Below, piece by piece: positions 1 to 64,000 of a DNA stretch of 64,000 bases. The translations under genes were made by a program, and so were the position numbers. Under the pieces are notes generated by a model, which was not told where the DNA came from, did not search any database, and saw only the letters and a program-made list of their open reading frames with translations. The stretch is from Pseudomonadota bacterium. GTDB lineage: Bacteria > Pseudomonadota > Gammaproteobacteria > Burkholderiales > Rhodocyclaceae. Numbering within the stretch: the stretch's first letter is position 1; every line of letters starts with the position of its first letter. The stretch spans positions 1-64,000 of the forward strand of contig JAKOTN010000026.1 in NCBI GenBank assembly GCA_029776255.1. The letters run 5' to 3'.

Positions 1-200
1 TTCCCTACGCCACTCATGCCGACATGAAGGCTGTCAGCTTCGAATACATCGAGGTCTTTTACAACCGCAAGCGGCAGCATTCGACCCTCGGTTACAAATC
101 GCCGATTCAGTTCCTGGAAAACTGGATCAGAGAGCAGCATCAGGAAAAACTGATAGCATGAAACTTACCCTTTGGCAGACGAAAAACCGAGGGAACCTCA
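1..200 (+). mobile_element. Right end of an IS3-family insertion sequence (left part outside window)
   Basis: This stretch holds the last 52 codons of an IS3-type transposase and a 39-bp tail. The probable terminus is ...CCTCA at about 200, read inward from the right end as TGAGGTTCCCTCGG. IS3 elements usually begin TG and end CA, which fits. The sequence to the right is inovirus DNA, and a phage reading frame stops exactly at this boundary. The exact terminus is inferred because the left inverted repeat and any target duplication lie outside the window. Confidence 0.65.
3..161 (+). CDS. IS3-family transposase (OrfB), C-terminal fragment
   Basis: The 5' part lies off the window; the frame is open from base 3 to a TGA at 159-161. 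The peptide contains YNRKRQHSTLGYKSPIQF near its end. This is the signature C-terminus of the DDE integrase core (rve) of IS3-group OrfB transposases, which catalyses strand transfer as a frameshift product with OrfA. The last catalytic Glu would lie just before the visible part, so activity cannot be judged. The 39 bp after the stop carries the right end of the element. Confidence 0.85.
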   Translation, partial: PYATHADMKAVSFEYIEVFYNRKRQHSTLGYKSPIQFLENWIREQHQEKLIA

Positions 201-248
201 GCCGATTCCGGCGAGGAAAAGGGCGAAATACCAGTAGTCAACGATCAT
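198..248 (-). pseudogene. Phage gene truncated after 16 codons by the IS3 end
   Basis: An ATG at 248 overlaps the end of the 55-aa membrane protein gene by 11 nt, the tight coupling seen in filamentous-phage operons. The frame reads MIVDYWYFALFLAGIG and then meets a TGA supplied by the inferred IS terminus (198-200). The hydrophobic start suggests a membrane or signal-anchored morphogenesis protein. The rest would lie beyond the insertion. The call rests on overlap and position, not on a recognised family, and a genuine 16-aa peptide cannot be excluded. Confidence 0.35.
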
Positions 249-405
249 GACAAAGCCTCGAAAAGCCCCACTCCATGGAACGCGCGACCGCGTAAATGAG
301 CGAGCAAACGAGGCCAACCCACAACACGAAAGCAATCATGAAAGTCAGGGGCTCCGGCAGGAACCACAGCCCCTCAAAAATCCACACGATGAAACGATCA
401 GCCAT
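238..405 (-). CDS. Small phage membrane protein, 55 aa
   Basis: This short frame runs from ATG at 405 to TGA at 240-238 and encodes 55 residues. The ribosome site AGAGGTG stands about 6 nt before the start. The protein has a long hydrophobic segment, roughly residues 20-41, flanked by a charged start (MADR) and a basic tail (ARSMEWGFSRLCHDR). One transmembrane helix is the natural reading. It sits directly after the coat-protein terminator, where filamentous phages encode small membrane or minor coat proteins. Its specific role is unknown. It overlaps the next, truncated gene. Confidence 0.6.
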   Translation of the reverse strand: MADRFIVWIFEGLWFLPEPLTFMIAFVLWVGLVCSLIYAVARSMEWGFSRLCHDR

Positions 406-427
406 AAAAGCACCTCTTTCGCATGCG

Positions 428-452
428 AAAAAAAGGGGGCAAGAATGCCCCC
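428..452 (-). terminator. Rho-independent terminator after the phage coat gene
   Basis: On the minus strand a 7-bp stem, GGGGGCA/TGCCCCC, with a TTCT loop is followed by seven consecutive T residues (428-434). It lies 25 bp after the coat-protein stop. A strong terminator just after the major coat gene is a known feature of filamentous-phage genomes. There it limits transcription into minor coat and assembly genes. Confidence 0.85.
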
Positions 453-476
453 CGCCAAAAGCAGCGCGAGGGCCGC

Positions 477-704
477 TTAAATCTTCGGTTTGAACTTCGA
501 CAGCACCAGGCGAGCACCCCAGAGAACCACGCCGGCGGCGACCATCAGCCCGACGATGATCAAGCCAGCGCTCTTGGCATCGCTGAGGTCAATGGTTTGA
601 GCGAGAGCCGTGGCGGTAGTGGGAGCGGTTTGGGCAAATGCCGTACCGGCAGAAACCATAAGGCCGGTAGCGGCAGCGACAACGAGAGCGAGAACTTTGC
701 GCAT
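477..704 (-). CDS. Inovirus major coat protein (pVIII-like) precursor
   Basis: This 75-aa precursor has the classical pVIII layout. The leader starts MRKVLALVVAAATGLMVSAG and ends at an AFA-Q signal-peptidase site near residue 24. A short amphipathic region (TIDLSDAKSAG) and one transmembrane helix (IIVGLMVAAGVVLWGARLVL) follow, with a basic DNA-contacting tail (KFKPKI). Thousands of copies would coat the ssDNA genome after assembly through the inner membrane. The ribosome site AAAGGAG precedes the ATG, as expected for the most strongly expressed phage gene. The terminator at 428-452 follows. Confidence 0.88.
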   Translation of the reverse strand: MRKVLALVVAAATGLMVSAGTAFAQTAPTTATALAQTIDLSDAKSAGLIIVGLMVAAGVVLWGARLVLSKFKPKI

Positions 705-738
705 TGAAATCTCCTTTAAAAGCGCAGTTGATAAAAGA

Positions 739-1044
739 TCAGCGTCCCCAGCCTGACCAAAATGGTTTGACGAGGACCGATCCCTTCACGCCCAGCAAGT
801 AGAAAAAAACCACAATGCCGAACGCAAAGTCGAAAATGCCGCCAGCGGTTGCGGGATCGAACGGACGCATCAGCCCGTCGATGTAATTCCCGCTGTCCTG
901 GTACGGCAAATAAGAGGGAACGAGGTAGGCCGTTTGCCCTGTTGGGCATGCCCCATAGGCCAGGAGACCTCCGGCCGCTGTGGCGCCGCCAGAAGGAACG
1001 GAAGCCGAACAAACAACCGCATTAAGAACCTGCCCTGCCGGCAT
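739..1044 (-). CDS. Phage membrane protein, 101 aa, function unknown
   Basis: The gene lies between the ssDNA-binding and coat genes. The ribosome site GGGGGAAGG is close to the ATG. The N-terminal two thirds is rich in Gly/Ala with two Cys residues (about 12 and 33). Residues 67-88 (AGGIFDFAFGIVVFFYLLGV) form a probable transmembrane helix, followed by a short basic tail. Filamentous phages often carry a small membrane protein here, a minor coat or assembly accessory protein. I do not recognise the family; the assignment to the phage rests on position and orientation. Confidence 0.6.
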   Translation of the reverse strand: MPAGQVLNAVVCSASVPSGGATAAGGLLAYGACPTGQTAYLVPSYLPYQDSGNYIDGLMRPFDPATAGGIFDFAFGIVVFFYLLGVKGSVLVKPFWSGWGR

Positions 1045-1072
1045 AACCTTCCCCCGTTCTTAAACGTATGAA

Positions 1073-1459
1073 TCAAGCAGCCTTGGCGACCTTGACGTCG
1101 ACCAAATCAACTTGCGAGATGTACTCGATGCCGACGACAACGAGCTTTTCGACATCCTTGGATACAAGCTGCCCTTCGACCGCCTTTTTCTCGACTGCGG
1201 CAACTCGGCGATACGTGACGTAGCAGCGAGCGGGGAAGGACTTTCCGACCATCGACGCACCGACCGAGCTATCGGCAATCGATTGCTCGATTGCGGTAAA
1301 GCCGGTCCAGTTCTTTGTGGCCGGGATCGACACGATGACAATTTTTGTCGATTCGATGCCCTCGAATTTGGTATTGGCTTCGCCTTTGAAACCAGTGGAC
1401 AGGCCAAGGACAAATTCTTCGGATTTCAGCTCAGAGACGTGGCGGGATAAGAGACTCAT
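1073..1459 (-). CDS. Phage ssDNA-binding protein, gene V (G5P)-like
   Basis: The 128-aa product sits directly downstream of the replication gene, its ATG overlapping the rep stop (ATGA), which implies translational coupling. Its size, mixed beta-rich composition and place between Rep and coat protein match the inovirus ssDNA-binding protein. That protein coats newly made single strands and switches the phage from double-strand replication to packaging. The similarity is to the divergent G5P/DUF1293-type group rather than to M13 pV itself. The call is family-level by context and general sequence character. Confidence 0.65.
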   Translation of the reverse strand: MSLLSRHVSELKSEEFVLGLSTGFKGEANTKFEGIESTKIVIVSIPATKNWTGFTAIEQSIADSSVGASMVGKSFPARCYVTYRRVAAVEKKAVEGQLVSKDVEKLVVVGIEYISQVDLVDVKVAKAA

Positions 1460-2664
1460 AGTTGCAACTCCTTTTGGGGATTAGATGACGCGGAAAAATC
1501 GCTTTGCAAAACCCGGTCAATCTCCGCAAGTCCGCCACTACGGGCGGCCTCCAGGAGGCGACCTAGACCGGACGCTCTCGCAACCCGGTCAAAACTGATG
1601 TCACTGATGCAGCCAACAACTTCCCCCTCGCCGACATCATTGGCGTCAGCGAAATCATCAAGGGTAGTTGGCATGCCGAAGGATTTGAGTAATGCGCTGG
1701 CGGCCTTGAGGCTTACAACCGCCTTGCCTTTGGTCGCGCGGAGGTAATCAATCCAGAGCTTTGCTGCCGGGCTGTCCTTGCCTCGCAAAATCGCATCTTC
1801 GAGCAGGGCCCAAGGCGTCATAGATTTGCCCTGCGATAATTTCAGGCGACCGGCCGTCATCTCGGCTGAAAGGGACCATTCGCGCTCGCGATCAAATTTA
1901 GCCAGGTACTCGCTGGCATCCCACGCGGGACGAACATCGACTCCGACGCGATGGCCACGATAGGAAGCAAGTGTCGTCAGTCCAAATTTTTCTGCCGACG
2001 CGCGCCAAGGTGCAAATAGCGCGTCTGCCAAACGGTCTGCATCAGGCGACGGGCCGCGAAAAAACCATGCGTCGTGCTGGTGGGGATGCCATCCATTGCT
2101 CGGCGAGTAGGTAATTTCCGTGGCGCTTAACGCCCCACTACGCAACGCGGCAATATCGCGCTGGGAACGCGACTGCGTAAATGCTCGCTTGGCTGATTTG
2201 AAGGCGTCGAGCAGGGTGGCAAGATCGTCATGCACCGTATGCGCCGCAGTAAATGTAGCCATCACTGCACTCCCGCCGGACGCATGGACAGCTTCAAATA
2301 GCGCCGATATTTGATCGGCCCGGCGACGCATGACTTTGGCGCAGCAGATGGGGCAGGCCCAGACATTGCCGCAGCGCATAAGGCCTGAATAGCCCACAGC
2401 CGTGTCATGCCGATAGATTTTGACCGACTCGTCAATCGGCTGGCGGCAACAAACCGAAACCCGAAACTCCGATTTCCTGCGAATCTCGCCGGTTTCTTTA
2501 TCAACGGTTTCGCGCCAGTACGGGTATGTGAGTGACTGGCAACCCGACAAGAGAATGTGACGCCGAATTCGCAATGCTGCGGGGTCAAGGGCAGGGATTG
2601 CACAGTTGTCAGCAACATGTCTGACGCCGACAGGTAAGGTACGGACATAATCGACATCACGCAC
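1456..2664 (-). CDS. Rolling-circle replication initiator (HUH endonuclease Rep)
   Basis: The 402-aa protein nicks the phage double-strand origin and stays joined to the 5' end through a tyrosine. Visible motifs: a Cys-rich N-terminal part (SVCCRQP and WACPICCAKVMRRR), the HUH metal site H193-P-H-Q-H197 (bases 2074-2088), and a candidate catalytic Tyr253 in EYLAKF. This layout is that of Rep_1-type plasmid and phage initiators. The frame is open upstream to an ATG at 2931, but that part overlaps the preceding 97-aa gene. I chose GTG at 2664, next to GAGGCGGG and overlapping that gene's stop. Confidence 0.8.
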   Translation of the reverse strand: MRDVDYVRTLPVGVRHVADNCAIPALDPAALRIRRHILLSGCQSLTYPYWRETVDKETGEIRRKSEFRVSVCCRQPIDESVKIYRHDTAVGYSGLMRCGNVWACPICCAKVMRRRADQISALFEAVHASGGSAVMATFTAAHTVHDDLATLLDAFKSAKRAFTQSRSQRDIAALRSGALSATEITYSPSNGWHPHQHDAWFFRGPSPDADRLADALFAPWRASAEKFGLTTLASYRGHRVGVDVRPAWDASEYLAKFDREREWSLSAEMTAGRLKLSQGKSMTPWALLEDAILRGKDSPAAKLWIDYLRATKGKAVVSLKAASALLKSFGMPTTLDDFADANDVGEGEVVGCISDISFDRVARASGLGRLLEAARSGGLAEIDRVLQSDFSASSNPQKELQL

Positions 2665-2950
2665 CACCCGCCTCGTCGGTCGGTGTCGTTGACAACAAAA
2701 TCCGTATAGGTTTACCAAGGCGGCTGCGCCGCTCCGAACCCTCGTCCTCGCTTCGCTGCGGGCGAGTTTCGGAGCGGGCAGCCAACGATCCCAGATACGG
2801 ATATTTCGCTTCGAGCTCGGCGCGGTACTGCTCATCGGCGAACAGGTCACCCTGGCGAGCCAGGAATTTTGAGTAGTTCGACGGACGACCACGTCGCGAA
2901 ACTGTCGCGTGCGAAAGTTCTTTGCCTGCAACAGCTTTGGGTGCCGTCAT
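2657..2950 (-). CDS. Hypothetical phage protein, 97 aa
   Basis: The ATG at 2950 overlaps the stop of the upstream 75-aa regulator gene (ATGA), and its own stop overlaps the chosen rep start, so three genes are coupled. The N-terminal half (RGRPSNYSKFLARQGDLFADEQ, then a charged stretch ending EAKYPYLGSLA) has the look of a small DNA-associated protein with an AT-hook-like RGRP. The C-terminal third is low-complexity and overlaps the extended rep frame. No family is recognised. Coupling favours a real gene, but its C-terminus is uncertain. Confidence 0.5.
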   Translation of the reverse strand: MTAPKAVAGKELSHATVSRRGRPSNYSKFLARQGDLFADEQYRAELEAKYPYLGSLAARSETRPQRSEDEGSERRSRLGKPIRILLSTTPTDEAGGA

Positions 2951-3174
2951 GACAGCACCTTGTCAGCGCACATGGCGCGAAGGGCCTCCATGTTGACGAA
3001 TACACGGCGCCCCCCGAGATGCAGAGTGGGCAAATAACCCCGGTCGCACATACTGAAAACAGTGGCATGCGTGAGCCCAACGAGATCGGCAAAGCGTTCA
3101 CGCGTCAGCAAAGGAAGTTGCACAGCGGCTAACGAAGCCTGATGAAGCTGGTCAAGATTTTCTATCGCACCCAT
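2947..3174 (-). CDS. Small helix-turn-helix (excisionase/MerR-like) phage regulator
   Basis: The 75-aa protein contains LTRERFADLVGLTHATVFSMCDRGYLPTLHLGGRRVFVNMEAL. This is the winged HTH_17 pattern: a helix-turn-helix, then a wing ending in an aromatic and a hydrophobic residue. Such proteins act as excisionases or as transcription regulators of the phage lytic operon. It is the first gene of the leftward operon and faces the repressor gene across an 88-bp region with two palindromic operators. That position suggests a Cro- or Xis-like role. Confidence 0.7.
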   Translation of the reverse strand: MGAIENLDQLHQASLAAVQLPLLTRERFADLVGLTHATVFSMCDRGYLPTLHLGGRRVFVNMEALRAMCADKVLS

Positions 3175-3200
3175 AATTGGACTGAAAATTTAGCATTAAC

Positions 3201-3229
3201 GATCATTGATCCGCAAAGATCATTGATCC
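3201..3229. promoter_or_regulatory. Two palindromic operator sites in the phage divergent control region
   Basis: The 12-mer GATCATTGATCC occurs twice, at 3201-3212 and 3218-3229. Within each, GATCA-T-TGATC is a perfect 11-bp palindrome. The centres are 17 bp apart, about 1.6 helical turns. They lie between the leftward regulator (start 3174) and the rightward repressor-like gene (start 3262). Paired dyads at this place are what a phage repressor would bind to control both directions. The binding protein is inferred. Confidence 0.65.
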
Positions 3230-3261
3230 TAGTTTATTTCGATTTTTGGGGATGTCAAGTT

Positions 3262-4041
3262 ATGCAGACTCGACTGATAGAACTCATTGACAAAACAACG
3301 AGCTCGTCACGGCGATTCAAGGAGCTGGAGGAGAAAACGGGGATTGCTGCCACTTCGTGGCAAAAGGTTCACATCGGCAGGCAGCGGGCAACGCAACAAA
3401 TGATCGAGGCGATTTGCTGCGTTTATCCGACTTGCGCCTTGTGGCTGACCACGGGAAAGATCGACGAAGCCAACGATCAGTTGGACATTGACGGGTACAT
3501 TGCAAAAGCGACGTACCGGATCACCGAAGTGCTAACAAAAAGTCCTGCCGACTGGTCTTCAGGCGAGGCGCTTGTTGTTCGGATAGAACTTGCGAAAGCC
3601 CTTAAAGTGCTGAATGAGATTGACCTAGCGAACTATGTGGGACGCTACGAGAGTCTTCTGAGCGACTATGCACGATCGAGGCTCGCCAATCAGCATGAGA
3701 CTCAAAACATTTCAGCGGAAGATGATGCCGCGCAAACCGTACAGGTTTGGCGTGACGTTTCCGGCCCACGAACTAACGTTAGCCATCACATCAACCTAAG
3801 AGAACCGATGTCACCAGCAGGTTTTGAATGGGGATATCACGGTGCCGGCCCGCGCGAACTCGCGGCAAACGTGTTGCATCACTTTGGTCTTCAAGCTGAT
3901 GAAGCAAAACTGCTGGCGACTGAATTTTCTATTGACGTGATATCCAACCTCAACAAAGAAAAAGATTGGATCAACAAAGAAGAGTTTTCCCTCTGGATGA
4001 AGCGTAAAGGCTTGGCAATCCTTAGGGGCACAAAACAATGA
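3262..4041 (+). CDS. Phage repressor-like protein with C-terminal DUF6166-like domain
   Basis: I chose ATG 3262 because GGGGA stands 10 nt upstream and the earlier in-frame ATG (3142) would run through the operators. The 259-aa product starts MQTRLIELIDKTTSSSRRFKELEEKTGI. Its N-terminal 70 residues look like a lambda-repressor-type HTH region (KTGIAATSWQKV, RATQQMIEAICCVYP). A charged middle (about 75-180) follows. From about residue 183, GFEWGYHGAGPRELAANVLHH through LSATEF/ISNL-type helices resembles the DUF6166 pattern. It is co-oriented and ATGA-coupled with the integrase, so it probably controls lysogeny. The C-terminal function is unknown. Confidence 0.6.
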   Translation: MQTRLIELIDKTTSSSRRFKELEEKTGIAATSWQKVHIGRQRATQQMIEAICCVYPTCALWLTTGKIDEANDQLDIDGYIAKATYRITEVLTKSPADWSSGEALVVRIELAKALKVLNEIDLANYVGRYESLLSDYARSRLANQHETQNISAEDDAAQTVQVWRDVSGPRTNVSHHINLREPMSPAGFEWGYHGAGPRELAANVLHHFGLQADEAKLLATEFSIDVISNLNKEKDWINKEEFSLWMKRKGLAILRGTKQ

Positions 4042-5051
4042 CCATAAAACCGGTGAAATCGGGGTGGCAAGTAGACATCCAGCCTGGCGGACGTGATGGG
4101 CGGCGTATCCGAAAGACTTTCAAGACAAAGGCGGAAGCTCTTGCGTGGGAGCGCCACATTCAGGCCAAAGCCCAAGAAACACCCGACTGGATGCCAGCCA
4201 AAAAGGATGGCCGGCGACTACTTGACTTGGTGGAAGTTTGGGCGAGCCGCCATGGCGTCACCCTGCGGGATGGGGAAAATACTGCAACTCGATTGCGAGC
4301 CATGAGCACGGCAATGGGCAACCCCATCGCCGAGAAATTCACCGCCCAAGACTTTGCAGAGTATCGAGCCAAGCGCCTGGCTGACGGGATAACGCAAAAC
4401 AACATGAACCGAGAGTTGCAGTATCTCAAGGCCATGTTCAACACCCTGATCGCGCTCGATGTGTGGACTCGGGAAAATCCGCTGTCCAAGCTGAAAGCGA
4501 TCAAGATCGTCGAGAAAGAACTATCGTTCCTCACGCTCGACCAAGTACAGCACCTATTGAATGAGTTACCCAAGGGACGGAATACCCACGTAACCCTGAT
4601 TGCCAAGATATGCCTGGCAACGGGATCGCGCTGGGGTGAAACCGAAGCCCTGACCATTCACCAGGTGCGCAATAGCACCATCCAGTATTCGAAAACAAAA
4701 TCCGGGAAAGCTCGGGCGGTTCCCATCGACGTGGGGCTTGAACTGGAGATCATGAATCACCATGCCGAGCACGGCACGGGGAATCGTATTTTTCAGAGTG
4801 CTTGGGCTGCTTTTCGGGAAGGGGTTGAGCGAGCGCAGATCGAACTGCCGCTGGGCCAGATGACCCACGTTCTACGGCACACCTTCGCCAGCCATTTCAT
4901 GATGGCAGGCGGCAATATCCTTGCGCTGCAACGGATTCTGGGCCACCAGAGCTTGACGATGACTATGCGGTACTCACATCTGGCGCCAGATCACCTCAAG
5001 GAAGCACGGGAATTTAACCCGTTGACACTTTGTCGTCGCAGAAACGACTAG
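4038..5051 (+). CDS. int: Phage integrase, tyrosine recombinase
   Basis: The 337-aa protein has an N-terminal arm-binding part, a SAM-like core-binding domain (about 60-160) and a C-terminal catalytic domain. Catalytic residues are visible: Arg198 in ATGSRWGE, the box H277-V-L-R280, His303 in LGHQS and the nucleophile Tyr312 in MRYSH. It would integrate and excise the element by site-specific recombination. The start codon overlaps the repressor stop. The gene ends 36 bp before a tRNA-Met gene, the probable attachment target. All catalytic residues are intact. Confidence 0.9.
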   Translation: MTIKPVKSGWQVDIQPGGRDGRRIRKTFKTKAEALAWERHIQAKAQETPDWMPAKKDGRRLLDLVEVWASRHGVTLRDGENTATRLRAMSTAMGNPIAEKFTAQDFAEYRAKRLADGITQNNMNRELQYLKAMFNTLIALDVWTRENPLSKLKAIKIVEKELSFLTLDQVQHLLNELPKGRNTHVTLIAKICLATGSRWGETEALTIHQVRNSTIQYSKTKSGKARAVPIDVGLELEIMNHHAEHGTGNRIFQSAWAAFREGVERAQIELPLGQMTHVLRHTFASHFMMAGGNILALQRILGHQSLTMTMRYSHLAPDHLKEAREFNPLTLCRRRND

Positions 5052-5071
5052 GGCCAGCTTTCGCCGGCCCT
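5050..5071 (+). terminator. Hairpin after the integrase gene
   Basis: AGGGCC-a-GC-TTTC-GC-c-GGCCCT forms a strong stem that begins at the integrase stop codon. A T-rich but mixed sequence (GATTCTTTGG) follows rather than a clean U-tract. It probably ends rightward phage transcription before the oppositely oriented tRNA gene. Confidence 0.5.
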
Positions 5072-5086
5072 AACTCGTTGATTCTT

Positions 5087-5163
5087 TGGTGGTGATGGGC
5101 AGAATCGAACTGCCGACCTATGGGTTATGAATCCATCGCTCTAACCAACTGAGCTACATCACC
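5087..5163 (-). tRNA. tRNA-Met (anticodon CAT)
   Basis: The minus strand folds as a full cloverleaf. The acceptor GGTGATG pairs with CATCACC, the D-stem is GCTC/GAGC, the anticodon loop is TTCATAA, and the T-arm is GGCAG-TTCGATT-CTGCC. The discriminator A and an encoded CCA end follow. The anticodon CAT marks it as a methionine-type tRNA; an Ile2 (CAU, lysidine) identity cannot be fully excluded by eye. The last anticodon-stem pair is an A-C mismatch. The 3' half faces the prophage integrase and is the likely att site. Confidence 0.92.
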
Positions 5164-5175
5164 TCAAGACGTCGG

Positions 5176-5204
5176 ATTATAAAGTTCGATGGTTTTATGG
5201 TCAA
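5176..5204 (-). promoter_or_regulatory. Sigma-70 promoter of the tRNA-Met gene
   Basis: On the minus strand TTGACC (5204-5199), a 17-bp spacer and a perfect TATAAT (5181-5176) stand 12 bp before the tRNA 5' end. Spacing and hexamers are near consensus, as expected for a stable-RNA gene. Confidence 0.8.
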
Positions 5205-5295
5205 GCCGTCAACGGCTGGCAGATCAACCGGGACGGCAAGCGACGAATGGTTTCGCCATTGCGAATGCGCGCGTCCGTCGCCATGAAAAACTTGC

Positions 5296-5796
5296 TCAGT
5301 TGGCCGGCAAGGCCGCCAGATAGGCTTGATGCACCGAAAGGCTCAAGGCATTCGGCCGCAAGTCCTTGACCGCCGCGATCGCCGCCGATTTCGACCAGCC
5401 TCGCTCGATCAGTATTTGTGCCGCCAAAAGCCCGGTACGGCCAGAGCCACCCTTGCAGTGAATGGCGATCCGCTTTCCCGAATCCAGCAAATCGTGCACG
5501 GCGCGCCGCTGAGCCTGCCAGGCGATCGCGAAATCGGCCTCCGGCGCGTGATCGTCCTCAATCGGCAAATGAAACCATTGCAGACCGCGCTGTTGGCACA
5601 ATTCGGGAAGCGTGGTCACGGCGTTGTCGATCATTTCCAGCCCTGGCATCAGGGTGACTATCGCGTCGGCCCCCGCCGTTTGCAGTTGTTCAAGCGCGAC
5701 CGCCGGTTCGACTCCTTTCGTTCCGGGACATGGCGTCAGGATCAAGCCGCCTTTGCCATGGTCAAGCGACAGGAAATCGAAGGGATGTGTGGTCAT
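5296..5796 (-). CDS. Dual-specificity / protein tyrosine phosphatase-like protein
   Basis: The 166-aa protein carries the Cys-phosphatase loop H113-C114-KGGSG-R120-TG (CX5R), with Cys114 as nucleophile. An upstream acid loop, ...PIEDDHAPEADF, could supply the general acid Asp. Length and the start (FDFLSLDHGKGGLILTPCPGT) match the small bacterial cyclin-dependent-kinase-inhibitor-3-like phosphatase group. It is cytosolic with no signal peptide. It stands alone, between the tRNA and an unknown membrane protein gene on the other strand. Its substrate is unknown. Tyrosine autokinase is also encoded in the window, but a link is speculative. Confidence 0.8.
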   Translation of the reverse strand: MTTHPFDFLSLDHGKGGLILTPCPGTKGVEPAVALEQLQTAGADAIVTLMPGLEMIDNAVTTLPELCQQRGLQWFHLPIEDDHAPEADFAIAWQAQRRAVHDLLDSGKRIAIHCKGGSGRTGLLAAQILIERGWSKSAAIAAVKDLRPNALSLSVHQAYLAALPAN

Positions 5797-6068
5797 GACG
5801 TCACCTTGGGAAAAATGAACGAGGCGTGGGTTTCCGTTGCCGCGAATTTTACCCGAGTCCGGTGAAGACGGTCATTGCGGCACGAGTGACCCTGGCAAAA
5901 CAAATCCACCTTCCGGGGACTAAACTTGAGTGTTCGTCGCGACCGCGCGATGACGAGCCACAGGCGAAGCAGCCGGCGCTGTTCCGCCGTGACCACTTCA
6001 CAGAGGAACGCAACGGGCAAGTGTTGAATCTCAAAGGAATCGGAGCGAAAACGGCTAGCGAAAAGATC

Positions 6069-6464
6069 ATGAACGTCTCCTATCGAACGCGTCTTGCCAT
6101 TCGCCTCCTCATCGGCCTGCTGGTTGCTGTCGCCACCCTGTCGCACCTGTTCATGGGTCGCAGCGAGGTTCTGTCGATCACCGCCCTCCGCGAGGTGCAA
6201 CTGTCCGATGCCGACATGCTCGCCAATGGCACACGCCCTCACATCGTCGGCATTCTCCAACCCGGCGACCGCGCGTTCGTGTCGGCTTGCCGACAACGAT
6301 CCGGCAAAGTCGATCTGGTGGTCTCTTTTCAGGGCCACCCGGCCATTGTCAACGGCGACCCGAGCGGCTTTGAACTCCATCGGCGACGGGCGGTTGTCCG
6401 TGAGCAGGGTTACCCCACCACCAGTTGCCGGGGATTCTTCTGTGGAATCAGCCAGTGCAACTGA
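6069..6464 (+). CDS. Hypothetical membrane-anchored protein, 131 aa
   Basis: An ATG at 6069 opens a protein with one N-terminal hydrophobic helix (about residues 9-28, LAIRLLIGLLVAVATLSHLF). A soluble part follows that includes SDADMLANGTRPHIVGILQPGDRAF and FQGHPAIVNGDPSGFELHRR. The frame is open further upstream to 5826, but that part has no protein-like character and lacks a ribosome site. The C-terminus (SCRGFFCGISQCN) is Cys-rich. No family is recognised. It is divergent from the phosphatase gene. The case for coding rests on the signal-anchor start, so confidence is limited. Confidence 0.4.
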   Translation: MNVSYRTRLAIRLLIGLLVAVATLSHLFMGRSEVLSITALREVQLSDADMLANGTRPHIVGILQPGDRAFVSACRQRSGKVDLVVSFQGHPAIVNGDPSGFELHRRRAVVREQGYPTTSCRGFFCGISQCN

Positions 6465-6524
6465 AAACCAGGAAACAAATAGTTACCCGACAGTTGGCCT
6501 TCTGGCGATCGCAAGGCGCTCGCG

Positions 6525-6554
6525 TTGACCATGATCGACGTCATCGCTTATCCT
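6525..6554 (+). promoter_or_regulatory. Candidate sigma-70 promoter of the E1-E2-ACP cassette
   Basis: TTGACC (6525-6530), an 18-bp spacer and TATCCT (6549-6554) lie about 110 bp before the TTG start of the dehydrogenase gene. The -35 is close to consensus and the -10 is moderate. No other good pair is visible in the 200-bp gap. Confidence 0.4.
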
Positions 6555-6665
6555 CTGCGGTTCGGCGCGGAATGCTCTATTCTGCTAATCATGCCCTCTC
6601 CTGACCATTGGCTTGTGTCGGCGGCTGCCGGATATTCGTCTTAACTTGGAAGGCGACGCGATAAT

Positions 6666-8657
6666 TTGAATACCACCACCTCCCCGTTTGACCGCGATTC
6701 GCTCGGCAAACCCGTTGTCGGTCCGGACCCCAAAGCGCTGTTTGCCTTTGGTCACCTGCTTCGAGAAACCGAGAAACTGATACTCGATCTCTTTAGCCAG
6801 GGGCTGGTATCCGGAACGACCCACACCTGCCTGGGCCAGGAACTCTGCCAACTGGCGGTGGTTCGCGCGCTAAACGATCCGGACGATCATGTCCTTTCCA
6901 ATCACCGTAACCACGGTCATTTCCTGACCTACTCCGGTGACTTCACTGGCTTGGTCGCGGAAATCATGGGCCGGGCATCGGGCGTGTGCGGCGGTTTTGG
7001 CGGGAGTCAGCATATTGCCTACCGCCATTTTCACAGCAACGGCGTCCAAGCGGGGATGACCGCCATCGGCACGGGCATCGCTCTGGCGCTCAAGGCGAAG
7101 CGTAGCAAGGGAATCGTGGCGATCGTCATCGGCGACGGCACCCTGGGCGAGGGACTGCTGTATGAAAGCATGAACCTCGCGGCAGTATGGAACGCCCCGG
7201 TCCTCTTCGTCGTGGAACACAACGGCATCGCACAAACCACTTACACCCGGCACACCATCGGTGGCGACATCGCCGCGCGCGGACAAGCCTTTGGCCTCGC
7301 CACCTGGCGCGTCGACGATTGCGATCCGGAATTCATCGCCAAAACCACCGGCGTTGTCGAGCAACTGCGCGCCAACGGCGGACCCGGCATGCTGATTATC
7401 GACACCGGTCGCCTCGGCCCGCACAGCAAGGGCGACGACCTCCGCCCCGCCGAGGAACGGGAGGCGCTTCGCCTCCGCGACCCATTGCGCAAACTTGCCG
7501 AAAATCTCGACCCCGCGGAAGTGACGGCCATCGAAGCGGCGAACAAGGTCTTTCTCGACGCCGTCGAATCGTCGGCCATGGCCTCTCCGCCGGCGACTTT
7601 CGACACCACGCCACAACATGCGTTCCGAATGGCGGTGGAAAAGGATTTCGTGAATGCGGCGCCGCTATCCGCCAACGTTCGTCAGGCGCTCAACGACGCG
7701 CTCGGCCAGTTGCTGGCGCACGACGAGGCGGTGGTCGTTCTCGGCGAGGACTTGCACGACCCCTACGGTGGCGCCTTCAAAGTGACGGCGGGCCTGTCGA
7801 GCAAATTCCCGGACCGGGTCATTTCCACACCGATCAGCGAGGCCGGCATCACCGGCGCCGGCATCGGGCTGGCGATGGCCAGCAAGAAACCGGTGATCGA
7901 AATCATGTTCGCCGACTTTCTCACTCTGTGCATGGATCAGATCTATAACCACGCGGTCAAGTTTCCGGGCATGTTTCCCGACACCCGCGTGCCGCTGGTC
8001 ATTCGCACACCGTGCGGTGGCCGGCGCGGCTACGGCCCGACGCACAGCCAGAGTCCGGAAAACATTTTTGTCGCCGTGCCGGGCCTGAGCGTCGTTTATG
8101 GCAGCCATCGGCACAATCCGGGACAACTGCTGATAAACGCCGTGGAACGCTGGCCAAATCCGACGCTATTCCTGGAACACAAGCTGTTGTACGGCGAAAA
8201 GGTCGATCCGCAAGACTACGAACCCCTCGCCGGTGGTGCGGACGACCTGGGAGCGACACTGTTCCCGACGATTCGCCGCGGCGCCAGTGATCCGGACATC
8301 ACACTGCTATCGTATGGCGGCATGCTGCCGGTGGCCGAACGCGCGGCCCGCCAGCTTGAAGACGACGACGAACTGCTGGTCGAGATCGTCGCGCCGGCCC
8401 TTCTGGCACCGCTGCCGCGACAGTCGCTTCTCGCGTTGTTGGCGAACCGCCCACGCATCCTGGTGGTCGAGGAATCGCACCCGCACTTCGGCTTCGGCGC
8501 TGAAATATTGGCGACGCTGGCCGAAAACGGTTTCACCGGCAAGGTGGCACGCTTGGGCACGCCGCCCGCGCCGATCGCCGCCGCGCGCAGCCTCGAAAGC
8601 GCCCAACTCCCCGACGAGGAAGCGATCGTCGCGGCGGTGCTGGGCATGCTGCAATAG
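6666..8657 (+). CDS. Fused E1 alpha/beta subunit of a 2-oxoacid dehydrogenase, TPP-dependent
   Basis: This 663-aa protein joins both E1 subunits in one chain. The N-terminal half (about 20-320) is E1-alpha-like with the thiamine diphosphate motif G156-DGTLGEG and a downstream EHNG. The C-terminal half (about 330-660) is E1-beta-like: VVVLGEDLHDPYGG, then PISEAGITGAGIGLAM. Such enzymes decarboxylate pyruvate, branched-chain 2-oxoacids or acetoin and pass the acyl group to a lipoyl E2. The start is TTG with GGAAGG 10 nt upstream. It is first in a row with E2, ACP and exosortase-A hydrolases, which suggests acyl supply for surface-polysaccharide decoration. The substrate is not readable from sequence. 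Confidence 0.85.
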   Translation: MNTTTSPFDRDSLGKPVVGPDPKALFAFGHLLRETEKLILDLFSQGLVSGTTHTCLGQELCQLAVVRALNDPDDHVLSNHRNHGHFLTYSGDFTGLVAEIMGRASGVCGGFGGSQHIAYRHFHSNGVQAGMTAIGTGIALALKAKRSKGIVAIVIGDGTLGEGLLYESMNLAAVWNAPVLFVVEHNGIAQTTYTRHTIGGDIAARGQAFGLATWRVDDCDPEFIAKTTGVVEQLRANGGPGMLIIDTGRLGPHSKGDDLRPAEEREALRLRDPLRKLAENLDPAEVTAIEAANKVFLDAVESSAMASPPATFDTTPQHAFRMAVEKDFVNAAPLSANVRQALNDALGQLLAHDEAVVVLGEDLHDPYGGAFKVTAGLSSKFPDRVISTPISEAGITGAGIGLAMASKKPVIEIMFADFLTLCMDQIYNHAVKFPGMFPDTRVPLVIRTPCGGRRGYGPTHSQSPENIFVAVPGLSVVYGSHRHNPGQLLINAVERWPNPTLFLEHKLLYGEKVDPQDYEPLAGGADDLGATLFPTIRRGASDPDITLLSYGGMLPVAERAARQLEDDDELLVEIVAPALLAPLPRQSLLALLANRPRILVVEESHPHFGFGAEILATLAENGFTGKVARLGTPPAPIAAARSLESAQLPDEEAIVAAVLGMLQ

Positions 8658-8675
8658 TTTTCTGGAACAATCGTC

Positions 8676-9785
8676 ATGGCAACTCCGATACGCGCGCCCC
8701 GCATCAACAACAACGATGACGAAGTCAAGGTTCTGGCTTTCGATGTCCAACCGGGCACCCTGGTCAAGTCAGGACAAATCGTCGGACAGATCGAAACCGA
8801 CAAGGCGGTTCTCGATGTCGAATCGCCGGCGGACGGCTACGTGCTCGGCTTGCTGGCCAAACCGGACGACGTGGTCAAGGTCGGGAGCATTCTCCTGTGG
8901 CTTGGCGAAAGTCCCGACGAACCGATGCCGGAAGCGCCGGACGAACCGAAGGCCGGCGCGCGCGCGCTGGGAGAGACCACCGCCAAGGCGCGCCTGCTGT
9001 TGAGCAAGCACGGCCTGCGGGCGGACGCCATTCAGCCGATCGACGGGCGAATCACCGTCGAAGCCATCGAGAAACACCTCGCCGCGCGCGGCGGTTCCCA
9101 GAGCGCCGTCAACCGGACGATGGCGCCGGACCGCTCGCCGGAACCCGCGCCGGATGTCCCCGGCGTCGCCGTCAGCCTCAGCAAGGAAGAAAAGGGAATG
9201 GCCGCGACCGTGCTCTGGCATCGCGATCAGGCGGTGGCCGGCTATGTCGAAATCGAATACGACCTGGCGCCCTGGGCCGAATACGCCAAGCGGCTGCAGG
9301 ACGAAAAAGGCTGGATGATGTCCCCCTTGTTGTCGCTGATGGCCTGGCGGCTGACGCAGGCCGTGGCGAAAAACCCGCGTCTGAACGCCACGTTGCTCAA
9401 CGGCCAGCGCTACGAATACGCGACGATCAACCTCGGCTTCACCATTCAGGCCGGTGAGGCGCTCTACCTCGCGGTGGTACGGGATGCCGGTCAAATGGAC
9501 GAGCCCACCTTCGTGAACGCGCTTGGCGATCTGCAGCGTCGGGCGGCCGGGCACAAGCTGCGCGAAGCGGAAACGTCCGGCGCGACCATCGGCTTTTCCA
9601 GCATGGAGCGCTGGAAGGTGACCCGGCACATACCGATCCTACCGCCACAAACGGCGTTCATGGTCGCCCACGCCGCCGGCCGTGACGGCAAGGGCATTCT
9701 CGGCGCCAGCTACGACCATCGCATTCTCAATGGCGCGCAGGTGGTCGGCGCGCTGCGGCATCTCGCCAGACCGGCAACGAATTAG
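8676..9785 (+). CDS. Lipoyl E2 acyltransferase (2-oxoacid dehydrogenase complex) with altered catalytic motif
   Basis: The 369-aa product has a lipoyl domain (1-80; lipoyl Lys43 in IETDKAVLDVES) and a peripheral subunit-binding segment (about 105-132, KHGLRADAIQPIDGRITVEAIEKHL). The C-terminal acyltransferase domain (about 170-365) is short. The usual active-site motif DHRxxDG reads D347-H-R-I-L-N352-G, so Asp is replaced by Asn while His348 remains. It would accept the acyl group from the upstream E1 and pass it on, classically to CoA. It starts 18 bp after the E1 stop and is followed at 15 bp by an acyl carrier protein, hinting that ACP could be the acceptor. Confidence 0.82.
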   Translation: MATPIRAPRINNNDDEVKVLAFDVQPGTLVKSGQIVGQIETDKAVLDVESPADGYVLGLLAKPDDVVKVGSILLWLGESPDEPMPEAPDEPKAGARALGETTAKARLLLSKHGLRADAIQPIDGRITVEAIEKHLAARGGSQSAVNRTMAPDRSPEPAPDVPGVAVSLSKEEKGMAATVLWHRDQAVAGYVEIEYDLAPWAEYAKRLQDEKGWMMSPLLSLMAWRLTQAVAKNPRLNATLLNGQRYEYATINLGFTIQAGEALYLAVVRDAGQMDEPTFVNALGDLQRRAAGHKLREAETSGATIGFSSMERWKVTRHIPILPPQTAFMVAHAAGRDGKGILGASYDHRILNGAQVVGALRHLARPATN

Positions 9786-9800
9786 CACAGGAAAACCGTC

Positions 9801-10070
9801 ATGACGTTGACCAAAGAAAGTCTCATTGCCGCCATCAAGGCCAAGATCGTCGACATCGCCGCGCAAACCGGCGACGACGCCTCGGAACTCGAACCGGACG
9901 ACATCATTCCGGCCACCGGCCTGATCGACTCCACCGGTTTGCTCGACCTGCTGGCCTGGTATGAAAAGACCTACGACATTCCCCTGTCGCAAGAGGAACT
10001 GACCATCGACAATCTCGGTAGCCTGACGCGCATGGCGGAGTTCGTCCTGCGCCGCAAATCTCTTCCTTGA
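9801..10070 (+). CDS. Acyl carrier protein
   Basis: This 89-aa acidic helical protein has the phosphopantetheine attachment Ser44 in LIDSTGLLDLLAWYE, followed by the usual helix 2 and 3 pattern (IPLSQEELTIDNLGSLTRMAEFV). It would carry an acyl chain as a thioester in the cytosol. It sits between the E2 and two exosortase-A-associated hydrolases, the same context in which dedicated ACPs occur in XrtA exopolysaccharide loci. It is not the housekeeping fatty-acid ACP, since no fab gene is near. Partners are inferred from gene order. Confidence 0.85.
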   Translation: MTLTKESLIAAIKAKIVDIAAQTGDDASELEPDDIIPATGLIDSTGLLDLLAWYEKTYDIPLSQEELTIDNLGSLTRMAEFVLRRKSLP

Positions 10071-10107
10071 GCGACGGCAACCGGGACGCCTTTTCGTCTT
10101 TTCGCCA

Positions 10108-10950
10108 ATGAGCGCGCTGCCGACTCCATTCTTTCTCGATCTCTCGGGAAGTCGTCGTTTTGCCGTGCACCACGCGCCAAGCGGCGCGGTCGACACCTGG
10201 GGCCAGATCCTCTGTGTGCCAGCGTTCAACGAAGAAATGAACCGCTGCCGCGGCATGCTCACCCTCCAGGCCCGCGCGCTCGCCGAACAGGGCGTGGGAA
10301 CGTTGCTGGTCGACCTGCACGGCACCGGCGAGAGCGACGGCGTACACGGCGACGCGCGCTGGGAAAATTGGCGGGCGGACATCGCCGCGGGCATCGACTG
10401 GCTTGACGGACAGCCCGGCGGCTGCATCGGCCTGCTCGGCGTCCGGCTGGGGGTGGCGCTGGCCGCCGAAGCGCTCGGCAACACCACGGCGACCGGCCGC
10501 GCGCTGATCGCCTGGCAGCCGGTGATCGACGGCAAGAACTATCTCACCCAATTCATGCGCATGCGCATCGCCGGCAACATGGATCGTACCGACATCCCCA
10601 AGGAAACGACCGCCGACATGCGCGCCACGCTGGCCGCCGGCCGGTCGATCGAGATTGCGGGCTATGAAATCCATCCGGCGCTGACCAGCGCCATCGAAGG
10701 CAGCCGCCTGTCGCGAATCGTGCCGCCGCCCGCCACTCCGATCGCCTGGTTCGAGAAAAAAACCGGCGCCGGCGACGAACTGCCACCGGCCAGCGCGGCG
10801 ACGATCGAGCAATGGCGCTCCCATGGATTGCCCGTGACGGCCCAGGTGTTCGACGGCCCGCCGTTCTGGGCGGTACATGACCGCGCCAACGCCCCCGCGC
10901 TGATCGAACAGACGACCGCATGGATCGGCGGCTTGCGGGACACGCGATGA
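10108..10950 (+). CDS. Alpha/beta hydrolase 2, exosortase A system-associated
   Basis: The 280-aa protein has the alpha/beta-hydrolase outline: oxyanion part CVPAFNEEMNRCRGM, the LLVDLHGTGESDG strand-loop and IGLLGVRLGVALAAEAL. The nucleophile elbow normally GxSxG reads GVRLG here, so the catalytic Ser is absent. This fits the exosortase-A hydrolase 2 group (TIGR03101-type) as I remember it. It may therefore be a scaffold or non-classical acyl-handling protein. It overlaps hydrolase 1 by 4 bp (ATGA), so the two are probably made together. Its substrate is unknown. Confidence 0.8.
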   Translation: MSALPTPFFLDLSGSRRFAVHHAPSGAVDTWGQILCVPAFNEEMNRCRGMLTLQARALAEQGVGTLLVDLHGTGESDGVHGDARWENWRADIAAGIDWLDGQPGGCIGLLGVRLGVALAAEALGNTTATGRALIAWQPVIDGKNYLTQFMRMRIAGNMDRTDIPKETTADMRATLAAGRSIEIAGYEIHPALTSAIEGSRLSRIVPPPATPIAWFEKKTGAGDELPPASAATIEQWRSHGLPVTAQVFDGPPFWAVHDRANAPALIEQTTAWIGGLRDTR

Positions 10951-11870
10951 ATTCGCGCCCGATCCGCTTTGCGTGCGCCGGCGCGCCGCTCATCGGCATG
11001 CTGCACCCGGGGGCGGAAACTGCCGACATGGGCGTGCTGATCATGGTCGCCGGCGGTCCGCAATATCGTATCGGCGGCCACCGTCAACTGGTTTTGTGGT
11101 CCCGCGCCATGTCGGCGGCGGGTTTTCCGGTCTTTCGTTTCGACTCCCGCGGCATGGGCGACAGCTATGGCGACTATCCCGATTTCGAGGCGGTCGAGCC
11201 GGATATCCGTGCGGCCCTCGACCGCTTCTTCGAGGAAGTCCCGACGCTGAAAGAGGTTGTCCTGTGGGGCGAGTGCAATGCCTGTTCGGCGGCACTGTTC
11301 TTCGCGCACAAGGACCCGCGCGTCAAGGGTATCGCCATGCTCAACCCCTGGGTACGGACCGAAGGCGGGGCCGCGAAAACGGTCATCAAGCATTACTACC
11401 TCCAACGACTGATGGAGCGCTCGTTCTGGAGCAAGGTCGCCCGTTTCGAGTTCGACCTCGTCGGCTCGGTGCGCTCGGCGGCGCGACTGTTCAAGCTGGC
11501 GCGCCGGGCGCCGGCGGATCGGGCCGGCACGCCGGCCGATGGCGACCCGGGCGGACTGTCCTTGCCCGACCGCATGCTCCACGGCCTGAGCCGCTTCCAG
11601 GGAAAAATTCTCCTGATCATGAGTGGCCGTGATCTGGTGCCCAAGGAATTCGACGAAGTCGTCAAGAGTTCGCCCGCCTGGCAACGCGAACTGGCGGCGC
11701 ATGGCGTCGTTCGCCATGATCTGATCTACGCCGATCACACGTTTTCGACCAGCGAGTGGCGCGATCAGGTGATCGCCTGGGGAATCGACTGGCTGCAGGA
11801 CATCCGCGACACCACCGGCGGTGTTCCATCCGCCGCGAGACAAACCCGCAACGCGGTCGACAAAGGCTGA
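10947..11870 (+). CDS. Alpha/beta hydrolase 1, exosortase A system-associated
   Basis: The start is ATG 10947 inside the overlap with hydrolase 2. The 307-aa product shows VAGGPQYRIGGHRQLVLWSRAM, the strand FRFDSRGMGDSYGDYP, the elbow GECNACSA, and a late Asp/His region (SGRDLV, YADHTFS). The nucleophile position holds Cys rather than Ser. Proteins of this type (TIGR03100) occur almost only with exosortase A polysaccharide loci and are thought to act in acyl or ester chemistry of the polymer. The neighbours, an ACP and an acyltransferase-like gene, agree. Confidence 0.83.
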   Translation: MNSRPIRFACAGAPLIGMLHPGAETADMGVLIMVAGGPQYRIGGHRQLVLWSRAMSAAGFPVFRFDSRGMGDSYGDYPDFEAVEPDIRAALDRFFEEVPTLKEVVLWGECNACSAALFFAHKDPRVKGIAMLNPWVRTEGGAAKTVIKHYYLQRLMERSFWSKVARFEFDLVGSVRSAARLFKLARRAPADRAGTPADGDPGGLSLPDRMLHGLSRFQGKILLIMSGRDLVPKEFDEVVKSSPAWQRELAAHGVVRHDLIYADHTFSTSEWRDQVIAWGIDWLQDIRDTTGGVPSAARQTRNAVDKG

Positions 11871-11877
11871 AAGACAC

Positions 11878-12726
11878 GTGGCAAAACCGATCATCGAACC
11901 GATCAGCGCGGCGACATTGCCCCAGTTCGCCGCATTCCTCAGTGCCAACATGGGCAACCGGCGGCGTAGCGAAGACTGGATCGCCGGCTTGCAAACCGAC
12001 TGGCACGGCGATCGCCCGAACCACGGCTTCCTCTTGCGCGAGGAACAAACCATCGTCGGCGGCATCGGCGCTTTCTACGCCCAGCGCCGCATTCGCGGGC
12101 AAACCGAGAAATTCTGCAACATCACCAGTTGGTGTGTTCTCGACAGCCATCGCAAATGGAGCATGCCGCTGGCGATGGCGGTGATCAAACAGCCCGGCTA
12201 CCACTTCACCGATTTTTCGCCGACCCAGGTCGTGGGCGGCGTGTTGCGCTTTCTCAAATTCAAGCCATTGGATGAAGCGGTGGCGGTGATCGCCAACGCC
12301 CTCGCCGTTCCCTTGGGTGGAAAAATCGTCGCCACCCCGGCCGGGATCGCACGCGGACTGACCGGCGACGCGCGCCAGATCTGGCAGGATCACGCGCAAT
12401 TCGGCTGGCTGCGCCACGTGCTCGTCGGCCAGCCGGGTCACTGGTGCCACGTGATCTACAAGCGCGACCGCTTCAAGGGTCTCCCGAGCGCGCGAATTGT
12501 CTACCGGAGCGATGCCGACCTGCTGGCGTCGTACTTGCCGCGGCTGGCGTGGCACTTCCTCGGCGCCGGCATGGTCACCACGCAGATCGAGCGCCGTTTT
12601 CTTCGCGACCTGCCTCGCTTCAGCCGCTTGCGCACCGGGTTCAACCCCAAGTTGTACCTTAGCGCCACCCTGCGAGACGAAGACATCGATTATCTCTACT
12701 CCGAATCCGTGGCGCTGGATTTATGA
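11878..12726 (+). CDS. GNAT/acyltransferase-like protein of the exopolysaccharide cassette
   Basis: I chose GTG 11878, 7 bp after the hydrolase 1 stop; the longer frame to 11821 lies inside that gene. The 282-aa product starts VAKPIIEPISAATLPQFAAFL and contains LREEQTIVGGIGAFYAQRRI followed by FCNITSWCVLDSHRKWSMPLAMAVI. This is the strand-loop-helix pattern of a GNAT acyl-CoA/ACP-binding fold. A second half (about 150-280) is of unknown fold. With the ACP and hydrolases upstream, it is a plausible final acyl-transfer enzyme acting on a sugar nucleotide or lipid-linked glycan. That role is inferred. Confidence 0.6.
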   Translation: MAKPIIEPISAATLPQFAAFLSANMGNRRRSEDWIAGLQTDWHGDRPNHGFLLREEQTIVGGIGAFYAQRRIRGQTEKFCNITSWCVLDSHRKWSMPLAMAVIKQPGYHFTDFSPTQVVGGVLRFLKFKPLDEAVAVIANALAVPLGGKIVATPAGIARGLTGDARQIWQDHAQFGWLRHVLVGQPGHWCHVIYKRDRFKGLPSARIVYRSDADLLASYLPRLAWHFLGAGMVTTQIERRFLRDLPRFSRLRTGFNPKLYLSATLRDEDIDYLYSESVALDL

Positions 12727-13094
12727 ACCGACGGCCCGTCGCCGTGTATGAATGTCGCCGGCGCGGAATTAGGCGGCAGGCGTTTTGTCGGCTGGCAACT
12801 TCGGCGTTTGGCGACGCGGCGCTCACCACCGAGAAGGCGAGCCAGAACGCCTGCCGAATCGACGGCGTGACAAGCGGTTTTTTGCGCATTCCGCGCATTT
12901 ATGCACGCACGGGCGCAATCGCAATCGTTATCATCCACTTGGCTCGTCTTGGTCGGTGAGTTCCGCGACACGGCGGCGATCGGCGACATGGCGACGGCTC
13001 CCCGACCAGGAATGCCGTAACGACGGAGCCGCGCGCGGCGCGTGACTTTCCCGCGACAGCGGCTGCCAAGGCACAAACCGGAACACGGAACACC
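12727..13094. other. 368-bp gap between acyltransferase-like and glycosyltransferase genes
   Basis: Short open frames exist here on both strands, but none has a ribosome site or protein-like composition. No clear sigma-70 promoter, hairpin terminator or repeat is seen. It may hold a promoter for the glycosyltransferase operon that I cannot recognise. Confidence 0.5.
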
Positions 13095-14348
13095 ATGCCC
13101 AACAACAAGCGCCTTCTGATGATTGCCTACCATTTCCCGCCGGTGCGGGTCAGCAGCGGCATTCAGCGGACCTTGAAATTCTGCACCTACCTTCGCGAAT
13201 ACGGCTGGGATCCGCTCGTGCTGACCATTACACCGGCGGCCTACGAAGTCACCAGCACCGACCAGCTCAAGGAAATCCCCGACGATGTCGTCGTCGAACG
13301 CGCTTTCGGTCTGGACAGCGCCCGCCAGCTGGCCATCGGCGGCAGATACTTCCGCTGGATGGCGCAGCCGGACCGCTGGATAAGCTGGTGGCCGGGCGCG
13401 GTATGGACCGGCATGCGGATGATCAAGCGCTATCGACCGGCGGCGATCATGTCCACTTTCCCGATCGCCACCGCTCACCGGATCGGTCTCAGTCTGCGCA
13501 AACGAAGCGGCTTGCCCTGGGTGGCCGATTTCCGGGACTCGATGACCGAGCCGGGCTATCCGCGCGACCCCCTGACCTGGAAAGTGCAGCGCCAGCTTGA
13601 GCAACAGGTGGTGCGGCACTGTTCGAAGGCGTTGTTTACAACGGAGCCGACGCGGGAAATGTACGTCGAGCGCTACCCGGACTACCCCGCCGACCATTGG
13701 GCGGTTATCGAAAACGGTTTCGATGAAGAGAATTTTCTCGAAGCCGAGGAAGACCTCGACCCGCGACCCTTGGGCGCCCCAGGCCAGATCACGCTGGTGC
13801 ATAGCGGCGTGCTCTACCCCGAGGAGCGCGATCCGCGACCCTTCTTCGCGGCGCTGGGCGCACTCAAACGCCGCGGCGACATCGACGGCGCGCGCCTGCA
13901 GGTCGTTTTGCGCGCCACCGGCAGCGACCACCTGTATCGCCCGATGATCGACCAGCTAGACATCGCCGACATCGTTCGTCTCGAACCGGTGGTCGCCTAT
14001 CGGGACGCGCTGCGGGAACTCCTGCGCGCCGACGGGCTGCTGCTGTTCCAGGGCAGCATCTGCAACCATCAGGTGCCCGCCAAGATTTACGAGTATTATC
14101 GCGCCGGCAGGCCGATCCTCGCCCTGGTCGACGTCAACGGAATCAGCGCCAACATGCTGAAAAGCATGCACATTCCAGACATCGTCGACATCACCGACGC
14201 CGAGGGCATCGCGGCGACGATTCTGCGCCTCCTTGACCGTTTGCGGTCTGGCGAAAGCCGTGGCGTGGCACGCGAAGCCGCGGCGAAAAATTCCCGAAAA
14301 TCCCGCAGCGCCGAACTTGCCGAGCTGTTACACCAACTGACACCCTGA
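13095..14348 (+). CDS. Glycosyltransferase family 4-like protein
   Basis: The 417-aa cytosolic protein has a GT-B outline. The N-terminal domain starts KRLLMIAYHFPPVRVSSGIQR. The C-terminal nucleotide-sugar domain contains ITLVHSGVLYPEERD and ends with VPAKIYEYYRAGRPILALVD. The latter replaces the EX7E loop region (KIYEYYRAGRPIL). GT4 enzymes add a sugar from a nucleotide donor with retention. It leads a run with an alpha/alpha-toroid-like protein and a flippase, so it probably builds a surface glycan repeat. Donor and acceptor are unknown. Confidence 0.8.
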   Translation: MPNNKRLLMIAYHFPPVRVSSGIQRTLKFCTYLREYGWDPLVLTITPAAYEVTSTDQLKEIPDDVVVERAFGLDSARQLAIGGRYFRWMAQPDRWISWWPGAVWTGMRMIKRYRPAAIMSTFPIATAHRIGLSLRKRSGLPWVADFRDSMTEPGYPRDPLTWKVQRQLEQQVVRHCSKALFTTEPTREMYVERYPDYPADHWAVIENGFDEENFLEAEEDLDPRPLGAPGQITLVHSGVLYPEERDPRPFFAALGALKRRGDIDGARLQVVLRATGSDHLYRPMIDQLDIADIVRLEPVVAYRDALRELLRADGLLLFQGSICNHQVPAKIYEYYRAGRPILALVDVNGISANMLKSMHIPDIVDITDAEGIAATILRLLDRLRSGESRGVAREAAAKNSRKSRSAELAELLHQLTP

Positions 14349-14365
14349 CATCGAGACTCGCCACC

Positions 14366-15568
14366 ATGGGACTTAAGCAATTCACCTCTCGCCTGAAAGA
14401 ACGTTACATCGACGAACGGCAATTACCGCCGGACGCCCAGCGGCAACTGAAACTCGATCGCGCCGGGCTGCCGGAACACGACGCCGGCCCGCGGGCAATC
14501 GCGGCGGCGGGTATCGCCTGGCTGAAACGTTCGCAGGAAATGTCGATCTTCCGCGACGGCGGATCCGCCCGCGACTTCAGCCTGGTCAAAGGCTGGGCGA
14601 GTTCCTACCCGGAAACGACCGGTTACATTATCCCGACGCTCATCGATTACGCCGACCGGACCAACGACCGGAATCTTGCCGATCACGCTCGCCGGATGCT
14701 TGACTGGCTGGTGGCCATTCAATTCCCCGAAGGGGCCTTTCAGGGCGGCAAGATCGACGCCGACCCGCGTGTGCCTGTCACCTTCAACACCGGTCAAATC
14801 CTGATTGGCCTGTCCGCGGGAGTCCGCCGTTTCGGCGACACCTACCGCCCGGCGATGAAACGGGCCGCCGACTGGCTTCGCGACTCGCTGGACGCCGACG
14901 GATGTTGGCGCAAGCACCCGACCCCCTTCGCCGCCCCCGGCGAAAAAGCCTACGAAACGCATGTCTCGTGGGGTTTGTTCGAGGCGGCACGCCTGGAACC
15001 CGAGCAAGGCTACGGCGAGGCCGGCCTGAAGCAGACGCGCTGGGCACTCACCAAACAGCGCGACAATGGCTGGTTCGCCGACAATTGCCTGTCCTCGCCC
15101 GACGCACCGCTGACGCACACCATCGGCTACGTCCTGCGTGGAGTGATAGAAGCCTTTCGCTTTTCCAACGAAGCCGATTTTCTCAAAGCCGCGGTCAAGA
15201 CCGCCGATTCCTTGCTCACGGTGATCAGGGACGATGGCTTCATTCCAGGCCAACTGGACAGAAACTGGCAAGGAACGGTTCCTTGGGTCTGTCTGACCGG
15301 CAGCGTCCAGATCGCCGCCTGCTGGCTGCTGCTGCACGCCATCACCGGCAAGGCGGCCTACGTGAGCGCCGCCTGTCGAGCGAATCGCTTTGTCAGGCGC
15401 ACGGTCCATTTGACCGGCAGCAACGATGTCATCGGCGGCGTTCGCGGGGCCTTTCCGGTCAATGGCGATTACGGCGCCTACGAGTATCTGAACTGGGCGG
15501 CGAAATTTTGCGTCGATGCGCAACTGATGGAAATCGACGCCACCGATCAAGGCAAATCCCGCCTCTGA
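14366..15568 (+). CDS. Alpha/alpha-toroid (six-hairpin-like) protein of a glycan locus, function unknown
   Basis: The 400-aa protein has repeated helical hairpins with aromatic and Gly-rich turns: GWASSYPETTGYIIPTLIDY, FPEGAFQGGKI, WFADNCLSS and AYEYLNWAAKF. The pattern recalls the (alpha/alpha)6 barrels of terpene-cyclase-like and glycan-hydrolase/lyase families. No signal peptide is seen, so a cytosolic site is likely. It sits 18 bp after a glycosyltransferase gene. No catalytic residues can be named from sequence alone. It could be an epimerase, lyase or hydrolase working on a glycan intermediate. It is a good candidate for an undescribed enzyme. Confidence 0.55.
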   Translation: MGLKQFTSRLKERYIDERQLPPDAQRQLKLDRAGLPEHDAGPRAIAAAGIAWLKRSQEMSIFRDGGSARDFSLVKGWASSYPETTGYIIPTLIDYADRTNDRNLADHARRMLDWLVAIQFPEGAFQGGKIDADPRVPVTFNTGQILIGLSAGVRRFGDTYRPAMKRAADWLRDSLDADGCWRKHPTPFAAPGEKAYETHVSWGLFEAARLEPEQGYGEAGLKQTRWALTKQRDNGWFADNCLSSPDAPLTHTIGYVLRGVIEAFRFSNEADFLKAAVKTADSLLTVIRDDGFIPGQLDRNWQGTVPWVCLTGSVQIAACWLLLHAITGKAAYVSAACRANRFVRRTVHLTGSNDVIGGVRGAFPVNGDYGAYEYLNWAAKFCVDAQLMEIDATDQGKSRL

Positions 15569-15814
15569 GACGGCGGCCCGGCAAAGGCTCGGGAATAACT
15601 GGCAATGATGACCGCACACCTTTCGGCCACTGGCCGGATGCGCCGGGGAACCTGGAACGCGTGCGAGGTTGAAACAACGCGTTCCGCGCAGCGCTCTGTC
15701 TCGCCCCCCGCGTCCATCGGAGATCGGCGGATGGCTGCCCGACCTACCTCAATCGGGCAAAAAATAAGCCGCGGCCCGTCTTGCTTACTACTTATCTTGT
15801 CCTGAAAGCCACGC

Positions 15815-17254
15815 ATGAGCTTCCGCTCACAGGTGTTGTCCGCACTCAAATGGACGCTGATCGGGCGTTTCAGCACCCAATTCATCTCTTGGGCCATCAC
15901 GATCGTGGTGATGCGCCTGCTGGTGCCGGAGGATTACGGCTTGATCGCGATGGCGACCATCTTCAGCGGGCTGTTCGCCTTGGTGGCCGAAATCGGGCTG
16001 GGATCGAGCCTGGTACAAGCGCAAGAGGTTTCAGAGGTGCATTTGCGCCAGGTTTTCGCGATCGTGCTGTTGTCCAATTTCGCTGTCTTCTTGATTCTGG
16101 CGCTTATTGTCGCGCCCTTGGCGGCGCTCTTCTTCGCCGAACCGCGCTTGCAATCCTTGATTCAGGTGGTTGCCCTGCAGTTCATCCCGGCGGCGTTCTG
16201 CGTGCTGCCCAGCGCGATACTCGACCGTGAAATGCAGTATCGCGAACGCAGCATCCTGGATTTCACGGCCAATCTTGTTGGTGGCCTGTCCACGCTGGCG
16301 ATGGCGTATGGCGGTTACGGCCCCTGGTCGCTCGCCTGGGGAACGGTGATCGCCGGAGCGCTGCGCGCGGCGGGCCTTTGTTGGCTGAAACCCTACAAGG
16401 CTCTGCCACTGTTCCGCTTCGCCGGCAGCGGCCAGATGATGCGTTTCGGACGGGACGTCGCCGCCAGCCAGATCGTTTATTACCTTTACTCGCAGGTGGA
16501 TTCGCTGATCGTCGGCAAATTGCTGGGCCGTCACGACCTCGGGCTGTACTCGGTGGCCATCAATCTCGCGTCGATGCCGGCGTCGCGAATGGCGTCCATT
16601 TTGAACCAGGTGGCCTTTCCGGCGATGTCGAAGGCCAAGCGGGATGGCGAGAACGTCAGCTTTTACATTCTGAAAAGCATGCGCGGGATCAGTCTGGTGG
16701 CTTTTCCGGTGATGTGGGGCATGTCCAGCGTCACGCCGGAAATCGTCGCCGGCTTGTTGGGCGACAACTGGACGGCGGCGACCATGCCACTGACGCTGTT
16801 GTGCCTGATCATGCCGCTGAGGATTCTCGGCCCGATCATTCACGCCGGCTTGCAGTCGGTTGGGCACGCCGATGTGAGTTTCCGCAATATCTGTACCACG
16901 GCCGTGGTGATGTGTGCCGCCTTCATCGTCGGTTGCCAATTTGGACTCTTCGGTCTGGCGATGGCCTGGGTTCTTGTCTTGCCGGTGATGTTCGTCGCCA
17001 ATCTCGCGCGCGCCTGCCCCCATTTCGAACTGCCCCTGAGCCACGCGCTGGCGACCACTTACAAACCGGCATTCGCCAGTGCGCTGATGTATGGCGCCGT
17101 GACATCCGCGCGCCAATGGCTGACCCTCGATGCACTGCCGCAACTGGCGGTACTGGTCGTCGTCGGCGCGGTCGTCTATCTGATCGCCAATCTGTTATTC
17201 AACAAGGAAGGTGTCTCCGAATTCATTCGTCTCCTGAAACCGGCCAAGACATGA
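15815..17254 (+). CDS. Polysaccharide flippase (MOP / Wzx-like)
   Basis: The 479-aa integral membrane protein has about 12-14 hydrophobic segments. It starts with the amphipathic MSFRSQVLSALKWTLIGRFSTQFISW, typical of Polysacc_synt (WzxC-type) flippases. The segment FLASQIVYYLYSQVDSLIVGKLLGRHDLGLYSVA-like region after residue 210 is characteristic of the family. It would move a lipid-linked oligosaccharide across the inner membrane for polymerisation. It lies between glycosyltransferase-type genes and an aminotransferase. A 246-bp gap before it contains no recognisable gene. Confidence 0.88.
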   Translation: MSFRSQVLSALKWTLIGRFSTQFISWAITIVVMRLLVPEDYGLIAMATIFSGLFALVAEIGLGSSLVQAQEVSEVHLRQVFAIVLLSNFAVFLILALIVAPLAALFFAEPRLQSLIQVVALQFIPAAFCVLPSAILDREMQYRERSILDFTANLVGGLSTLAMAYGGYGPWSLAWGTVIAGALRAAGLCWLKPYKALPLFRFAGSGQMMRFGRDVAASQIVYYLYSQVDSLIVGKLLGRHDLGLYSVAINLASMPASRMASILNQVAFPAMSKAKRDGENVSFYILKSMRGISLVAFPVMWGMSSVTPEIVAGLLGDNWTAATMPLTLLCLIMPLRILGPIIHAGLQSVGHADVSFRNICTTAVVMCAAFIVGCQFGLFGLAMAWVLVLPVMFVANLARACPHFELPLSHALATTYKPAFASALMYGAVTSARQWLTLDALPQLAVLVVVGAVVYLIANLLFNKEGVSEFIRLLKPAKT

Positions 17255-17297
17255 ACCGCGTGCTTGCGACAATGGCCGCGCGCAACCTTTCCGAATC

Positions 17298-18473
17298 ATG
17301 AAACGCTGCGAACTTCCTTACGCCAGTTGGGGATTCCGCGAGTTACGCGCGGCCATTGCCGCCTTGGCGAGCGGCCAATCACGCCATGGACCCGCCATCG
17401 GCCAACTGGAAAACCAACTTGGCGAACGCCTCGGCGGAAGCCGCGTTCTTGCCGTCGACTCCGGACGAAGCGCCTTGAAAATCGGCCTGGAAGCGCTCGC
17501 CGGCAGGCGACCGGAACGGAGAGAGGTCATTGTTCCCGCCTACATCTGCCCGGCCGTGGTCAACGCCGTCAAATCCGCCGGCCTGCGCCCGATACCGGCC
17601 GACGTGAGCCACGATCTCAACCTGCGCCTCGACAGCGCCCGCGAACGGATCGGCGATCGAACCTTGGCAATAATCGTGGCCCACATGTACGGCGCTCCGG
17701 CCGATATCGCCGGTTTTGAGAGCCTGGCCAAGGAAGCAGGAATATTTCTCGTCGACGACGCCGCACAAGTCGTCGGCGAAACACTGAGCGGCCGGGCGCT
17801 CGGCACTTTCGGTGACTTCGGTGTGCTGAGTTTCGCCCAATCGAAATGCCTGGTCACCGGCGAAAGCGGCGGCGGCGGCGCGCTGATTTGTCGGAACGGC
17901 GATCTGTTCCCGGAGTTGTCTTCCCGAGTAGGCGCGCTCGATCCCGCCGACGCGCGCGGCAAGGCATTGATCGCGTTTGTCTGGAACTACTTGCTGACGC
18001 CTTATACCGACAAGGCGACCTACTACTGGCGCCGTCTTCGTCCCGCGACACCCCACACGACCGGCCCCGCGCGCATCGCCAATCTGGACGCGAAAACCGC
18101 CCTCTGCCAGCTGGCGTCGCTCAACAATAGACGAAGCGCACGCCTTGTCGTCCTGGACGGCTACGCGCGACAACTCGAAACGCAACACCTCGCCTTGCCT
18201 CAATACGCCCCGGATCGCTATTTGGCACGGGTGATGGTGCGCCTTCCTCCAGGCACCGACATCGAATCCTGCCGACAATATTTGCGGCGGCGGGCGGTGA
18301 CGACCCGGCCAGCGTACCCGCCTTTTCTCGACGAAACGGGTTCTTCCGCGTATGCCAGAGAAATCGCTCCGCGCTTGCTCGAATTACCGGCCGCCGCGTC
18401 GATGACCGGCGCCGACATCACACGCGTCTGCGAGCACCTTGGCGAGGCCATGCGGCGGTCCGCGTTTGACTGA
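17298..18473 (+). CDS. DegT/DnrJ/EryC1-type PLP-dependent sugar aminotransferase
   Basis: The 391-aa protein shows the fold-type I pattern: VLAVDSGRSALKIGLEAL, EVIVPAYICPAVVNAVKSAG, IVAHMYGAPADI, VDDAAQVVGE and SFAQSKCLVTGESGG, with Lys in the last as the probable Schiff-base residue. DegT enzymes transfer an amino group to a nucleotide-linked keto sugar, giving amino sugars for surface glycans. The region after residue 210 is less typical, so another PLP role is possible. It follows the flippase by 43 bp and precedes an ATP-grasp gene, which fits amide or amino-acid decoration of the polymer. Confidence 0.78.
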   Translation: MKRCELPYASWGFRELRAAIAALASGQSRHGPAIGQLENQLGERLGGSRVLAVDSGRSALKIGLEALAGRRPERREVIVPAYICPAVVNAVKSAGLRPIPADVSHDLNLRLDSARERIGDRTLAIIVAHMYGAPADIAGFESLAKEAGIFLVDDAAQVVGETLSGRALGTFGDFGVLSFAQSKCLVTGESGGGGALICRNGDLFPELSSRVGALDPADARGKALIAFVWNYLLTPYTDKATYYWRRLRPATPHTTGPARIANLDAKTALCQLASLNNRRSARLVVLDGYARQLETQHLALPQYAPDRYLARVMVRLPPGTDIESCRQYLRRRAVTTRPAYPPFLDETGSSAYAREIAPRLLELPAAASMTGADITRVCEHLGEAMRRSAFD

Positions 18474-18542
18474 GGCGCAATCGTTGGGCAATCGTTGTCT
18501 CGACGCGCCGTGAAGAGCCATTTATTGAAAGGTATGGGAACA

Positions 18543-19682
18543 ATGAGCGCAAGCAAGCCGATGGCGGTGGTGGTAGGTAGTGGATTGAATGCATTGGGAA
18601 TCATCCGCAGTCTCGCCGTCGCGGAAGTGCCAACCCTGATGCTGTTCGCCGACACCGACCCGACCGTTCACACCCGTCATGCCCGCAAGCAAAGGATCGC
18701 CAGCACCGAGGGCGACGTACTGATCGACGCACTGCGATCAATCGCTGTACGAAACCCGGACAAACCGGTTCTTTTCCTGACCGAGGAAAAATCGGTCTCC
18801 ACGGTCTCGGAGCGCCGTGATGAAATACAGCCCCATTTTCGTATTGTCTTACCCGAAAAAAGGTTGCTGGCCGCGCTGATGCACAAGCAAGGTTTCCAGG
18901 ATCTCGCCAACCTGCATGGCAGCGCCGTACCGCCCGCCGTGCGCCTACGCGGCGAAGCCGATTTACCGGCACTCGCCACCTTGCGCTTTCCGTGCGTACT
19001 CAAACCGGCCGTCAAGGATTACGGCTATGGCGCGAAATTCAAAAAAGCGTATGTCGTTCAATCGGCCGCGGAAGCCGCCGACCTTTTTCGGGAAATCGCG
19101 CCGGTGATGTCCGATCTGATCGTCCAGGAATGGATCGAAGGCAACGACTCCGATATTTACTTCTGCCTTCAATACATCGGCCGCAACGGAGAAGTCGTCG
19201 CGTCCTTTTCAGGTCGGAAAATACGTTCCTGGCCACCCCGAATTGGCGGCACCGCCAGTTGCACCAGCGCGCCCGAATTTCACCGCGAGCTCCAATCGAT
19301 GACCGCCATTTTTTTTCAACAAGTCGGGTTCATCGGCATGGGCAGCATGGAATACAAACGCGATCCGCGAGACGGGCGTTTTTACATGGTGGAGCCGACC
19401 GTCGGTCGAACCGATTTTCAGGAAGAAGTGGCGACGGTCAACGGCACCAACATCCCTCTCGCCGCCTATTATCACGAACTCGGGCAAGCGTTACCGGATG
19501 CCAGCTACCGCTCGCCACCACGAGTATGGCGGGAGCCGGTAACCGACCGTTGGTCCGCACAACTTCAGCCCGAAATAACGCAGCCAGCAGGAACCACGGT
19601 GGATGCCTACTGGCGACTGAACGATGTCATGCCAGGGCTTTCATTGTTCCTGGAACGCATCACATCCCGGTTATCGCGATAA
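18543..19682 (+). CDS. ATP-grasp family enzyme (carboxylate-amine ligase-like)
   Basis: I chose ATG 18543 with AAAGG 10 nt upstream over earlier ATGs at 18495 and 18534. The 379-aa product starts MSASKPMAVVVGSGLNALGIIRSLA. An ATP-grasp core follows: FPCVLKPAVKDYGYGAKFKKAY, then LIVQEWIEGNDSDIYFCLQYI and MGSMEYKRDPRDGRFYMVEPTVGR, with Glu and Arg metal/ATP ligands. Such enzymes join a carboxylate to an amine using ATP. It is the last gene of the plus-strand series and converges with the methyltransferase gene. It probably adds an amino acid or similar group to a sugar; the substrate is unknown. Confidence 0.75.
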   Translation: MSASKPMAVVVGSGLNALGIIRSLAVAEVPTLMLFADTDPTVHTRHARKQRIASTEGDVLIDALRSIAVRNPDKPVLFLTEEKSVSTVSERRDEIQPHFRIVLPEKRLLAALMHKQGFQDLANLHGSAVPPAVRLRGEADLPALATLRFPCVLKPAVKDYGYGAKFKKAYVVQSAAEAADLFREIAPVMSDLIVQEWIEGNDSDIYFCLQYIGRNGEVVASFSGRKIRSWPPRIGGTASCTSAPEFHRELQSMTAIFFQQVGFIGMGSMEYKRDPRDGRFYMVEPTVGRTDFQEEVATVNGTNIPLAAYYHELGQALPDASYRSPPRVWREPVTDRWSAQLQPEITQPAGTTVDAYWRLNDVMPGLSLFLERITSRLSR

Positions 19683-19706
19683 CGAATGGGATCAATATTC
19701 TTACTT

Positions 19707-20414
19707 TTAGTTTTTTAATGTATTTCGGATCGACCGAGCCATTTCAAACCCTTTGTCACCGGCTATCGCCGCGAACGACTTGCGCACCTTAGGCAGCAAC
19801 TCCGCGTTTCTCCGTGCCAAATACTCATTCACAGCCCGCATCGTGTATTCAAACGGTTCTTTATTATCGGATGCGCCCATTTTAATGCCAAAAAAAACCA
19901 GGTCGTAGCTAACCCAATTGACGCCGATAAAGTACGACGAAAATTGGTCTTCAGGTGCCACCCTTTTTTCAAAGTCGCTTTTTTTTATATTTTTGTAGTA
20001 CTCCCACCCGGCCTCGGTCGTTAATGGCGAATCACCAGCAGTCGTCCGTGAAGTGCCATGTTCAGATCGTCCAGTCGTCGCACATGTCATTACCACCAGC
20101 CCCCCTGGCCGACAAACTCTCACCATATTCTGAAAAGTTTCAACCCAATAAGGATTGTGTTCCATCACCTCGCATGAAATGACATGATCGAATGACCCGT
20201 CTGGCGCGTCATATTTTTGTCCCTCGCAAACCACGTCAACGCCTTTTCCCTCGCCAATATCCAGACCTATATATTTGCAATCGTCTTTAAAAAAATCGCG
20301 AATAGATCCGTTAATGTCAAGCGACCCGACTTCAAGAACCCGGCAGCCACTAAAAAATCGCGGCATATTCTCGGCTAGAATTGAAATGAACTCTCTTTGT
20401 GTCGCATGCGCCAT
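19707..20414 (-). CDS. Class I SAM-dependent methyltransferase
   Basis: The 235-aa protein contains the SAM motif VLEVGSLDINGSI, the acidic residue after beta-2 (YIGLDIGEGKGVDVVC) and the post-I motif FDHVISCEVMEHNPYW, a Methyltransf_11 pattern. A strong ribosome site AAAGGAGG stands 8 nt before the ATG. It could methylate a sugar of the exopolysaccharide; the acceptor is unknown. It is the last gene of the minus-strand locus and has a more AT-rich composition than most neighbours. It converges with the ATP-grasp gene with only 24 bp between stops. Confidence 0.85.
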   Translation of the reverse strand: MAHATQREFISILAENMPRFFSGCRVLEVGSLDINGSIRDFFKDDCKYIGLDIGEGKGVDVVCEGQKYDAPDGSFDHVISCEVMEHNPYWVETFQNMVRVCRPGGLVVMTCATTGRSEHGTSRTTAGDSPLTTEAGWEYYKNIKKSDFEKRVAPEDQFSSYFIGVNWVSYDLVFFGIKMGASDNKEPFEYTMRAVNEYLARRNAELLPKVRKSFAAIAGDKGFEMARSIRNTLKN

Positions 20415-20495
20415 TAATTAAGCCTCCTTTATTTATAACACTACATTATCTCTACGCTTATAAACACGCCATTCCGCTATTTCTGAAGAATTTAG

Positions 20496-22274
20496 TCACT
20501 TCGGTAAATCAAACACAAGCTTGCCCCCGATTTCTTCGTACACTTTGCGAGCAAAATCAGATTCATAATTATATCCGCGGACACCGAGTCGATTGACAAT
20601 GGATAGCGCAAGGAGCCATTTTTTGTCGAGGTATTTCCAGACCGCGCTTTTTGAATCATCAAGCATCATGTCGAGAATCTCTTTTGCGACATTCGCGCCA
20701 GTTTCCCCACCGTACCAGTTTGTCGCCCATTGAGAGAGCATGTGTTCCGGCATGGGCAATGGACAAGGCTCATGACCCGGGTAGGCTTGCCACGGTGTGG
20801 TATCGACAGGAACAGCAAATTCGGACAACCAGTGATTGTATATTTTATGCCTCAAGAACACATCAATATCGAGCGACGCGATATAACACAGAAAGTCCAT
20901 GTCGAAAAAAGGCATTTCAAATTCTATTCCACTTAAATCAATCTGCTCGTAATGATGATAAAGATGACGCATTTGATCGTTGAGAAGATAATAAATGAAT
21001 ATTTTTCGGCTCGGTTGTCTTGGATTAATACTTTTCCAGTGTTCAACCATGGCATCTATCGCAGAAGATCGAAGGCAACCGACCAAACGACGACGAACCA
21101 TTCTCGAAATCGGTCGATCCAGTCCTGGAAAAAGCTTCAGAATCCGTTTTTCATCCGTCGGCCCACTCGCCAAGGCCGCCGTTTCTTCAGTCATATAAAC
21201 ATGGCCAAGTCCAACACTTCCTCCATCACCCGACCAGATCACCCGGCCGGTCTTTTCGCTGTGCGGCGTCCTTGGCGGAAAATGGATTTTAGCGTTCAGG
21301 GCAAAATAATCGGCATTTATCTTCAGGCGATCCCGCGGGTTGCTGTGATAACAGAAATAGTCGATCGGTAATTTTTCCGCCAGCATCCGGCCAAGCACGT
21401 CGTCGGCGCTTTTCGGGTAGGAATAATTGAAAGCGCGAACCCGCAGTCCGCAATCGAGGAGCGCGGCAACGACACTCCGCGAATCCATGCCGCCGGTAAG
21501 AAACGCGTCCACTTCCGTACAGCCTTGAGCACGGCGGCGAGTGGCGATCATGAACAGACGGTAAAGCTCCCGGGAACAATCGGCGAAATCGGCTTTCCGC
21601 GCTGGAACGTCATTCCAGGAAAAATACGCCGTTCGGCGGATCGTGGCACGGCCAATCTCCAAAATTCCGCCAGGCGTGAGCACCTCCACATTTTTGAAAA
21701 TAGTTTTTCGGCCAAGATTCTGTGAAAAATAAATAAATTCCGCAATACCGGAATCATCGACTTCGAGGTCCATCGGCAACAGACTTCGAAGAACGCGAAT
21801 GCTGGTCGCGAAGAAACACGAATCCTCATCCAGATAAACATACACGGGTCTCAGGGCGATTTTATCGGCGCAAAGTCTGAGTATATTTCTTGAGGACAAC
21901 CACGATACGGCACAAAAACTGCCGGCGCTCTTGATCAAAGCGGATGGTGTGTCGGTCGCCAATGCCTTGGCGACTTGCCATGCGCTATTTTTTGGATCGT
22001 TCGAAACGCCATCGGAGTCAGGAACAAGCGGATTTCCGCTGACCCAGGCAATATCGTCAGGTTCGTTTCGAAAAAACCCGCCTTGCCACCAGGCACCGTT
22101 GTCGAACGTCACCAGAAATAGACGCTCACCTACGTCCACATGTTCGTGTCGCTGGTGATTCGGGTCGCGCGACAGGCTGGAGCGGGCCCGCGCCAGACTT
22201 TCCCGAAAAACACGTTTATTTTGGGACGCGTCGCATTTTTCTCGACGATTGAAGTATCCGCAAAATCCTGTCAT
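20496..22274 (-). CDS. Asparagine synthase-like protein with degenerate glutaminase site
   Basis: I chose ATG 22274, with AGAGGG about 11 nt upstream; the longer frame (22310) has no site. The 592-aa product starts MTGFCGYFNRREK. The glutamine-hydrolysing N-terminal Cys2 of true amidotransferases is missing (Cys is residue 5). The synthetase PP-loop SGGxDS reads TGGMDSRS. So ATP-dependent adenylation may remain while glutamine use is doubtful. Lasso-peptide cyclases show similar loss. Here the setting is a glycan locus, between a family 2 glycosyltransferase and a methyltransferase. It is distinct from the intact amidotransferase at 31313-33244. Confidence 0.72.
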   Translation of the reverse strand: MTGFCGYFNRREKCDASQNKRVFRESLARARSSLSRDPNHQRHEHVDVGERLFLVTFDNGAWWQGGFFRNEPDDIAWVSGNPLVPDSDGVSNDPKNSAWQVAKALATDTPSALIKSAGSFCAVSWLSSRNILRLCADKIALRPVYVYLDEDSCFFATSIRVLRSLLPMDLEVDDSGIAEFIYFSQNLGRKTIFKNVEVLTPGGILEIGRATIRRTAYFSWNDVPARKADFADCSRELYRLFMIATRRRAQGCTEVDAFLTGGMDSRSVVAALLDCGLRVRAFNYSYPKSADDVLGRMLAEKLPIDYFCYHSNPRDRLKINADYFALNAKIHFPPRTPHSEKTGRVIWSGDGGSVGLGHVYMTEETAALASGPTDEKRILKLFPGLDRPISRMVRRRLVGCLRSSAIDAMVEHWKSINPRQPSRKIFIYYLLNDQMRHLYHHYEQIDLSGIEFEMPFFDMDFLCYIASLDIDVFLRHKIYNHWLSEFAVPVDTTPWQAYPGHEPCPLPMPEHMLSQWATNWYGGETGANVAKEILDMMLDDSKSAVWKYLDKKWLLALSIVNRLGVRGYNYESDFARKVYEEIGGKLVFDLPK

Positions 22275-22503
22275 CTTCGGGTAACCCTCTGTAGTCCGAA
22301 ATTTCGGCAACCGCGTTCTGATTTGCCGTTTCGAATAGTCAGCCCATCTTCAAAAAATAGTTCAGTCGTGGTGCTGGACAAATCGTCCGACGAAACCACT
22401 CGGAGCCGGAAGACGATGTGGCCGCGATATTTAAACCAGCCATTTAACCGCGAACGACGTATTTATCCGTGATTTGAATACATGGAATCCATGTTCACAT
22501 CGA

Positions 22504-23502
22504 TCATGTGCGGACGAGATTTTTTGGCACTTGGCCCAAAACGACGCGCAGCGCGATACCGGCCCGATCCCACTGTTTTTTTCGCAGGCGCGTGCCAACC
22601 GACGCCAATAAACCGAGGTAAACCGACCACAGGCGGTGGGGATAAAAGCGTTTGGCGAACATCAAGCGGCCACGCAACAGATAATATTCCGACCGCAAAC
22701 CACGCTGTCCGGCTTCTCCAGGAGAACCGATGCTGGCGCCACCCGCATGATAGACAAGGCTATCGAGACAAACACCAATCTGGAATTTTCCTTTTGCCCG
22801 CTCGGCCCAATCGATTTCTTCGAAATAAAGAAAATATTTTTCGTACATCAAGCCTACCGACTCAAGAAAATCTCGCGAAGCCATCATCGATGCGCCTGGT
22901 ACAAAATCGATATTCGCCGGCTCCGATACGAGTTGACTGGCAGGCAAACCGCAACTCAAGGTATGCGTGGTGCAAAACCATTTATTCAGCAGACCACCGA
23001 ACGATTGCACAAGCTCAGGCTGCTCAAGGTAGCGAACCTGACTGCCGCACAAACCGAGCGACGGACGCGATTTGAAGGCGTTCACCATGGCCGCCATCGA
23101 ATCGGGCGGCACAACGGTATCGTTGTTCAGCAGCCAGACGTGCGCGCAGTCATCTTGTTGCAACGCGTAGCGAATACCGACGTTGCAGCCACCGGCGAAA
23201 CCAAGATTTTCAGCGTTGTCGATCAATACCAAATCGACGGGAGAACCTGTCTGCGCACAGCGTCGCGCGTCTACCTCAGTCCGCGCCACCAAGCGATAAG
23301 CCAGTTCTTTTTTCTGAAACGCTCCCGATTTCTCCCGAAGCCACGCCTCGATATGTTGCAAGGAATCATTGGTGGAGCCGTTATCGCATACCACGGCGAC
23401 AAAACGACATCCTTGCGACTTGAAAAGGTGCTCAAGACAGATAACCGTATCCTGCCAGCCATTCCAATTCAAAATCACGACATAAACTGTGTCTTTACTC
23501 AT
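22504..23502 (-). CDS. Glycosyltransferase family 2
   Basis: The 332-aa protein starts with the GT-A pattern VYVVILNWNGWQDTVICLEHL. It then has CDNGSTNDSLQHIE, NLGFAGGCNVGIRYAL and HVWLLNNDTVVPPDSM, where NND fills the DXD metal-site position. It continues with PGASMMASRDFLESVG and YFEEIDWAERAK. This rhamnosyltransferase-like GT2 arrangement adds a sugar from a nucleotide donor in the cytosol. It is downstream of another glycosyltransferase by 39 bp. AT content is higher than in the core XrtA genes. A 229-bp gap separates it from the next gene. Confidence 0.87.
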   Translation of the reverse strand: MSKDTVYVVILNWNGWQDTVICLEHLFKSQGCRFVAVVCDNGSTNDSLQHIEAWLREKSGAFQKKELAYRLVARTEVDARRCAQTGSPVDLVLIDNAENLGFAGGCNVGIRYALQQDDCAHVWLLNNDTVVPPDSMAAMVNAFKSRPSLGLCGSQVRYLEQPELVQSFGGLLNKWFCTTHTLSCGLPASQLVSEPANIDFVPGASMMASRDFLESVGLMYEKYFLYFEEIDWAERAKGKFQIGVCLDSLVYHAGGASIGSPGEAGQRGLRSEYYLLRGRLMFAKRFYPHRLWSVYLGLLASVGTRLRKKQWDRAGIALRVVLGQVPKNLVRT

Positions 23503-23541
23503 CGCTACTGGCGCCTTCTAGCGTTATCGAACAATCGGCTC

Positions 23542-24558
23542 TCACGATAAATCTTTCCTTGCCTGGACTCCGTCGTGACGGAAAACCGATTCCGGCGCCA
23601 AATCGGCATCCGACCAGTCACGCACCTCGTCGAATCGTCTGATCGCAAAAAACCATGTGGGATGCTGAAAAAATCGATACCAGCGCGGTCCGCTTTTCCC
23701 ATGCCACCATTGCAAAACCAACTCACGGGCGGTTTTTGGCAAACTCTCCGGTGCTTGGCGACGTTCGGCAAGATGGTCTCGCACCGCCAGATTTTCCAAA
23801 TGGCCTTGTGCTTGCCGTTTTACTCGCTTGAAATGCGTTTTGATGTCGCCCAGGCGCCACCACTTCAATGATTGAAAATACCAGGTGGCGCTTGGCTGAA
23901 CCCGGATCAGCGCAGGATTCCAGCGATTAACGGCGGGATCGAATCTGAAATTTATTGCCGCGCCGATGAGTGAATCGGTTCTGTACAAGCCCATCGGCAG
24001 GCGGAAACCCCGGCGACGAAACTCGTCCATGGTCTGCTTGGTGACCGCGAACAAATTGCCGTGAATACCGCCGAGCCGCTGCATGTCCCTCCATTGCTTG
24101 CCGGCCGAGCGGCCATGGGTGGGTACCCCGGTGGCCGCGAGCACCTCATTATCGTCGCGTAGCGCCGTGGCGAGTTCTTCGAGCGCATCGGCCCGAGGAT
24201 GCGCATAACCGTCGACGAAAAAGGTGATTTCGGCGCCTTGATAAACGCGATGGACATAGGTGTTCCAGGTTTGTGCCTTGTCTCCCACCTTGATGGCCCA
24301 GACAATCAGGGTCGAATCACCGCCACCGGCAATCGGCATCGCCTCGAAACGACGGGCAAGCCCCTCCGCCAAATCGCGATTGCCGTTGACCAGCACGTCT
24401 ATTCGAACCGCATGCCCCGAACTGGCCACGATCACCGCGCGCACGACATCCTCAAGCGTGGCGACCGATTCGCGCGCGGCGATAATCGCGACCGACCAAA
24501 GAGGCTTTTTTTGTTTATCTTCCTGATGCCCGTCATCGGTGGCGAGTCGAGTGTTCAT
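23542..24558 (-). CDS. Glycosyltransferase family 2-like protein
   Basis: The likely start is ATG 24558 with AGGGATG upstream, 4 bp after the deacetylase stop; the frame extends to 24696 inside that gene. The 338-aa product reads KPLWSVAIIAARESVATLEDVVRAV and later EITFFVDGYAHPRADALEELATAL, where VDGYAHP stands at the DXD-like position. A PTHGRS-type acceptor loop and a basic C-terminal third (WWRLGDIKTHFKRVKRQ) follow. A GT-A family fold is likely; donor unknown. It is coupled to a polysaccharide deacetylase on the same transcript. Confidence 0.65.
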   Translation of the reverse strand: MNTRLATDDGHQEDKQKKPLWSVAIIAARESVATLEDVVRAVIVASSGHAVRIDVLVNGNRDLAEGLARRFEAMPIAGGGDSTLIVWAIKVGDKAQTWNTYVHRVYQGAEITFFVDGYAHPRADALEELATALRDDNEVLAATGVPTHGRSAGKQWRDMQRLGGIHGNLFAVTKQTMDEFRRRGFRLPMGLYRTDSLIGAAINFRFDPAVNRWNPALIRVQPSATWYFQSLKWWRLGDIKTHFKRVKRQAQGHLENLAVRDHLAERRQAPESLPKTARELVLQWWHGKSGPRWYRFFQHPTWFFAIRRFDEVRDWSDADLAPESVFRHDGVQARKDLS

Positions 24559-24562
24559 GGCG

Positions 24563-25519
24563 TCATCCCTTGGCGAGCAACATGGCGCAACGCATGGCAA
24601 ACCGTCGTGGCGAGCGATCCCAAGGCGTGAATCGTGGGATAAGAAAAGGATCGGTCCGGTCGCTCGCCACCCCCCAATCGGTAGTGGCGGCGCCAAGAAA
24701 TCCCAAACGTTTCACGATCTCGGCGTCACGCGGGCCCAAGTCCCTTTGGGTGTTCCCGTTTGGATAAGCGAATGAGGTCACCGGCTCTCCGAGAATCGCT
24801 TCCAACTCGGCCTTGCCTTGCGCGACCTCACGTTCCGCGTCGCGCTCCGACAGCTTGCTGAGAATGGGATGCGAATGCGTATGGGAGCCGAGTTCCATTC
24901 CGGCATCGCGGAGGGCCTTGAGTTCGGCGGCATTCATCATCAGCGCGGATTTGTCCGGAAGCCCCGCGCGGCGGGCGATTTCCCGGGCAATCGTCTCGCG
25001 CTGCCGATGTGGAAAATATTTCAATTTATCCAGCACCTCGCCAATGGCGACGAGCCGCCCATGGAGAGCAGTCAAATCGTGTGTCCCAAGTCCGAACTCC
25101 GACCAATCGACAATGCCGTTCGGGCACGCCCGAACCGCCTCGATAATGTCGTCGTTCCACATCCGCCCGCCACCAACGAATTTCGTGGCGATGAAGAACG
25201 TGCCGACCACGCCGTGACGGCGCAATATCGGCGCGGCAACGGAGAAGTTATCTTGGTAGCCGTCGTCGAAAGTAATGCACGCACTGGCGGCCGGCAGACG
25301 ATTAGTCTGTAGGAGAGCAAGCGCTCGGCCAAAGGATAAGACGTTGAAATTCCGACTGACGAAACGCACCATCCAGTCGAATTGCGCCGCATCCGGCTCC
25401 GCGGGCAACAGCGGGTCGTGCCGGGCGACAATGCGATGGAATATGAAAACCAGGAGCTTCGTCCCTCGCTGCTTTATCGACAGCATGCGGAACAGCGGCT
25501 TGTAAATGCCTGACTTCAT
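24563..25519 (-). CDS. Polysaccharide deacetylase (NodB-like)
   Basis: The start is ATG 25519, overlapping the stop of the TPR gene (ATGA). The 318-aa protein has the NodB motifs ACITFDDGYQDN (Asp-Asp) and ELGSHTHSHPILSKL (the HxxxH pair). A late SFAYPNG segment also matches. It removes N- or O-acetyl groups from a polysaccharide in a metal-dependent reaction. The N-terminus (MKSGIYKPLFRMLSIKQRG) is not a clear signal peptide, so its location is open. It is one of two deacetylases in the locus. Confidence 0.85.
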   Translation of the reverse strand: MKSGIYKPLFRMLSIKQRGTKLLVFIFHRIVARHDPLLPAEPDAAQFDWMVRFVSRNFNVLSFGRALALLQTNRLPAASACITFDDGYQDNFSVAAPILRRHGVVGTFFIATKFVGGGRMWNDDIIEAVRACPNGIVDWSEFGLGTHDLTALHGRLVAIGEVLDKLKYFPHRQRETIAREIARRAGLPDKSALMMNAAELKALRDAGMELGSHTHSHPILSKLSERDAEREVAQGKAELEAILGEPVTSFAYPNGNTQRDLGPRDAEIVKRLGFLGAATTDWGVASDRTDPFLIPRFTPWDRSPRRFAMRCAMLLAKG

Positions 25520-26199
25520 TTTTTCGGTGTTTTTCCCGAGCGGATTTCGGCGATCAGATTCTCCAGCGCTTTCACACCGGGCGCATTTTTCCGGCCAGAC
25601 TCCGCCACGGCCAGCGCTTCTCGCGTTTTTCCTAGCTGCATCAGTCTTTGCGCCCACCATACGTAAGGTGGCCAATAATCCGATTTGAGTTCCCAGGCTT
25701 TACGGAACGATTTTTCGGCGTTCACATCATCTCGCGCCAACAAATAGGCTTCTCCGAGTTTTGTGTAAATCTCTGGCAGTAGAACAAAATTCGCCGTCGC
25801 ACGCTCGAGAACATAGCCCATATCATGCACCGCGCCCAACGCATGCGCTCGGCGCTGGTTATAGTCCGCCGAGGTGCTGTAAGCCCTGGAAATGGCGACA
25901 AGAGCCCAGCAATAATGATGAAAATGCTGATAATTTGAACCGAAAGAGGATTCAAGCTGACGCTTTCTCTCCGCGATTAAATATTTTTCAAAATATTTCG
26001 AGACATTCCCCTGCGCACGACAAAATTCCGGGAGCAGCAGGTATTCAGCCTCCGTCATTTCAATGGCGCGCAACGGTGAGGAAAAAAGAAATAACAAAAC
26101 CGTGCCAAACGCCGGCGCCATCGACTTCGTTATCCAGTTTTTCTTGCGCTGTCGCGGCGAATCACCCACTGGAAATGGCCTGATCAAGAACATGATCAA
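25516..26199 (-). CDS. TPR-containing protein of the XrtA locus
   Basis: The 227-aa protein has an N-terminal hydrophobic stretch (about 30-46, APAFGTVLLFLFSSPLRA) that looks like a signal anchor ending at SPLRA. The body has tetratricopeptide-like helices (VLLPEIYTKLGEAYLLARDD, AEKSFRKAWELKSDYWPPY, KTREALAVAESGRK). Such TPR proteins scaffold envelope polysaccharide machines. The start could be 26199 or the next ATG (26193). It is coupled to the deacetylase downstream by a 4-bp overlap. Confidence 0.65.
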   Translation of the reverse strand: MIMFLIRPFPVGDSPRQRKKNWITKSMAPAFGTVLLFLFSSPLRAIEMTEAEYLLLPEFCRAQGNVSKYFEKYLIAERKRQLESSFGSNYQHFHHYCWALVAISRAYSTSADYNQRRAHALGAVHDMGYVLERATANFVLLPEIYTKLGEAYLLARDDVNAEKSFRKAWELKSDYWPPYVWWAQRLMQLGKTREALAVAESGRKNAPGVKALENLIAEIRSGKTPKK

Positions 26200-26272
26200 C
26201 TCCTTACCTTTAATTAACTCTTTCGCTCGATATCGGATTTATCGGTGAAAACGGATCATCGATTATCGCCTA

Positions 26273-27556
26273 TCATCCCGTTGCCGCGGCGCCAGGCTTT
26301 GCCAGCACATCCTTTTGATTTTCCTTGACCGTTTCACCAACCATCACCACCAGCGCCGCGAGGTAATACGGAAATTCATAGTGCATGAGCCCCAGAAACG
26401 CGCCGCCAGCGGCAAACCCCAGGAGGCTCACCTGAATCATGCGCATCAGAACGGGAATCCATTCCGATTCCGGCCCGGAAGCGCATACCTTGGCCAACCT
26501 GCCCGCCTTGACCCAGGTCACCAGACCAAACGCCACGAAAAGAAAAAGCCCTGGGAACCCGTGTTCGCCCAACGCTTGAAAATAAATACTGTGCGCATCG
26601 AAAGAAGCAGTCCACGGTCCCGGTGAATAGAGCTGGTACAGCAAGTCGCTACCGACCCGGAATCCGGCGCCCACCAGCGGCCGATCCATGACCATATTCC
26701 ATATTGTCGCCCAGGTGTTCAAACGGCTTTGCGCGGATTCATCGGATTGATATTCCTCGATGGTGTTCATCCTGGAAAACCACTCCTCAGGCATGAATAA
26801 TGCGGCGATAGTCCCGACGCAAACGACAACAATCGAAGAAACAAGGCGGCGATCACTCTTCAAAATGAAGAAGAAAAGCATGCTCACGATCGCCACCAAG
26901 GCACCTCTTGAGTGACTGCCCAAAACCGAGAATATACAAAAAAAGGCACTTGCCCAAAGCCCCCTTTTCACCCATTTGTTTTGCGATACCTTGATCAGGT
27001 AATACATGAGCGGAATCAGCGCGACGAGGGCCAGGGCCAATTCGTTGTTACCTTCGATAAACGAATCCGCCGGACCCCAGACGCGGAAGTTTCCGCCGTT
27101 GAGTAATGTAAATATTCCGCCCTTGACGCCAAAAAACCCCAGGGAAACGACAATGACCCAAATCAGCTGATCGATATGCTCCCGGCCGCGAATCAGCATC
27201 AGGGTGACAAGTAGCATCAACTGTGTTTTCAGCACCTGTTTCCATACATACATGACGCCTTCCGTATCCGGGTTAAGCGCGAAGAAAACCGTGGTCGACA
27301 TCCAGCAGACAAACAAAATCTGAATGACGGTGATGGCATTGACCGGAAAGGACTTGCGTTGCGAACCTCCCAATAAAACCAGCAAGGTGGCAATCGCCAC
27401 GACCATGGCGAACGGCAGGCCGAAAGCGAAACCATACGCCAATCGATGCGGCGACATCAGACTTACCCATGCCCATGCCAGGGCACCGATGTGCGCCCGA
27501 TAAAAAATGGCCGGCACCAGCCCGATAAAGATTGCCGTGATCAGAAGATCCCGCAT
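26273..27556 (-). CDS. O-antigen ligase-like membrane protein, exosortase A-associated
   Basis: The 427-aa protein has about ten hydrophobic helices and a Wzy_C-type core. It begins MRDLLITAIFIGLVPAIFYRAHIG and contains a large periplasmic part with SRLNTWATIWNMVMDRPLVGAGF and DAHSIYFQALGEHGFPGLFLF. The latter His-rich loop with Glu is typical of O-antigen ligases and polymerases. The beginning fits the putative O-glycosylation ligase found with exosortase A (TIGR03097-type). It may polymerise the repeat unit or transfer glycan to a protein; sequence does not settle which. Confidence 0.82.
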   Translation of the reverse strand: MRDLLITAIFIGLVPAIFYRAHIGALAWAWVSLMSPHRLAYGFAFGLPFAMVVAIATLLVLLGGSQRKSFPVNAITVIQILFVCWMSTTVFFALNPDTEGVMYVWKQVLKTQLMLLVTLMLIRGREHIDQLIWVIVVSLGFFGVKGGIFTLLNGGNFRVWGPADSFIEGNNELALALVALIPLMYYLIKVSQNKWVKRGLWASAFFCIFSVLGSHSRGALVAIVSMLFFFILKSDRRLVSSIVVVCVGTIAALFMPEEWFSRMNTIEEYQSDESAQSRLNTWATIWNMVMDRPLVGAGFRVGSDLLYQLYSPGPWTASFDAHSIYFQALGEHGFPGLFLFVAFGLVTWVKAGRLAKVCASGPESEWIPVLMRMIQVSLLGFAAGGAFLGLMHYEFPYYLAALVVMVGETVKENQKDVLAKPGAAATG

Positions 27557-27588
27557 TTTTGAATAACCTTATCGTTTATTGAACGGGC

Positions 27589-28797
27589 TTACGCCATTGA
27601 TCGAGCATTGGCCTGTATCGCCTGTTTAAAGAGCGCCAGTTGTCCGGCGGTCGTGCTCTCCCACGTAAATTGTTCGGCGTATCTCCTGACCGCATCGCGT
27701 TCCGGCATTCTCGCAAACAGCGCCTCGACAGTCTCGGCGATGCTCGCCGATGTTCTTTCCGGAGCCAATCGGCCAGCCTCCGACGAGGCGACCACCTCTA
27801 TCGTTCCCGCAATCCGGGTCGCGACCACCGGTGTTCCGCAAGCCATCGCTTCAAGTAGCACATTGGCCCATCCTTCGCGGCTGGAACAGAGAACCAACGC
27901 GTCCGCCGCACTGTAATACCGGAAGAGGTCGGCCTGCGGAACGCCGCCGACAAAGACCACCCGGTCGGCGACACCGAGACTTCCAGCCAATCTTTCGAGC
28001 GCCTGCCGCTCGCCACCGGAGCCGACGATCACCAGCCGGTACGTGGCTAATCGGGTCAAGGCCTCGATGGCGAGATGGTGCCCTTTGAGTTCGACCAGAT
28101 TGCCGACCGAAAGCAGCGTTTGTCGTGTGGGCCAGCCGAGACCCGTTCGCGCCTCGGCTTGCGGAATCGGGCGAAAGCGTTCCAGATCGACGCCGTTGCG
28201 CAAGACCAGCAGCTTTGAACGATCGATGCCGATCGCCGCCATTTTGTCGCAGAGCGCGGCACAAACGCCGACCGACGCGTGCGCGCGCCGTGCCGCCCAT
28301 TGGATCAGGCGGCGTGGAATAGAATATTGTGGAATCAGGTTGATATCGGAACCACGCGCGGTAACGACGAGCGGTTTGTCGAAATGCCTGGCGACCAGCG
28401 CCGCCGCCACGCCGTCCGGATAGTAATAGTGGGCATCGATCAGGTCGAAGTCAAAACCGCCGGCCAGCAATTGCCGAATCGCCGGTAAAGCACCGTGCGC
28501 CAAGGCAAACGGCGCGATGTTCATCCCGACCTTCGGCGGCAATAAATAGCGAGGATGAAAAACCTCGATACCATTGAGAATTTCGTGTTTCGGGGTCTTG
28601 GCCATCAAGGCATAGTTTCCGAAACGCGGATTGGTCGAAAAAAAATACGGCACCGGCGCGACCACACGACTGTCGACCTCGCCGCTGCCAAGCAGCTCAC
28701 GCAAGCGGGTTTCGACGAAAATGCCGTTGCCGGGGCGCACGCTGCTGGGATAGAGCGTCGAGAACAGCAGGGTCCGGATTTTCCGCTCACGCCGCAC
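27589..28797 (-). CDS. Glycosyltransferase family 4
   Basis: The start is GTG 28797, overlapping the upstream stop by one base (TAGTG), with GGGCGGGG nearby; the frame is open to 28917 inside that gene. The 402-aa GT-B product has TLLFSTLYPSSVRPGNGIFVE at the start, HARGSDINLIPQ-type (VTARGSDINL) acceptor loop, ILSVGNLVELKGHHLAIEAL and the EX7E segment SREGWANVLLEAMACGTPVV. It transfers a sugar from a nucleotide donor. Overlap with another glycosyltransferase indicates one operon. Confidence 0.87.
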   Translation of the reverse strand: MRRERKIRTLLFSTLYPSSVRPGNGIFVETRLRELLGSGEVDSRVVAPVPYFFSTNPRFGNYALMAKTPKHEILNGIEVFHPRYLLPPKVGMNIAPFALAHGALPAIRQLLAGGFDFDLIDAHYYYPDGVAAALVARHFDKPLVVTARGSDINLIPQYSIPRRLIQWAARRAHASVGVCAALCDKMAAIGIDRSKLLVLRNGVDLERFRPIPQAEARTGLGWPTRQTLLSVGNLVELKGHHLAIEALTRLATYRLVIVGSGGERQALERLAGSLGVADRVVFVGGVPQADLFRYYSAADALVLCSSREGWANVLLEAMACGTPVVATRIAGTIEVVASSEAGRLAPERTSASIAETVEALFARMPERDAVRRYAEQFTWESTTAGQLALFKQAIQANARSMA

Positions 28798-30020
28798 TAT
28801 CGACCCCGCCCTGGCGCAAGCAGGCGGGCGTAAGCGTTCCGATAGCGCTCGACGCTGGCGGTCCAATTGCGCTCGGTTTCGACAAAACGGCGACCGGCGG
28901 CCCGAAAGGCGACCCATTCATCCCGCTCGTTCAATAGCCGCGACACCGCATCGGTCAAGGCGACGGCGCTACCGGCCTTGAAGAGAATGCCCGTCTCGCC
29001 GTGCCTGATCAACTCGCGATGCCCACCGACATCCGACGCAACCAGTAAGCGCCCTTGCGCCATCGCCTCCAGCGGCTTCAAGGGCGTGACCAAATCGGTC
29101 AGGCGCATCGAATGGCGCGCATAGACGAGCACATCGATCAAGTCGTAATAACGTTGCACTTCCGCATGCGGCACGCGTCCGGGGACAACGACTTTTTCGC
29201 ACAAACCCAGGCGCGCGATTTGTTCCTTGAGAACGGCTTCCTGCGGACCGCCGCCGACCAGCAGCACCCGCACGTCCGGCTGCCGGGCCAGGATTCCAGG
29301 CAGCGCCTCGATCAGCAGATCAAGCCCCTCATAGGCATAAAAAGACCCGATAAAACCAACGACCGTCGCCCCGGCCAAGCCCAGGCGAGCTTTCAATGCC
29401 TCGTCCGGCTGGCCACCGACGGCAAAAGTCTCGACATCGACGGCATTGGGAATAATCGTTACTTTCTCGCCGGCCACACCGCGCGCCACGATATCGGACC
29501 GCAGTCCTTCGCAAATCGTGAACACCTGATCGGCGCGCTTCAGGGCGTGAGTTTCAAGGCGCCGGGTCAGGCAGTAGCGAAGACTGCCTTCCGTGGTCGA
29601 GCCATGATCCACGGCCGCATCCTCCCAGAACGCCCGCACCTCGTAAGCCACCGGCAAGCCGAGCCGCTTGCCTGCTCGCAAGGCGGGAATGGCGTTCAAC
29701 ACCGGCGAATGCGCGTGCAGGATATCTGGCTTGACCGCCTCGGCGACTTCCAGCAAACGCGTCTCGACCTGGCGCATCAGCGTCAGTTCGCCGAGACCCG
29801 GCACGCGCCTTTCGGCACTTGCCGCGCCGATGGTGCGATAGAAGTGCAACCCGTCGACATCTTCTTCAGCCACGGTGCAGCCGACGTGTTTCGGGGTTGT
29901 CAGATGAAAGGTCTGCCAGCCAAGTTTGCGCTGCTCGCGCAGAATCGAAAGCGTCCGAAAGGTATACCCGCTGTGCAGCGGAATGGAATGATCGAGAATA
30001 TGCAAAATCCGGAGACTCAT
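28797..30020 (-). CDS. Glycosyltransferase, exosortase A system-associated
   Basis: I chose ATG 30020, with GGAGGG 3 nt upstream, over the longer frame to 30347 which overlaps the preceding gene. The 407-aa protein begins MSLRILHILDHSIPLHSGYTFR, a start I associate with the exosortase-A glycosyltransferase group (TIGR04063-type). The GT4 C-terminal pattern follows: TVVGFIGSFYAYEGLDLLIEAL and YARHSMRLTDLVTPLKPLEAMAQGRLL. It would add a sugar to the polymer repeat in the cytosol. It overlaps the next gene by one base. Confidence 0.87.
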   Translation of the reverse strand: MSLRILHILDHSIPLHSGYTFRTLSILREQRKLGWQTFHLTTPKHVGCTVAEEDVDGLHFYRTIGAASAERRVPGLGELTLMRQVETRLLEVAEAVKPDILHAHSPVLNAIPALRAGKRLGLPVAYEVRAFWEDAAVDHGSTTEGSLRYCLTRRLETHALKRADQVFTICEGLRSDIVARGVAGEKVTIIPNAVDVETFAVGGQPDEALKARLGLAGATVVGFIGSFYAYEGLDLLIEALPGILARQPDVRVLLVGGGPQEAVLKEQIARLGLCEKVVVPGRVPHAEVQRYYDLIDVLVYARHSMRLTDLVTPLKPLEAMAQGRLLVASDVGGHRELIRHGETGILFKAGSAVALTDAVSRLLNERDEWVAFRAAGRRFVETERNWTASVERYRNAYARLLAPGRGR

Positions 30021-30102
30021 CGTCCCTCCGCGCCGGTATCGGGTAACGGAAATTTGGCGCAATCCGTCGCGCCCCGACATAACCGCTCTAATCCCACGCT
30101 CT

Positions 30103-31296
30103 TCATGACCGCAGATAGCGATCGATGACCGCGAGGTGGGCGCCCCAACTGTAGCGCGCCACGACCTGCCGGCGGGCTGCCGCGCCGATCTCCCGCGCGC
30201 GTGCGCGCTCTCTGAGCATGGCGTTAACCTGCGCGACGAACTCGGCAGCGGAGGCCGCGGTGAGAAAATCGCGTTCCGGCGTGGCGTCGATGGCGGTGGA
30301 ACATTCCTGCGAAGCAACGACCGGCATCCCCATGGCCATGGCTTCAAGAATTTTATTTTGCACGCCGCGGGCTAGACGCAAGGGCGCGACGACGACGGCC
30401 GCATGTTGCAGATAGGGACGCACGTCCGGGACCGTGCCGGTCACCACGACGTGTGCCCCGGTCAGCGCCTGCACCGCCGGCGTCGGACTACGTCCGACAA
30501 TGTAAAAACGCGCGCTCGGCCAATCCTGCAACAGACGCGGCAACATTTCCGTCGCGAACCAGTTGACGGCGTCGATATTGGGCCAATAGTCCATGGCGCC
30601 CGTGAACACCAACGGCAGTTCGTCGGCTTGAAATGGCGAGGGCAGCGGATGTCGCGGCGAAAAATAGTCGGCATCCACGCCATTGCACATGGCTTCGACT
30701 TTCGTGGCGCACTCGGGAGCCAGGCCGCGAAAAAGATCGGTTTCGCCTTCGGTGACAAAAAAGGACCGCTCCGCCCGCGCGGCCACCGAACGCTCAAAGG
30801 CCAGCAGACGTTGTCCTTCCCGCCGGTAAAGCCACGACAGGGGCCAGCGGTGGTTGTCAGCGTACTGCGTCCACTTCAAGGAATCGACATCGACAAAGTC
30901 GACCAGTGTCGGCAGGTGTGGTGCTTTCCGTACAAAAGCGGCCATCACCGACGAAAAAATCAGCGCCGCATCGATGTTCCGCGACGCCAGAGTGCGATCG
31001 ACCCACGCCTGCAAACCGGCATTGTCATAATAAGGAAGTGACAAGGCTTGCCGGTTGAAAAGGCCTCGCAAGCTGAGAAGTTTGGCCACGCGAGGATCAA
31101 GTCTGGCAACGTGCATGTCGGCGCAAAAGGCGCGCGTAGCGTCGAGGTATTCCTCGTCGGCCGGGTCGTCGATGAACGTGCCGAGAAACACACGGTGCTT
31201 GGCAGCCAGGTGTTTGAGCAAATGGTAGGAACGCACCTTGTCGCCCTTGTTCGGCGGGTAAGGCAGACGATGAACGAGATAGAGTAGATTGCTCAT
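30103..31296 (-). CDS. Glycosyltransferase, XrtA/PEP-CTERM system (stp1/TIGR03087-like)
   Basis: The 397-aa product starts MSNLLYLVHRLPYPPNKGDKVR, which is diagnostic of this XrtA-associated GT4-type group. It shows LPLVFTGAMDYWPNIDAVNWF and then VAPLRLARGVQNKILEAMAMGMP in the donor domain, where the Glu pair lies in the EAMAMG region. It transfers a sugar in building the lipid-linked repeat. It is 16 bp after the amidotransferase stop. A related gene (33316-34464) lies on the other side of that amidotransferase. Confidence 0.9.
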   Translation of the reverse strand: MSNLLYLVHRLPYPPNKGDKVRSYHLLKHLAAKHRVFLGTFIDDPADEEYLDATRAFCADMHVARLDPRVAKLLSLRGLFNRQALSLPYYDNAGLQAWVDRTLASRNIDAALIFSSVMAAFVRKAPHLPTLVDFVDVDSLKWTQYADNHRWPLSWLYRREGQRLLAFERSVAARAERSFFVTEGETDLFRGLAPECATKVEAMCNGVDADYFSPRHPLPSPFQADELPLVFTGAMDYWPNIDAVNWFATEMLPRLLQDWPSARFYIVGRSPTPAVQALTGAHVVVTGTVPDVRPYLQHAAVVVAPLRLARGVQNKILEAMAMGMPVVASQECSTAIDATPERDFLTAASAAEFVAQVNAMLRERARAREIGAAARRQVVARYSWGAHLAVIDRYLRS

Positions 31297-31312
31297 CGAC
31301 GAAACCGGTCGC

Positions 31313-33244
31313 TCATCCTGTCACCGATGGCGTCACCAGCGACGCCGTCGGTGCGTCCAACACCTTGCGCAGAAACGCCTCGAACATCAACAGGGTCCAC
31401 AACGGCGCGCTGTAGTCGTGTGCCCCAGACTGATGGGCGTCGACCAGATGCTGGAGGTAAGTCGGGTTGAACCAACCGGTCGCCGCCAGACGTGAACCGA
31501 GGACCGCGTGCCGCACGCGCTCCTTGAGCGGCCCACGGAACCAGCGCGCCAACGGTACCGCGAACCCCATTTTCGGACGGTACAGAATATCCTGCGGCAG
31601 GCGCGGTTCCATGGCTTTTTTCAACAGGATCTTGCCTTCCTGACCCCGCACCTTCAGCGAAGACGGCAAGGTCGCCATCCATTCGACCAGTTCGTGATCC
31701 ATCAACGGTTCGCGCACCTCAAGCGAATGCGCCATGCTGGCACGATCGACCTTGGTGTTGATGTCACCCACCAAGTAGGTCTTGAGATCGAGATACTGGA
31801 TCAGCGCCAGTGGATCGTCGGTGCCGGCACGCGCCGCGTGAGATCGGAAAACATCCTCGGCCGTGTAACCATCGATTTCCCGGCGAAAACGGTCGGAGAA
31901 CAATTGCGCGCGCATCGGCCCCCGCAGGATCGATACCGAGTGAAAGTAGGCCTCCACCGAGGTGCGCGCCAGTCCTTCAAAAGTCGTCTTGGCGCGAAAC
32001 ATACGCGGCGCCCAGTCCGCTTTTGGATAAACGCGACCGAGCAATCCAAAGAACGGGCTGCGAACGCCATGCGGAATCGCCGCACGCATGCGCTCCTCCA
32101 TCAAATGCAGCCGATAACGCCGATAACCACCAAAGGTTTCGTCGCCGCCATCGCCCGAAAGGGCAACCGTCACGTGCTTGCGTGCCAGTTGACACACCCG
32201 ATACGTCGGAATCGCCGAGCTGTCGGCGTAAGGCTCGTCATAAAGCGCGGCCAGCGTGTCGATCAGATCGAAATCGTCGCTTTGGACCAGTTCGCAATGA
32301 TGGTTGGTCTGGTAGCGGTCGGCGACTTTCCGTGCAAACACCGCCTCGTCGAAAGCCGGATCGTCGAAGGCGATCGAACAGGTGTTGACCGGTTCCTCCG
32401 ACAAACCCGCCATCAACGCCACCACCGCGCTTGAATCGACCCCTCCGGACAGGAAAGCCCCAAGAGGAACTTCCGAAATCATGCGCAGGCGAATCGATTC
32501 ACGAAGTTTGTCGTCGAGTTGTGCGCAGGCATCCTCCAGGGAACACGTGTCATCCAGGCGAAAACGCACGTCCCAATAGGCTTTTGGCTCACCGACCGGC
32601 TGACCGCGACGCAGCGTCAGGATGTGTGCCGGCGGCAGTTTTTTCGCCTGACGGAAAATGCTTCGCGGCTCCGCCACATAACCAAGCGCGAAATACTCTT
32701 CGACGGCCAGCGGGTCGATTTCGCGCGCCAGACCGCCGTGTGCCAGCAACGACTTGAGTTCGGAACCGAAAAGAAAAGTGCCATCCGGCAAAAAAGCGTA
32801 GTAAAGCGGCTTGACGGCCAGACGGTCGCGCGCCAGGAACAGCGTTTCGCGATTGCGATCCCAAAGGGCGAAAGCGAACATGCCACGAAAGCGACGGACG
32901 CAATCTTCTCCCCAGGCTTCCCAGGCGTGCACGATCACCTCGGTGTCGCTGCGGGTGTGAAAAACGTGCCCCAAGGCCAGCAACTCGGGAATCAATTCCC
33001 GGTAATTATAAATTTCACCATTGAACACCACGCAAACACTGCGATCTTCGTTGTACAGCGGTTGCTGCCCGGTTGACAAATCGATGATCGACAGGCGACG
33101 GTGACCCAGTCCGAGACCGGCTTCAACATGCAAGCCGCCTTCGTCGGGACCGCGATGGTGTTGCGACTCGTTCATGCGCGTCAGCGCCACACGATCGATC
33201 TCGCGCCTGCCACGGGTATCGAAAATTCCTGAAATGCCGCACAT
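31313..33244 (-). CDS. Asparagine synthase-type amidotransferase, XrtA/PEP-CTERM system
   Basis: The 643-aa protein has an intact N-terminal glutaminase domain starting MCGISGIFD (Cys2 nucleophile), then RLSIIDLSTGQQPLYNED and YNYRELI. The synthetase domain has the PP-loop FLSGGVDSSAVVAL. It couples glutamine-derived ammonia to an ATP-activated carboxylate. In exosortase A loci this subfamily (TIGR03108-type) is always next to stp1 and stp2 glycosyltransferases, as here. The probable product is an amidated sugar acid. It contrasts with the degenerate homologue at 20496-22274. Confidence 0.92.
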   Translation of the reverse strand: MCGISGIFDTRGRREIDRVALTRMNESQHHRGPDEGGLHVEAGLGLGHRRLSIIDLSTGQQPLYNEDRSVCVVFNGEIYNYRELIPELLALGHVFHTRSDTEVIVHAWEAWGEDCVRRFRGMFAFALWDRNRETLFLARDRLAVKPLYYAFLPDGTFLFGSELKSLLAHGGLAREIDPLAVEEYFALGYVAEPRSIFRQAKKLPPAHILTLRRGQPVGEPKAYWDVRFRLDDTCSLEDACAQLDDKLRESIRLRMISEVPLGAFLSGGVDSSAVVALMAGLSEEPVNTCSIAFDDPAFDEAVFARKVADRYQTNHHCELVQSDDFDLIDTLAALYDEPYADSSAIPTYRVCQLARKHVTVALSGDGGDETFGGYRRYRLHLMEERMRAAIPHGVRSPFFGLLGRVYPKADWAPRMFRAKTTFEGLARTSVEAYFHSVSILRGPMRAQLFSDRFRREIDGYTAEDVFRSHAARAGTDDPLALIQYLDLKTYLVGDINTKVDRASMAHSLEVREPLMDHELVEWMATLPSSLKVRGQEGKILLKKAMEPRLPQDILYRPKMGFAVPLARWFRGPLKERVRHAVLGSRLAATGWFNPTYLQHLVDAHQSGAHDYSAPLWTLLMFEAFLRKVLDAPTASLVTPSVTG

Positions 33245-33263
33245 ACCTTTATTTTAATGTCCT

Positions 33264-33293
33264 TTTATATTAGGCAACCCAACGGCACACCAA
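33264..33293 (-). promoter_or_regulatory. Candidate internal promoter upstream of the XrtA amidotransferase
   Basis: In the 71-bp gap before the amidotransferase, TTGGTG (33293-33288), an 18-bp spacer and TATAAA (33269-33264) resemble a sigma-70 promoter. An AT-rich stretch and AAAGGT precede the ATG. It would give an internal start in a very long operon. Confidence 0.35.
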
Positions 33294-33315
33294 ACCGGAA
33301 ATTTTCCCGCCAATC

Positions 33316-34464
33316 TCACGCGACCCGTAATCGATCATAAAGCGCCCGGTAGCTGTGAGTCATCGCCGCCAAGCTGAATCGTCGCTCCACGGCTTCTCGA
33401 CCGGCACGGCCCGCCGCGCGCGCGGTCTCGGGGTTCAGTGCATAGGCCACGATCTGTCTCGCCATCGATTCCGGGTCATTGGCGGGCACCAGTTCGCCGG
33501 TACGCCCCGCTTCGACCAATTCGCCGTTACCACCCACATCGGTCGCGATAACCGGCAATCCGCACGCCATGGCTTCCAGAATCGTATTGGACACCCCTTC
33601 GGCCAGCGACGGCAGCACAAAACAATCCAGACCCCGCAATATTTCCGGTATGTCGTCGCGCGGCCCCGGCAACCAGGCGCAGGCTGAAACTCCGGCTTTT
33701 TCGAGAATGGCGAGCGCCTGTTCGCGCAGCAGTCCGTCTCCGATCATCAACAATCGCAGACGATTATTGAGTTCCGGACACATTTCCAATGCTCGGACAA
33801 AAGCTCGCGCCAAAGTGGTTTGATCCTTGACAAGCTGCATCCGCCCGACGGTACCCACCAGCCAATAGTCCGGGGCGACGAACGGACAACCGGCGATTTC
33901 TTGCCGAACCTCGGCAGGATGAAAGCGGTGTGCATCGACCCCGTTGTAGATCTGCGCAACTTTGTCCGGAGCAACACCGACCCGCGATTTCAGATAATCG
34001 TCGAGATTTTTTGACAACGCTATGAAATGCGTCACGAATGGTCGATAAATGCGTCGCACCCACTGGTATTTTTTGCTGGCGCCATTCAGATCGTCGACAT
34101 CGCGACCATGCTCGCCGTGTAGTCTGACTGGCACGCCCGCGAGCCATGCGGGAATCACCACCTCAAGCGCGGCCAGATTGCGACTATGGACGATGGCAGG
34201 CCGAAGTTCCCGAAACAGCCGGAACAGGCGACCGTAAATCCAGAACCCGTGACCTGGCGCTTTGTGCAAGGCAATGAATGTCACGTCGTCACGGACGACG
34301 CGCTTCCGAAAATCGGTGATCTCGGTCAGGGAAATCACGGCATGCCGATAGGCGTCGGCGGGCATGCGATTGATCAGATTGACGATGCCGTTCTCAAGGC
34401 CGCCGATATCGAATCGGAACACCACGTGGGCGACCAGCGGACGCCGATCGTCACTCGTTGTCAT
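33316..34464 (-). CDS. Glycosyltransferase, XrtA/PEP-CTERM system (stp2/TIGR03088-like)
   Basis: The 382-aa GT4-type protein begins with RPLVAHVVFRFDIGGLENGIVNL, the start of the XrtA-associated group. It continues with RLHGEHGRDVDDLNG, VGTVGRMQLVKDQTTLARAF, and PSLAEGVSNTILEAMACGLPVI, which holds the EX7E pair. It adds a sugar to the growing repeat. The ATG overlaps the exosortase stop by 4 bp, so it is translated right after XrtA. This pairing supports a shared pathway. Confidence 0.9.
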   Translation of the reverse strand: MTTSDDRRPLVAHVVFRFDIGGLENGIVNLINRMPADAYRHAVISLTEITDFRKRVVRDDVTFIALHKAPGHGFWIYGRLFRLFRELRPAIVHSRNLAALEVVIPAWLAGVPVRLHGEHGRDVDDLNGASKKYQWVRRIYRPFVTHFIALSKNLDDYLKSRVGVAPDKVAQIYNGVDAHRFHPAEVRQEIAGCPFVAPDYWLVGTVGRMQLVKDQTTLARAFVRALEMCPELNNRLRLLMIGDGLLREQALAILEKAGVSACAWLPGPRDDIPEILRGLDCFVLPSLAEGVSNTILEAMACGLPVIATDVGGNGELVEAGRTGELVPANDPESMARQIVAYALNPETARAAGRAGREAVERRFSLAAMTHSYRALYDRLRVA

Positions 34465-36008
34465 CTCGTGTCCAACGTTTGCCGCAAAGCGGCTGCGATG
34501 GCCGGTCCGGCGTCACTCGCAAACTCTTCCAGCGGCGACAACGCGTTGCCTTGCGGATTCCGCAACGTATAGAGAACGACTACCGCCGAGTCATCCCCTC
34601 GTCCAAGCAGTCGCGACATTGCTGTATACACCTTGGCCAGGATGTCGCTCGATGTCCAATGCCCGTCGACCCAATACCACTGCCAAACCTCCAGACGGGT
34701 ATGGAATTGGCCGCGCAACTCCGCCATGCGGACCGAAAACAGTTCGCGGTCGAAAGAGATTTCCCGCTCGCCACCGTCCACCCTCACCCACACCGGATCG
34801 TCGCTGGCCACCAGAACGTTGGTCGAACTGACGAGCCTGTGTCGCTGATCCTGATTACGGTAATACGCCAGAAACACGCCTACCCGCCGACCGTCTTTTT
34901 CGAACACCGCTCGCGTCTTGGCCGCGGATGTCGCGAACCGCGGTTGCCAGTCTGGCAGTCCATGGTCGATGCGCTGCCAGCGCGGAATCGGCTCAAAGGG
35001 AGCCAACCGGGTCACCGGAGCGGCGATATCGTGCTCAATCCGCCATTGCGCCAACGGCCAGATCGCCGCCACCAACACCGTGACAACGGCCACCATCCAC
35101 ACCGGCGACTCGCTTCGCGTGGCGACGATCGGCGGGCCGACTGGCCGTATCGACGGCGTATCGTCCTCACGCCATCGCGTGCCCACCCCGAACATGAGCA
35201 GAATCACCAAGCCAAAAAATATCCAGCCGTAGATCAGATGATCGACACCCACAGCGAGCTTGTTCCCCGAGAGATGACCCAACATGACGATCATGTAGGC
35301 TCGTCCCCAGTTGGCAATCACCGGCACCACGATAGAAATTCCGAAAAAAATCAACCGCCGCCGCCACGATTGGTAGGTCAGATAGGCAAACAAGGTACCC
35401 ACGGTCAGCGAGGCAATCAAATAACGAACACCACTGCACGCCTCGACGACCGACCAAGTCCCGGAGGGAATGACGATCTGCTGCCCTTCGCTGTACACCG
35501 GTACTCCCGACAGGCGCAAGCCAAGCACGGTGAACTTTGCCGTCCACTCCATCAGCTTGGCCTGGGTAAAATCGCCAAACGGAACGGTAAACAACAAGAA
35601 CAGCAGCGGGAAAGCCATGCTTCGTACCACAGGCCAGCCCAGAACCGTCAACACCGCGAACAGAATCATGAAAACCACGGCGAACTGGGGAACCACATTC
35701 ACCGCCGCCAGCTCGCCCAACAACCAAGCGAAACCGGTCGCCAACGACAAGAGAAGCGCCGGATAGCAGCGCTTTGGCGCCAGCACGGCGAGCCGCTCGC
35801 GCATTCGCCAAATCAGCCATAAAGTGATTGGCGGCACGAGAAAGCCGTGCGCATACGTATCGCTGCGGGCCAGGATTCCTCCCATTTCCTGGAGAGTGGT
35901 CCGAAAAAGCAAAAGGATGGCGACCACGGTCAGGAGCACAGCGGGCAACGCCAACCGCCAGCCCGGGTGAACGCCCGGTGACACCTCGCCAGTCATTGCC
36001 TGAGTCAT
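34461..36008 (-). CDS. xrtA: Exosortase A fused to an EpsI-type domain
   Basis: The 515-aa protein has about eight N-terminal helices and a C-terminal soluble domain. Exosortase catalytic residues are visible: Cys191 in EACSGVRYLIASL, Arg236 in NWGRAYM and His257 in GVDHLIYGW. It recognises PEP-CTERM sorting signals in the inner membrane and cleaves them, releasing or attaching target proteins. Residues after about 300 match the EpsI (DUF3485) accessory domain, here in one chain. It sits between a FemAB-like gene and stp2. Fusion to EpsI is a known subtype of XrtA. Confidence 0.93.
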   Translation of the reverse strand: MTQAMTGEVSPGVHPGWRLALPAVLLTVVAILLLFRTTLQEMGGILARSDTYAHGFLVPPITLWLIWRMRERLAVLAPKRCYPALLLSLATGFAWLLGELAAVNVVPQFAVVFMILFAVLTVLGWPVVRSMAFPLLFLLFTVPFGDFTQAKLMEWTAKFTVLGLRLSGVPVYSEGQQIVIPSGTWSVVEACSGVRYLIASLTVGTLFAYLTYQSWRRRLIFFGISIVVPVIANWGRAYMIVMLGHLSGNKLAVGVDHLIYGWIFFGLVILLMFGVGTRWREDDTPSIRPVGPPIVATRSESPVWMVAVVTVLVAAIWPLAQWRIEHDIAAPVTRLAPFEPIPRWQRIDHGLPDWQPRFATSAAKTRAVFEKDGRRVGVFLAYYRNQDQRHRLVSSTNVLVASDDPVWVRVDGGEREISFDRELFSVRMAELRGQFHTRLEVWQWYWVDGHWTSSDILAKVYTAMSRLLGRGDDSAVVVLYTLRNPQGNALSPLEEFASDAGPAIAAALRQTLDTR

Positions 36009-36093
36009 GCGCCGGCCTTCGGCACGCGCGACGGGGAATCATTCACGACAGCGCAAAGAACGACACCGACAACAATAGCCATCAACAGCCTTC

Positions 36094-37191
36094 CTAACCC
36101 AGGTTGCGCACAATGAACGGCCCGAGCCAGTTCGCCAACCCGATCGGCATCCGCCGCCAAGTATTGATCAGCAATTTGTACTTGGCATTTGACGGGTTGT
36201 TTTGGGGGATGGCATCCCGACGATACAGGCAGTATTCGTAATAAAGCGGTTGTGGCTCGAAACCCCAGTTTTTCTTGAACGCATACGAACCCGTGCCCTG
36301 TTTGCTGCGCCCATAGTCGAACACTTTCAGGCCACGTTCGCAGGAGCGCCGCATCAACTCCCAATATTTAAAATCGTTAGCCGCCAATTCGCGGGCCGAC
36401 GGTTCGTCGCCCGCATAGTACGGCAACACCTCGTCGCGAAAATAAAAACTCAGCACGCTACTCAATGAACGTCCAGAGCCGTCAACAACGGTCAGCACTT
36501 CACAATCGGTGCCGAACACCCGAAAGAGCACTTCGAAGTAACGTCGAGGCAGGGCCGGCGTACCATGGCGATGGACATTGTCGGCATAGAGCTTGAAAAA
36601 GCGTCCAGGATCGAGGTCGATTTCACTACGCAAACCATTCTTGATCCCCTTGCGCACCATTGCCCGCTGTTTGCGCGGTATGGCCTGCATGTTGGCATCG
36701 ACCTCCGGCGCAATCGCCTTGCGGAAGCGAACATAGAGATCCTGTGTCGGCCAGTCGGAGTGGCGTTGCTGAACATTACGTAGCTCCAGATGATCGACGC
36801 CCAATTTTTCGGCAAGCGACCGCGCTTCTTTCTCCAACGCCACCAAAGCTCCCTCGCTGTTGGCCGCGATGCCACCATAAACGGCAAAAGGCAGTGAAAC
36901 CAGCGAATTTCCGAACAAGCGGCTGCGCACATGTGCCAAAGGCAGCACGCCTTCGAAAACGCCCGCGCGCTCGGCATACAGAAAATAAGTCCGGTGACCG
37001 AAGACTTCGCGAACAATAGGCTGCCAACCGGAGCGGTGAAAAAAGGTTGCCTCGGAACACGCATCGACAAAGGCGTCCCAAGACGCCACTGCAACGTCAT
37101 CGTCGGCTTTCAGCGTCTTGACTGAAAGGGCTGCCGGTTCTAGCGAGTCGGCACCGACACCTTGTAATTCCCGCCCACCCGCCTCACTCAC
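36094..37191 (-). CDS. FemAB-like protein, XrtA/PEP-CTERM system
   Basis: I chose GTG 37191, which overlaps the deacetylase stop (GTGA), over the frame to 37431 inside that gene. The 365-aa protein has a GNAT-related FemAB fold: CSEATFFHRSGWQPIVREVFGH, then YAGDEPSARELAANDFKYWELMRR and FDYGRSKQGTGSYAFKKNWG. FemAB-type enzymes use aminoacyl-tRNA to add amino acids to a cell-wall or glycan acceptor. In exosortase A loci (TIGR03019-type) it probably modifies the exopolysaccharide. No signal peptide. The acceptor is inferred. Confidence 0.87.
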   Translation of the reverse strand: MSEAGGRELQGVGADSLEPAALSVKTLKADDDVAVASWDAFVDACSEATFFHRSGWQPIVREVFGHRTYFLYAERAGVFEGVLPLAHVRSRLFGNSLVSLPFAVYGGIAANSEGALVALEKEARSLAEKLGVDHLELRNVQQRHSDWPTQDLYVRFRKAIAPEVDANMQAIPRKQRAMVRKGIKNGLRSEIDLDPGRFFKLYADNVHRHGTPALPRRYFEVLFRVFGTDCEVLTVVDGSGRSLSSVLSFYFRDEVLPYYAGDEPSARELAANDFKYWELMRRSCERGLKVFDYGRSKQGTGSYAFKKNWGFEPQPLYYEYCLYRRDAIPQNNPSNAKYKLLINTWRRMPIGLANWLGPFIVRNLG

Positions 37192-38039
37192 GAAACCACC
37201 CTCGATGTCACCAACCAATCGCCCAGGAAAACTTCGTCCATGCGCCCCCAGTTGAAGTCCCCGAGCAAGCGCCGGAGCCGGCCCTCGGTATGCTGTAGAT
37301 TGACATAGTGGCGAAAACGCGTCCTCGCGTCGATGCCGGGCACCCGCGGCTGCCCAGCGTCTATTTCCCATGGATGAAAGTAAAAAATCACCGGTTGACG
37401 GTCTTGTCGATTCACTTGCTGAAATAACCAATGCGATAGACGGTAGGGCAACAAACGAAAATAGCCCCCCCCGCTCGCCGGCCAGTTGCGGTTAAAAAAA
37501 CGGGCGGTGGTCACCGGCAACTCGAGCAGCCCCGGCCGAACCCGGTGGGTAAACCGCGGTGCGTCCGGCATGCCGTAGTGGTCGTGACGAATCGGGTAGA
37601 TGCTTGAACTGTATCGATAACCGGCACGCTCAAGACAATCGAAGGCCCAAAGATTACCCTCGCCGATTGAAAAACTCGGCGCGCGATAACCCTTGATCTC
37701 CTGGCCGGACAGGTCTTCAAGCAACATCTTGGCTCGGCCGATGTCGGCAGTGAAATCGGCTTCCGTCAAATCGCTGGCTCGCTCATGACCGTAGCCATGA
37801 CTGGCCAACTCATGGCCTCCATCAGCGATCCGACGGACGAGTTGAGGATAGCGTTCAGCGATCCAGCCCAAGGTAAAAAAAGTGGCCTTGATCCGTCGCT
37901 CGTCAAGCAACAAGAGGATACGCTCGACGTTTCGCTCGACCCGGCATTCACAGGTATCCCATTGATGGCGCGGAATGTAAGGCGCCAGAGCGGACACTTG
38001 AAAATAGTCTTCGACATCAATGGTTAGCGCGTTAATCAA
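37188..38039 (-). CDS. Polysaccharide deacetylase, XrtA-associated (DUF3473 type)
   Basis: The 283-aa protein starts MINALTIDVEDYFQVSALAPY, where the Asp pair belongs to the metal site. It has IADGGHELASHGYGHERASDL with the HxxxH ligands, and a C-terminal DUF3473-type extension (RQPVIFYFHPWEIDAGQPRV). It removes acetyl groups from a glycan. This form occurs next to exosortase A genes (TIGR03006-type). Its start lies 20 bp after the epimerase stop, and its stop overlaps the FemAB-like start, so the three form one unit. Confidence 0.9.
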   Translation of the reverse strand: MINALTIDVEDYFQVSALAPYIPRHQWDTCECRVERNVERILLLLDERRIKATFFTLGWIAERYPQLVRRIADGGHELASHGYGHERASDLTEADFTADIGRAKMLLEDLSGQEIKGYRAPSFSIGEGNLWAFDCLERAGYRYSSSIYPIRHDHYGMPDAPRFTHRVRPGLLELPVTTARFFNRNWPASGGGYFRLLPYRLSHWLFQQVNRQDRQPVIFYFHPWEIDAGQPRVPGIDARTRFRHYVNLQHTEGRLRRLLGDFNWGRMDEVFLGDWLVTSRVVS

Positions 38040-38060
38040 TTATCGCTCCGCCGTTTTTCT

Positions 38061-39242
38061 TCATGCGCGCGGCGCAGCGCACCGTTGATGGCGGTCCACA
38101 AGCCACCGCGCCAGATCGGCAGCGATTCTTTCGGCGGCGCGGCCATCCCAAAACTCGGGAATCCGACCGCATTTACCGGCGCCCGACAGAATCTCGTCGA
38201 CCCCCAGACGTATCGCCCGCGGATCGCAACCGACCAGCGTATTCGTGCCCTGCTCGATGGTAATCGGCCTTTCGGTATTTTCTCGAATCGTCAGGCAGGG
38301 AACACCAAGTGCCGTGGTTTCCTCCTGCAGGCCGCCGGAATCGGAAAGTACGAGTTTGGCGCCAGCCAGCAAACCAAGCATTTCAAGATAACCTTGCGGC
38401 GGCAGCAATACCATTCGTTCGCTGGTCACCAGTTCCATCAAGCCAAAACGCTCGATATTTGCTCGCGTGCGCGGATGCAAGGCAAAAATCAAAGGCACTT
38501 TCTCGGAGACCTCACGCAAGACCTTAAGCAAGGGTTTTAGCGTATCCACACTGTCGACATTGGACGGGCGGTGCAAGGTGACCAAGCCGTAACCGCCGGC
38601 CACGCATTCGAGCACCCGCGGGGCGATACCCGCCAAGCGCAAGGTATTTTCGGCTGCCGGCGCGAACTCGCGATTCGACAAGAGCGAATCGATCATCACG
38701 TTACCCACGAAATGAATACGTTCCTCGGCGACGCCTTCGCGTGTCAGGTTGGCCAGCGCACCACGCTCGGTGGTGTATAAACGATCGGCAATCTGATCGG
38801 TGAGAACTCGATTGATTTCCTCGGGCATCGCCCGATCATAGCTGCGCAACCCTGCCTCGACATGCACCACCGGCACGTTTTTTTTCGCCGACACCAGAGC
38901 ACACGCCAACGTTGAATTGACATCACCGACAACCAGCACGCACGACGGTTGCCGCGTATCGAGCACCGGTTCGAAGCGCCGCATCACCTCGGCAGTCTGC
39001 ACCGCATGCGTTCCCGATCCGACTTCCAGATTGATATCGGGATGCGGCAGGCGCAACTCCTCGAACAAACGGTCGTTCATGTCCCGATCGTAATGTTGCC
39101 CGGTGTGCACCAGCAGCGTCGGCAACGCTGGCACGTTGGCGGCGAAAGCGCGCAGGATTGGCGCCATTTTCATGAAATTCGGCCGCGCGCCGACGACGCA
39201 GACCACGGGACCCAACTCGGCGGGCCATGCCACGTTTGTCAC
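38061..39242 (-). CDS. wecB: UDP-N-acetylglucosamine 2-epimerase (non-hydrolysing)
   Basis: The 393-aa GT-B-like enzyme interconverts UDP-GlcNAc and UDP-ManNAc. Visible family features are CVVGARPNFMKMAPILRAF, LLVHTGQHYDRDMNDRLF, VHVEAGLRSYDRAMPEEINR, and the donor-binding LVLSDSGGLQEETTALGVP. Length is normal for WecB. It lies in the middle of the XrtA operon, 24 bp after the ATPase stop, so it probably supplies ManNAc-type residues for this polymer rather than for enterobacterial common antigen. Confidence 0.93.
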   Translation of the reverse strand: MTNVAWPAELGPVVCVVGARPNFMKMAPILRAFAANVPALPTLLVHTGQHYDRDMNDRLFEELRLPHPDINLEVGSGTHAVQTAEVMRRFEPVLDTRQPSCVLVVGDVNSTLACALVSAKKNVPVVHVEAGLRSYDRAMPEEINRVLTDQIADRLYTTERGALANLTREGVAEERIHFVGNVMIDSLLSNREFAPAAENTLRLAGIAPRVLECVAGGYGLVTLHRPSNVDSVDTLKPLLKVLREVSEKVPLIFALHPRTRANIERFGLMELVTSERMVLLPPQGYLEMLGLLAGAKLVLSDSGGLQEETTALGVPCLTIRENTERPITIEQGTNTLVGCDPRAIRLGVDEILSGAGKCGRIPEFWDGRAAERIAADLARWLVDRHQRCAAPRA

Positions 39243-39266
39243 TATCGACTCCTCAAGCTACGATTG

Positions 39267-40361
39267 CTACGATTTAGCGCGGACCGCGTCGACGAGTTGC
39301 TGTAGCAGCGACAATAGTGCGGCATTGCTGCGTTCGATACGAAACATGCTGCGCTCTAGACGCAACAATCGCTGGTCCGCCTGGCCTGTCTTGAGGTCGG
39401 CGAGAACGCGCGATGCCTGATCCGCCGTACTCCCATCCAGGGTCATTTGCGAGAGATCCACATCCAGCGGATTCCCTTCCGCCAAATGCGATTGCATCGC
39501 TCCTTGCGCGTTGTTCATGATCTGGCTGGAACTCAAGGCGACGCCCGACTGGGTTTCTTCCTTGATCTCCTTCGCGACCTCATCAACCTCGTCGCGCGTG
39601 AACTCCCTCTTTCCGCTCAAATAGCCTGACAAAAGCAAGCGGTCGCAATGCGAGTTAATCCGCCGCGGCACACCGCCGCTGGCTTCAAAAATCGCCTCGT
39701 ACGCCGCCGCGTCGAAGCGCGGCGAACCTTGAGCACCGGCGCATTTCAGGCGGTGGTCGATGTAGGCTCGCGTCTCTTCCTTGTCCATTGGTCCGATGTG
39801 ACACGCCGCGATCACTCGCTGGCGCAACTGTTGCATTTGCGGACTTTGCATGATTCTCCGGAACTCCGGCTGGCCGATCAGGAAGCTTTGCAGCAAGGCT
39901 TGCGTACCGAACTGAAAGTTCGACAGCATCCGCAGTTCTTCCACCGCCCTTGCCGTTAAATTCTGCGCTTCGTCAACAATCAACAGACAACGCTTTCCCT
40001 GACGGGTCACATCCACCAGAAAAGCCTCCAGGGCCAGCAGCACGTCCGACTTGCCGACATTACGAGTCGGCACGCCGAAAGCGGCGGCGACCATGCGCAA
40101 GGTATCCTCGGCATCGAGCTGAGTGGTAACCAGCTGCGCCGCAACCACTTTGTCTGGATCGAGATCGTTGAGCAAACCACGGACAATCGTCGTTTTGCCA
40201 GCGCCAACCTCACCGGTCACAACGATGAACCCCTCGTTTTGATTTAACCCGTACTCAAGGTAAGCCATCGCCCGCTGATGCTGTTTGCTGGCGAAATAAA
40301 ACGATGGATCCGGATTCAATTGAAACGGCTTGTTGGTCAAGCCATAAAAGGACTCGTACAT
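39267..40361 (-). CDS. XrtA/PEP-CTERM system ATPase (AAA, GspA/ExeA-like)
   Basis: I chose ATG 40361 because the family starts MYESFYGL with PFQLNPDPSFYFASKQHQRA; a TTG at 40370 is the alternative. The 364-aa protein has Walker A FVVTGEVGAGKTTIVRGL, Walker B LLIVDEAQNL and a sensor region. The last 100 residues are Gln/Leu-rich and probably helical. The family (TIGR03015-type) is membrane-peripheral and accompanies exosortase A export machines, where it may drive or regulate assembly. It is 9 bp after the outer-membrane protein stop. Confidence 0.9.
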   Translation of the reverse strand: MYESFYGLTNKPFQLNPDPSFYFASKQHQRAMAYLEYGLNQNEGFIVVTGEVGAGKTTIVRGLLNDLDPDKVVAAQLVTTQLDAEDTLRMVAAAFGVPTRNVGKSDVLLALEAFLVDVTRQGKRCLLIVDEAQNLTARAVEELRMLSNFQFGTQALLQSFLIGQPEFRRIMQSPQMQQLRQRVIAACHIGPMDKEETRAYIDHRLKCAGAQGSPRFDAAAYEAIFEASGGVPRRINSHCDRLLLSGYLSGKREFTRDEVDEVAKEIKEETQSGVALSSSQIMNNAQGAMQSHLAEGNPLDVDLSQMTLDGSTADQASRVLADLKTGQADQRLLRLERSMFRIERSNAALLSLLQQLVDAVRAKS

Positions 40362-40370
40362 TCCGATCAA

Positions 40371-41981
40371 TCAAAAACTGTGTGAAAAACCACCGGTCAG
40401 CGCACTCTCGGTATAAGCGCTAGCCCCATCGGCAACCACCCGCCGTGCAGTGATGTTACCCTGCGTTTTCGGTGAAATCCGCGTGGTCAACAATAAGTAC
40501 ACGCCATCGGTCGTGGTTTCCGTCGTAATGTCGCCAAGACCTCGCGTTCGCTGGTGATTGTAGGAAAGAGAAAGCGACGAGGCTCCGGTCAGTTGATGCC
40601 CCCAAACAAGACTCATCGCTCGCTGCTGCGTCGGTCCCTGGAGCGATGGCGAACCGCCGGGCGGGCTCGCTCCCGTCGAAAGCGGTTGCTGCTCGATCTC
40701 GCTGGCCGAAAAGGTCACGGTATTCCGCGCGCCAAGGAACGCCAGTGTCAATTCCTGCAATTTACTGACATTGGGACTGTTGGATAAATTGCCGCTTGCG
40801 ACCGTGCCATCCAGTGGGATTCCTCGACTATTCAAGAGCTGGATGGTCTGCGCCTTGATCGCGGCCGGCGTCGCGCCAGGGTTGACCGCTTTCAGGAGCG
40901 AATAGAAGATATCGTAATTGCTGCCCAGACTCGTATTTCCCACTCCGGACGGTTGAAACGACACATCCTTGCTCGCTCTGTACGTCACCAAAGAACGTGG
41001 TAGGCGATACCGGAAGCTCACGTCGTAACCGTTGCCAAAAAAACGTCTACTTTCATTGGCCGACAATTCCGCCCGCGGGCTTGGTGTCCACACAAAACCG
41101 ACACCCGACGTGCTGTTGCTTTCCTGTTTCGTACTCAGATAGTTGTTTGACTCGCGGCCCGTATGCGCGGAAACACGCAACTGCGGGTTAAAGGTGTAAG
41201 ACAAGCCTGCGTTATAGCTGGTCGTCTCGAAATCCTTGCCAGACGAATAGTTACTGATCAGGTTGTTCGCGTCGAGAAACCAGCCCAGCGCCCCCCAGCG
41301 AGTCGTCCCGTTGAGCTTGCCCAGCCATTCGCTGGACGTCAAATCAGCGGCGGCGTTCGACTTTGAAGATGTCGTTGTTCCCTTATAGCGCAACAAATAA
41401 TCGGCGGACGACAGGAAACGACCCTTGATGTAAGGCGAAAGCGAATAACTGGAAGTTTCCGTCTGGTTGCTGTTGACGTTTGCGGTGCTGGGAGAGACAG
41501 GTCCAAACGGGCTGAGATACTGTTGCGAAATGGTCCCTGATGCATCGATAAACAACCAGTTTTCGATAGCCTCAAGCATCCCGACGGCGTTAAGTGAATT
41601 TTGATGCGTGTTCGACGACGACTCATGAGCATAAAATTTTCCAATCATCGAATAGTCGAGGCGCAAGCTAGCACGCGCACTTTTTCCGTCAATAGAAATG
41701 CCTGGTGCAATTTCCGTCACCAAATCGCTGGTCCGGTTGGCAGCCGAGAGAAACAAATTGTTGGTCAAGGTTTCGTTGACAGCCAACGTCGGTGTGATCA
41801 CCCATGCCTCGGCGTGTACCGTTGAAGCAACACCGACCGTCGTCAGACCCAACAAAAAAGCGGATACCGAATGAAACGGAAACGCCAACGATATTTTTTC
41901 ACCAGCCAAACGTTGCGCCAATAACAGCGACTTACGCTTCCGCGTACAACTGGCGGCGGTATCGACTAGTTCACGCACCAT
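40371..41981 (-). CDS. XrtA-associated outer-membrane beta-barrel protein (TIGR03016-like)
   Basis: The probable ATG is 41981, overlapping the kinase gene by 11 bp; a longer frame to 42035 lies inside the YG tract. The 536-aa product has a basic N-region and hydrophobic core FLLGLTTVGVASTVHA, with a signal-peptidase site near VHA-EA. The rest is rich in alternating aromatic/polar strands and ends GGFSHSF, a terminal Phe typical of Omp proteins. It is the likely outer-membrane channel or anchor of the polymer. Confidence 0.85.
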   Translation of the reverse strand: MVRELVDTAASCTRKRKSLLLAQRLAGEKISLAFPFHSVSAFLLGLTTVGVASTVHAEAWVITPTLAVNETLTNNLFLSAANRTSDLVTEIAPGISIDGKSARASLRLDYSMIGKFYAHESSSNTHQNSLNAVGMLEAIENWLFIDASGTISQQYLSPFGPVSPSTANVNSNQTETSSYSLSPYIKGRFLSSADYLLRYKGTTTSSKSNAAADLTSSEWLGKLNGTTRWGALGWFLDANNLISNYSSGKDFETTSYNAGLSYTFNPQLRVSAHTGRESNNYLSTKQESNSTSGVGFVWTPSPRAELSANESRRFFGNGYDVSFRYRLPRSLVTYRASKDVSFQPSGVGNTSLGSNYDIFYSLLKAVNPGATPAAIKAQTIQLLNSRGIPLDGTVASGNLSNSPNVSKLQELTLAFLGARNTVTFSASEIEQQPLSTGASPPGGSPSLQGPTQQRAMSLVWGHQLTGASSLSLSYNHQRTRGLGDITTETTTDGVYLLLTTRISPKTQGNITARRVVADGASAYTESALTGGFSHSF

Positions 41982-42957
41982 CTGGACCGCCGTAACCGTA
42001 GCCATAGCCGTACCCATATCCATATCCGTAACCATACCCGTCTTGCGTGCTCGCTCTCGCCTGATTGAGAAGCATCAGCTTCACCGGGCAGGATTCAATC
42101 GCGGCCAAGGCATGCTTGACGTCACTGCGAACAGTACTCTCGGCCCGCACCACCACCACCACCTGCCCCATGTGCGTGGCCAACACGCGTGATTCAGTGG
42201 TCATCAAAAGCGGTGGCGAATCAAAAATGATGATCCGATCCGGATAGCGGCTGGCCATTTCGTCGAGCAAGCTAACCATCGCTTCGCTTGCCAGAAGCTC
42301 GGTAGCGCGCGGGTGTTGTGTTCCGCTAGGCAAAATACTGAGCTTCTCTACGTTGGTTCGTATCAATACATCCGCCATTTCAACGGACGGCTCGGTAAGC
42401 ACATCGAGCAGGCCACGTGTCGGCTGCATGCCAAGCATCTTGAGAACGGAAGGCTTCGGCACGTCGGCATCAACGAGCATCACCGTGTTATCCATCTCCA
42501 TGGCAATGCTCATCGCCAAGTTGATCGCCGAATAGCTCTTGCCTTCGCCGGGAAGGGCGCTCGTCACCATGATCAGATTGCCACGCTTGATCGGAGCCGC
42601 ACCCTTGCCCATGGCATTGGCGATCAATGGCCGCTTGATCACGCGGTACTGGTCGGCTAGCTGAGAACGCGGAGCATCAGGACTGATGAGACCGGCGGCG
42701 GACAGCGCATTCAAATCGAGTTCCACGCGCCGGGAAGCCGAAAAACTCAGCGGCGGCGGCGGTACTGGCGCGGAAGGTTTCGCTTTCACGATGACATCGG
42801 CAGGCGGCGCCGTCTCGCCACGGTAGTCTGCGGCTATCGTCTCGGCAGCACGTCGATCCACATTACGCGACTCGGCATCGCCGGCAGCAGGCGGAATCTC
42901 CACGCCGGCCTTGCGCAGTTGCTCCAGGCGCTTTGCGGCTTGTTCAATGAGGCTCAT
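41971..42957 (-). CDS. XrtA-associated tyrosine autokinase (BY-kinase) with Tyr-Gly tail
   Basis: The 328-aa cytosolic kinase has a charged N-terminal part, then Walker A SALPGEGKSYSAI, Walker A' VMLVDADVPKPS and Walker B IIIFDSPPLL. The C-terminus has eight consecutive Tyr-Gly pairs (bases 41992-42039), the Tyr cluster that BY-kinases autophosphorylate. It partners with the chain-length protein upstream (9 bp gap), which holds the activating membrane part. Phosphorylation cycles control polymer length and export. The gene overlaps the outer-membrane protein gene. Confidence 0.92.
   Translation of the reverse strand: MSLIEQAAKRLEQLRKAGVEIPPAAGDAESRNVDRRAAETIAADYRGETAPPADVIVKAKPSAPVPPPPLSFSASRRVELDLNALSAAGLISPDAPRSQLADQYRVIKRPLIANAMGKGAAPIKRGNLIMVTSALPGEGKSYSAINLAMSIAMEMDNTVMLVDADVPKPSVLKMLGMQPTRGLLDVLTEPSVEMADVLIRTNVEKLSILPSGTQHPRATELLASEAMVSLLDEMASRYPDRIIIFDSPPLLMTTESRVLATHMGQVVVVVRAESTVRSDVKHALAAIESCPVKLMLLNQARASTQDGYGYGYGYGYGYGYGYGGPDGA
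41992..42039 (-). repeat. Eight tandem Tyr-Gly codon pairs in the kinase tail
   Basis: The minus strand reads eight TAY-GGN pairs in succession. Tyr codons alternate between TAT and TAC, and Gly codons vary among GGA, GGC, GGG and GGT, so the 6-bp unit is imperfect. The run encodes the phosphorylatable Tyr cluster of the BY-kinase. Codon variety suggests selection on the protein rather than fresh DNA slippage. Confidence 0.85.
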
Positions 42958-42966
42958 CGGCTTTCC

Positions 42967-44526
42967 TCAGGCACTACGGGCGGAGATAAAAAACAAGGCA
43001 AGCAGGCCGGCACCATACGTACCAACCAGCGCCACGCAAGCCGCCGTGAAGCGCAGCAGATCCTTTCTTTCGCGACGCTTGGTCGCGTCGCTGGCAATCA
43101 TCGAAACCGTTCCCAGCAGCGGCAAACCGGTAATTTCTCTCAATGACCGTGAATCAAAAAACACCGGCCGGAGTTGACTCGCTGCAAAAGTCACCGCCAC
43201 GCCGGCGGCAAGCGCGAAAAGCAAGGTCAGCGGCAGAAACAACGAGCGATTTGGAGCAACCGGATTTGGCGAGGCCCGAGGAGGATCAATCAGGCGAAAA
43301 TCCACACCGGCCGCCGTGTCCATCTGACTGCCGATAGTGGCGGACTCGCGCCTTTGCACCAGTTGCTCGTAATTTTTCTTGTGGATGTCATAGTCGCGGT
43401 TGAGTTGGGTAAACTCGGCTTCAATTTGCGGCACCATCTTTACCGCACCTTTCATCCGCTCATAACGCGCCTGATATTCCGCCACGCGAGTACGCAGGCC
43501 GGCGACGCGCGCCTCTGTCTCCGCCAATGATATTTTCATTTGCTGCTGCACCGGATTGACACTTACCGATGCCGATGGATTGGCGATGGCCGTCTTGCGC
43601 CGAGCGGCGACCTCACGGCTTTTTTGCTCCTCCAGTTCTTTGATCCGATTACGTGTACTGACAACTTCGGGATGCTTGTCGGTATACCGCTGTAGCAAGG
43701 CGTCAAGGCTCCGCTGCATGGCATCGAGTCGACTATCGATTTCGGGAACCGAGACACCGGCAGTGGATTCTTGGGTCGCATCCGGCACCAGAGAAGGCTC
43801 TTCTCCAACAAGCTGGCGTTTGAGTGCGTCGCGAGACTGTTCCGCCTCGCGCAACTCAAGACGACTTTGCTCGAGCAGCGCGCTGGTCTCACTCATTTTA
43901 CTGAAATGGTCTTTACCCTCGCCGCTTTGCACGTCGAGGTTACGGATTTTAAAGTCCTTCAGCCGCGCCTCTGCCTCTTCCAGCTTTTTTTCGTAACTCG
44001 CAATTTCCTTATCCAGGAATTTCTGGGCCGATTCGGTATCTTTTCGCGTGTCGCCAAGGTTAGATTCAACAAAAATCGACACCAGTGACTGCACCACTTT
44101 TTTGGCGCTCTCTGGATTCGTGTCCCGATAAGAAAGTGAATAAATATTATCTCGTGAAGTGTTGTTGATCTTCAAGGAAGACATCAGCGACTCCGCAAGA
44201 GCATCTTTTTCAGCTTTCGATTGAATTTTTAAATCAAGATCCGCCATACGGATCAATTTTTCGATGTTCGGACGGCTGATCAAAGTGCGGCTCAGCATCA
44301 TGACCTGCTGGTCGATATTGGGCTGCGTCACAAGCCCCGACATCAGGGGACGAAGAATCGATTGCGTATCAACAAAAACACGCGCCGATGCCTCGTATTT
44401 GTCGGGAATTGCCAACACGGCAACGACGCTGGCCAACCCCACAATCCAGGCGACAATGATCCCCAACCAGCGACGCTTCCACATTCCTCGCAGGACCGTT
44501 GTCACTTGTCGAAGCAGTTCATCCAT
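42967..44526 (-). CDS. XrtA-system polysaccharide chain-length determinant (Wzz/PCP family)
   Basis: The 519-aa protein has a Wzz domain (about 1-130) with a TM helix near residues 19-36 (WLGIIVAWIVGLASVVAVLA). A long periplasmic coiled coil follows (about 155-390, KEIASYEKKLEEAEARLKDFK and onwards). A Pro-rich second TM region contains DPPRASPNPVAPNRSLFLPLTLLFALA. A third hydrophobic helix ends the chain. This is the polysaccharide copolymerase of XrtA loci (TIGR03007-type), which works with the separate kinase downstream. An imperfect hairpin stands between it and the export gene. Confidence 0.92.
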   Translation of the reverse strand: MDELLRQVTTVLRGMWKRRWLGIIVAWIVGLASVVAVLAIPDKYEASARVFVDTQSILRPLMSGLVTQPNIDQQVMMLSRTLISRPNIEKLIRMADLDLKIQSKAEKDALAESLMSSLKINNTSRDNIYSLSYRDTNPESAKKVVQSLVSIFVESNLGDTRKDTESAQKFLDKEIASYEKKLEEAEARLKDFKIRNLDVQSGEGKDHFSKMSETSALLEQSRLELREAEQSRDALKRQLVGEEPSLVPDATQESTAGVSVPEIDSRLDAMQRSLDALLQRYTDKHPEVVSTRNRIKELEEQKSREVAARRKTAIANPSASVSVNPVQQQMKISLAETEARVAGLRTRVAEYQARYERMKGAVKMVPQIEAEFTQLNRDYDIHKKNYEQLVQRRESATIGSQMDTAAGVDFRLIDPPRASPNPVAPNRSLFLPLTLLFALAAGVAVTFAASQLRPVFFDSRSLREITGLPLLGTVSMIASDATKRRERKDLLRFTAACVALVGTYGAGLLALFFISARSA

Positions 44527-44564
44527 CGGTTTCAGACTCTATTAATATTGGTTTGACAAATGCC

Positions 44565-44588
44565 TGCCGCGCTTTTTATAGCGCGGCA
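44565..44588 (-). other. Intercistronic hairpin between export and chain-length genes
   Basis: TGCCGCGCT and AGCGCGGCA form a perfect 9-bp stem with a 6-nt A/T loop. On the transcribed minus strand no U-tract follows (GGCATTTG...), so it is not a canonical terminator. It lies in the 96-bp gap and could stabilise the upstream mRNA or attenuate read-through. Confidence 0.55.
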
Positions 44589-44622
44589 ATGCGTAAAACA
44601 ACATTAAAACAATGAATAGCAA

Positions 44623-45249
44623 TCAAAACCAGCTCTGCGGAATAATCAGCACATCGCCTGGCCTGACGTCGACGTTGGCCGAAATATCGCCACGCCGAAT
44701 CAAATCGTTCAAACGGACGCTGTATTGCTTGTTACCTTCCGTGGCACGCAGAATGCTGGCCCCGTTGCCATCAGCGAAATCGGTCAGCCCTCCGACGGCA
44801 ATCATCACATCAAGCAAGGTCATGTTTTGCTTGTAAGGAAGAGCCTGCGGTTTGGCGGCCTCGCCAACCACCCGAATCTGCTCGCTTTGTGTTCCGACGA
44901 AGTTGGTTACTATCACGGTCACCACGGGATCCCGGATGAAGGTGCCGAGGGCCTTCTCCATGTCACGCGCCAAGGCCGTAGGGGTTTTGCCCATTGCCGG
45001 CATATCCTCGATCAAGGGACCTGCGATCATGCCATCTGGACGAACGGGAACAGACATCGATAGCTCAGGGTTGCGCCATACGATGATATTCACGCTATCT
45101 CCCGGACCGATGTTATAACGGTAATCGGCGGAAGCCGCTGACGTTGGCGCCGGAGGATAAGACACACAGCCCGCAAGCAGACCGCCCAGCAATCCAAGTG
45201 CAATCCAGCGAAACGCTACGCCAATAACCGCGTGCAGGCGTGTAACCAT
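44623..45249 (-). CDS. Exopolysaccharide export lipoprotein (Wza/EpsE-like), XrtA system
   Basis: I chose ATG 45249 with AAGGAGAG about 6 nt upstream; the frame is open to 45465 without a site. The 208-aa precursor has a lipobox LLAGC28 after a hydrophobic leader. Poly_export (YRYNIGPGDSVNIIVWRNPELS) and SLBB-like parts (IRVVGEAAKPQALPYKQNMTLLDVMI, NVDVRPGDVLIIPQ) follow. It would sit in the outer membrane as the polymer exit channel. It is the first gene of the long XrtA operon. Matches TIGR03027-type proteins. Confidence 0.93.
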   Translation of the reverse strand: MVTRLHAVIGVAFRWIALGLLGGLLAGCVSYPPAPTSAASADYRYNIGPGDSVNIIVWRNPELSMSVPVRPDGMIAGPLIEDMPAMGKTPTALARDMEKALGTFIRDPVVTVIVTNFVGTQSEQIRVVGEAAKPQALPYKQNMTLLDVMIAVGGLTDFADGNGASILRATEGNKQYSVRLNDLIRRGDISANVDVRPGDVLIIPQSWF

Positions 45250-45338
45250 GACCACTCTCCTTATTAGTCCCGACCTTGGAAACGATTTGCGACAAATTTC
45301 AGAAACATAGCATCGGTACGCACCGTGCGGCGCGGCAC

Positions 45339-45367
45339 AGTATAGTGGAATTGCCTTCACAGACCAA
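45339..45367 (-). promoter_or_regulatory. Candidate promoter of the XrtA exopolysaccharide operon
   Basis: On the minus strand TTGGTC (45367-45362), a 17-bp spacer and TATACT (45344-45339) lie about 90 bp before the export gene. The -10 matches five of six consensus bases; the -35 is weak, which suggests that an activator may be needed. No -24/-12 sigma-54 pair was found in the gap. Confidence 0.4.
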
Positions 45368-45753
45368 AGCACGGAGATGTCATCCCACCCCCACAATCTT
45401 GCCCATGCGGAAGCTGGAACACCATCACCGACTGTTTTCCACCGTTGCTTGCCCAACAAAAACATCAGTCCGACATTTTTTCATGATCGGTCCACACGCA
45501 AAACAACAGGCCGACAAGCCACCCCTCCGTTGCTATCACACACCACTCCGGCGAAGACTACACAGGCACCGGCTTTCGAACAGAGAAATAACGCACACTT
45601 CACTGGAGTAAACAAACAAAAAAATAATTTAACAAGTAAAACCAACAATGCCGGGTGATTCTGGCACGCCTGTCGCACCGACTTACAGCCTAAGCTTTCC
45701 CTTCTGTCGTTGTTTACCGTTTCGTCGGCACGACAAACAATGCTGCTCACGGC
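45368..45753. other. Gap between hypE and the XrtA operon promoter
   Basis: About 390 bp without a convincing gene. An 89-codon minus-strand frame (45481-45750) is Cys-rich, lacks a ribosome site and looks spurious. A T-rich minus-strand tract (about 45613-45630) stands about 125 bp after hypE, but no strong stem precedes it. Confidence 0.5.
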
Positions 45754-46803
45754 TCAGCAGATCCGTGGCAAGGGTTCGCCGGTTAACCAATCGACGATAC
45801 GCCGACCACCAAGGACGGTGGTCATCTGTACAAAGTGATGCGAATCGCGATGGACACTGCCAATGATCGCCGCTCCTCGTCCCAGTGGATGGGCGCGCAT
45901 TGCGGACACCAGCGCGTCCGCATCCGCGGGAGCGACGATGGCCAGCAGCTTTCCCTCGTTGGCGACATACAAGGGGTCAAGTCCCAGGAATTCACAGGCG
46001 GCGGCGACTGGCGGCTGCACCGGTAGAACACTTTCTTGCAGCATCATGCCAACGCCCGATTGCTGCGCGATTTCGTTCAATGTCGTGGCAACACCTCCGC
46101 GAGTGGGGTCACGCAGGGTGCGAATCGCCGCACCACTGGCACGCATCGCGGCAATCAGGCCATGTAACGCTGCCGTATCGGAAACAATCGGCGCCGCGAA
46201 GCGCAAACCTTCGCGTTGCGCCATGATCGCCATGCCGTGCTCACCAATTGAGCCTGAGACGATGATCCGGTCACCGGCTTGCGCACGATCCCCGGAATAC
46301 TCTTGTTCATCGGCGACAACACCAACGCCGGTGGTCGTGATGTAAATGCCATCACCTTTGCCACGCTGCACAACCTTGGTATCTCCGGTGACCACCGGAA
46401 CGGCGGCCGCTTCAGAAGCGGCGGCCATGGACTCGACGACGCGGGCCAAATCGGCGAATGCCAGACCTTCCTCGAGGATAAAGCCGGCGGATAGATAAAG
46501 CGGCGTCGCCCCCATCACCGCCACATCATTGATCGTGCCGTTGACCGCCAGGGAACCGATATCGCCGCCAGGAAAAAACATGGGCGACACCACATGCGCA
46601 TCCGTCGAAACCACCAACCGGCCAGCGGAATTCGGCAGCACCGCGCCATCGTTGCCTTGTCGCAAATAGGAATTTCCGAGGTGACGAACAAACATTTCCT
46701 CGATCAACTGGGCCATGGCTCGACCGCCGCTGCCGTGCGTCATGTCGACACAACCGCGACGAAGATCAAGCGAGCGACCATAATTCCTGTGCGCCGAAGT
46801 CAT
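45754..46803 (-). CDS. hypE: Hydrogenase maturation protein HypE
   Basis: The 349-aa enzyme dehydrates a carbamoyl group bound to its C-terminal Cys into thiocyanate, giving the CN ligands of the NiFe centre. It has the PurM/AIRS fold: DMTHGSGGRAMAQLIEEMF, GNDGAVLPNSAGRLVVSTDAHVV and DPTRGGVATTLNEIAQQ. The protein ends in LPRIC, the essential C-terminal Cys. The start overlaps the hypD stop (TAATG). It is the last gene of the hyp operon. Confidence 0.95.
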   Translation of the reverse strand: MTSAHRNYGRSLDLRRGCVDMTHGSGGRAMAQLIEEMFVRHLGNSYLRQGNDGAVLPNSAGRLVVSTDAHVVSPMFFPGGDIGSLAVNGTINDVAVMGATPLYLSAGFILEEGLAFADLARVVESMAAASEAAAVPVVTGDTKVVQRGKGDGIYITTTGVGVVADEQEYSGDRAQAGDRIIVSGSIGEHGMAIMAQREGLRFAAPIVSDTAALHGLIAAMRASGAAIRTLRDPTRGGVATTLNEIAQQSGVGMMLQESVLPVQPPVAAACEFLGLDPLYVANEGKLLAIVAPADADALVSAMRAHPLGRGAAIIGSVHRDSHHFVQMTTVLGGRRIVDWLTGEPLPRIC

Positions 46804-47951
46804 TAGGCCCCCACCGTATCTTTATAACGACCGAAGGAATAGTGCGCCGCACAGGCCCCCTCCGACGACACCATGCACGACCCGACTGGCGTCCCCGGGG
46901 TACAGGCGGTGCCAAAAATTCGGCACTCCGATGGTCGTTTGGCGCCACGCAACACGGCCGCGCACTCACACGCCGGATGATCGGGAACCGCCTCATAGAC
47001 TATGGAAAATCGACTCTCGGCGTCAAATTCCGCAAACTCCGGTCGAATGCGTAAGGCGCTGTCAGGCAATTCACCAAGGCCTCGCCACGCAAAGGTATCG
47101 CGTCGTTCGAACACGTCGGCAATCAGGGCTTGTGCCTTGCGATTTCCATCCTGGCTCACCGCTCGCGAAAACTCGTTCTCCACCGCGGCGCAGCCCGCAT
47201 TGGCCTGCCGGATCAGCATCAGGATGGCGAGCATCACATCAAGCGGCTCGAAACCGGCGACCACCACCGGTTTGTGGAACTGCTCGGCGGCAAATTCGTA
47301 AGGACGGGTACCGATGATCGTCGACACGTGCGCCGGACCGATCAGTCCATCGAGGCTTACCGGTGCCTCCGGCGCCCCGAGAATGGCGGCAATTGCCGGC
47401 GGCGTCAGCACATGGCAGCAAAAAACCGAAAAGTTCCGGAGACCCAAGTTCCGCGCCTGCTTGATGACCACCGCCGTCGACGGCGTCGTGGTTTCAAAAC
47501 CAATGGCAAAAAACACCACCTGCCGATCGGGAGTCTGCTGCGCGAGACGCAAGGCGTCGGCGCTCGAGTAAACCATGCGCACATCGCCGCCACCCTGACC
47601 GCTTCGCCTGGCTTTAGCCCGGAGCAGAGAAAGACCATTGGATGCGGGAACACGCATTGGATCGCCGTAGCTGCATAAAATCACGTCCCTCTCCAGGATC
47701 AAGCGAATCGCCATATCAATGCGACCTATCGGCAACACGCAGACTGGACAACCGGGACCGTGAATCATCCGCACGTTGTGCGGCAACAGATCGCTGACGC
47801 CATACCGCGAAATGGCGTGTGTGTGACCGCCGCAGAATTCCATGAAACGGTAATCGCGATCTTGTCGCACCTCGGACCGTATGGCGACCGCCAAACCCTT
47901 GGCAAGGTCGCCATCGCGAAACTCGTCGACATATCTCATCGGTCGAGACAA
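46803..47951 (-). CDS. hypD: Hydrogenase maturation protein HypD
   Basis: The 382-aa iron-sulfur scaffold protein holds the Fe(CN)2CO unit with HypC. Cys and Gly signatures include FMEFCGGHTHAISRYG, MIHGPGCPVCVLP and, near the C-terminus, the [4Fe-4S] ligands in PACECAAVLRG, CRIFGTACTPGTPVGSCMVSSEGAC. The reading frame is intact and full length. It lies 43 bp downstream of hypC in the same direction. Confidence 0.95.
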   Translation of the reverse strand: MSRPMRYVDEFRDGDLAKGLAVAIRSEVRQDRDYRFMEFCGGHTHAISRYGVSDLLPHNVRMIHGPGCPVCVLPIGRIDMAIRLILERDVILCSYGDPMRVPASNGLSLLRAKARRSGQGGGDVRMVYSSADALRLAQQTPDRQVVFFAIGFETTTPSTAVVIKQARNLGLRNFSVFCCHVLTPPAIAAILGAPEAPVSLDGLIGPAHVSTIIGTRPYEFAAEQFHKPVVVAGFEPLDVMLAILMLIRQANAGCAAVENEFSRAVSQDGNRKAQALIADVFERRDTFAWRGLGELPDSALRIRPEFAEFDAESRFSIVYEAVPDHPACECAAVLRGAKRPSECRIFGTACTPGTPVGSCMVSSEGACAAHYSFGRYKDTVGA

Positions 47952-47994
47952 GCGGATCGTGAAAATCGCATTTTATGGAAATTCATTAATTATA

Positions 47995-48252
47995 TTATTT
48001 AACGATAAAATTCGACGAAAGACATCCAAAGGAATCCGCTTCGCTCAGCGCAGCAAACAAACTCAGGGTTTTCTCGGCCTCTTCCGGATCGAGACGGGTC
48101 AAGGCATAACCAACGTGCACGATCACATAATCGCCAACCGCGACTTGATCGACCAACGCCAGCGAAATTTCCTTGACCATGCCCGCCATGTCGATCAGCG
48201 CCAGGTCGCCTGATCTTAACTCGACGACTTTGCAAGGTAGAGCTAGGCACAT
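47995..48252 (-). CDS. hypC: Hydrogenase maturation chaperone HypC
   Basis: The 85-aa OB-fold protein begins MCLALPCKVVEL, where N-terminal Cys2 (after Met removal) carries the Fe(CN)2CO unit from HypD to the hydrogenase large subunit. It also has ALVDQVAVGDYVIVHVGYALTRLDPEEAEKTL, the family's central and C-terminal pattern. AGGAG stands 7-8 nt before the ATG. It is 11 bp after the hypF stop. Confidence 0.95.
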   Translation of the reverse strand: MCLALPCKVVELRSGDLALIDMAGMVKEISLALVDQVAVGDYVIVHVGYALTRLDPEEAEKTLSLFAALSEADSFGCLSSNFIVK

Positions 48253-48263
48253 CGACAGTACTC

Positions 48264-50564
48264 CTAACGCGCCATCAAATGCTGCAGCGCAACCCAGGCC
48301 TGACCAACAGCCACGCCACCGTCATTGGGCGGAACATGGCGGGCTTCGATCAGTCGCACACCCTGGGCACCGAATCTGTTACGCAAACCGCGCATCAACA
48401 CTTGATTGAGAAAACAACCGCCACTGCCAACCACCGTTTTTTCCCCCGGTGCCACGGTGCGAACCCAGTCGTCCAAGGCCGCGACCAGCGTCGCGTGAAA
48501 CAATGCCGCACCACGTTCGGGGCTTCTCTCGTCGGCAAGCGCGCGCAACAAGGGCAACAGATCTAGACAACCGCGTTCGATCCGCCAACCCTGATCGAGG
48601 GGCAGAATATCGCCATAACGTTGGGCCAGGCTTTCGAGCAACATGGCCGCCTGCCCTTCATAAAGCATCACCGATTTGATGCCGAGCAAACCGGCCACGG
48701 CATCGAAAATTCGCCCCATGCTCGATGTTGGCGGTGAATTGATGCCACCGGTGAGCATCTGCGCCACGGCCGATGCCGCCGACTGATCGGCGAAACGCTC
48801 AACGATCTCTTCGCCACGCCCAAGTTTGTGCAGCACGGATGCCGCCATTCGCCACGGCTCATGAGCGGCCCGATCACCGCCAGGAAGCGCCAACGGCATC
48901 AAATACCCCAGTCGCTCGAAACGCTCGCCATCGACACAAAGCAACTCACCGCCCCAAGCGCCGCCATCGGTGCCGATACCGACGCCATCGAGCGACATGG
49001 CCACGGTGGCGCCCTGAATACCGTGTTCGGCGAGAACCGCCGCCGCATGCGCATGATGATGCTGCACGCCCAACAAGGGCAAGCGGCGCTGCTGGGCAAA
49101 TCCCGTGGCGAAGCGAGTCGAATGAAAATCGGGATGCAAATCGTGGGCGACAATAGCCGGCTCAACACTTAGCAACTTCAAGAGTTGCGCGACGGTTTCC
49201 TCGTGAAAACCACAAACCGCGGCGTTGTCGAGATCGCCGATGTGTTGCGACAGGAAAGCTTCGTCGCCACGCGTGACGCAAACGGTGTTCTTGAACCAGG
49301 CGCCGACAGCGAGAACGGAGGGACCCGAAAACGGCAATCGGATCGCTCGCGGCGTGTAGCCGCGTCCCCGACGAATAAACTGCAAACCGCCCGAAGTGAT
49401 CCGCGCGACGCTGTCGTCGCAACGGGTAACGATGTCGCGGTCGTGCATCAGGAAGGCATCGGCGATACCGTACAAACGCAGCAGCGCCTCGCTGTTGCCG
49501 ACAACCAGCGGCTCGCCACCAGGATTGGCACTGGTCATCACCAGCGCCAAATCTTGCGCCCTTTCCAGCCAGCCGACGCCGGCCGGGCGTTTAGCGGCCT
49601 CATGGAACAACAAAAACTGCAACGGAGTGTAGGGCAACATCACACCCAGCCATGCCAATCCCGGCGCGACACCCGGCAACGCCGCATCGCAACCGCTGCG
49701 TTTCCTGAGCAATATCGCCGGCCGTGTCGGCAGGGTAAGCAAACCCGGCTCACCGACGCCCATCTGTACGAAAGGCGTGGCCGACGAGGCATTGGCCAAC
49801 ATCACCACAAAAGGCTTGTCGTCGCGTTGTTTGCGCTCCCGCAGAAGAGCCACCGCCACGGCATTGCGCGCATCGCAAGCCAGATGAAAACCGCCCAGCC
49901 CCTTGATGGCGACGATCTTGCCCTGTCGCAGGAGTTGGATGGCGCCCGCCACCGGATCATCCGGCAAACGGTGCCCTTCGGCATCAAGCAGGAATAGTTG
50001 CGGCCCGCATTTCGGACAGCAATTGGCTTCGGCATGAAAACGCCGGTCCTCCGGCCGACGGTACTCCGCCTGGCAGCGCTGGCACATCGTGAAGTGTTTC
50101 AAGCTGGTGCGTACCCGGTCGTAGGGCACCCCGCGAGTGATGGTGTAGCGTGGACCGCAATTGGTACAGTTGGTGAACGCGCATCGCCAACGACGATTGC
50201 CGGGATCGAACATTTCCGCCAGACAATCGCGACATACCGCCGTATCGTGCCCGATCATCGTCGCCGCCCGACCACCACGGCTGTCGACGATCACGAATCC
50301 ATCATTGTCGTGTCCAGGTACCGCTTCACGAGCGGTCACGGAATTGACGCGCGCCAACGGCGGCGCATCCTCCGCGAGTCGCTGGACAAGTCGATCAACC
50401 TGTTCCGCGCCGCCGCGAACCTCTATTTCAACGCCGCGCGAGTCGTTACGAACCCACCCGGCCAACCCCAGTTCCTTGGCTAAACGCCAGACGAAGGGAC
50501 GAAAACCAACACCTTGCACCACTCCGCTGACACGGATGTTACGACAAACCCTATTTTCAGACAT
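48264..50564 (-). CDS. hypF: Carbamoyltransferase HypF
   Basis: I chose ATG 50564 with AGGCGGAA upstream; an ATG at 50600 lies inside hypB. The 766-aa protein makes the carbamoyl precursor of the CN ligand from carbamoyl phosphate and ATP. Domains in order: acylphosphatase (VSGVVQGVGFRPFVWRLAKE), two zinc fingers (CRDCLAEMFDP...CTNCGPRYT, CQRC...CCPKCGP), a YrdC-like part, and a Kae1-like carbamoyltransferase with LLGVQHHHAHAAAVLAEHG. All Cys pairs and the His cluster are present. Confidence 0.95.
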   Translation of the reverse strand: MSENRVCRNIRVSGVVQGVGFRPFVWRLAKELGLAGWVRNDSRGVEIEVRGGAEQVDRLVQRLAEDAPPLARVNSVTAREAVPGHDNDGFVIVDSRGGRAATMIGHDTAVCRDCLAEMFDPGNRRWRCAFTNCTNCGPRYTITRGVPYDRVRTSLKHFTMCQRCQAEYRRPEDRRFHAEANCCPKCGPQLFLLDAEGHRLPDDPVAGAIQLLRQGKIVAIKGLGGFHLACDARNAVAVALLRERKQRDDKPFVVMLANASSATPFVQMGVGEPGLLTLPTRPAILLRKRSGCDAALPGVAPGLAWLGVMLPYTPLQFLLFHEAAKRPAGVGWLERAQDLALVMTSANPGGEPLVVGNSEALLRLYGIADAFLMHDRDIVTRCDDSVARITSGGLQFIRRGRGYTPRAIRLPFSGPSVLAVGAWFKNTVCVTRGDEAFLSQHIGDLDNAAVCGFHEETVAQLLKLLSVEPAIVAHDLHPDFHSTRFATGFAQQRRLPLLGVQHHHAHAAAVLAEHGIQGATVAMSLDGVGIGTDGGAWGGELLCVDGERFERLGYLMPLALPGGDRAAHEPWRMAASVLHKLGRGEEIVERFADQSAASAVAQMLTGGINSPPTSSMGRIFDAVAGLLGIKSVMLYEGQAAMLLESLAQRYGDILPLDQGWRIERGCLDLLPLLRALADERSPERGAALFHATLVAALDDWVRTVAPGEKTVVGSGGCFLNQVLMRGLRNRFGAQGVRLIEARHVPPNDGGVAVGQAWVALQHLMAR

Positions 50565-50571
50565 TTCCGCC

Positions 50572-51456
50572 TCACGAGCTTGCAGGAAGCCGTGCTTCAA
50601 GTTCTGCGATACGCCGTTTCAACTTCGCCACGGTCGTCATTCTTTTTTCCTGCCGAACCGCGCACTCCGCCTGTAGCCAATCCAACCATTCCTCGAATCC
50701 TTGACCGCTGGTCGCCGAGAGCGAAATCACCCGCAGCGACGGATTCACTTGACGAGCGTAAGCGATCGCCAAATCGCAATCGAAAGCGACATAAGGCAGC
50801 AAATCGATCTTGTTAAGCAGCATCAGCGAAGCCGAATGAAAAATATTCGGATATTTCAGAGGCTTGTCTTCGCCCTCGGCAACTGACAGGATCACCACCT
50901 TGTGCGCCTCGCCAAGATCGAAAGCGGCCGGGCATACCAGATTCCCCACATTTTCGATCAACAACAAGGAATCCTCCGCCGGCGCCAGATCATGAACCGC
51001 GTGTCCAACCATGTGCGCGTCGAGATGACACCCTTTGCCGGTGTTGATCTGTACCGCAACCGCACCGGTAGCGCGAATTCGTTCGGCATCGCGACTGGTT
51101 TGCTGATCACCTTCAATAACGGCGATCGACAACGTATTCTTGAGCGCCTCGATCGTCCGGCAAAGCAGCGTTGTTTTTCCCGACCCAGGACTGGAAAGCA
51201 AATTGAGCGCAAAAATACCCTGTTCTTCGAAATGCCGACGATTCTCGGCCGCATGACTATCGTTGCGTGCCAAAATATCGCGCTCGATTCGCACCAGCCG
51301 AGATGACGCGAATTCGTCGCCGTGCACATGATCAACGCTTCGAGCGGATGTTGGCGCCAACAACTCGTGCCCCGCAAGATCGTCATGACGATGCTCGGGC
51401 GAGGATATTCCGTCGGCGACGCCGCCAGCGTTGCCGCAACCGCAAGTGCTGCACAT
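50572..51456 (-). CDS. hypB: Hydrogenase nickel incorporation GTPase HypB
   Basis: The start is ATG 51456 with AGGAG 6 nt upstream. The 294-aa protein has the N-terminal high-affinity nickel motif MCSTCGCG, a His-containing linker (PEHRHDDLAGHE, VDHVHGDE) and a G-domain: P-loop LLSSPGSGKTTLL, IEGDQQTSRDAERI, then NKID. It inserts Ni into the hydrogenase large subunit with HypA. The C-terminal tail (KRMTTVAKLKRRIAELEARL) is a short coiled coil. It is the first gene of the operon and reads divergently from ccmA. Confidence 0.95.
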   Translation of the reverse strand: MCSTCGCGNAGGVADGISSPEHRHDDLAGHELLAPTSARSVDHVHGDEFASSRLVRIERDILARNDSHAAENRRHFEEQGIFALNLLSSPGSGKTTLLCRTIEALKNTLSIAVIEGDQQTSRDAERIRATGAVAVQINTGKGCHLDAHMVGHAVHDLAPAEDSLLLIENVGNLVCPAAFDLGEAHKVVILSVAEGEDKPLKYPNIFHSASLMLLNKIDLLPYVAFDCDLAIAYARQVNPSLRVISLSATSGQGFEEWLDWLQAECAVRQEKRMTTVAKLKRRIAELEARLPASS

Positions 51457-51886
51457 CAACTGTCTCCTGTTCGTGATTTATACGACCGTGAATCGCTTGA
51501 TCGGTAGTAACGCAACGCGGAAAAACCACATATGGATACTATTGATTCAAGGTTGCGCATAGGTCGCCAAGGCATGGTTCGCACAATTTCAGTGCAATTA
51601 AAACATACTCCCTGATCAACAACCGCCGTCACGGCGACCCCGCAGGAATCATTCGACGCTGGCGGCACGCCTATCGCGTCGTCTTGGCCCGTGAAAACCG
51701 CCGGAACAAAATTTCCCGAACCAAATCGGAACCGATTGCCCGTTGTTTTGTTCCACGTCTACACCCTCTTGGTCGTTGCTCGAATAATACGCAAAAGCCC
51801 TTGAATCGATTTTGATTTCCGTCAATCAGGGGCTAAACTCGCGCCTTCGGGATACCTCCTCGCGATCTTCTTTTCGGACCCACGAC
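51457..51886. other. Divergent control region between hypB and ccmA
   Basis: This 430-bp gap holds the promoters of two divergent operons. The hyp side has an AT-rich minus-strand stretch around 51590-51620, with a weak TTGTTG/TAATTG pair at 16-bp spacing. The ccm side has the FNR-like box at 51812-51825. No gene is convincing here; a short Cys-containing frame at 51456-51668 on the minus strand has no support. Confidence 0.5.
51812..51825 (+). promoter_or_regulatory. FNR/ANR-like box upstream of the ccm operon
   Basis: TTGAT-TTCC-GTCAA matches the FNR consensus TTGAT-N4-ATCAA at nine of ten defined bases. It is 62 bp before the ccmA start. A GATACC at 51851-51856 could be a -10 element at near-class II distance. 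Oxygen-responsive control of cytochrome c maturation is known in proteobacteria. The role here is inferred. Confidence 0.5.
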
Positions 51887-52528
51887 ATGCTCGAAGCGTC
51901 GAATCTGGAATGCCTACGCGGCGAACGTCGTTTGTTCTCCGGGGTGGATTTTCGACTCGATAGCGGCGAAATGCTGTCGCTACAGGGAAAAAACGGTTCC
52001 GGGAAAACCAGTCTGCTACGCATGCTTTGCGGGCTGACACCGCCGGCCAACGGTGAAGTGCGCTGGCGTGACCAATCGATAACAACGCTTGGCGACGAAT
52101 TCCACCGTGAATTGTGCTATCTCGGACACCACAATGCGATCAAGGAAGAGTTAACACCTCTTGAGAACATCGTGTCATCGGCACGCTTGGCGCAAGAGAA
52201 ACTGGATGAACAGGCGGCGCTGGAAGCATTGGCGTGCGTTGGCTTGCTCGGCCGAGAGGAACTCGCGTGCCGTTATCTGTCACAGGGACAAAAACGCCGG
52301 GTGGCACTGGCCCGTTTGGTACACGAAAAGCGCGCCTTGTGGATTCTCGACGAACCCTACGTCGCGCTCGACGCGTCGGCGGTCGAACTGGTGGCCACCC
52401 TGGTCGGCGAACACTTGCGGCGCGGCGGGCTGGCGGTGATCACCACGCACCAACCCGTCAGGGTATCGGCAGAACGGGTGCGGGAGTTGTGGCTCGACAC
52501 CGACGATGCCGCACCGGCGCCATTCTAG
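51887..52528 (+). CDS. ccmA: Heme exporter ATPase CcmA
   Basis: I chose ATG 51887 (MLEASNLECLRG); the frame is open to 51812 but that part is not ABC-like. The 213-aa protein is the ATP-binding subunit of the CcmABCD complex, which releases holo-CcmE. Walker A SLQGKNGSGKTSLLRML, the signature YLSQGQKRRVALARL, and Walker B LWILDEPYVALDAS are all present. It is 8 bp before ccmB. Confidence 0.95.
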   Translation: MLEASNLECLRGERRLFSGVDFRLDSGEMLSLQGKNGSGKTSLLRMLCGLTPPANGEVRWRDQSITTLGDEFHRELCYLGHHNAIKEELTPLENIVSSARLAQEKLDEQAALEALACVGLLGREELACRYLSQGQKRRVALARLVHEKRALWILDEPYVALDASAVELVATLVGEHLRRGGLAVITTHQPVRVSAERVRELWLDTDDAAPAPF

Positions 52529-52536
52529 GGCTTCAG

Positions 52537-53205
52537 ATGCTGTTATTATTCCGTGCCGTCATTGGCAGAGACTTGAGACTGGCGATGCGGCGGCAAGCGG
52601 ATGTGGTTGCCGCGATGTTCTTTTTCATCATCGTTGTCAGCTTGTTCCCTCTCGGCGTCGGTCCGGAACCCGATCAGTTGCGCAAACTGGCGCCCGGCGT
52701 GCTCTGGGTGGCCGCGCTGCTGGCGACCATGCTGTCGTTGCCCCGGTTGTTTGCCGACGACTATCGCGACGGCACACTCGAACAGCTGGCGCTGGCACCG
52801 CAGCCGCTCGGCGTGGTCGTCCTGGCCAAAGTGGTGGCCCATTGGTTGATCGCCGGCCTGCCGTTGGTCATGCTGGCGCCAGTGTTGGGAATCCAATTCG
52901 ATTTGTCGAACGACGCTTTGGCCGTGTTGACCCTGTCGTTGCTGATCGGCACGCCGGCGCTGTCCGGCATCGGCGCCATTGGCGCGGCGCTAACGCTTGG
53001 CGTGCGCGGCGGCGGCGTGTTGTTGTCCTTGCTGATTTTGCCTTTGTACATTCCGGTACTGATTTTCGGCGCCGGCGCGGTCGATGCGACAGTCACCGGC
53101 CTGGGTCCGCAGGCCCATTTGTCGCTGCTCGGCGCGCTAACGCTTGGCGGTGTTTTTTTTGCGCCGTGGCCGACCGCCGCGGCTCTGAGAGTTGCCCTGG
53201 AATAA
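52537..53205 (+). CDS. ccmB: Heme exporter permease CcmB
   Basis: The start is ATG 52537; the longer frame upstream belongs to the ccmA strand region. The 222-aa integral membrane protein has six hydrophobic helices, starting after MLLLFRAVIGRDLRLAMRRQADV with FFFIIVVSLFPLGVG. The DDYRDGTLEQLAL stretch is typical of CcmB. It forms the transmembrane channel of the ABC complex with CcmA and CcmC. Its stop abuts the ccmC start. Confidence 0.95.
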   Translation: MLLLFRAVIGRDLRLAMRRQADVVAAMFFFIIVVSLFPLGVGPEPDQLRKLAPGVLWVAALLATMLSLPRLFADDYRDGTLEQLALAPQPLGVVVLAKVVAHWLIAGLPLVMLAPVLGIQFDLSNDALAVLTLSLLIGTPALSGIGAIGAALTLGVRGGGVLLSLLILPLYIPVLIFGAGAVDATVTGLGPQAHLSLLGALTLGGVFFAPWPTAAALRVALE

Positions 53206-53955
53206 ATGAGTCACCGACTGATCAACTGGTTCCGCTACGCCAGCCCCCAAACGTTCTACCCGCTCGCCGGCAAGATGATTCCCTGGTTCTGGATGCTGGC
53301 CGCGATCTTCGGCCTGACCGGTCTGAGCATCGGTTTTTTGCTGGCCCCCACCGACGCGCAGCAGGGTGAAGGGTACCGGATCATCTTTCTGCACGTGCCG
53401 GCCTCATGGATGTCGATGTTTATTTACTTGGTCATGTCTTTCTGGGCGGCGATGGGACTGGCTTTCAATACCCGCCTGTCCGGCATGATGGCCTCGGCGC
53501 TGGCGCCAACCGGCGCACTGTTCGCGTTCATTTCACTCTGGACAGGCGCGCTATGGGGTAAACCGATGTGGGGGACCTGGTGGGTCTGGGATGCTCGACT
53601 GACCTCGGAATTGATTTTGCTGTTTCTTTACATCGGCTTCATCGCGCTGCAAGCGGCCATCGACGACCCACGCCGCGCCGATAAGGCTGGCGCGATCCTG
53701 GCCCTGGTCGGCGTGGTCAATATTCCGATCATCTATTTTTCGGTGAAATGGTGGAACACGCTGCATCAAGGCGCCTCGGTCAGTCTGACCAAGTCGCCCA
53801 GCATGGCGACGACGATGCTATGGGGAATGTTGTTGTGCGCCCTGGCCTGCTGGATGTACAGCATCGCCGTCGCGCTGATGCGGGCGCGGACGATCATGCT
53901 GGAACGCGAACGGCATACCGACTGGGTGCGCACACTGCTCGCCGCCAAGGAGTAA
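53206..53955 (+). CDS. ccmC: Heme handling protein CcmC
   Basis: The 249-aa protein has six helices and the tryptophan-rich WWD heme-binding motif [18 protein letters not shown]. The conserved periplasmic His residues are in [10 protein letters not shown] and [10 protein letters not shown]. It delivers heme to CcmE and binds it at the periplasmic face. It begins directly after the ccmB stop. A small overlap-free gap of 3 bp precedes ccmD. Confidence 0.95.
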
Positions 53956-53958
53956 CAA

Positions 53959-54177
53959 ATGCACTGGAACAGCCTGGCCGATTTTTTGGCGATGGGCGAT
54001 CACGGTCTGTACGTATGGGGATCGGTGGTGGTCACCGCATTACTGATGATCGCGGAACCGATTCTGGTCGTTCGAGGTCGGAGAAAGCTGCTCCTGCGCC
54101 TGATGCGCCAGTACCGTGCCGAAGGAGTGGACCGGCGAGACCACCGCCAACCGACAACCCGCAGGAGTCCCGCTTGA
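53959..54177 (+). CDS. ccmD: Cytochrome c maturation protein CcmD
   Basis: The 72-aa protein has one transmembrane helix ([21 protein letters not shown]) followed by a basic cytosolic stretch ([17 protein letters not shown]), the typical CcmD outline. It stabilises the CcmABC complex and aids release of holo-CcmE. The stop overlaps the TTG start of ccmE (TTGA). Confidence 0.87.
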
Positions 54178-54653
54178 AGCCACGTCACAAACGTATCGCG
54201 CTGATCCTTGGCGGTCTGGCGATACTCGCCCTCGCCGCCACCCTGGTGCTCAATGCCTTCCGAAGCAATCTGGTGTTCTTTTTCACGCCGACGCAGGTAG
54301 TCGCCGGCGAAGCACCCAAAGGAAAGAATTTCCGGATTGGCGGCATGGTCAAGGAAGGTTCGCTGCACCGCGAGGCAGACGGTGTCACCCTGCGTTTTGT
54401 GGTGACCGACACCGACAAGGAGATGCCTGTCGCTTACAAAGGTATCCTGCCGGATCTTTTTCGCGAAGGGAAAGGTGTCGTCGCGCAAGGCAAACTCGGC
54501 GACGATGGGCTGTTCGTCGCCAGCGAGGTGTTGGCCAAACACGATGAGAACTATATGCCGCCAGAAGCGGCCAAGGCGGTCGGCGACGCGCACGCGCGCG
54601 CAGCGGCGAACAAGGCCACGGCCGAGGCGGCCGCCCGAACGGTGAAACAATGA
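54174..54653 (+). CDS. ccmE: Heme chaperone CcmE
   Basis: I chose TTG 54174 with AGGAG 6 nt upstream, overlapping the ccmD stop. The 159-aa protein has an N-terminal membrane anchor ([20 protein letters not shown]) and an OB-fold periplasmic domain. It ends with the heme-binding H123-DEN-Y127-MPPE motif, His123 being the covalent heme site. It carries heme from CcmC to CcmF/H. The Ala/Lys-rich tail is variable in the family. Confidence 0.94.
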
Positions 54654-54693
54654 CCATGCCTGCATTTCGGACCACTACCCGGACGACGCCCCG

Positions 54694-56700
54694 ATGATCC
54701 CCGAACTCGGTCACTTCGCGCTTATTCTCGCGCTGTGTGTTGCGTTGGCCCAGGGCACGCTGCCCTTGCTTGGCGCGCATCGTAACCGGCTCGGCTGGAT
54801 GGCCTTCGCCCGTCCGGCGGCTTTGGCGCAGACCCTGCTGCTGGCGATTGCTTTCGCCTGCTTGAGCGCCGCCTTCGTCCAGAACGATTTCTCGGTACTT
54901 TATGTCGCACAGCACTCGAACACGCTTTTACCGGTCCAGTACCGCCTTGCCGCTGTTTGGGGTGGACACGAAGGCTCGCTCCTGCTTTGGGTTACGATGC
55001 TGGCGCTGTGGGCACTGGCCGTGGCGCGGCTGTCGCGGCAACTGCCGGCGCGCATGGTCGCGCGCGTTCTCGGCGTGCTTGGGCTGGTCGGTGCCGGCTT
55101 CCTGCTGTTCATCCTCCTGACCTCGAATCCTTTTCAACGCCTGTTGCCGGGCGCCGAGGAAGGACGCGACCTCAATCCGTTGTTACAAGACCCCGGCCTG
55201 ATCTTTCACCCGCCGATGCTGTACATGGGCTACGTCGGCTTTTCGGTGGCCTTCGCCTTCGCCATCGCCGCGCTGCTTTCCGGCCAGCTCGACGCCGCCT
55301 GGGCGCGTTGGTCGCGGCCATGGACAACGGCGGCGTGGGTATTTTTGACGCTGGGCATCGCCTTGGGTTCGTGGTGGGCGTATTACGAACTGGGTTGGGG
55401 CGGCTGGTGGTTCTGGGACCCGGTCGAAAACGCCTCATTCATGCCTTGGCTGGTCGGCACGGCGCTGGTGCACTCGCTGGCCGTCACCGAAAAACGCGGC
55501 AGTTTCAAGAACTGGACGGTGCTGCTGGCGATCTCGGCATTTTCGCTGTCGCTGCTCGGCACCTTCCTGGTTCGTTCCGGCGTGCTGACCTCGGTACATG
55601 CCTTCGCCACCGACCCACGCCGCGGGATCTTCATCCTGCTGTTTCTCGGCACGGTGATCGGCGGCTCGCTGAGCCTGTTCGCCTGGCGCGCACCGAAGGT
55701 CGGACTCGGCGGGCGTTTTGACCTGCTATCGCGCGAATCGTTGTTATTGACCAATAACGTGCTGCTGGTCGTCGCCTGCTCGTCAGTCCTGCTGGGAACG
55801 CTTTACCCGCTGCTGATCGACGCGCTTGGGGCGGGCAAATTGTCGGTTGGTCCGCCTTATTTCAATGCCGTTTTCGTGCCGCTGATGCTACCGGCGGTGT
55901 TCCTGATCGGTGTCGCGCCTTTCGCGCGCTGGAAAAAAGCCAGCGCTGGAGAATTGGCGCGCACCCTGCGCTGGGCGTTCCTGACGGCGGCGGTTGTCGG
56001 CGGCGGCGCGCCTTTTCTGTACGGCCAGTGGCAACCGCTGGTCGGGCTGAGTCTATTGTTCGCGGCTTGGATCGTGCTCAGCGCAGCGCTCAATTTTGTC
56101 GACCGCGTGCAATCGACACGCGCCAGCCAATCCTTTCTGACTGCCGTGGGGCAACAGCCGCGCAGCTTTCTCGGCATGCATGTGGCGCATGTCGGCGTGG
56201 CGATCTTTATCGCCGGGGTAACCGTGGTTGGCGCGTATCAATCGGAAAAGGATGTCAGGATGTCGATTGGCGATACGGTCGATGTCGCCGGTTACACCTT
56301 CAAATTCAATGGAGTGAGACAGGAACAAGGCGCCAATTATCGCGCCGTTGTCGGCGATATCGATCTGTTTGTTGACGGCAAGCCGCTACGCAAAATGGCG
56401 CCGGAAAAACGCTTCTATGCCTCGTCGTCCATGCCGATGACCGAAGCGTCGATCGACGCCGGCCTGCTGCGCGACGCCTACGTGTCGCTCGGCGAACCGA
56501 TCGACAAGACGAAGCCGGATGGCGCCTGGGCGGTGCGTGTTTATTACAAGCCGTTGGTCGACTGGATCTGGGGAGGCTGCCTGGTGATGGCTCTCGGCGG
56601 ATTACTGGCCATCAGCGATCGCCGTTATCGAATCGCATCGCGTTCGTCGGCGCCCGCCGGGCTTGCCGCGCGTACCGCACCACGCGTCCAAGAAGCGTAA
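54694..56700 (+). CDS. ccmF: Heme lyase CcmF
   Basis: The 668-aa membrane protein, about 14 helices, joins heme to apocytochrome c in the periplasm. It has the WWD heme motif WGGWWFWDPVENASFMPWL and conserved His-bearing loops (GHEGSLLLWV, IFHPPMLYMGYVG, LVHSLAVTEKRG). The large periplasmic segment ends the chain. Normal length. It follows ccmE by 40 bp and is the largest gene of the operon. Confidence 0.95.
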   Translation: MIPELGHFALILALCVALAQGTLPLLGAHRNRLGWMAFARPAALAQTLLLAIAFACLSAAFVQNDFSVLYVAQHSNTLLPVQYRLAAVWGGHEGSLLLWVTMLALWALAVARLSRQLPARMVARVLGVLGLVGAGFLLFILLTSNPFQRLLPGAEEGRDLNPLLQDPGLIFHPPMLYMGYVGFSVAFAFAIAALLSGQLDAAWARWSRPWTTAAWVFLTLGIALGSWWAYYELGWGGWWFWDPVENASFMPWLVGTALVHSLAVTEKRGSFKNWTVLLAISAFSLSLLGTFLVRSGVLTSVHAFATDPRRGIFILLFLGTVIGGSLSLFAWRAPKVGLGGRFDLLSRESLLLTNNVLLVVACSSVLLGTLYPLLIDALGAGKLSVGPPYFNAVFVPLMLPAVFLIGVAPFARWKKASAGELARTLRWAFLTAAVVGGGAPFLYGQWQPLVGLSLLFAAWIVLSAALNFVDRVQSTRASQSFLTAVGQQPRSFLGMHVAHVGVAIFIAGVTVVGAYQSEKDVRMSIGDTVDVAGYTFKFNGVRQEQGANYRAVVGDIDLFVDGKPLRKMAPEKRFYASSSMPMTEASIDAGLLRDAYVSLGEPIDKTKPDGAWAVRVYYKPLVDWIWGGCLVMALGGLLAISDRRYRIASRSSAPAGLAARTAPRVQEA

Positions 56701-56712
56701 GGAATTTTGTCA

Positions 56713-57297
56713 ATGAACCGCTTTCTCTGGCCGCTGATCGGTTTCATCGCGCTTCTTGCCTTGCTCGCCGTCGGATTGACGCTGAACCCGCGCGACGTGC
56801 CGTCACCATTGGTCGACAAACCGGCGCCCTCATTCTCGCTACCGCAACTGCAAGCGCCCGCGCAAACCTTTTCGCCGAAAGACATGCACGGCAAGGTCTG
56901 GTTGCTCAACGTCTGGGCGTCGTGGTGCGTGTCCTGCCGACAAGAGCACCCGGTGCTGGTCGAATTGGCAAAACAGCAGGTGGTACCGCTGATTGGCTTG
57001 AATTACAAGGAAGTGCGTGGCGATGGTGGCATCGACATCGACAAACTGTCACCTGAACGGGAGAAGCAGATGGTCCTCGAACGCGCCGGCGAGTGGCTCC
57101 GACAGCACGGCGATCCCTACACCTTGTCGGCAATCGACATCGATGGCCGGGTCGGCATCGATTACGGCGTCTATGGCGTGCCGGAAACTTATGTGATCGA
57201 CAAGAACGGCATCATTCGCTTGAAACACACCGGCCCGATCACGCCCGATGTCTTTTCCGGCAAAATTTTGCCGTTGCTGGCGACGCTCTCCAAATGA
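56713..57297 (+). CDS. ccmG: Thioredoxin-like CcmG (DsbE)
   Basis: ATG 56713 follows AAGGAA at good distance; TTG 56707 is the alternative. The 194-aa protein has an N-terminal anchor (LWPLIGFIALLALLAVGLTL) and a thioredoxin fold with WASWC72-VS-C75, then GVPETYVIDKNGIIRLKHTG. It reduces the apocytochrome CXXCH thiols via CcmH in the periplasm. The stop overlaps the ccmH start. Confidence 0.94.
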   Translation: MNRFLWPLIGFIALLALLAVGLTLNPRDVPSPLVDKPAPSFSLPQLQAPAQTFSPKDMHGKVWLLNVWASWCVSCRQEHPVLVELAKQQVVPLIGLNYKEVRGDGGIDIDKLSPEREKQMVLERAGEWLRQHGDPYTLSAIDIDGRVGIDYGVYGVPETYVIDKNGIIRLKHTGPITPDVFSGKILPLLATLSK

Positions 57298-57779
57298 GGC
57301 ACTGGCTGACGACCCTGTGGCTGCTGCTGATCGTCGCTGGCGTGCACAACTTGCGCGCCGGCGAAGCCATGCCCCTGGCGTCGGACGAAGTCACCGAAAA
57401 ACGCCTGGTCGCCATAGCGTCGGAATTGCGCTGTCTGGTCTGTCAGAACGAATCCCTGGCCGGCTCTGGCGCCGAACTGGCCAACGACCTGCGCCGTGAA
57501 ATCCGCGCCTTGATCAAGGAGGGCAAAAGCGACGCCGAAATCATGGAGTTCATGGTCAGCCGTTACGGCGATTTTGTGCGCTACCGACCACCGCTGAAAG
57601 GAAGCACGCTTTTATTGTGGTTCGGGCCAGGGCTGTTCTTGGTTGGCGGTCTGGTGGCACTGTTCCTGTACCTGCGACGACGTCAACGGGCGATGAACGA
57701 CAGCCCGCTGACGGCCGAGGAGGAACGAGAAGCGAGCGCTCTGCTGCAAGAACAAGATTCCCGCCGAGGGCAGTCATGA
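57294..57779 (+). CDS. ccmH: Cytochrome c maturation protein CcmH
   Basis: I chose ATG 57294, overlapping the ccmG stop; the frame is open to 57093 inside ccmG. The 161-aa precursor has a signal region (WLTTLWLLLIVAGVHNLRA), the redox motif LRC47-LV-C50-QNES, and one C-terminal helix (LLLWFGPGLFLVGGLVALFL). It handles apocytochrome c with CcmG. The stop overlaps the ccmI start. Confidence 0.94.
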   Translation: MRHWLTTLWLLLIVAGVHNLRAGEAMPLASDEVTEKRLVAIASELRCLVCQNESLAGSGAELANDLRREIRALIKEGKSDAEIMEFMVSRYGDFVRYRPPLKGSTLLLWFGPGLFLVGGLVALFLYLRRRQRAMNDSPLTAEEEREASALLQEQDSRRGQS

Positions 57780-58972
57780 CCGGTTTTATCATCCTCGCGG
57801 CACTGCTGCTGATTGCCATCGTCGCGCTACTGGTGACGCCGCTCTGGCGATCGCCACGCGTCGCACATCGTACCGATCAGCGCGAAACCAATCTGGCGAT
57901 ATTCCGCGATCAACTCGCCGAAATCGAGCGCGAAAAACACGCGGGCACACTGGCCGAGGCGGATTTCGAACAGGCGCGTCAGGAACTGCAGCGGCGCCTG
58001 CTCCAGGAGTTGCCGGCCACCGAAGAGGCGCCGGCACACGCACCCGGCGAGCGTAAAACCGCGCTGGCGCTGCTCATCGTCCTGCCGCTGGCGGCAACGC
58101 TGCTTTATGCCCTGCTGGGCAATCGTCAAGCGCTCGACCCCGTGCAGAGACAAGCGCGCATGGCCCCGGAGCAGATTGCGACGATGGTTGCCGGTCTGGC
58201 GGAAAAATTGCGCGAAAGCCCCGACGACAGCAAAGGCTGGATAATGCTGGCCCGATCATACAAAGTGCTGGAACGGTTTTCCGATGCCGCCGAAGCTTAC
58301 AGCCACGTCGGCGCCTTGCTTGAGCGCGACGCGGGCATGCTTGCCGACTACGCGGAAGTGCTCAGCTTGGCCAAGGGTGGCGATTTGCAGGGCAAGCCGA
58401 GCGAAATGATCGAACGGGCATTGAAAATCGACCCGAATGAACCGCAAGCCCTGTTGCTCGCCGGCGCGGCGGCCCGGGACCGGCGCCAATTTTCCGCCGC
58501 GGCCGATTATTGGGCTCGCTTGCTGGCCCAACTGGAACCCGGCACCGCGGAAGCGGATGCGCTGGAAAACGCCATTTCGCAAGCCCGCTCGCTCGTCAGT
58601 CAACCCGGCAAGGCGACCGGCGACGCGAAAAGCGCTCTCAGTGGCGAAGTGACGCTAAGCAGCAAGCTGGCGGGACAGGCACGCCCCGACGATGTGCTGT
58701 TCGTTTTCGCGCGCGCCGAAAATGGATCGCGGATACCGCTCGCTGCGATACGGGCGCGAGTGGCCGACCTGCCACTACGCTTTCGTTTAGACGACTCAAT
58801 GGCATTGAGTGGTGGTGGAAAGCTTTCCGAATTCGCCACGGTACGCGTCGAGGCACGGATCGCCAAGGCGGGTCAAGCCCAGAGTTCGAGCGGCGATCTG
58901 TTCGGCGCTCTCAGCGGCGTCAAACCCGGCAGCGACAAACTCCGGCTGGTCATCGACAAAGTCCAGCCCTGA
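57776..58972 (+). CDS. ccmI: Apocytochrome c chaperone CcmI
   Basis: The 398-aa protein begins with two membrane helices (MTGFIILAALLLIAIVALLV and LALLIVLPLAATLLYALLG) and a coiled-coil loop (REKHAGTLAEADFEQARQELQRR). A TPR-rich periplasmic part follows (SKGWIMLARSYKVLERFSDAAEAY, then more repeats), with a C-terminal beta domain (about 310-398). It binds the apocytochrome C-terminus. The start overlaps the ccmH stop. It ends the ccm operon. Confidence 0.92.
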   Translation: MTGFIILAALLLIAIVALLVTPLWRSPRVAHRTDQRETNLAIFRDQLAEIEREKHAGTLAEADFEQARQELQRRLLQELPATEEAPAHAPGERKTALALLIVLPLAATLLYALLGNRQALDPVQRQARMAPEQIATMVAGLAEKLRESPDDSKGWIMLARSYKVLERFSDAAEAYSHVGALLERDAGMLADYAEVLSLAKGGDLQGKPSEMIERALKIDPNEPQALLLAGAAARDRRQFSAAADYWARLLAQLEPGTAEADALENAISQARSLVSQPGKATGDAKSALSGEVTLSSKLAGQARPDDVLFVFARAENGSRIPLAAIRARVADLPLRFRLDDSMALSGGGKLSEFATVRVEARIAKAGQAQSSSGDLFGALSGVKPGSDKLRLVIDKVQP

Positions 58973-59009
58973 CCCCGCCATCGACACACACAATAAGATA
59001 ACGGGGTCA
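58970..59009. terminator. Inverted repeat between convergent ccmI and hypothetical gene
   Basis: TGACCCCG (58970-58977) and CGGGGTCA (59002-59009) form a perfect 8-bp stem with a 24-nt loop. The TGA stop codons of both convergent genes lie inside the stem. A U-tract is absent, so a bidirectional terminator is only likely. Confidence 0.5.
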
Positions 59010-59516
59010 CTCGTCTACGGGAGAAGGCGTGTCGCCAATCGTCTCGCGAACGTGGGACGACTGCGTGTCGACGCGCGGCGCCATGAAATCCCGCAGCACG
59101 CTCTCCATGAGCGTCCCGACGCCTTGCCGCAGGTGCTCCCCCGCCACGGCAAGCGCCTCGTCGAGTAGCGCCGGCAAGGCGTCGGCAAGTTGCCGGTTGA
59201 CGCGATCCGCCAAATCCATCGCCAAGGCGGTCGCCTGCCGATCGTCGAGGGGAGACGCATTGCCAAGCGCAGGCACGTCGACATCCGTCGTCACGATAAC
59301 ATCGGTAAGCACCGGGAGATCGTCGTCGTCCGCGCGCATTTTTTGCAGACGCTCGATGAGTTGCTCGCGATCAGCGCGCATGGTCGACACGACGAAGCTA
59401 CGCCGACGCTGCAAGCGGCGCGGATGTCCGCGCTCTGTTTCCCCCAAGGCGTCGGCGTTGGCTCTGATCAGCGAATTGACGCGCCTGATCAGATCCAGAT
59501 CCCGATCCTCAGCCAT
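59007..59516 (-). CDS. Hypothetical protein downstream of holC
   Basis: I chose ATG 59516, overlapping the holC stop, so the two are co-translated. The 169-aa acidic, charged protein has no signal or transmembrane part. It contains DLDLIRRVNSLIRANADALG and LPVLTDVIVTTDVDVPALG, then a helical C-terminal half (DLADRVNRQLADALPALLDEALAVAGEHLRQG). The LPVLTDV-like motif recalls betaproteobacterial DUF2486-type proteins near holC. That link is from memory. Function unknown. Confidence 0.7.
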   Translation of the reverse strand: MAEDRDLDLIRRVNSLIRANADALGETERGHPRRLQRRRSFVVSTMRADREQLIERLQKMRADDDDLPVLTDVIVTTDVDVPALGNASPLDDRQATALAMDLADRVNRQLADALPALLDEALAVAGEHLRQGVGTLMESVLRDFMAPRVDTQSSHVRETIGDTPSPVDE

Positions 59517-59941
59517 CAACCTTCACCCGACAAATCGACGAATTGGACAACATAACCGCGATCTTTGTAAAACTTGACCCGTTCCCGGGCGGCCCGACGT
59601 TCTTCGGCCTGCCGGCCGACCACCTCGATCAAGCTGGTGAATCGTGAAAAACCAGGCGGAATGTCGTTCGAAAGATTGAACAAGCGTTCATCTTGAGGCA
59701 GTGAATCAAGGCTACCGGTAATCAGTACGAGGGTTTCGCCAGCCAATGGCGAATCGGCGCGGACATGCGGCACGAAACCGGTTGGCGGATGCATCCATAG
59801 GTGGCGATCCAGCGCTGCGGCGATCTCGGCATCGGGAGCGTAAACCAACAACGCTTTCCGCCGGGCAGCGGCCTTGCCGATTAGCGCCGCAGTCGCCGCC
59901 AGCCTGTCGGACGCGTTGTGGTAAAAGAAAATCTGCGTCAA
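59516..59941 (-). CDS. holC: DNA polymerase III chi subunit HolC
   Basis: I chose TTG 59941, which overlaps the pepA stop (TTGA); the longer frame lies inside pepA. The 141-aa protein starts LTQIFFYHNASDRLAATAALIGKA and has VYAPDAEIAAALDRHLWMHPPTGFVPH, a pattern of HolC. It links the clamp loader to SSB during replication. Coupled to pepA, as in many beta- and gammaproteobacteria. Confidence 0.9.
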   Translation of the reverse strand: MTQIFFYHNASDRLAATAALIGKAAARRKALLVYAPDAEIAAALDRHLWMHPPTGFVPHVRADSPLAGETLVLITGSLDSLPQDERLFNLSNDIPPGFSRFTSLIEVVGRQAEERRAARERVKFYKDRGYVVQFVDLSGEG

Positions 59942-61434
59942 CTGAGTTTCTGGCTTCGTTCCAACAGGTAATGCATGAGCAGCGGCACCGGTCTGCCAGT
60001 CGCGCCTTTGTCGGCCCCTGACTTCCATGCGGTACCAGCGATATCCAGGTGTGCCCAAACATACTTCTTGGCAAACCGGGAGAGAAAACAAGCGGCGGTG
60101 ATACTGCCACCCCAACGCCCGCCAACATTCGCCATGTCCGCGAACGGGCTTTTCAACAACTCCTGGTAGTCATCCCACAACGGCATTTGCCACGCCCGAT
60201 CATGCCCTTCGTCACCCGCGTTTAGCAAATCGCGCGCCAGCGCCTCGTTATTGGCAAAAAGGCCGGTCGCGACATGACCAAGTGCCACCACGCAGGCGCC
60301 GGTAAGCGTTGCGACGTCGATCACCGTTTCGGGGTCAAAACGCGCGGCATAGGTTAGCGCGTCGCAGAGAACCAGGCGTCCTTCGGCGTCGGTATTCAGG
60401 ATCTCGATGCTCTGCCCGGACATGGAGTGAATAATGTCGCCGGGTCGCGACGCCGCCCCGCCCGGCATGTTTTCGGCGCTCGGCACGATCACCGTCAGAT
60501 TGAGCGGCAACTTCAGCAATGCCGCTGCCTTGACAACGCCGAGCACGCTGGCGGCGCCGCACATGTCGTATTTCATTTCGTCCATGTCGGCCGCTGGCTT
60601 GAGCGAAATACCACCGGAATCGAAGGTGATTCCCTTGCCAATCAGGACAACAGGTTTTTCGTTACTCTTGCCGCCCTTGTAATGCAGAACGATCAGCTTG
60701 GGAGGCTGCCGCGATCCTTTTGCGACCGACAACAAAGCGTGCATATTCAGAGCCGACATTTCATCGTGCCCGAGAATTTCACAATCGATTTTGTGATCCG
60801 CAGCCATTTTTTGCGCCACTTCGCCAAGATAATCCGGCGTACATACATTCCCCGGCAAGTTGGCCAGATCCTTGGCGAACGACATGCCTTCGGCGATGGC
60901 ATGGCCCTGATTCAGCGCTTCTTCAGCGACCATCAGCTCGTTGCGGCGTTCGACAACGAAAGTGAGTTTACGTAACGGTCGGCGAACCTTGTCGTTCTTG
61001 CTCTTGAATCGATCGAAGCGGTAAACGGTTTCCCGCGCAACCAGCGCCGCTTGCCTGACACGCCACGCGGCACTGCGTTTTTTTACCGTGGTTTCAGTCA
61101 GGAACACGCTGCCGTCGAACGCCCCGGTCTCGTTCAACGTCTTTACCGCGCAGCGAATGGCGGCGCAGTATTCCTTATCGCCATATTCCTTTTCCTTGCC
61201 GAGTCCGACCAGTAGCACGCGATCACACAACGTGCCGGGAACATTGTGCAATAGCAAGGTGCTACCGGTTTTTCCCTCCATGTCGCCACGGCGAATGATG
61301 TCCGAAAGATGATTACGGGCGGCGTTATCAAGAAGTTCGGCAGCGAGCGTCAGCTTTCGCGGTTCAAAAACGCCGACGACAACACAGGCGCTGCGTTGCT
61401 TTTCTGGACTGCCGCTTTTTATGCTAAATTCCAC
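59938..61434 (-). CDS. pepA: Leucyl aminopeptidase PepA
   Basis: I chose GTG 61434 with GGAGAG upstream; the ATG at 61482 lies in the lptF control region. The 498-aa M17 enzyme removes N-terminal residues using two metal ions. The metal and catalytic region shows GKGITFDSGGISLKPAADMDEM, then the signature LNTDAEGRLVLCDALTY. An N-terminal macro-like domain (about 1-160) precedes. It is divergent from lptF, with 73 bp between. Confidence 0.95.
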   Translation of the reverse strand: MEFSIKSGSPEKQRSACVVVGVFEPRKLTLAAELLDNAARNHLSDIIRRGDMEGKTGSTLLLHNVPGTLCDRVLLVGLGKEKEYGDKEYCAAIRCAVKTLNETGAFDGSVFLTETTVKKRSAAWRVRQAALVARETVYRFDRFKSKNDKVRRPLRKLTFVVERRNELMVAEEALNQGHAIAEGMSFAKDLANLPGNVCTPDYLGEVAQKMAADHKIDCEILGHDEMSALNMHALLSVAKGSRQPPKLIVLHYKGGKSNEKPVVLIGKGITFDSGGISLKPAADMDEMKYDMCGAASVLGVVKAAALLKLPLNLTVIVPSAENMPGGAASRPGDIIHSMSGQSIEILNTDAEGRLVLCDALTYAARFDPETVIDVATLTGACVVALGHVATGLFANNEALARDLLNAGDEGHDRAWQMPLWDDYQELLKSPFADMANVGGRWGGSITAACFLSRFAKKYVWAHLDIAGTAWKSGADKGATGRPVPLLMHYLLERSQKLS

Positions 61435-61507
61435 ACGCCTCTCCCCTCTGAATGCTTGCTCCATCCAAGAACCGATTATCACAGCAGTATTTCATCAAAG
61501 TCAAAAA

Positions 61508-62587
61508 ATGATCTTTCAGCGCGCCGTCCGGCGCGAGCTTACTCACTCGGCGGCGGGTATTTTCATCGCGCTGTTTTCCATCATGGTGACGACACAGTTG
61601 ATTCGCCTGTTGAACGAGGCGGCGGAGGGCAGTGTCGAACCGGACGCCGTGGCCGCGTTGCTCGGATTCGCGTCGCTCGGTTATTTACCGCATCTGTTAT
61701 CGCTGTCGGCATTTGTCGCCATCCTGTTGACCCTCTCCCGGAGCTATCGGGACTCGGAAATGGTGGTGTGGTTTTCGTCGGGATTGTCGCTGACGGCCTG
61801 GATACGGCCAGTCCTGACATTCGCGCTGCCGCTGGTGGCGATGGTCGGCGTGCTGGCTTTCGTGCTTTCGCCGTGGGCCGTTTCCCAGAGCGCCGAGTAT
61901 CGAGGCAAGCTCAGTACACGCAAGGACTCCGGCCAAGTGTCCCCGGGCGTTTTTCAAGAGTCGTCCACTGGCGACCGCGTGGTGTTCGTCGAGGCCATCG
62001 CCGATGACTCCAGTCATGTTCGCAATGTCTTCGTGAGTGAGATTCGGCCAGACCGCCTGGGTGCCACAATGGCCAGTACCGGCCATCAGGAATTTGCCGA
62101 GAACGGTGATCGTTTCATCGTTTTGCAGGAAGGTCGGCGATACGAATTCGCCCCTGGCTCCGCTGAATTCAAGATTCTCGAATACTCGCGTTATGCCGTT
62201 CGTCTGGAAACCAAGGAAGCCCGTGGCGTTCAAGCCACCCCGAAAAGCATGAGTACCGCGGATCTGATCCAGGTGGAACTGCCAACACATCGCGCGGAAC
62301 TGCTCTGGCGTATCGGCCTGCCGGTTTCGGCGATCATGTTGGCGCTGCTGTCCATTCCCCTGTCGTTCGTCAACCCGCGCGCCGGTCGTTCGGCAAACAT
62401 GTTGCTGGCGATCGTGGTTTACCTCATCTACAACAATCTACTGACCATCAGTCAAGGATGGGTGGCGAGCAACAAGATTTCATTCGAAGTCGGTGTACTC
62501 GCGGTTCACATCCTCATGCTCGGCACCCTGCCTCTACTTTTTTACCATCGTATCGCAGTCTCCTCGTTCCGCAGGCTCGCGCGATGA
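61508..62587 (+). CDS. lptF: LPS export permease LptF
   Basis: I chose ATG 61508 (MIFQRAVRRELTHSAAGIF); the frame is open to 61421 inside the pepA start. The 359-aa protein has the YjgP/YjgQ outline: helices at the N-terminus, a periplasmic beta-jellyroll (about 130-260), and helices at the C-terminus. With LptG and the LptB ATPase it extracts LPS from the inner membrane. ATGA overlap with lptG. Confidence 0.94.
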   Translation: MIFQRAVRRELTHSAAGIFIALFSIMVTTQLIRLLNEAAEGSVEPDAVAALLGFASLGYLPHLLSLSAFVAILLTLSRSYRDSEMVVWFSSGLSLTAWIRPVLTFALPLVAMVGVLAFVLSPWAVSQSAEYRGKLSTRKDSGQVSPGVFQESSTGDRVVFVEAIADDSSHVRNVFVSEIRPDRLGATMASTGHQEFAENGDRFIVLQEGRRYEFAPGSAEFKILEYSRYAVRLETKEARGVQATPKSMSTADLIQVELPTHRAELLWRIGLPVSAIMLALLSIPLSFVNPRAGRSANMLLAIVVYLIYNNLLTISQGWVASNKISFEVGVLAVHILMLGTLPLLFYHRIAVSSFRRLAR

Positions 62588-63657
62588 AAATATATCTCCG
62601 CTACATCGGACGCGAGGCATCTAGCGCCATCTTGTTGGTACTGTTGGCTTTTCTAGCCCTTTTCGCCTTCTTCGACATGCTTGGCGAAATGAAAAATGTT
62701 GGCCAAGGCGGTTACCAACTCCACCATGCCTTTGCTTTCGTGCTGCTACGCGTACCGGGACGCGCTTACGAACTGATGCCGATTGGCGTACTGATCGGCA
62801 CACTCTACGCCTTGTCCACCTTGGCAAGGCACTCGGAGATCACTGTTCTGAGAGTCTCGGGCCTGTCCACCCGATCACTTCTGTTCGCTTTATTCCGTGT
62901 TGCAGGCATATTCGCAATCGCCACTTTCTTGATCGGTGAATACGTCGCACCGCCGGCCGAACGCGCCGCGCAACAGATGCGGCTGAAAGAACGGGGGAAA
63001 ATGGTGGGGCAGGATCTACGCTCCGGCCTCTGGGTCAAAGACGAGCGGAATTTCATCAACGTCCGCGTCGTCATGCCTGACACACGTTTGCGTGGAATAC
63101 GGATCTTTGAGTTTGACGATCACGCGAAACTCCGCTCTGTCACGGAAGCAACGGAAGGTGTGCACGTTGTACCCGATAGCTGGCGCCTGAAGAACGTCGT
63201 GCAAACCATCCTAAGCGACAAACATGCGGAAATCACGAGAACTCCGGAAATGTTATGGAATTCGGCGCTTAATCCCGAGATCTTGGCTGTTTTGATGGTA
63301 TCGCCAGATGGCATGTCCTTGCGACACCTGTCTGCCTACACCAAACACTTGGCCGACAACCGTCAAATCACCAGCCGTTACGATATCGCGTTCTGGAAAA
63401 AAATGATTTACCCATTGGCGGCTTTCGTCATGGTCGCACTGGCCTTACCGTTTGGCTCTACACACTCAAGAGTCGTGGGAAGCGGATTGAAAATATTCGC
63501 CGGCGTGATGATCGGCATTTTCTTCTACATGCTCAACGGCTTATTTTCGAACTTGGGAGCGATCAATAGCTGGTCGCCGTTGCTTAGCGCGGCAACACCA
63601 TCCACGTTATTCCTGCTCGCCGCGATAATGATGATTCGATGGGTTGAAAGACGTTAA
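62584..63657 (+). CDS. lptG: LPS export permease LptG
   Basis: The start overlaps the lptF stop by 4 bp. The 357-aa protein starts MKIYLRYIGREASSAILLVLLAFLALFAFF. It has N-terminal helices, a periplasmic domain (about 130-255) and C-terminal helices ending with MMIRWVERR. It pairs with LptF to form the transmembrane part of the LPS extractor LptB2FG. Confidence 0.94.
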   Translation: MKIYLRYIGREASSAILLVLLAFLALFAFFDMLGEMKNVGQGGYQLHHAFAFVLLRVPGRAYELMPIGVLIGTLYALSTLARHSEITVLRVSGLSTRSLLFALFRVAGIFAIATFLIGEYVAPPAERAAQQMRLKERGKMVGQDLRSGLWVKDERNFINVRVVMPDTRLRGIRIFEFDDHAKLRSVTEATEGVHVVPDSWRLKNVVQTILSDKHAEITRTPEMLWNSALNPEILAVLMVSPDGMSLRHLSAYTKHLADNRQITSRYDIAFWKKMIYPLAAFVMVALALPFGSTHSRVVGSGLKIFAGVMIGIFFYMLNGLFSNLGAINSWSPLLSAATPSTLFLLAAIMMIRWVERR

Positions 63658-63666
63658 AAGGATGTT

Positions 63667-64000
63667 TCAACGCATCAAAAGTTGTGTACCGGCGAGGCGG
63701 TCGTGCAAGAACAATCGCTCACGATCAAACACAGCCCACACAAGGCCGACGCCAAAAAGCATGATGCTTGGCCAACACAAAAGAAAGCGCAGAAAAGCTT
63801 GGCCTGGGCGAACAACAAAGCCATCACGAGTCACCAACCGTATTCGCCATGTCTTCATCGCCAGCGTTTGACCGCCGTTACTCCAGTACCACGTGAAATA
63901 AAATAACAACACAAAAAAAGCATGCACCTGCAGTACAAACAGCGTGGCGAGACGATGAAAAAACACGCCTAGCAGAACATGCGGCAGTACCAGCAAAGCC
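63667..64000 (-). CDS. RDD-family membrane protein, C-terminal part (runs off window)
   Basis: The frame is open through base 64000, so the N-terminus, including the RDD motif itself, is off-window. The visible part (about 110 aa) has two hydrophobic helices (LATLFVLQVHAFFVLLFYFTWYW and FLLCWPSIMLFGVGLVWAVF), then GQTLAMKTWRIRLVTRDG and RERLFLHDRLAGTQL. That ending, HDRLAGT, is typical of RDD-family proteins. Function unknown. Converges with lptG, 9 bp between stops. Confidence 0.8.
   Translation of the reverse strand, partial: ALLVLPHVLLGVFFHRLATLFVLQVHAFFVLLFYFTWYWSNGGQTLAMKTWRIRLVTRDGFVVRPGQAFLRFLLCWPSIMLFGVGLVWAVFDRERLFLHDRLAGTQLLMR

Follow-up and report, generated by a model that had tools for sequence, protein, structure and literature searches.

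The genes for a fused E1, a short E2, an acyl carrier protein (ACP) and a GNAT-fold acyltransferase (AT) in the 64,000-nucleotide stretch of DNA analysed here (the window) make up a conserved module, which is not restricted to exosortase A systems. We tentatively propose that the cassette supplies an acyl group and transfers it. E1/E2 would produce a short hydroxyacyl-ACP, most likely glycolyl-ACP, and AT would pass the acyl group to an amine, probably that of a sugar. The gene content, its conservation and co-occurrence, the placement of E1 and the fold of AT are observed; all reaction steps, the acyl group, the acceptor and the task of the hydrolases are predicted from them.

Gene organization

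The six consecutive plus-strand ORFs announced in the preliminary description are real and occupy positions 6666-12726 (Table 1). Hydrolase 2 lies upstream of hydrolase 1. The start of hydrolase 1 is probably at 10947, with a 4-base overlap with hydrolase 2 (the longest ORF begins at 10920). That of AT is probably the GTG at 11878, where most related sequences begin (longest ORF from 11821). The window as a whole is an exosortase A polysaccharide locus, with both hydrolases, exosortase A (XrtA) some 26 kb beyond E1, TIGR partners, and export and chain-length genes.

Table 1 Features of the cassette and of its surroundings in the window
Feature	Coordinates	Strand	Basis
Fused E1 (alpha+beta), ThDP enzyme, 663 aa, TTG start	6666..8657	+	Pfam E1_dh, Transket_pyr, Transketolase_C
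Short E2, 369 aa, one lipoyl and one 2-oxoacid_dh acyltransferase domain	8676..9785	+	Pfam
ACP, 89 aa	9801..10070	+	PP-binding, 19.8 bits (cut-off 20.8)
Alpha/beta hydrolase 2, exosortase A system-associated	10108..10950	+	TIGR03101, 248 bits (cut-off 202.75)
Alpha/beta hydrolase 1	10947..11870	+	TIGR03100, 303.1 bits (cut-off 168.45)
AT, GNAT-fold acyltransferase, 282 aa	11878..12726	+	Structure model and Foldseek
Family 4-like glycosyltransferase, after the cassette	13095..14348	+	Pfam Glyco_trans_4_4
Polysaccharide deacetylase, candidate	24566..25675	-	PF01522, 80.4 bits (cut-off 23.1)
XrtA with EpsI domain (context, not core)	34464..36008	-	TIGR03109, 340.9 bits (cut-off 208)
XrtA system polysaccharide deacetylase, other candidate (context)	37191..38039	-	TIGR03006, 455.4 bits (cut-off 276.2)

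The cassette had also been described as devoid of dihydrolipoamide dehydrogenase (E3). A motif search agrees with this: none of the ORFs of the window or of the relatives' loci carries the E3 redox motif. Among all loci examined, the motif occurs only in L001 and L002, which adjoin the genome's two other E2 genes.

Conservation of the module

Relatives were defined by an E1 at least 51% identical to that of the window, which gave 36 loci from Pseudomonadota and Acidobacteriota. E2 follows E1 in all 36; the contig ends inside E2 in L043, L044, L045 and L054, and in L058 E2 is split across two frames. ACP is present in every locus that extends far enough (32/32), right behind E2 in 30 of them and about 7.5 kb upstream of E1 in L037 and L061. 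The order E1-E2-ACP is preserved across two phyla. AT is found in 25 of the 36 loci and has no match in the other 11, including L044, L054 and L059, whose contigs stop near the module. Only 10 relatives carry both XrtA-type hydrolases.

In a survey of 250 genomes of the order Burkholderiales, four carry a module E1 (at least 62% identical) and 15 more carry E1s of at most 37% identity. The module ACP (above 100 bits) is confined to the same four genomes, and AT occurs in these four and in two others. Co-occurrence with E1 gives Fisher p values of 6e-9 for ACP and 9e-8 for AT, uncorrected for kinship and drawn from two lineages only.

Proposed reaction sequence

E1 would split its donor with thiamine diphosphate and hand the C2 fragment to the lipoyl group of the short E2, whose catalytic domain would then load the phosphopantetheine arm of the adjacent ACP with the acyl group. 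The lipoyl lysine of E2, Lys43, is invariant (24/24), as is Ser44 of ACP (23/23 homologues), and the E2 catalytic His348 is absent only from two lipoyl-hexapeptide rows, L062 and L065. No peripheral subunit-binding domain was matched by Pfam in E2, where a segment of similar pattern is recognizable by eye. Reoxidation of dihydrolipoyl would fall to an E3 whose gene lies in another part of the genome.

The preliminary description had suggested that an acyl group is made on site and transferred to ACP. The E1/E2 pair next to ACP bears out the genetic part of this proposal; as for the transfer, we infer with good support that E1/E2 charges the dedicated ACP. From ACP, AT would transfer the acyl group to a free amine, most likely that of a sugar residue bared by a deacetylase. 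In the lineage of the window, where the module flanks the two XrtA-type hydrolases, these may act as editing thioesterases.

Somewhat more speculatively, the module may represent a CoA-independent sugar decoration, in which a deacetylase/GNAT pair replaces the acetyl group of an amino sugar by a ketose-derived glycolyl group that has been oxidized on lipoyl and channelled by ACP. The same chemistry would then serve antibiotics and cell surfaces. A deeper branch, which carries fusions of lipoyl and hexapeptide domains, may even skip ACP and acylate the sugar directly from lipoyl. If true, this would provide a CoA-free route to the acyl groups of bacterial surface sugars and link an orphan element of some exosortase A loci to a reaction that can be tested. 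A homologous enzyme set, in part from cultured methanotrophs, would then also be at hand for chemistry so far reported for antibiotic clusters.

AT and the acceptor

AT has no family match in Pfam or NCBIfam. Its structure was modelled confidently as a GNAT fold (pLDDT 93.1), with 2ozg as the best Foldseek hit (E 7.2e-11). GNAT enzymes mostly use CoA thioesters as donors, a point against the proposal; here, it is the neighbouring genes that suggest acyl-ACP. Of the two E1-less AT homologues of the order, L127 adjoins genes for FkbH and an ACP, and L128 adjoins an NRPS protein of C-A-T-TE architecture. FkbH is a glyceryl-ACP loader. Such loaders represent another route to hydroxyacyl-ACP, seen beside an AT homologue in this one locus, but the enzyme and the donor differ from those of the module.

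A CE4-fold protein is encoded beside AT in 15 of the 36 loci, none of them among the 10 with hydrolases. The two are fused in L060 and L056 and adjacent in the 13 others. The window has no homologue of this AT-associated protein and contains two other deacetylases (Table 1); the PF01522 deacetylase also has a homologue in the E1-less locus L125.

A sugar acceptor is weakly indicated. Homologues of the window's glycosyltransferase, flippase, DegT or asparagine-synthase-like genes occur in 17 of the 36 loci (that of the glycosyltransferase following the cassette in 6), and the best matches of the CE4 partner are peptidoglycan and polysaccharide deacetylases. Moreover, three more distant relatives encode the lipoyl-hexapeptide fusion beside E1. 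In the one searched, the nearest PDB entries are sugar acetyltransferases, including perosamine N-acetyltransferase. The indication is weak because the other 19 loci, some of them on short contigs, show no homologue of these polysaccharide genes. In the Methylomonas locus L036 the module is flanked by housekeeping genes, so that a polysaccharide acceptor lacks support there. E1/E2 may instead charge ACP for delivery to another acceptor: a small molecule, a hydroxyl group, or the amine of a lipid or of LPS. The acceptors used by GNAT folds are diverse, ArnD is among the matches of the CE4 partner, and the nearest named families of ACP, albeit far under cut-off, are the ornithine-lipid and cispentacin ACPs. 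Against the polysaccharide genes, the deacetylase matches and the kinship of the fusion, we regard such an acceptor as rather unlikely and retain a sugar amine in the proposed model.

E1 and the nature of the acyl group

Pfam and NCBIfam recognize E1 and E2 only as pyruvate dehydrogenase-like proteins, far under the equivalog cut-offs (E1 scores 175.7 bits with TIGR03182, cut-off 393.85). Pyruvate and branched-chain 2-oxoacid dehydrogenase complexes share with the module the E1 and E2 domains, the lipoyl lysine and the catalytic histidine of the E2 core. The module differs from them in having no E3-motif ORF, an ACP instead, and an E1 on a separate branch. In the E1 tree, the module E1s cluster with those of three NRPS/PKS-type loci (RenH and two Streptomycetaceae loci, not QncN or NapB) and of the three lipoyl-hexapeptide loci, apart from all generic rows. 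This split has an SH-aLRT support of 100 with 33 versus 39 rows, and bootstrap and SH-aLRT supports of 100 each with 20 versus 20 rows; RenH forms a long branch. The three E1 groups have in common signature residues that are found in at most 25% of 42 generic E1s, among them Thr51, Thr54, Cys55, Gln115, Ser124, Gln128, Thr159, Gly161, Tyr166, Ser254, Lys255, Asp258, Arg454, Gly455, Tyr456 and Thr459.

These relatives favour a ketose phosphate or hydroxypyruvate over an ordinary 2-oxoacid as the putative donor of E1. The same machinery could instead carry another acyl group, E1 being a true decarboxylase of pyruvate or branched-chain 2-oxoacids and ACP holding an acetyl or branched acyl group. 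The family assignments fit this, yet E1 falls outside the sampled generic E1s and many residues near its conserved histidines differ. Furthermore, a separate acetyl-ACP route would bring little gain since acetyl-CoA is plentiful. We consider this alternative unlikely.

A glycolyl group, moderately supported, is proposed from the architecture and from loci with a comparable set of genes. Two-component transketolase/ACP cassettes are reportedly treated by Peng et al. 2012. On a renieramycin plasmid of a sponge symbiont, annotated as a natural-product plasmid with Ren genes, RenH is a fused E1 and RenI, encoded after it, a short lipoyl E2, as in the module. RenH is 39% identical to the window E1 and has the top E1 score among the best 30 of 81 plasmid records (424 bits, versus at most 304); no homologue of the module ACP was found on that plasmid. 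The E2s of the module and of the NRPS/PKS-type loci are only 23-29% identical and form long branches. On a Streptomyces plasmid, the gene for a condensation-domain protein is followed by consecutive genes for ACP, E1 alpha, E1 beta and E2, the gene set that PMC6335953 gives for SclQ1-4 and QncN/L/M.

The NRPS cassettes QncN-QncL-QncM, NapB-NapD-NapC, DinU-DinS-DinT and SclQ1-4, described in PMC6335953 and PMC7570522, share with the window ThDP E1 parts, a lipoyl/acyltransferase E2 part and a separate ACP. By the same sources, E1 beta and E2 parts are in one protein in Qnc and Nap, whereas the window E1 is a single fused chain. A peptide synthetase takes the place held in the window by AT with the hydrolases, and in other loci by AT with the CE4-fold protein; the module of the window sits in a polysaccharide locus, not in an NRPS cluster. 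By analogy with the published Qnc/Scl cassettes, the acyl group would most likely be glycolyl (hydroxyacetyl), derived from a ketose phosphate or hydroxypyruvate.

Relation to exosortase A

The preliminary description saw in the cassette a system dedicated to exosortase A and acting with the two hydrolases. For 11 of the 36 relatives, XrtA is linked, lying on the contig of the module and no more than 35 kb away. In 7 it is unlinked, and in 10 no XrtA match exceeds the cut-off (four of these 10 have weaker exosortase matches); the other 8 are undecidable. Thus, 17 of the 28 decidable relatives have no linked XrtA, which, as regards linkage, is an arrangement that the description itself had named as contrary to its proposal, and these counts refute a dedicated system as a general rule. 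Conversely, within the hydrolase subtype every decidable relative (8 of 8) has a linked XrtA (two more are undecidable), so that recruitment into XrtA loci is real but local. XrtA also occurs somewhere in all four E1 genomes of the order (4/60 versus 0/190, p 0.003, uncorrected). However, hydrolase 2 exceeds its cut-off in 35 genomes of the order, and 34 of these lack the module E1, the exception being the window's own. Four E1-less hydrolase loci contain ligase, decarboxylase and hydrolases, with no match to AT or to a module-type ACP. Taken together, we judge dedication to exosortase A very unlikely.

In other exosortase A loci of the order, an AMP ligase is often near, lying within 10 kb in 22 of the 35 hydrolase-2 genomes (hand count). 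The window's genome has AMP ligase and decarboxylase on another contig. In 7 of the 10 relatives with hydrolases, the AMP-forming XrtA ligase is also in the locus, and it could be an alternative charger of the same ACP. A search of the literature, mostly outside subscription journals, returned no paper joining exosortase and acyl carrier protein with polysaccharide or pyruvate dehydrogenase.

Finally, an acetoin or 2-oxoacid catabolic enzyme present by chance is highly improbable: the order does have other fused E1s (L007-L012, with at most 37% identity), but they form a separate branch, their loci of about 5 kb show no match to the module E2, ACP or AT, and the synteny of the module across phyla argues against a chance presence.

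Organization of the cassette

As the preliminary description had proposed, six packed genes are found on the plus strand, where they are borne out by ORFs and family matches. They encode a fused ThDP enzyme (E1), a short lipoyl acyltransferase (E2), an acyl carrier protein (ACP), two exosortase A system-associated hydrolases and a putative acyltransferase (AT). Intergenic gaps are at most 37 bases, with one 4-base overlap. That no dihydrolipoamide dehydrogenase (E3) stands beside E1 and E2 also holds: a motif search found no E3 redox motif in the window, nor in the loci of the relatives described below. In the window's genome, ORFs with the E3 motif adjoin its two other E2 genes. The cassette is convergent to the exosortase A polysaccharide locus of the minus strand. 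NCBIfam matches over the cut-off in this locus are to exosortase A (XrtA), chain-length, export, kinase, FemAB, deacetylase, O-ligase and glycosyltransferase families.

Phage-like genes lie immediately 5' of the cassette. Besides a tyrosine integrase (PHROG 1, 229 bits), they comprise Cox-like and regulator genes and a 491-residue protein of PHROG 11698, a family without assigned function.

Features of the window and of the compared loci
Feature	Location	Positions	Strand	Remark
Phage-like genes	window	480-5051
Tyrosine integrase	window	4038-5051
Fused E1	window	6666-8657	+
Short E2	window	8676-9785	+
ACP	window	9801-10070	+
Hydrolase 2	window	10108-10950	+	TIGR03101
Hydrolase 1	window	10947-11870	+	TIGR03100
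AT	window	11878-12726	+	no family match
Deacetylase	window	24566-25675
Exosortase A locus	window	26276-45465	-
AMP ligase and PLP decarboxylase	C139 (L122)	3893-6809
AT homologue with FkbH	L127	9085-13603
AT homologue with NRPS protein	L128	4417-9685
CE4-AT fusion	L060	13411-15270
CE4-AT fusion	L056	9079-10899
Two replacement proteins	L050	13397-15448
E2 in two frames	L058	11983-13024
PF02522 protein	L058	13342-14172
Lipoyl-hexapeptide protein	L062	11937-13004
Lipoyl-hexapeptide protein	L065	5374-6444
Lipoyl-hexapeptide protein	L063	2489-3514

A conserved E1-E2-ACP core

Relatives were sought in one genome per species (84,980 species), using an alignment of four E1s as the query, and at least 80 E1 loci were kept. 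Thirty-six of them, whose E1 shares 51% identity or more with that of the window, are considered here as relatives (L029-L061, L064, L066 and the partial L069). Below these come three E1s at 42-43% identity (L062, L063 and L065), the remainder being at 36% or less. Among the loci kept, the closest E1 (77% identity) is that of an Accumulibacter MAG. The relatives belong to Pseudomonadota (Rhodocyclales, Burkholderiales, Hydrogenophilales, Gallionellaceae, Methylomonas, several Alphaproteobacteria and Magnetococcales) and to Acidobacteriota.

E2 comes after E1 in all 36 relatives, four contigs ending within E2. The ACP is present in the 32 loci that reach that far and is immediately 3' of E2 in 30 of them; in L037 and L061 it is located about 7.5 kb upstream of E1, together with the hydrolases. 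The AT was found in 25 of the 36. Rows for the alignments (24 for E2, 23 for ACP, 25 for AT) were selected among the 36 relatives, L062 and L065. The lipoyl lysine of E2 is unchanged in 24/24 rows and the ACP serine in 23/23. Replacement of the Asp after the E2 catalytic His by Asn, Ser, Thr or another residue was dropped as the mark of a dead enzyme, as this position varies throughout the family. Some E2s are known with Asn after the catalytic His. The E2 coding sequence of L058 is divided between two reading frames, by either a true frameshift or a sequencing error.

Co-inheritance was followed in 250 genomes of the order by searches that score the best few candidates per genome, absences holding at that sensitivity. 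The four genomes with a module-type E1, and no others, have the module-type ACP at 129-137 bits; elsewhere the score is at most 42 bits. The AT is found in these four and in two more. Co-occurrence with E1 gives Fisher p values of 6e-9 (ACP) and 9e-8 (AT), the four genomes representing only two lineages.

Linkage to exosortase A

The cassette had been described as a dedicated exosortase A system. XrtA and E1 were each located by whole-genome searches of the 36 relatives. XrtA over the cut-off lies within 35 kb of E1 on the same contig in 11. In seven it is unlinked, being 2.6 Mb distant or on a different contig although the E1 contig extends at least 28 kb on each side. No XrtA over the cut-off was found in ten, four of which have weaker exosortase matches. 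In the other eight, contigs are too short to decide. Thus, 17 of the 28 decidable relatives have no linked XrtA, and a dedicated system is rejected as a general rule. Within the subtype carrying the hydrolases, XrtA is linked in all eight decidable relatives. Of the 250 order genomes, 35 score over the cut-off for hydrolase 2 and 60 for XrtA; four have a module-type E1. One of these four is the window's genome; the other three share a different genus, and their XrtA is on another contig. XrtA is present somewhere in all four (p 0.003, uncorrected; 250 genomes). The module is therefore independent of XrtA; it was recruited to XrtA loci along the lineage of the window. The exosortase A link is secondary.

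We also considered that E1/E2 replaces the XrtA-associated AMP ligase. This is rejected, as 7 of 10 hydrolase-type relatives hold both in the locus; the window's genome also retains the ligase, on another contig. There, the ligase and a PLP decarboxylase are apart from the hydrolases (C139). In 22 of the 35 hydrolase-2 genomes of the order the arrangement differs, with the AMP ligase within 10 kb. In several relatives both genes are upstream of E1, a place from which they are absent in the window.

Partners of the acyltransferase

In ten loci, which resemble the window in this respect, the two hydrolases are between ACP and AT or adjoin them. A further fifteen lack the hydrolases and instead encode a protein of about 330-350 residues adjoining the AT; the two arrangements never occur in one locus among the 36 relatives. 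This partner has no match in Pfam or NCBIfam. Its model (pLDDT 80.1) resembles CE4 deacetylases, the top structural match being a peptidoglycan deacetylase (E 8.6e-9), with ArnD and PuuE among others. The AT itself is modeled as a GNAT fold (pLDDT 93.1; top structural match, E 7.2e-11). Outside the window, the tie between AT and a deacetylase-like enzyme is strong because the CE4-fold partner occurs in 15 loci and is fused to the AT as a single polypeptide in L060 and L056. No homologue of this partner was found in the window, whose only deacetylases are two other proteins; the one at 24566-25675 gave no significant match to it.

The AT adjoins a carrier-protein-loading enzyme in the three settings seen. 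Two of them are in genomes without the module E1. In L127, the AT homologue is beside FkbH (TIGR01686, 315 bits), an ACP and a MaoC-SDR protein; in L128, beside an NRPS condensation-adenylation-carrier-thioesterase protein. The L127 group adjoins genes of flagellar appearance.

In acidobacterial L047, L050, L053 and L055, two other conserved proteins replace the AT and the CE4-fold protein. They have no Pfam or NCBIfam match where tried and were not counted as a deacetylase and a transferase. L058, which has no AT, encodes an aminoglycoside 3-N-acetyltransferase-family protein (PF02522, 108.5 bits) right after the ACP.

Kinship with antibiotic-cluster enzymes

Among the best 30 of 81 plasmid matches for E1, the top one is RenH of a renieramycin plasmid (424 bits, the next 304), followed in that record by RenI, a lipoyl E2. 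For E2, the top match among the best 40 of 49 is on a Streptantibioticus plasmid (91 bits, the next 73), where E1 alpha and beta genes adjoin it and a PKS gene is near. A Streptomyces plasmid carries a condensation-domain gene and then ACP, E1 alpha, E1 beta and E2 consecutively.

From 85 E1 rows, a 72-row tree (13 near-duplicate or poor rows omitted), a slower 40-row tree and an 84-row residue comparison were made. In the first, module E1s, RenH, the E1s of the two other plasmid loci and those of L062, L063 and L065 are split from 39 generic E1s (SH-aLRT 100); the second gives the same split (100/100). About sixteen residues, including Lys255 and Arg454, are common to module-side E1s and rare in 42 generic ones. 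The E2 tree agrees; its branches are very long, and just seven generic sequences are included. A catabolic fused E1 like the others of the order (L007-L012) is rejected by this separate branch and by their loci of about 5 kb, in which no match to the module's E2, ACP or AT was obtained.

PMC6335953 describes QncN, QncL and QncM as making and attaching a C2 glycolicacyl unit, and a ketose phosphate as the proposed source for SclQ1-4. A comparable role for DinS, DinU and DinT is stated in PMC7570522 on the ground of homology to Nap. The likeness of our module to the Qnc, Nap, Scl and Din cassettes is one of described gene content; the E1 trees cover RenH and the two other plasmid loci.

Proposed function

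The module is real, conserved and little described. A literature search covering few subscription journals returned no match for exosortase and acyl carrier protein with polysaccharide or pyruvate dehydrogenase. Judged from sequence, this is a putative glycolyl-ACP cassette of a variant kind, which occurs in polysaccharide loci and elsewhere; its acyl group and acceptor are predicted.

A donor would load ThDP on E1, and the C2 unit would be oxidised onto the E2 lipoyl. The acyl group would pass from there to the ACP, and the AT would transfer it to an amine; the hydrolases could edit mischarged ACP. We tentatively favor such an acyl-supply and transfer module, with glycolyl to a sugar as the most likely reaction. 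Charging of the ACP by E1/E2 is well supported by strict synteny and co-inheritance, and glycolyl moderately by E1 kinship and architecture. A sugar amine as acceptor is more weakly supported, by the CE4-fold partner of the AT, the lipoyl-hexapeptide variant and 17/36 loci with polysaccharide-gene homologues. Two things count against a sugar acceptor: in the remaining 19 loci, of which some lie on short contigs, no homologue of the polysaccharide genes in the window was found, and in Methylomonas (L036) housekeeping genes surround the module. We give somewhat less credence to an exchange of glycolyl for acetyl on an amino sugar by the deacetylase/GNAT pair, in which the glycolyl would be ketose-derived and its supply CoA-independent.

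A lipoyl-hexapeptide variant

Directly after the E1s of 42-43% identity (L062, L063, L065), a lipoyl domain is joined to a hexapeptide-repeat (left-handed beta-helix) acyltransferase domain that replaces the E2 core; the L063 lipoyl domain scores under the cut-off. In this variant the acyl group may go directly from lipoyl to sugar. In the PDB, the L062 protein is related to sugar acetyltransferases: an unnamed acetyltransferase ranks first (125 bits), and perosamine N-acetyltransferase and QdtC score lower. Two DegT-like aminotransferase genes are nearby in L062.
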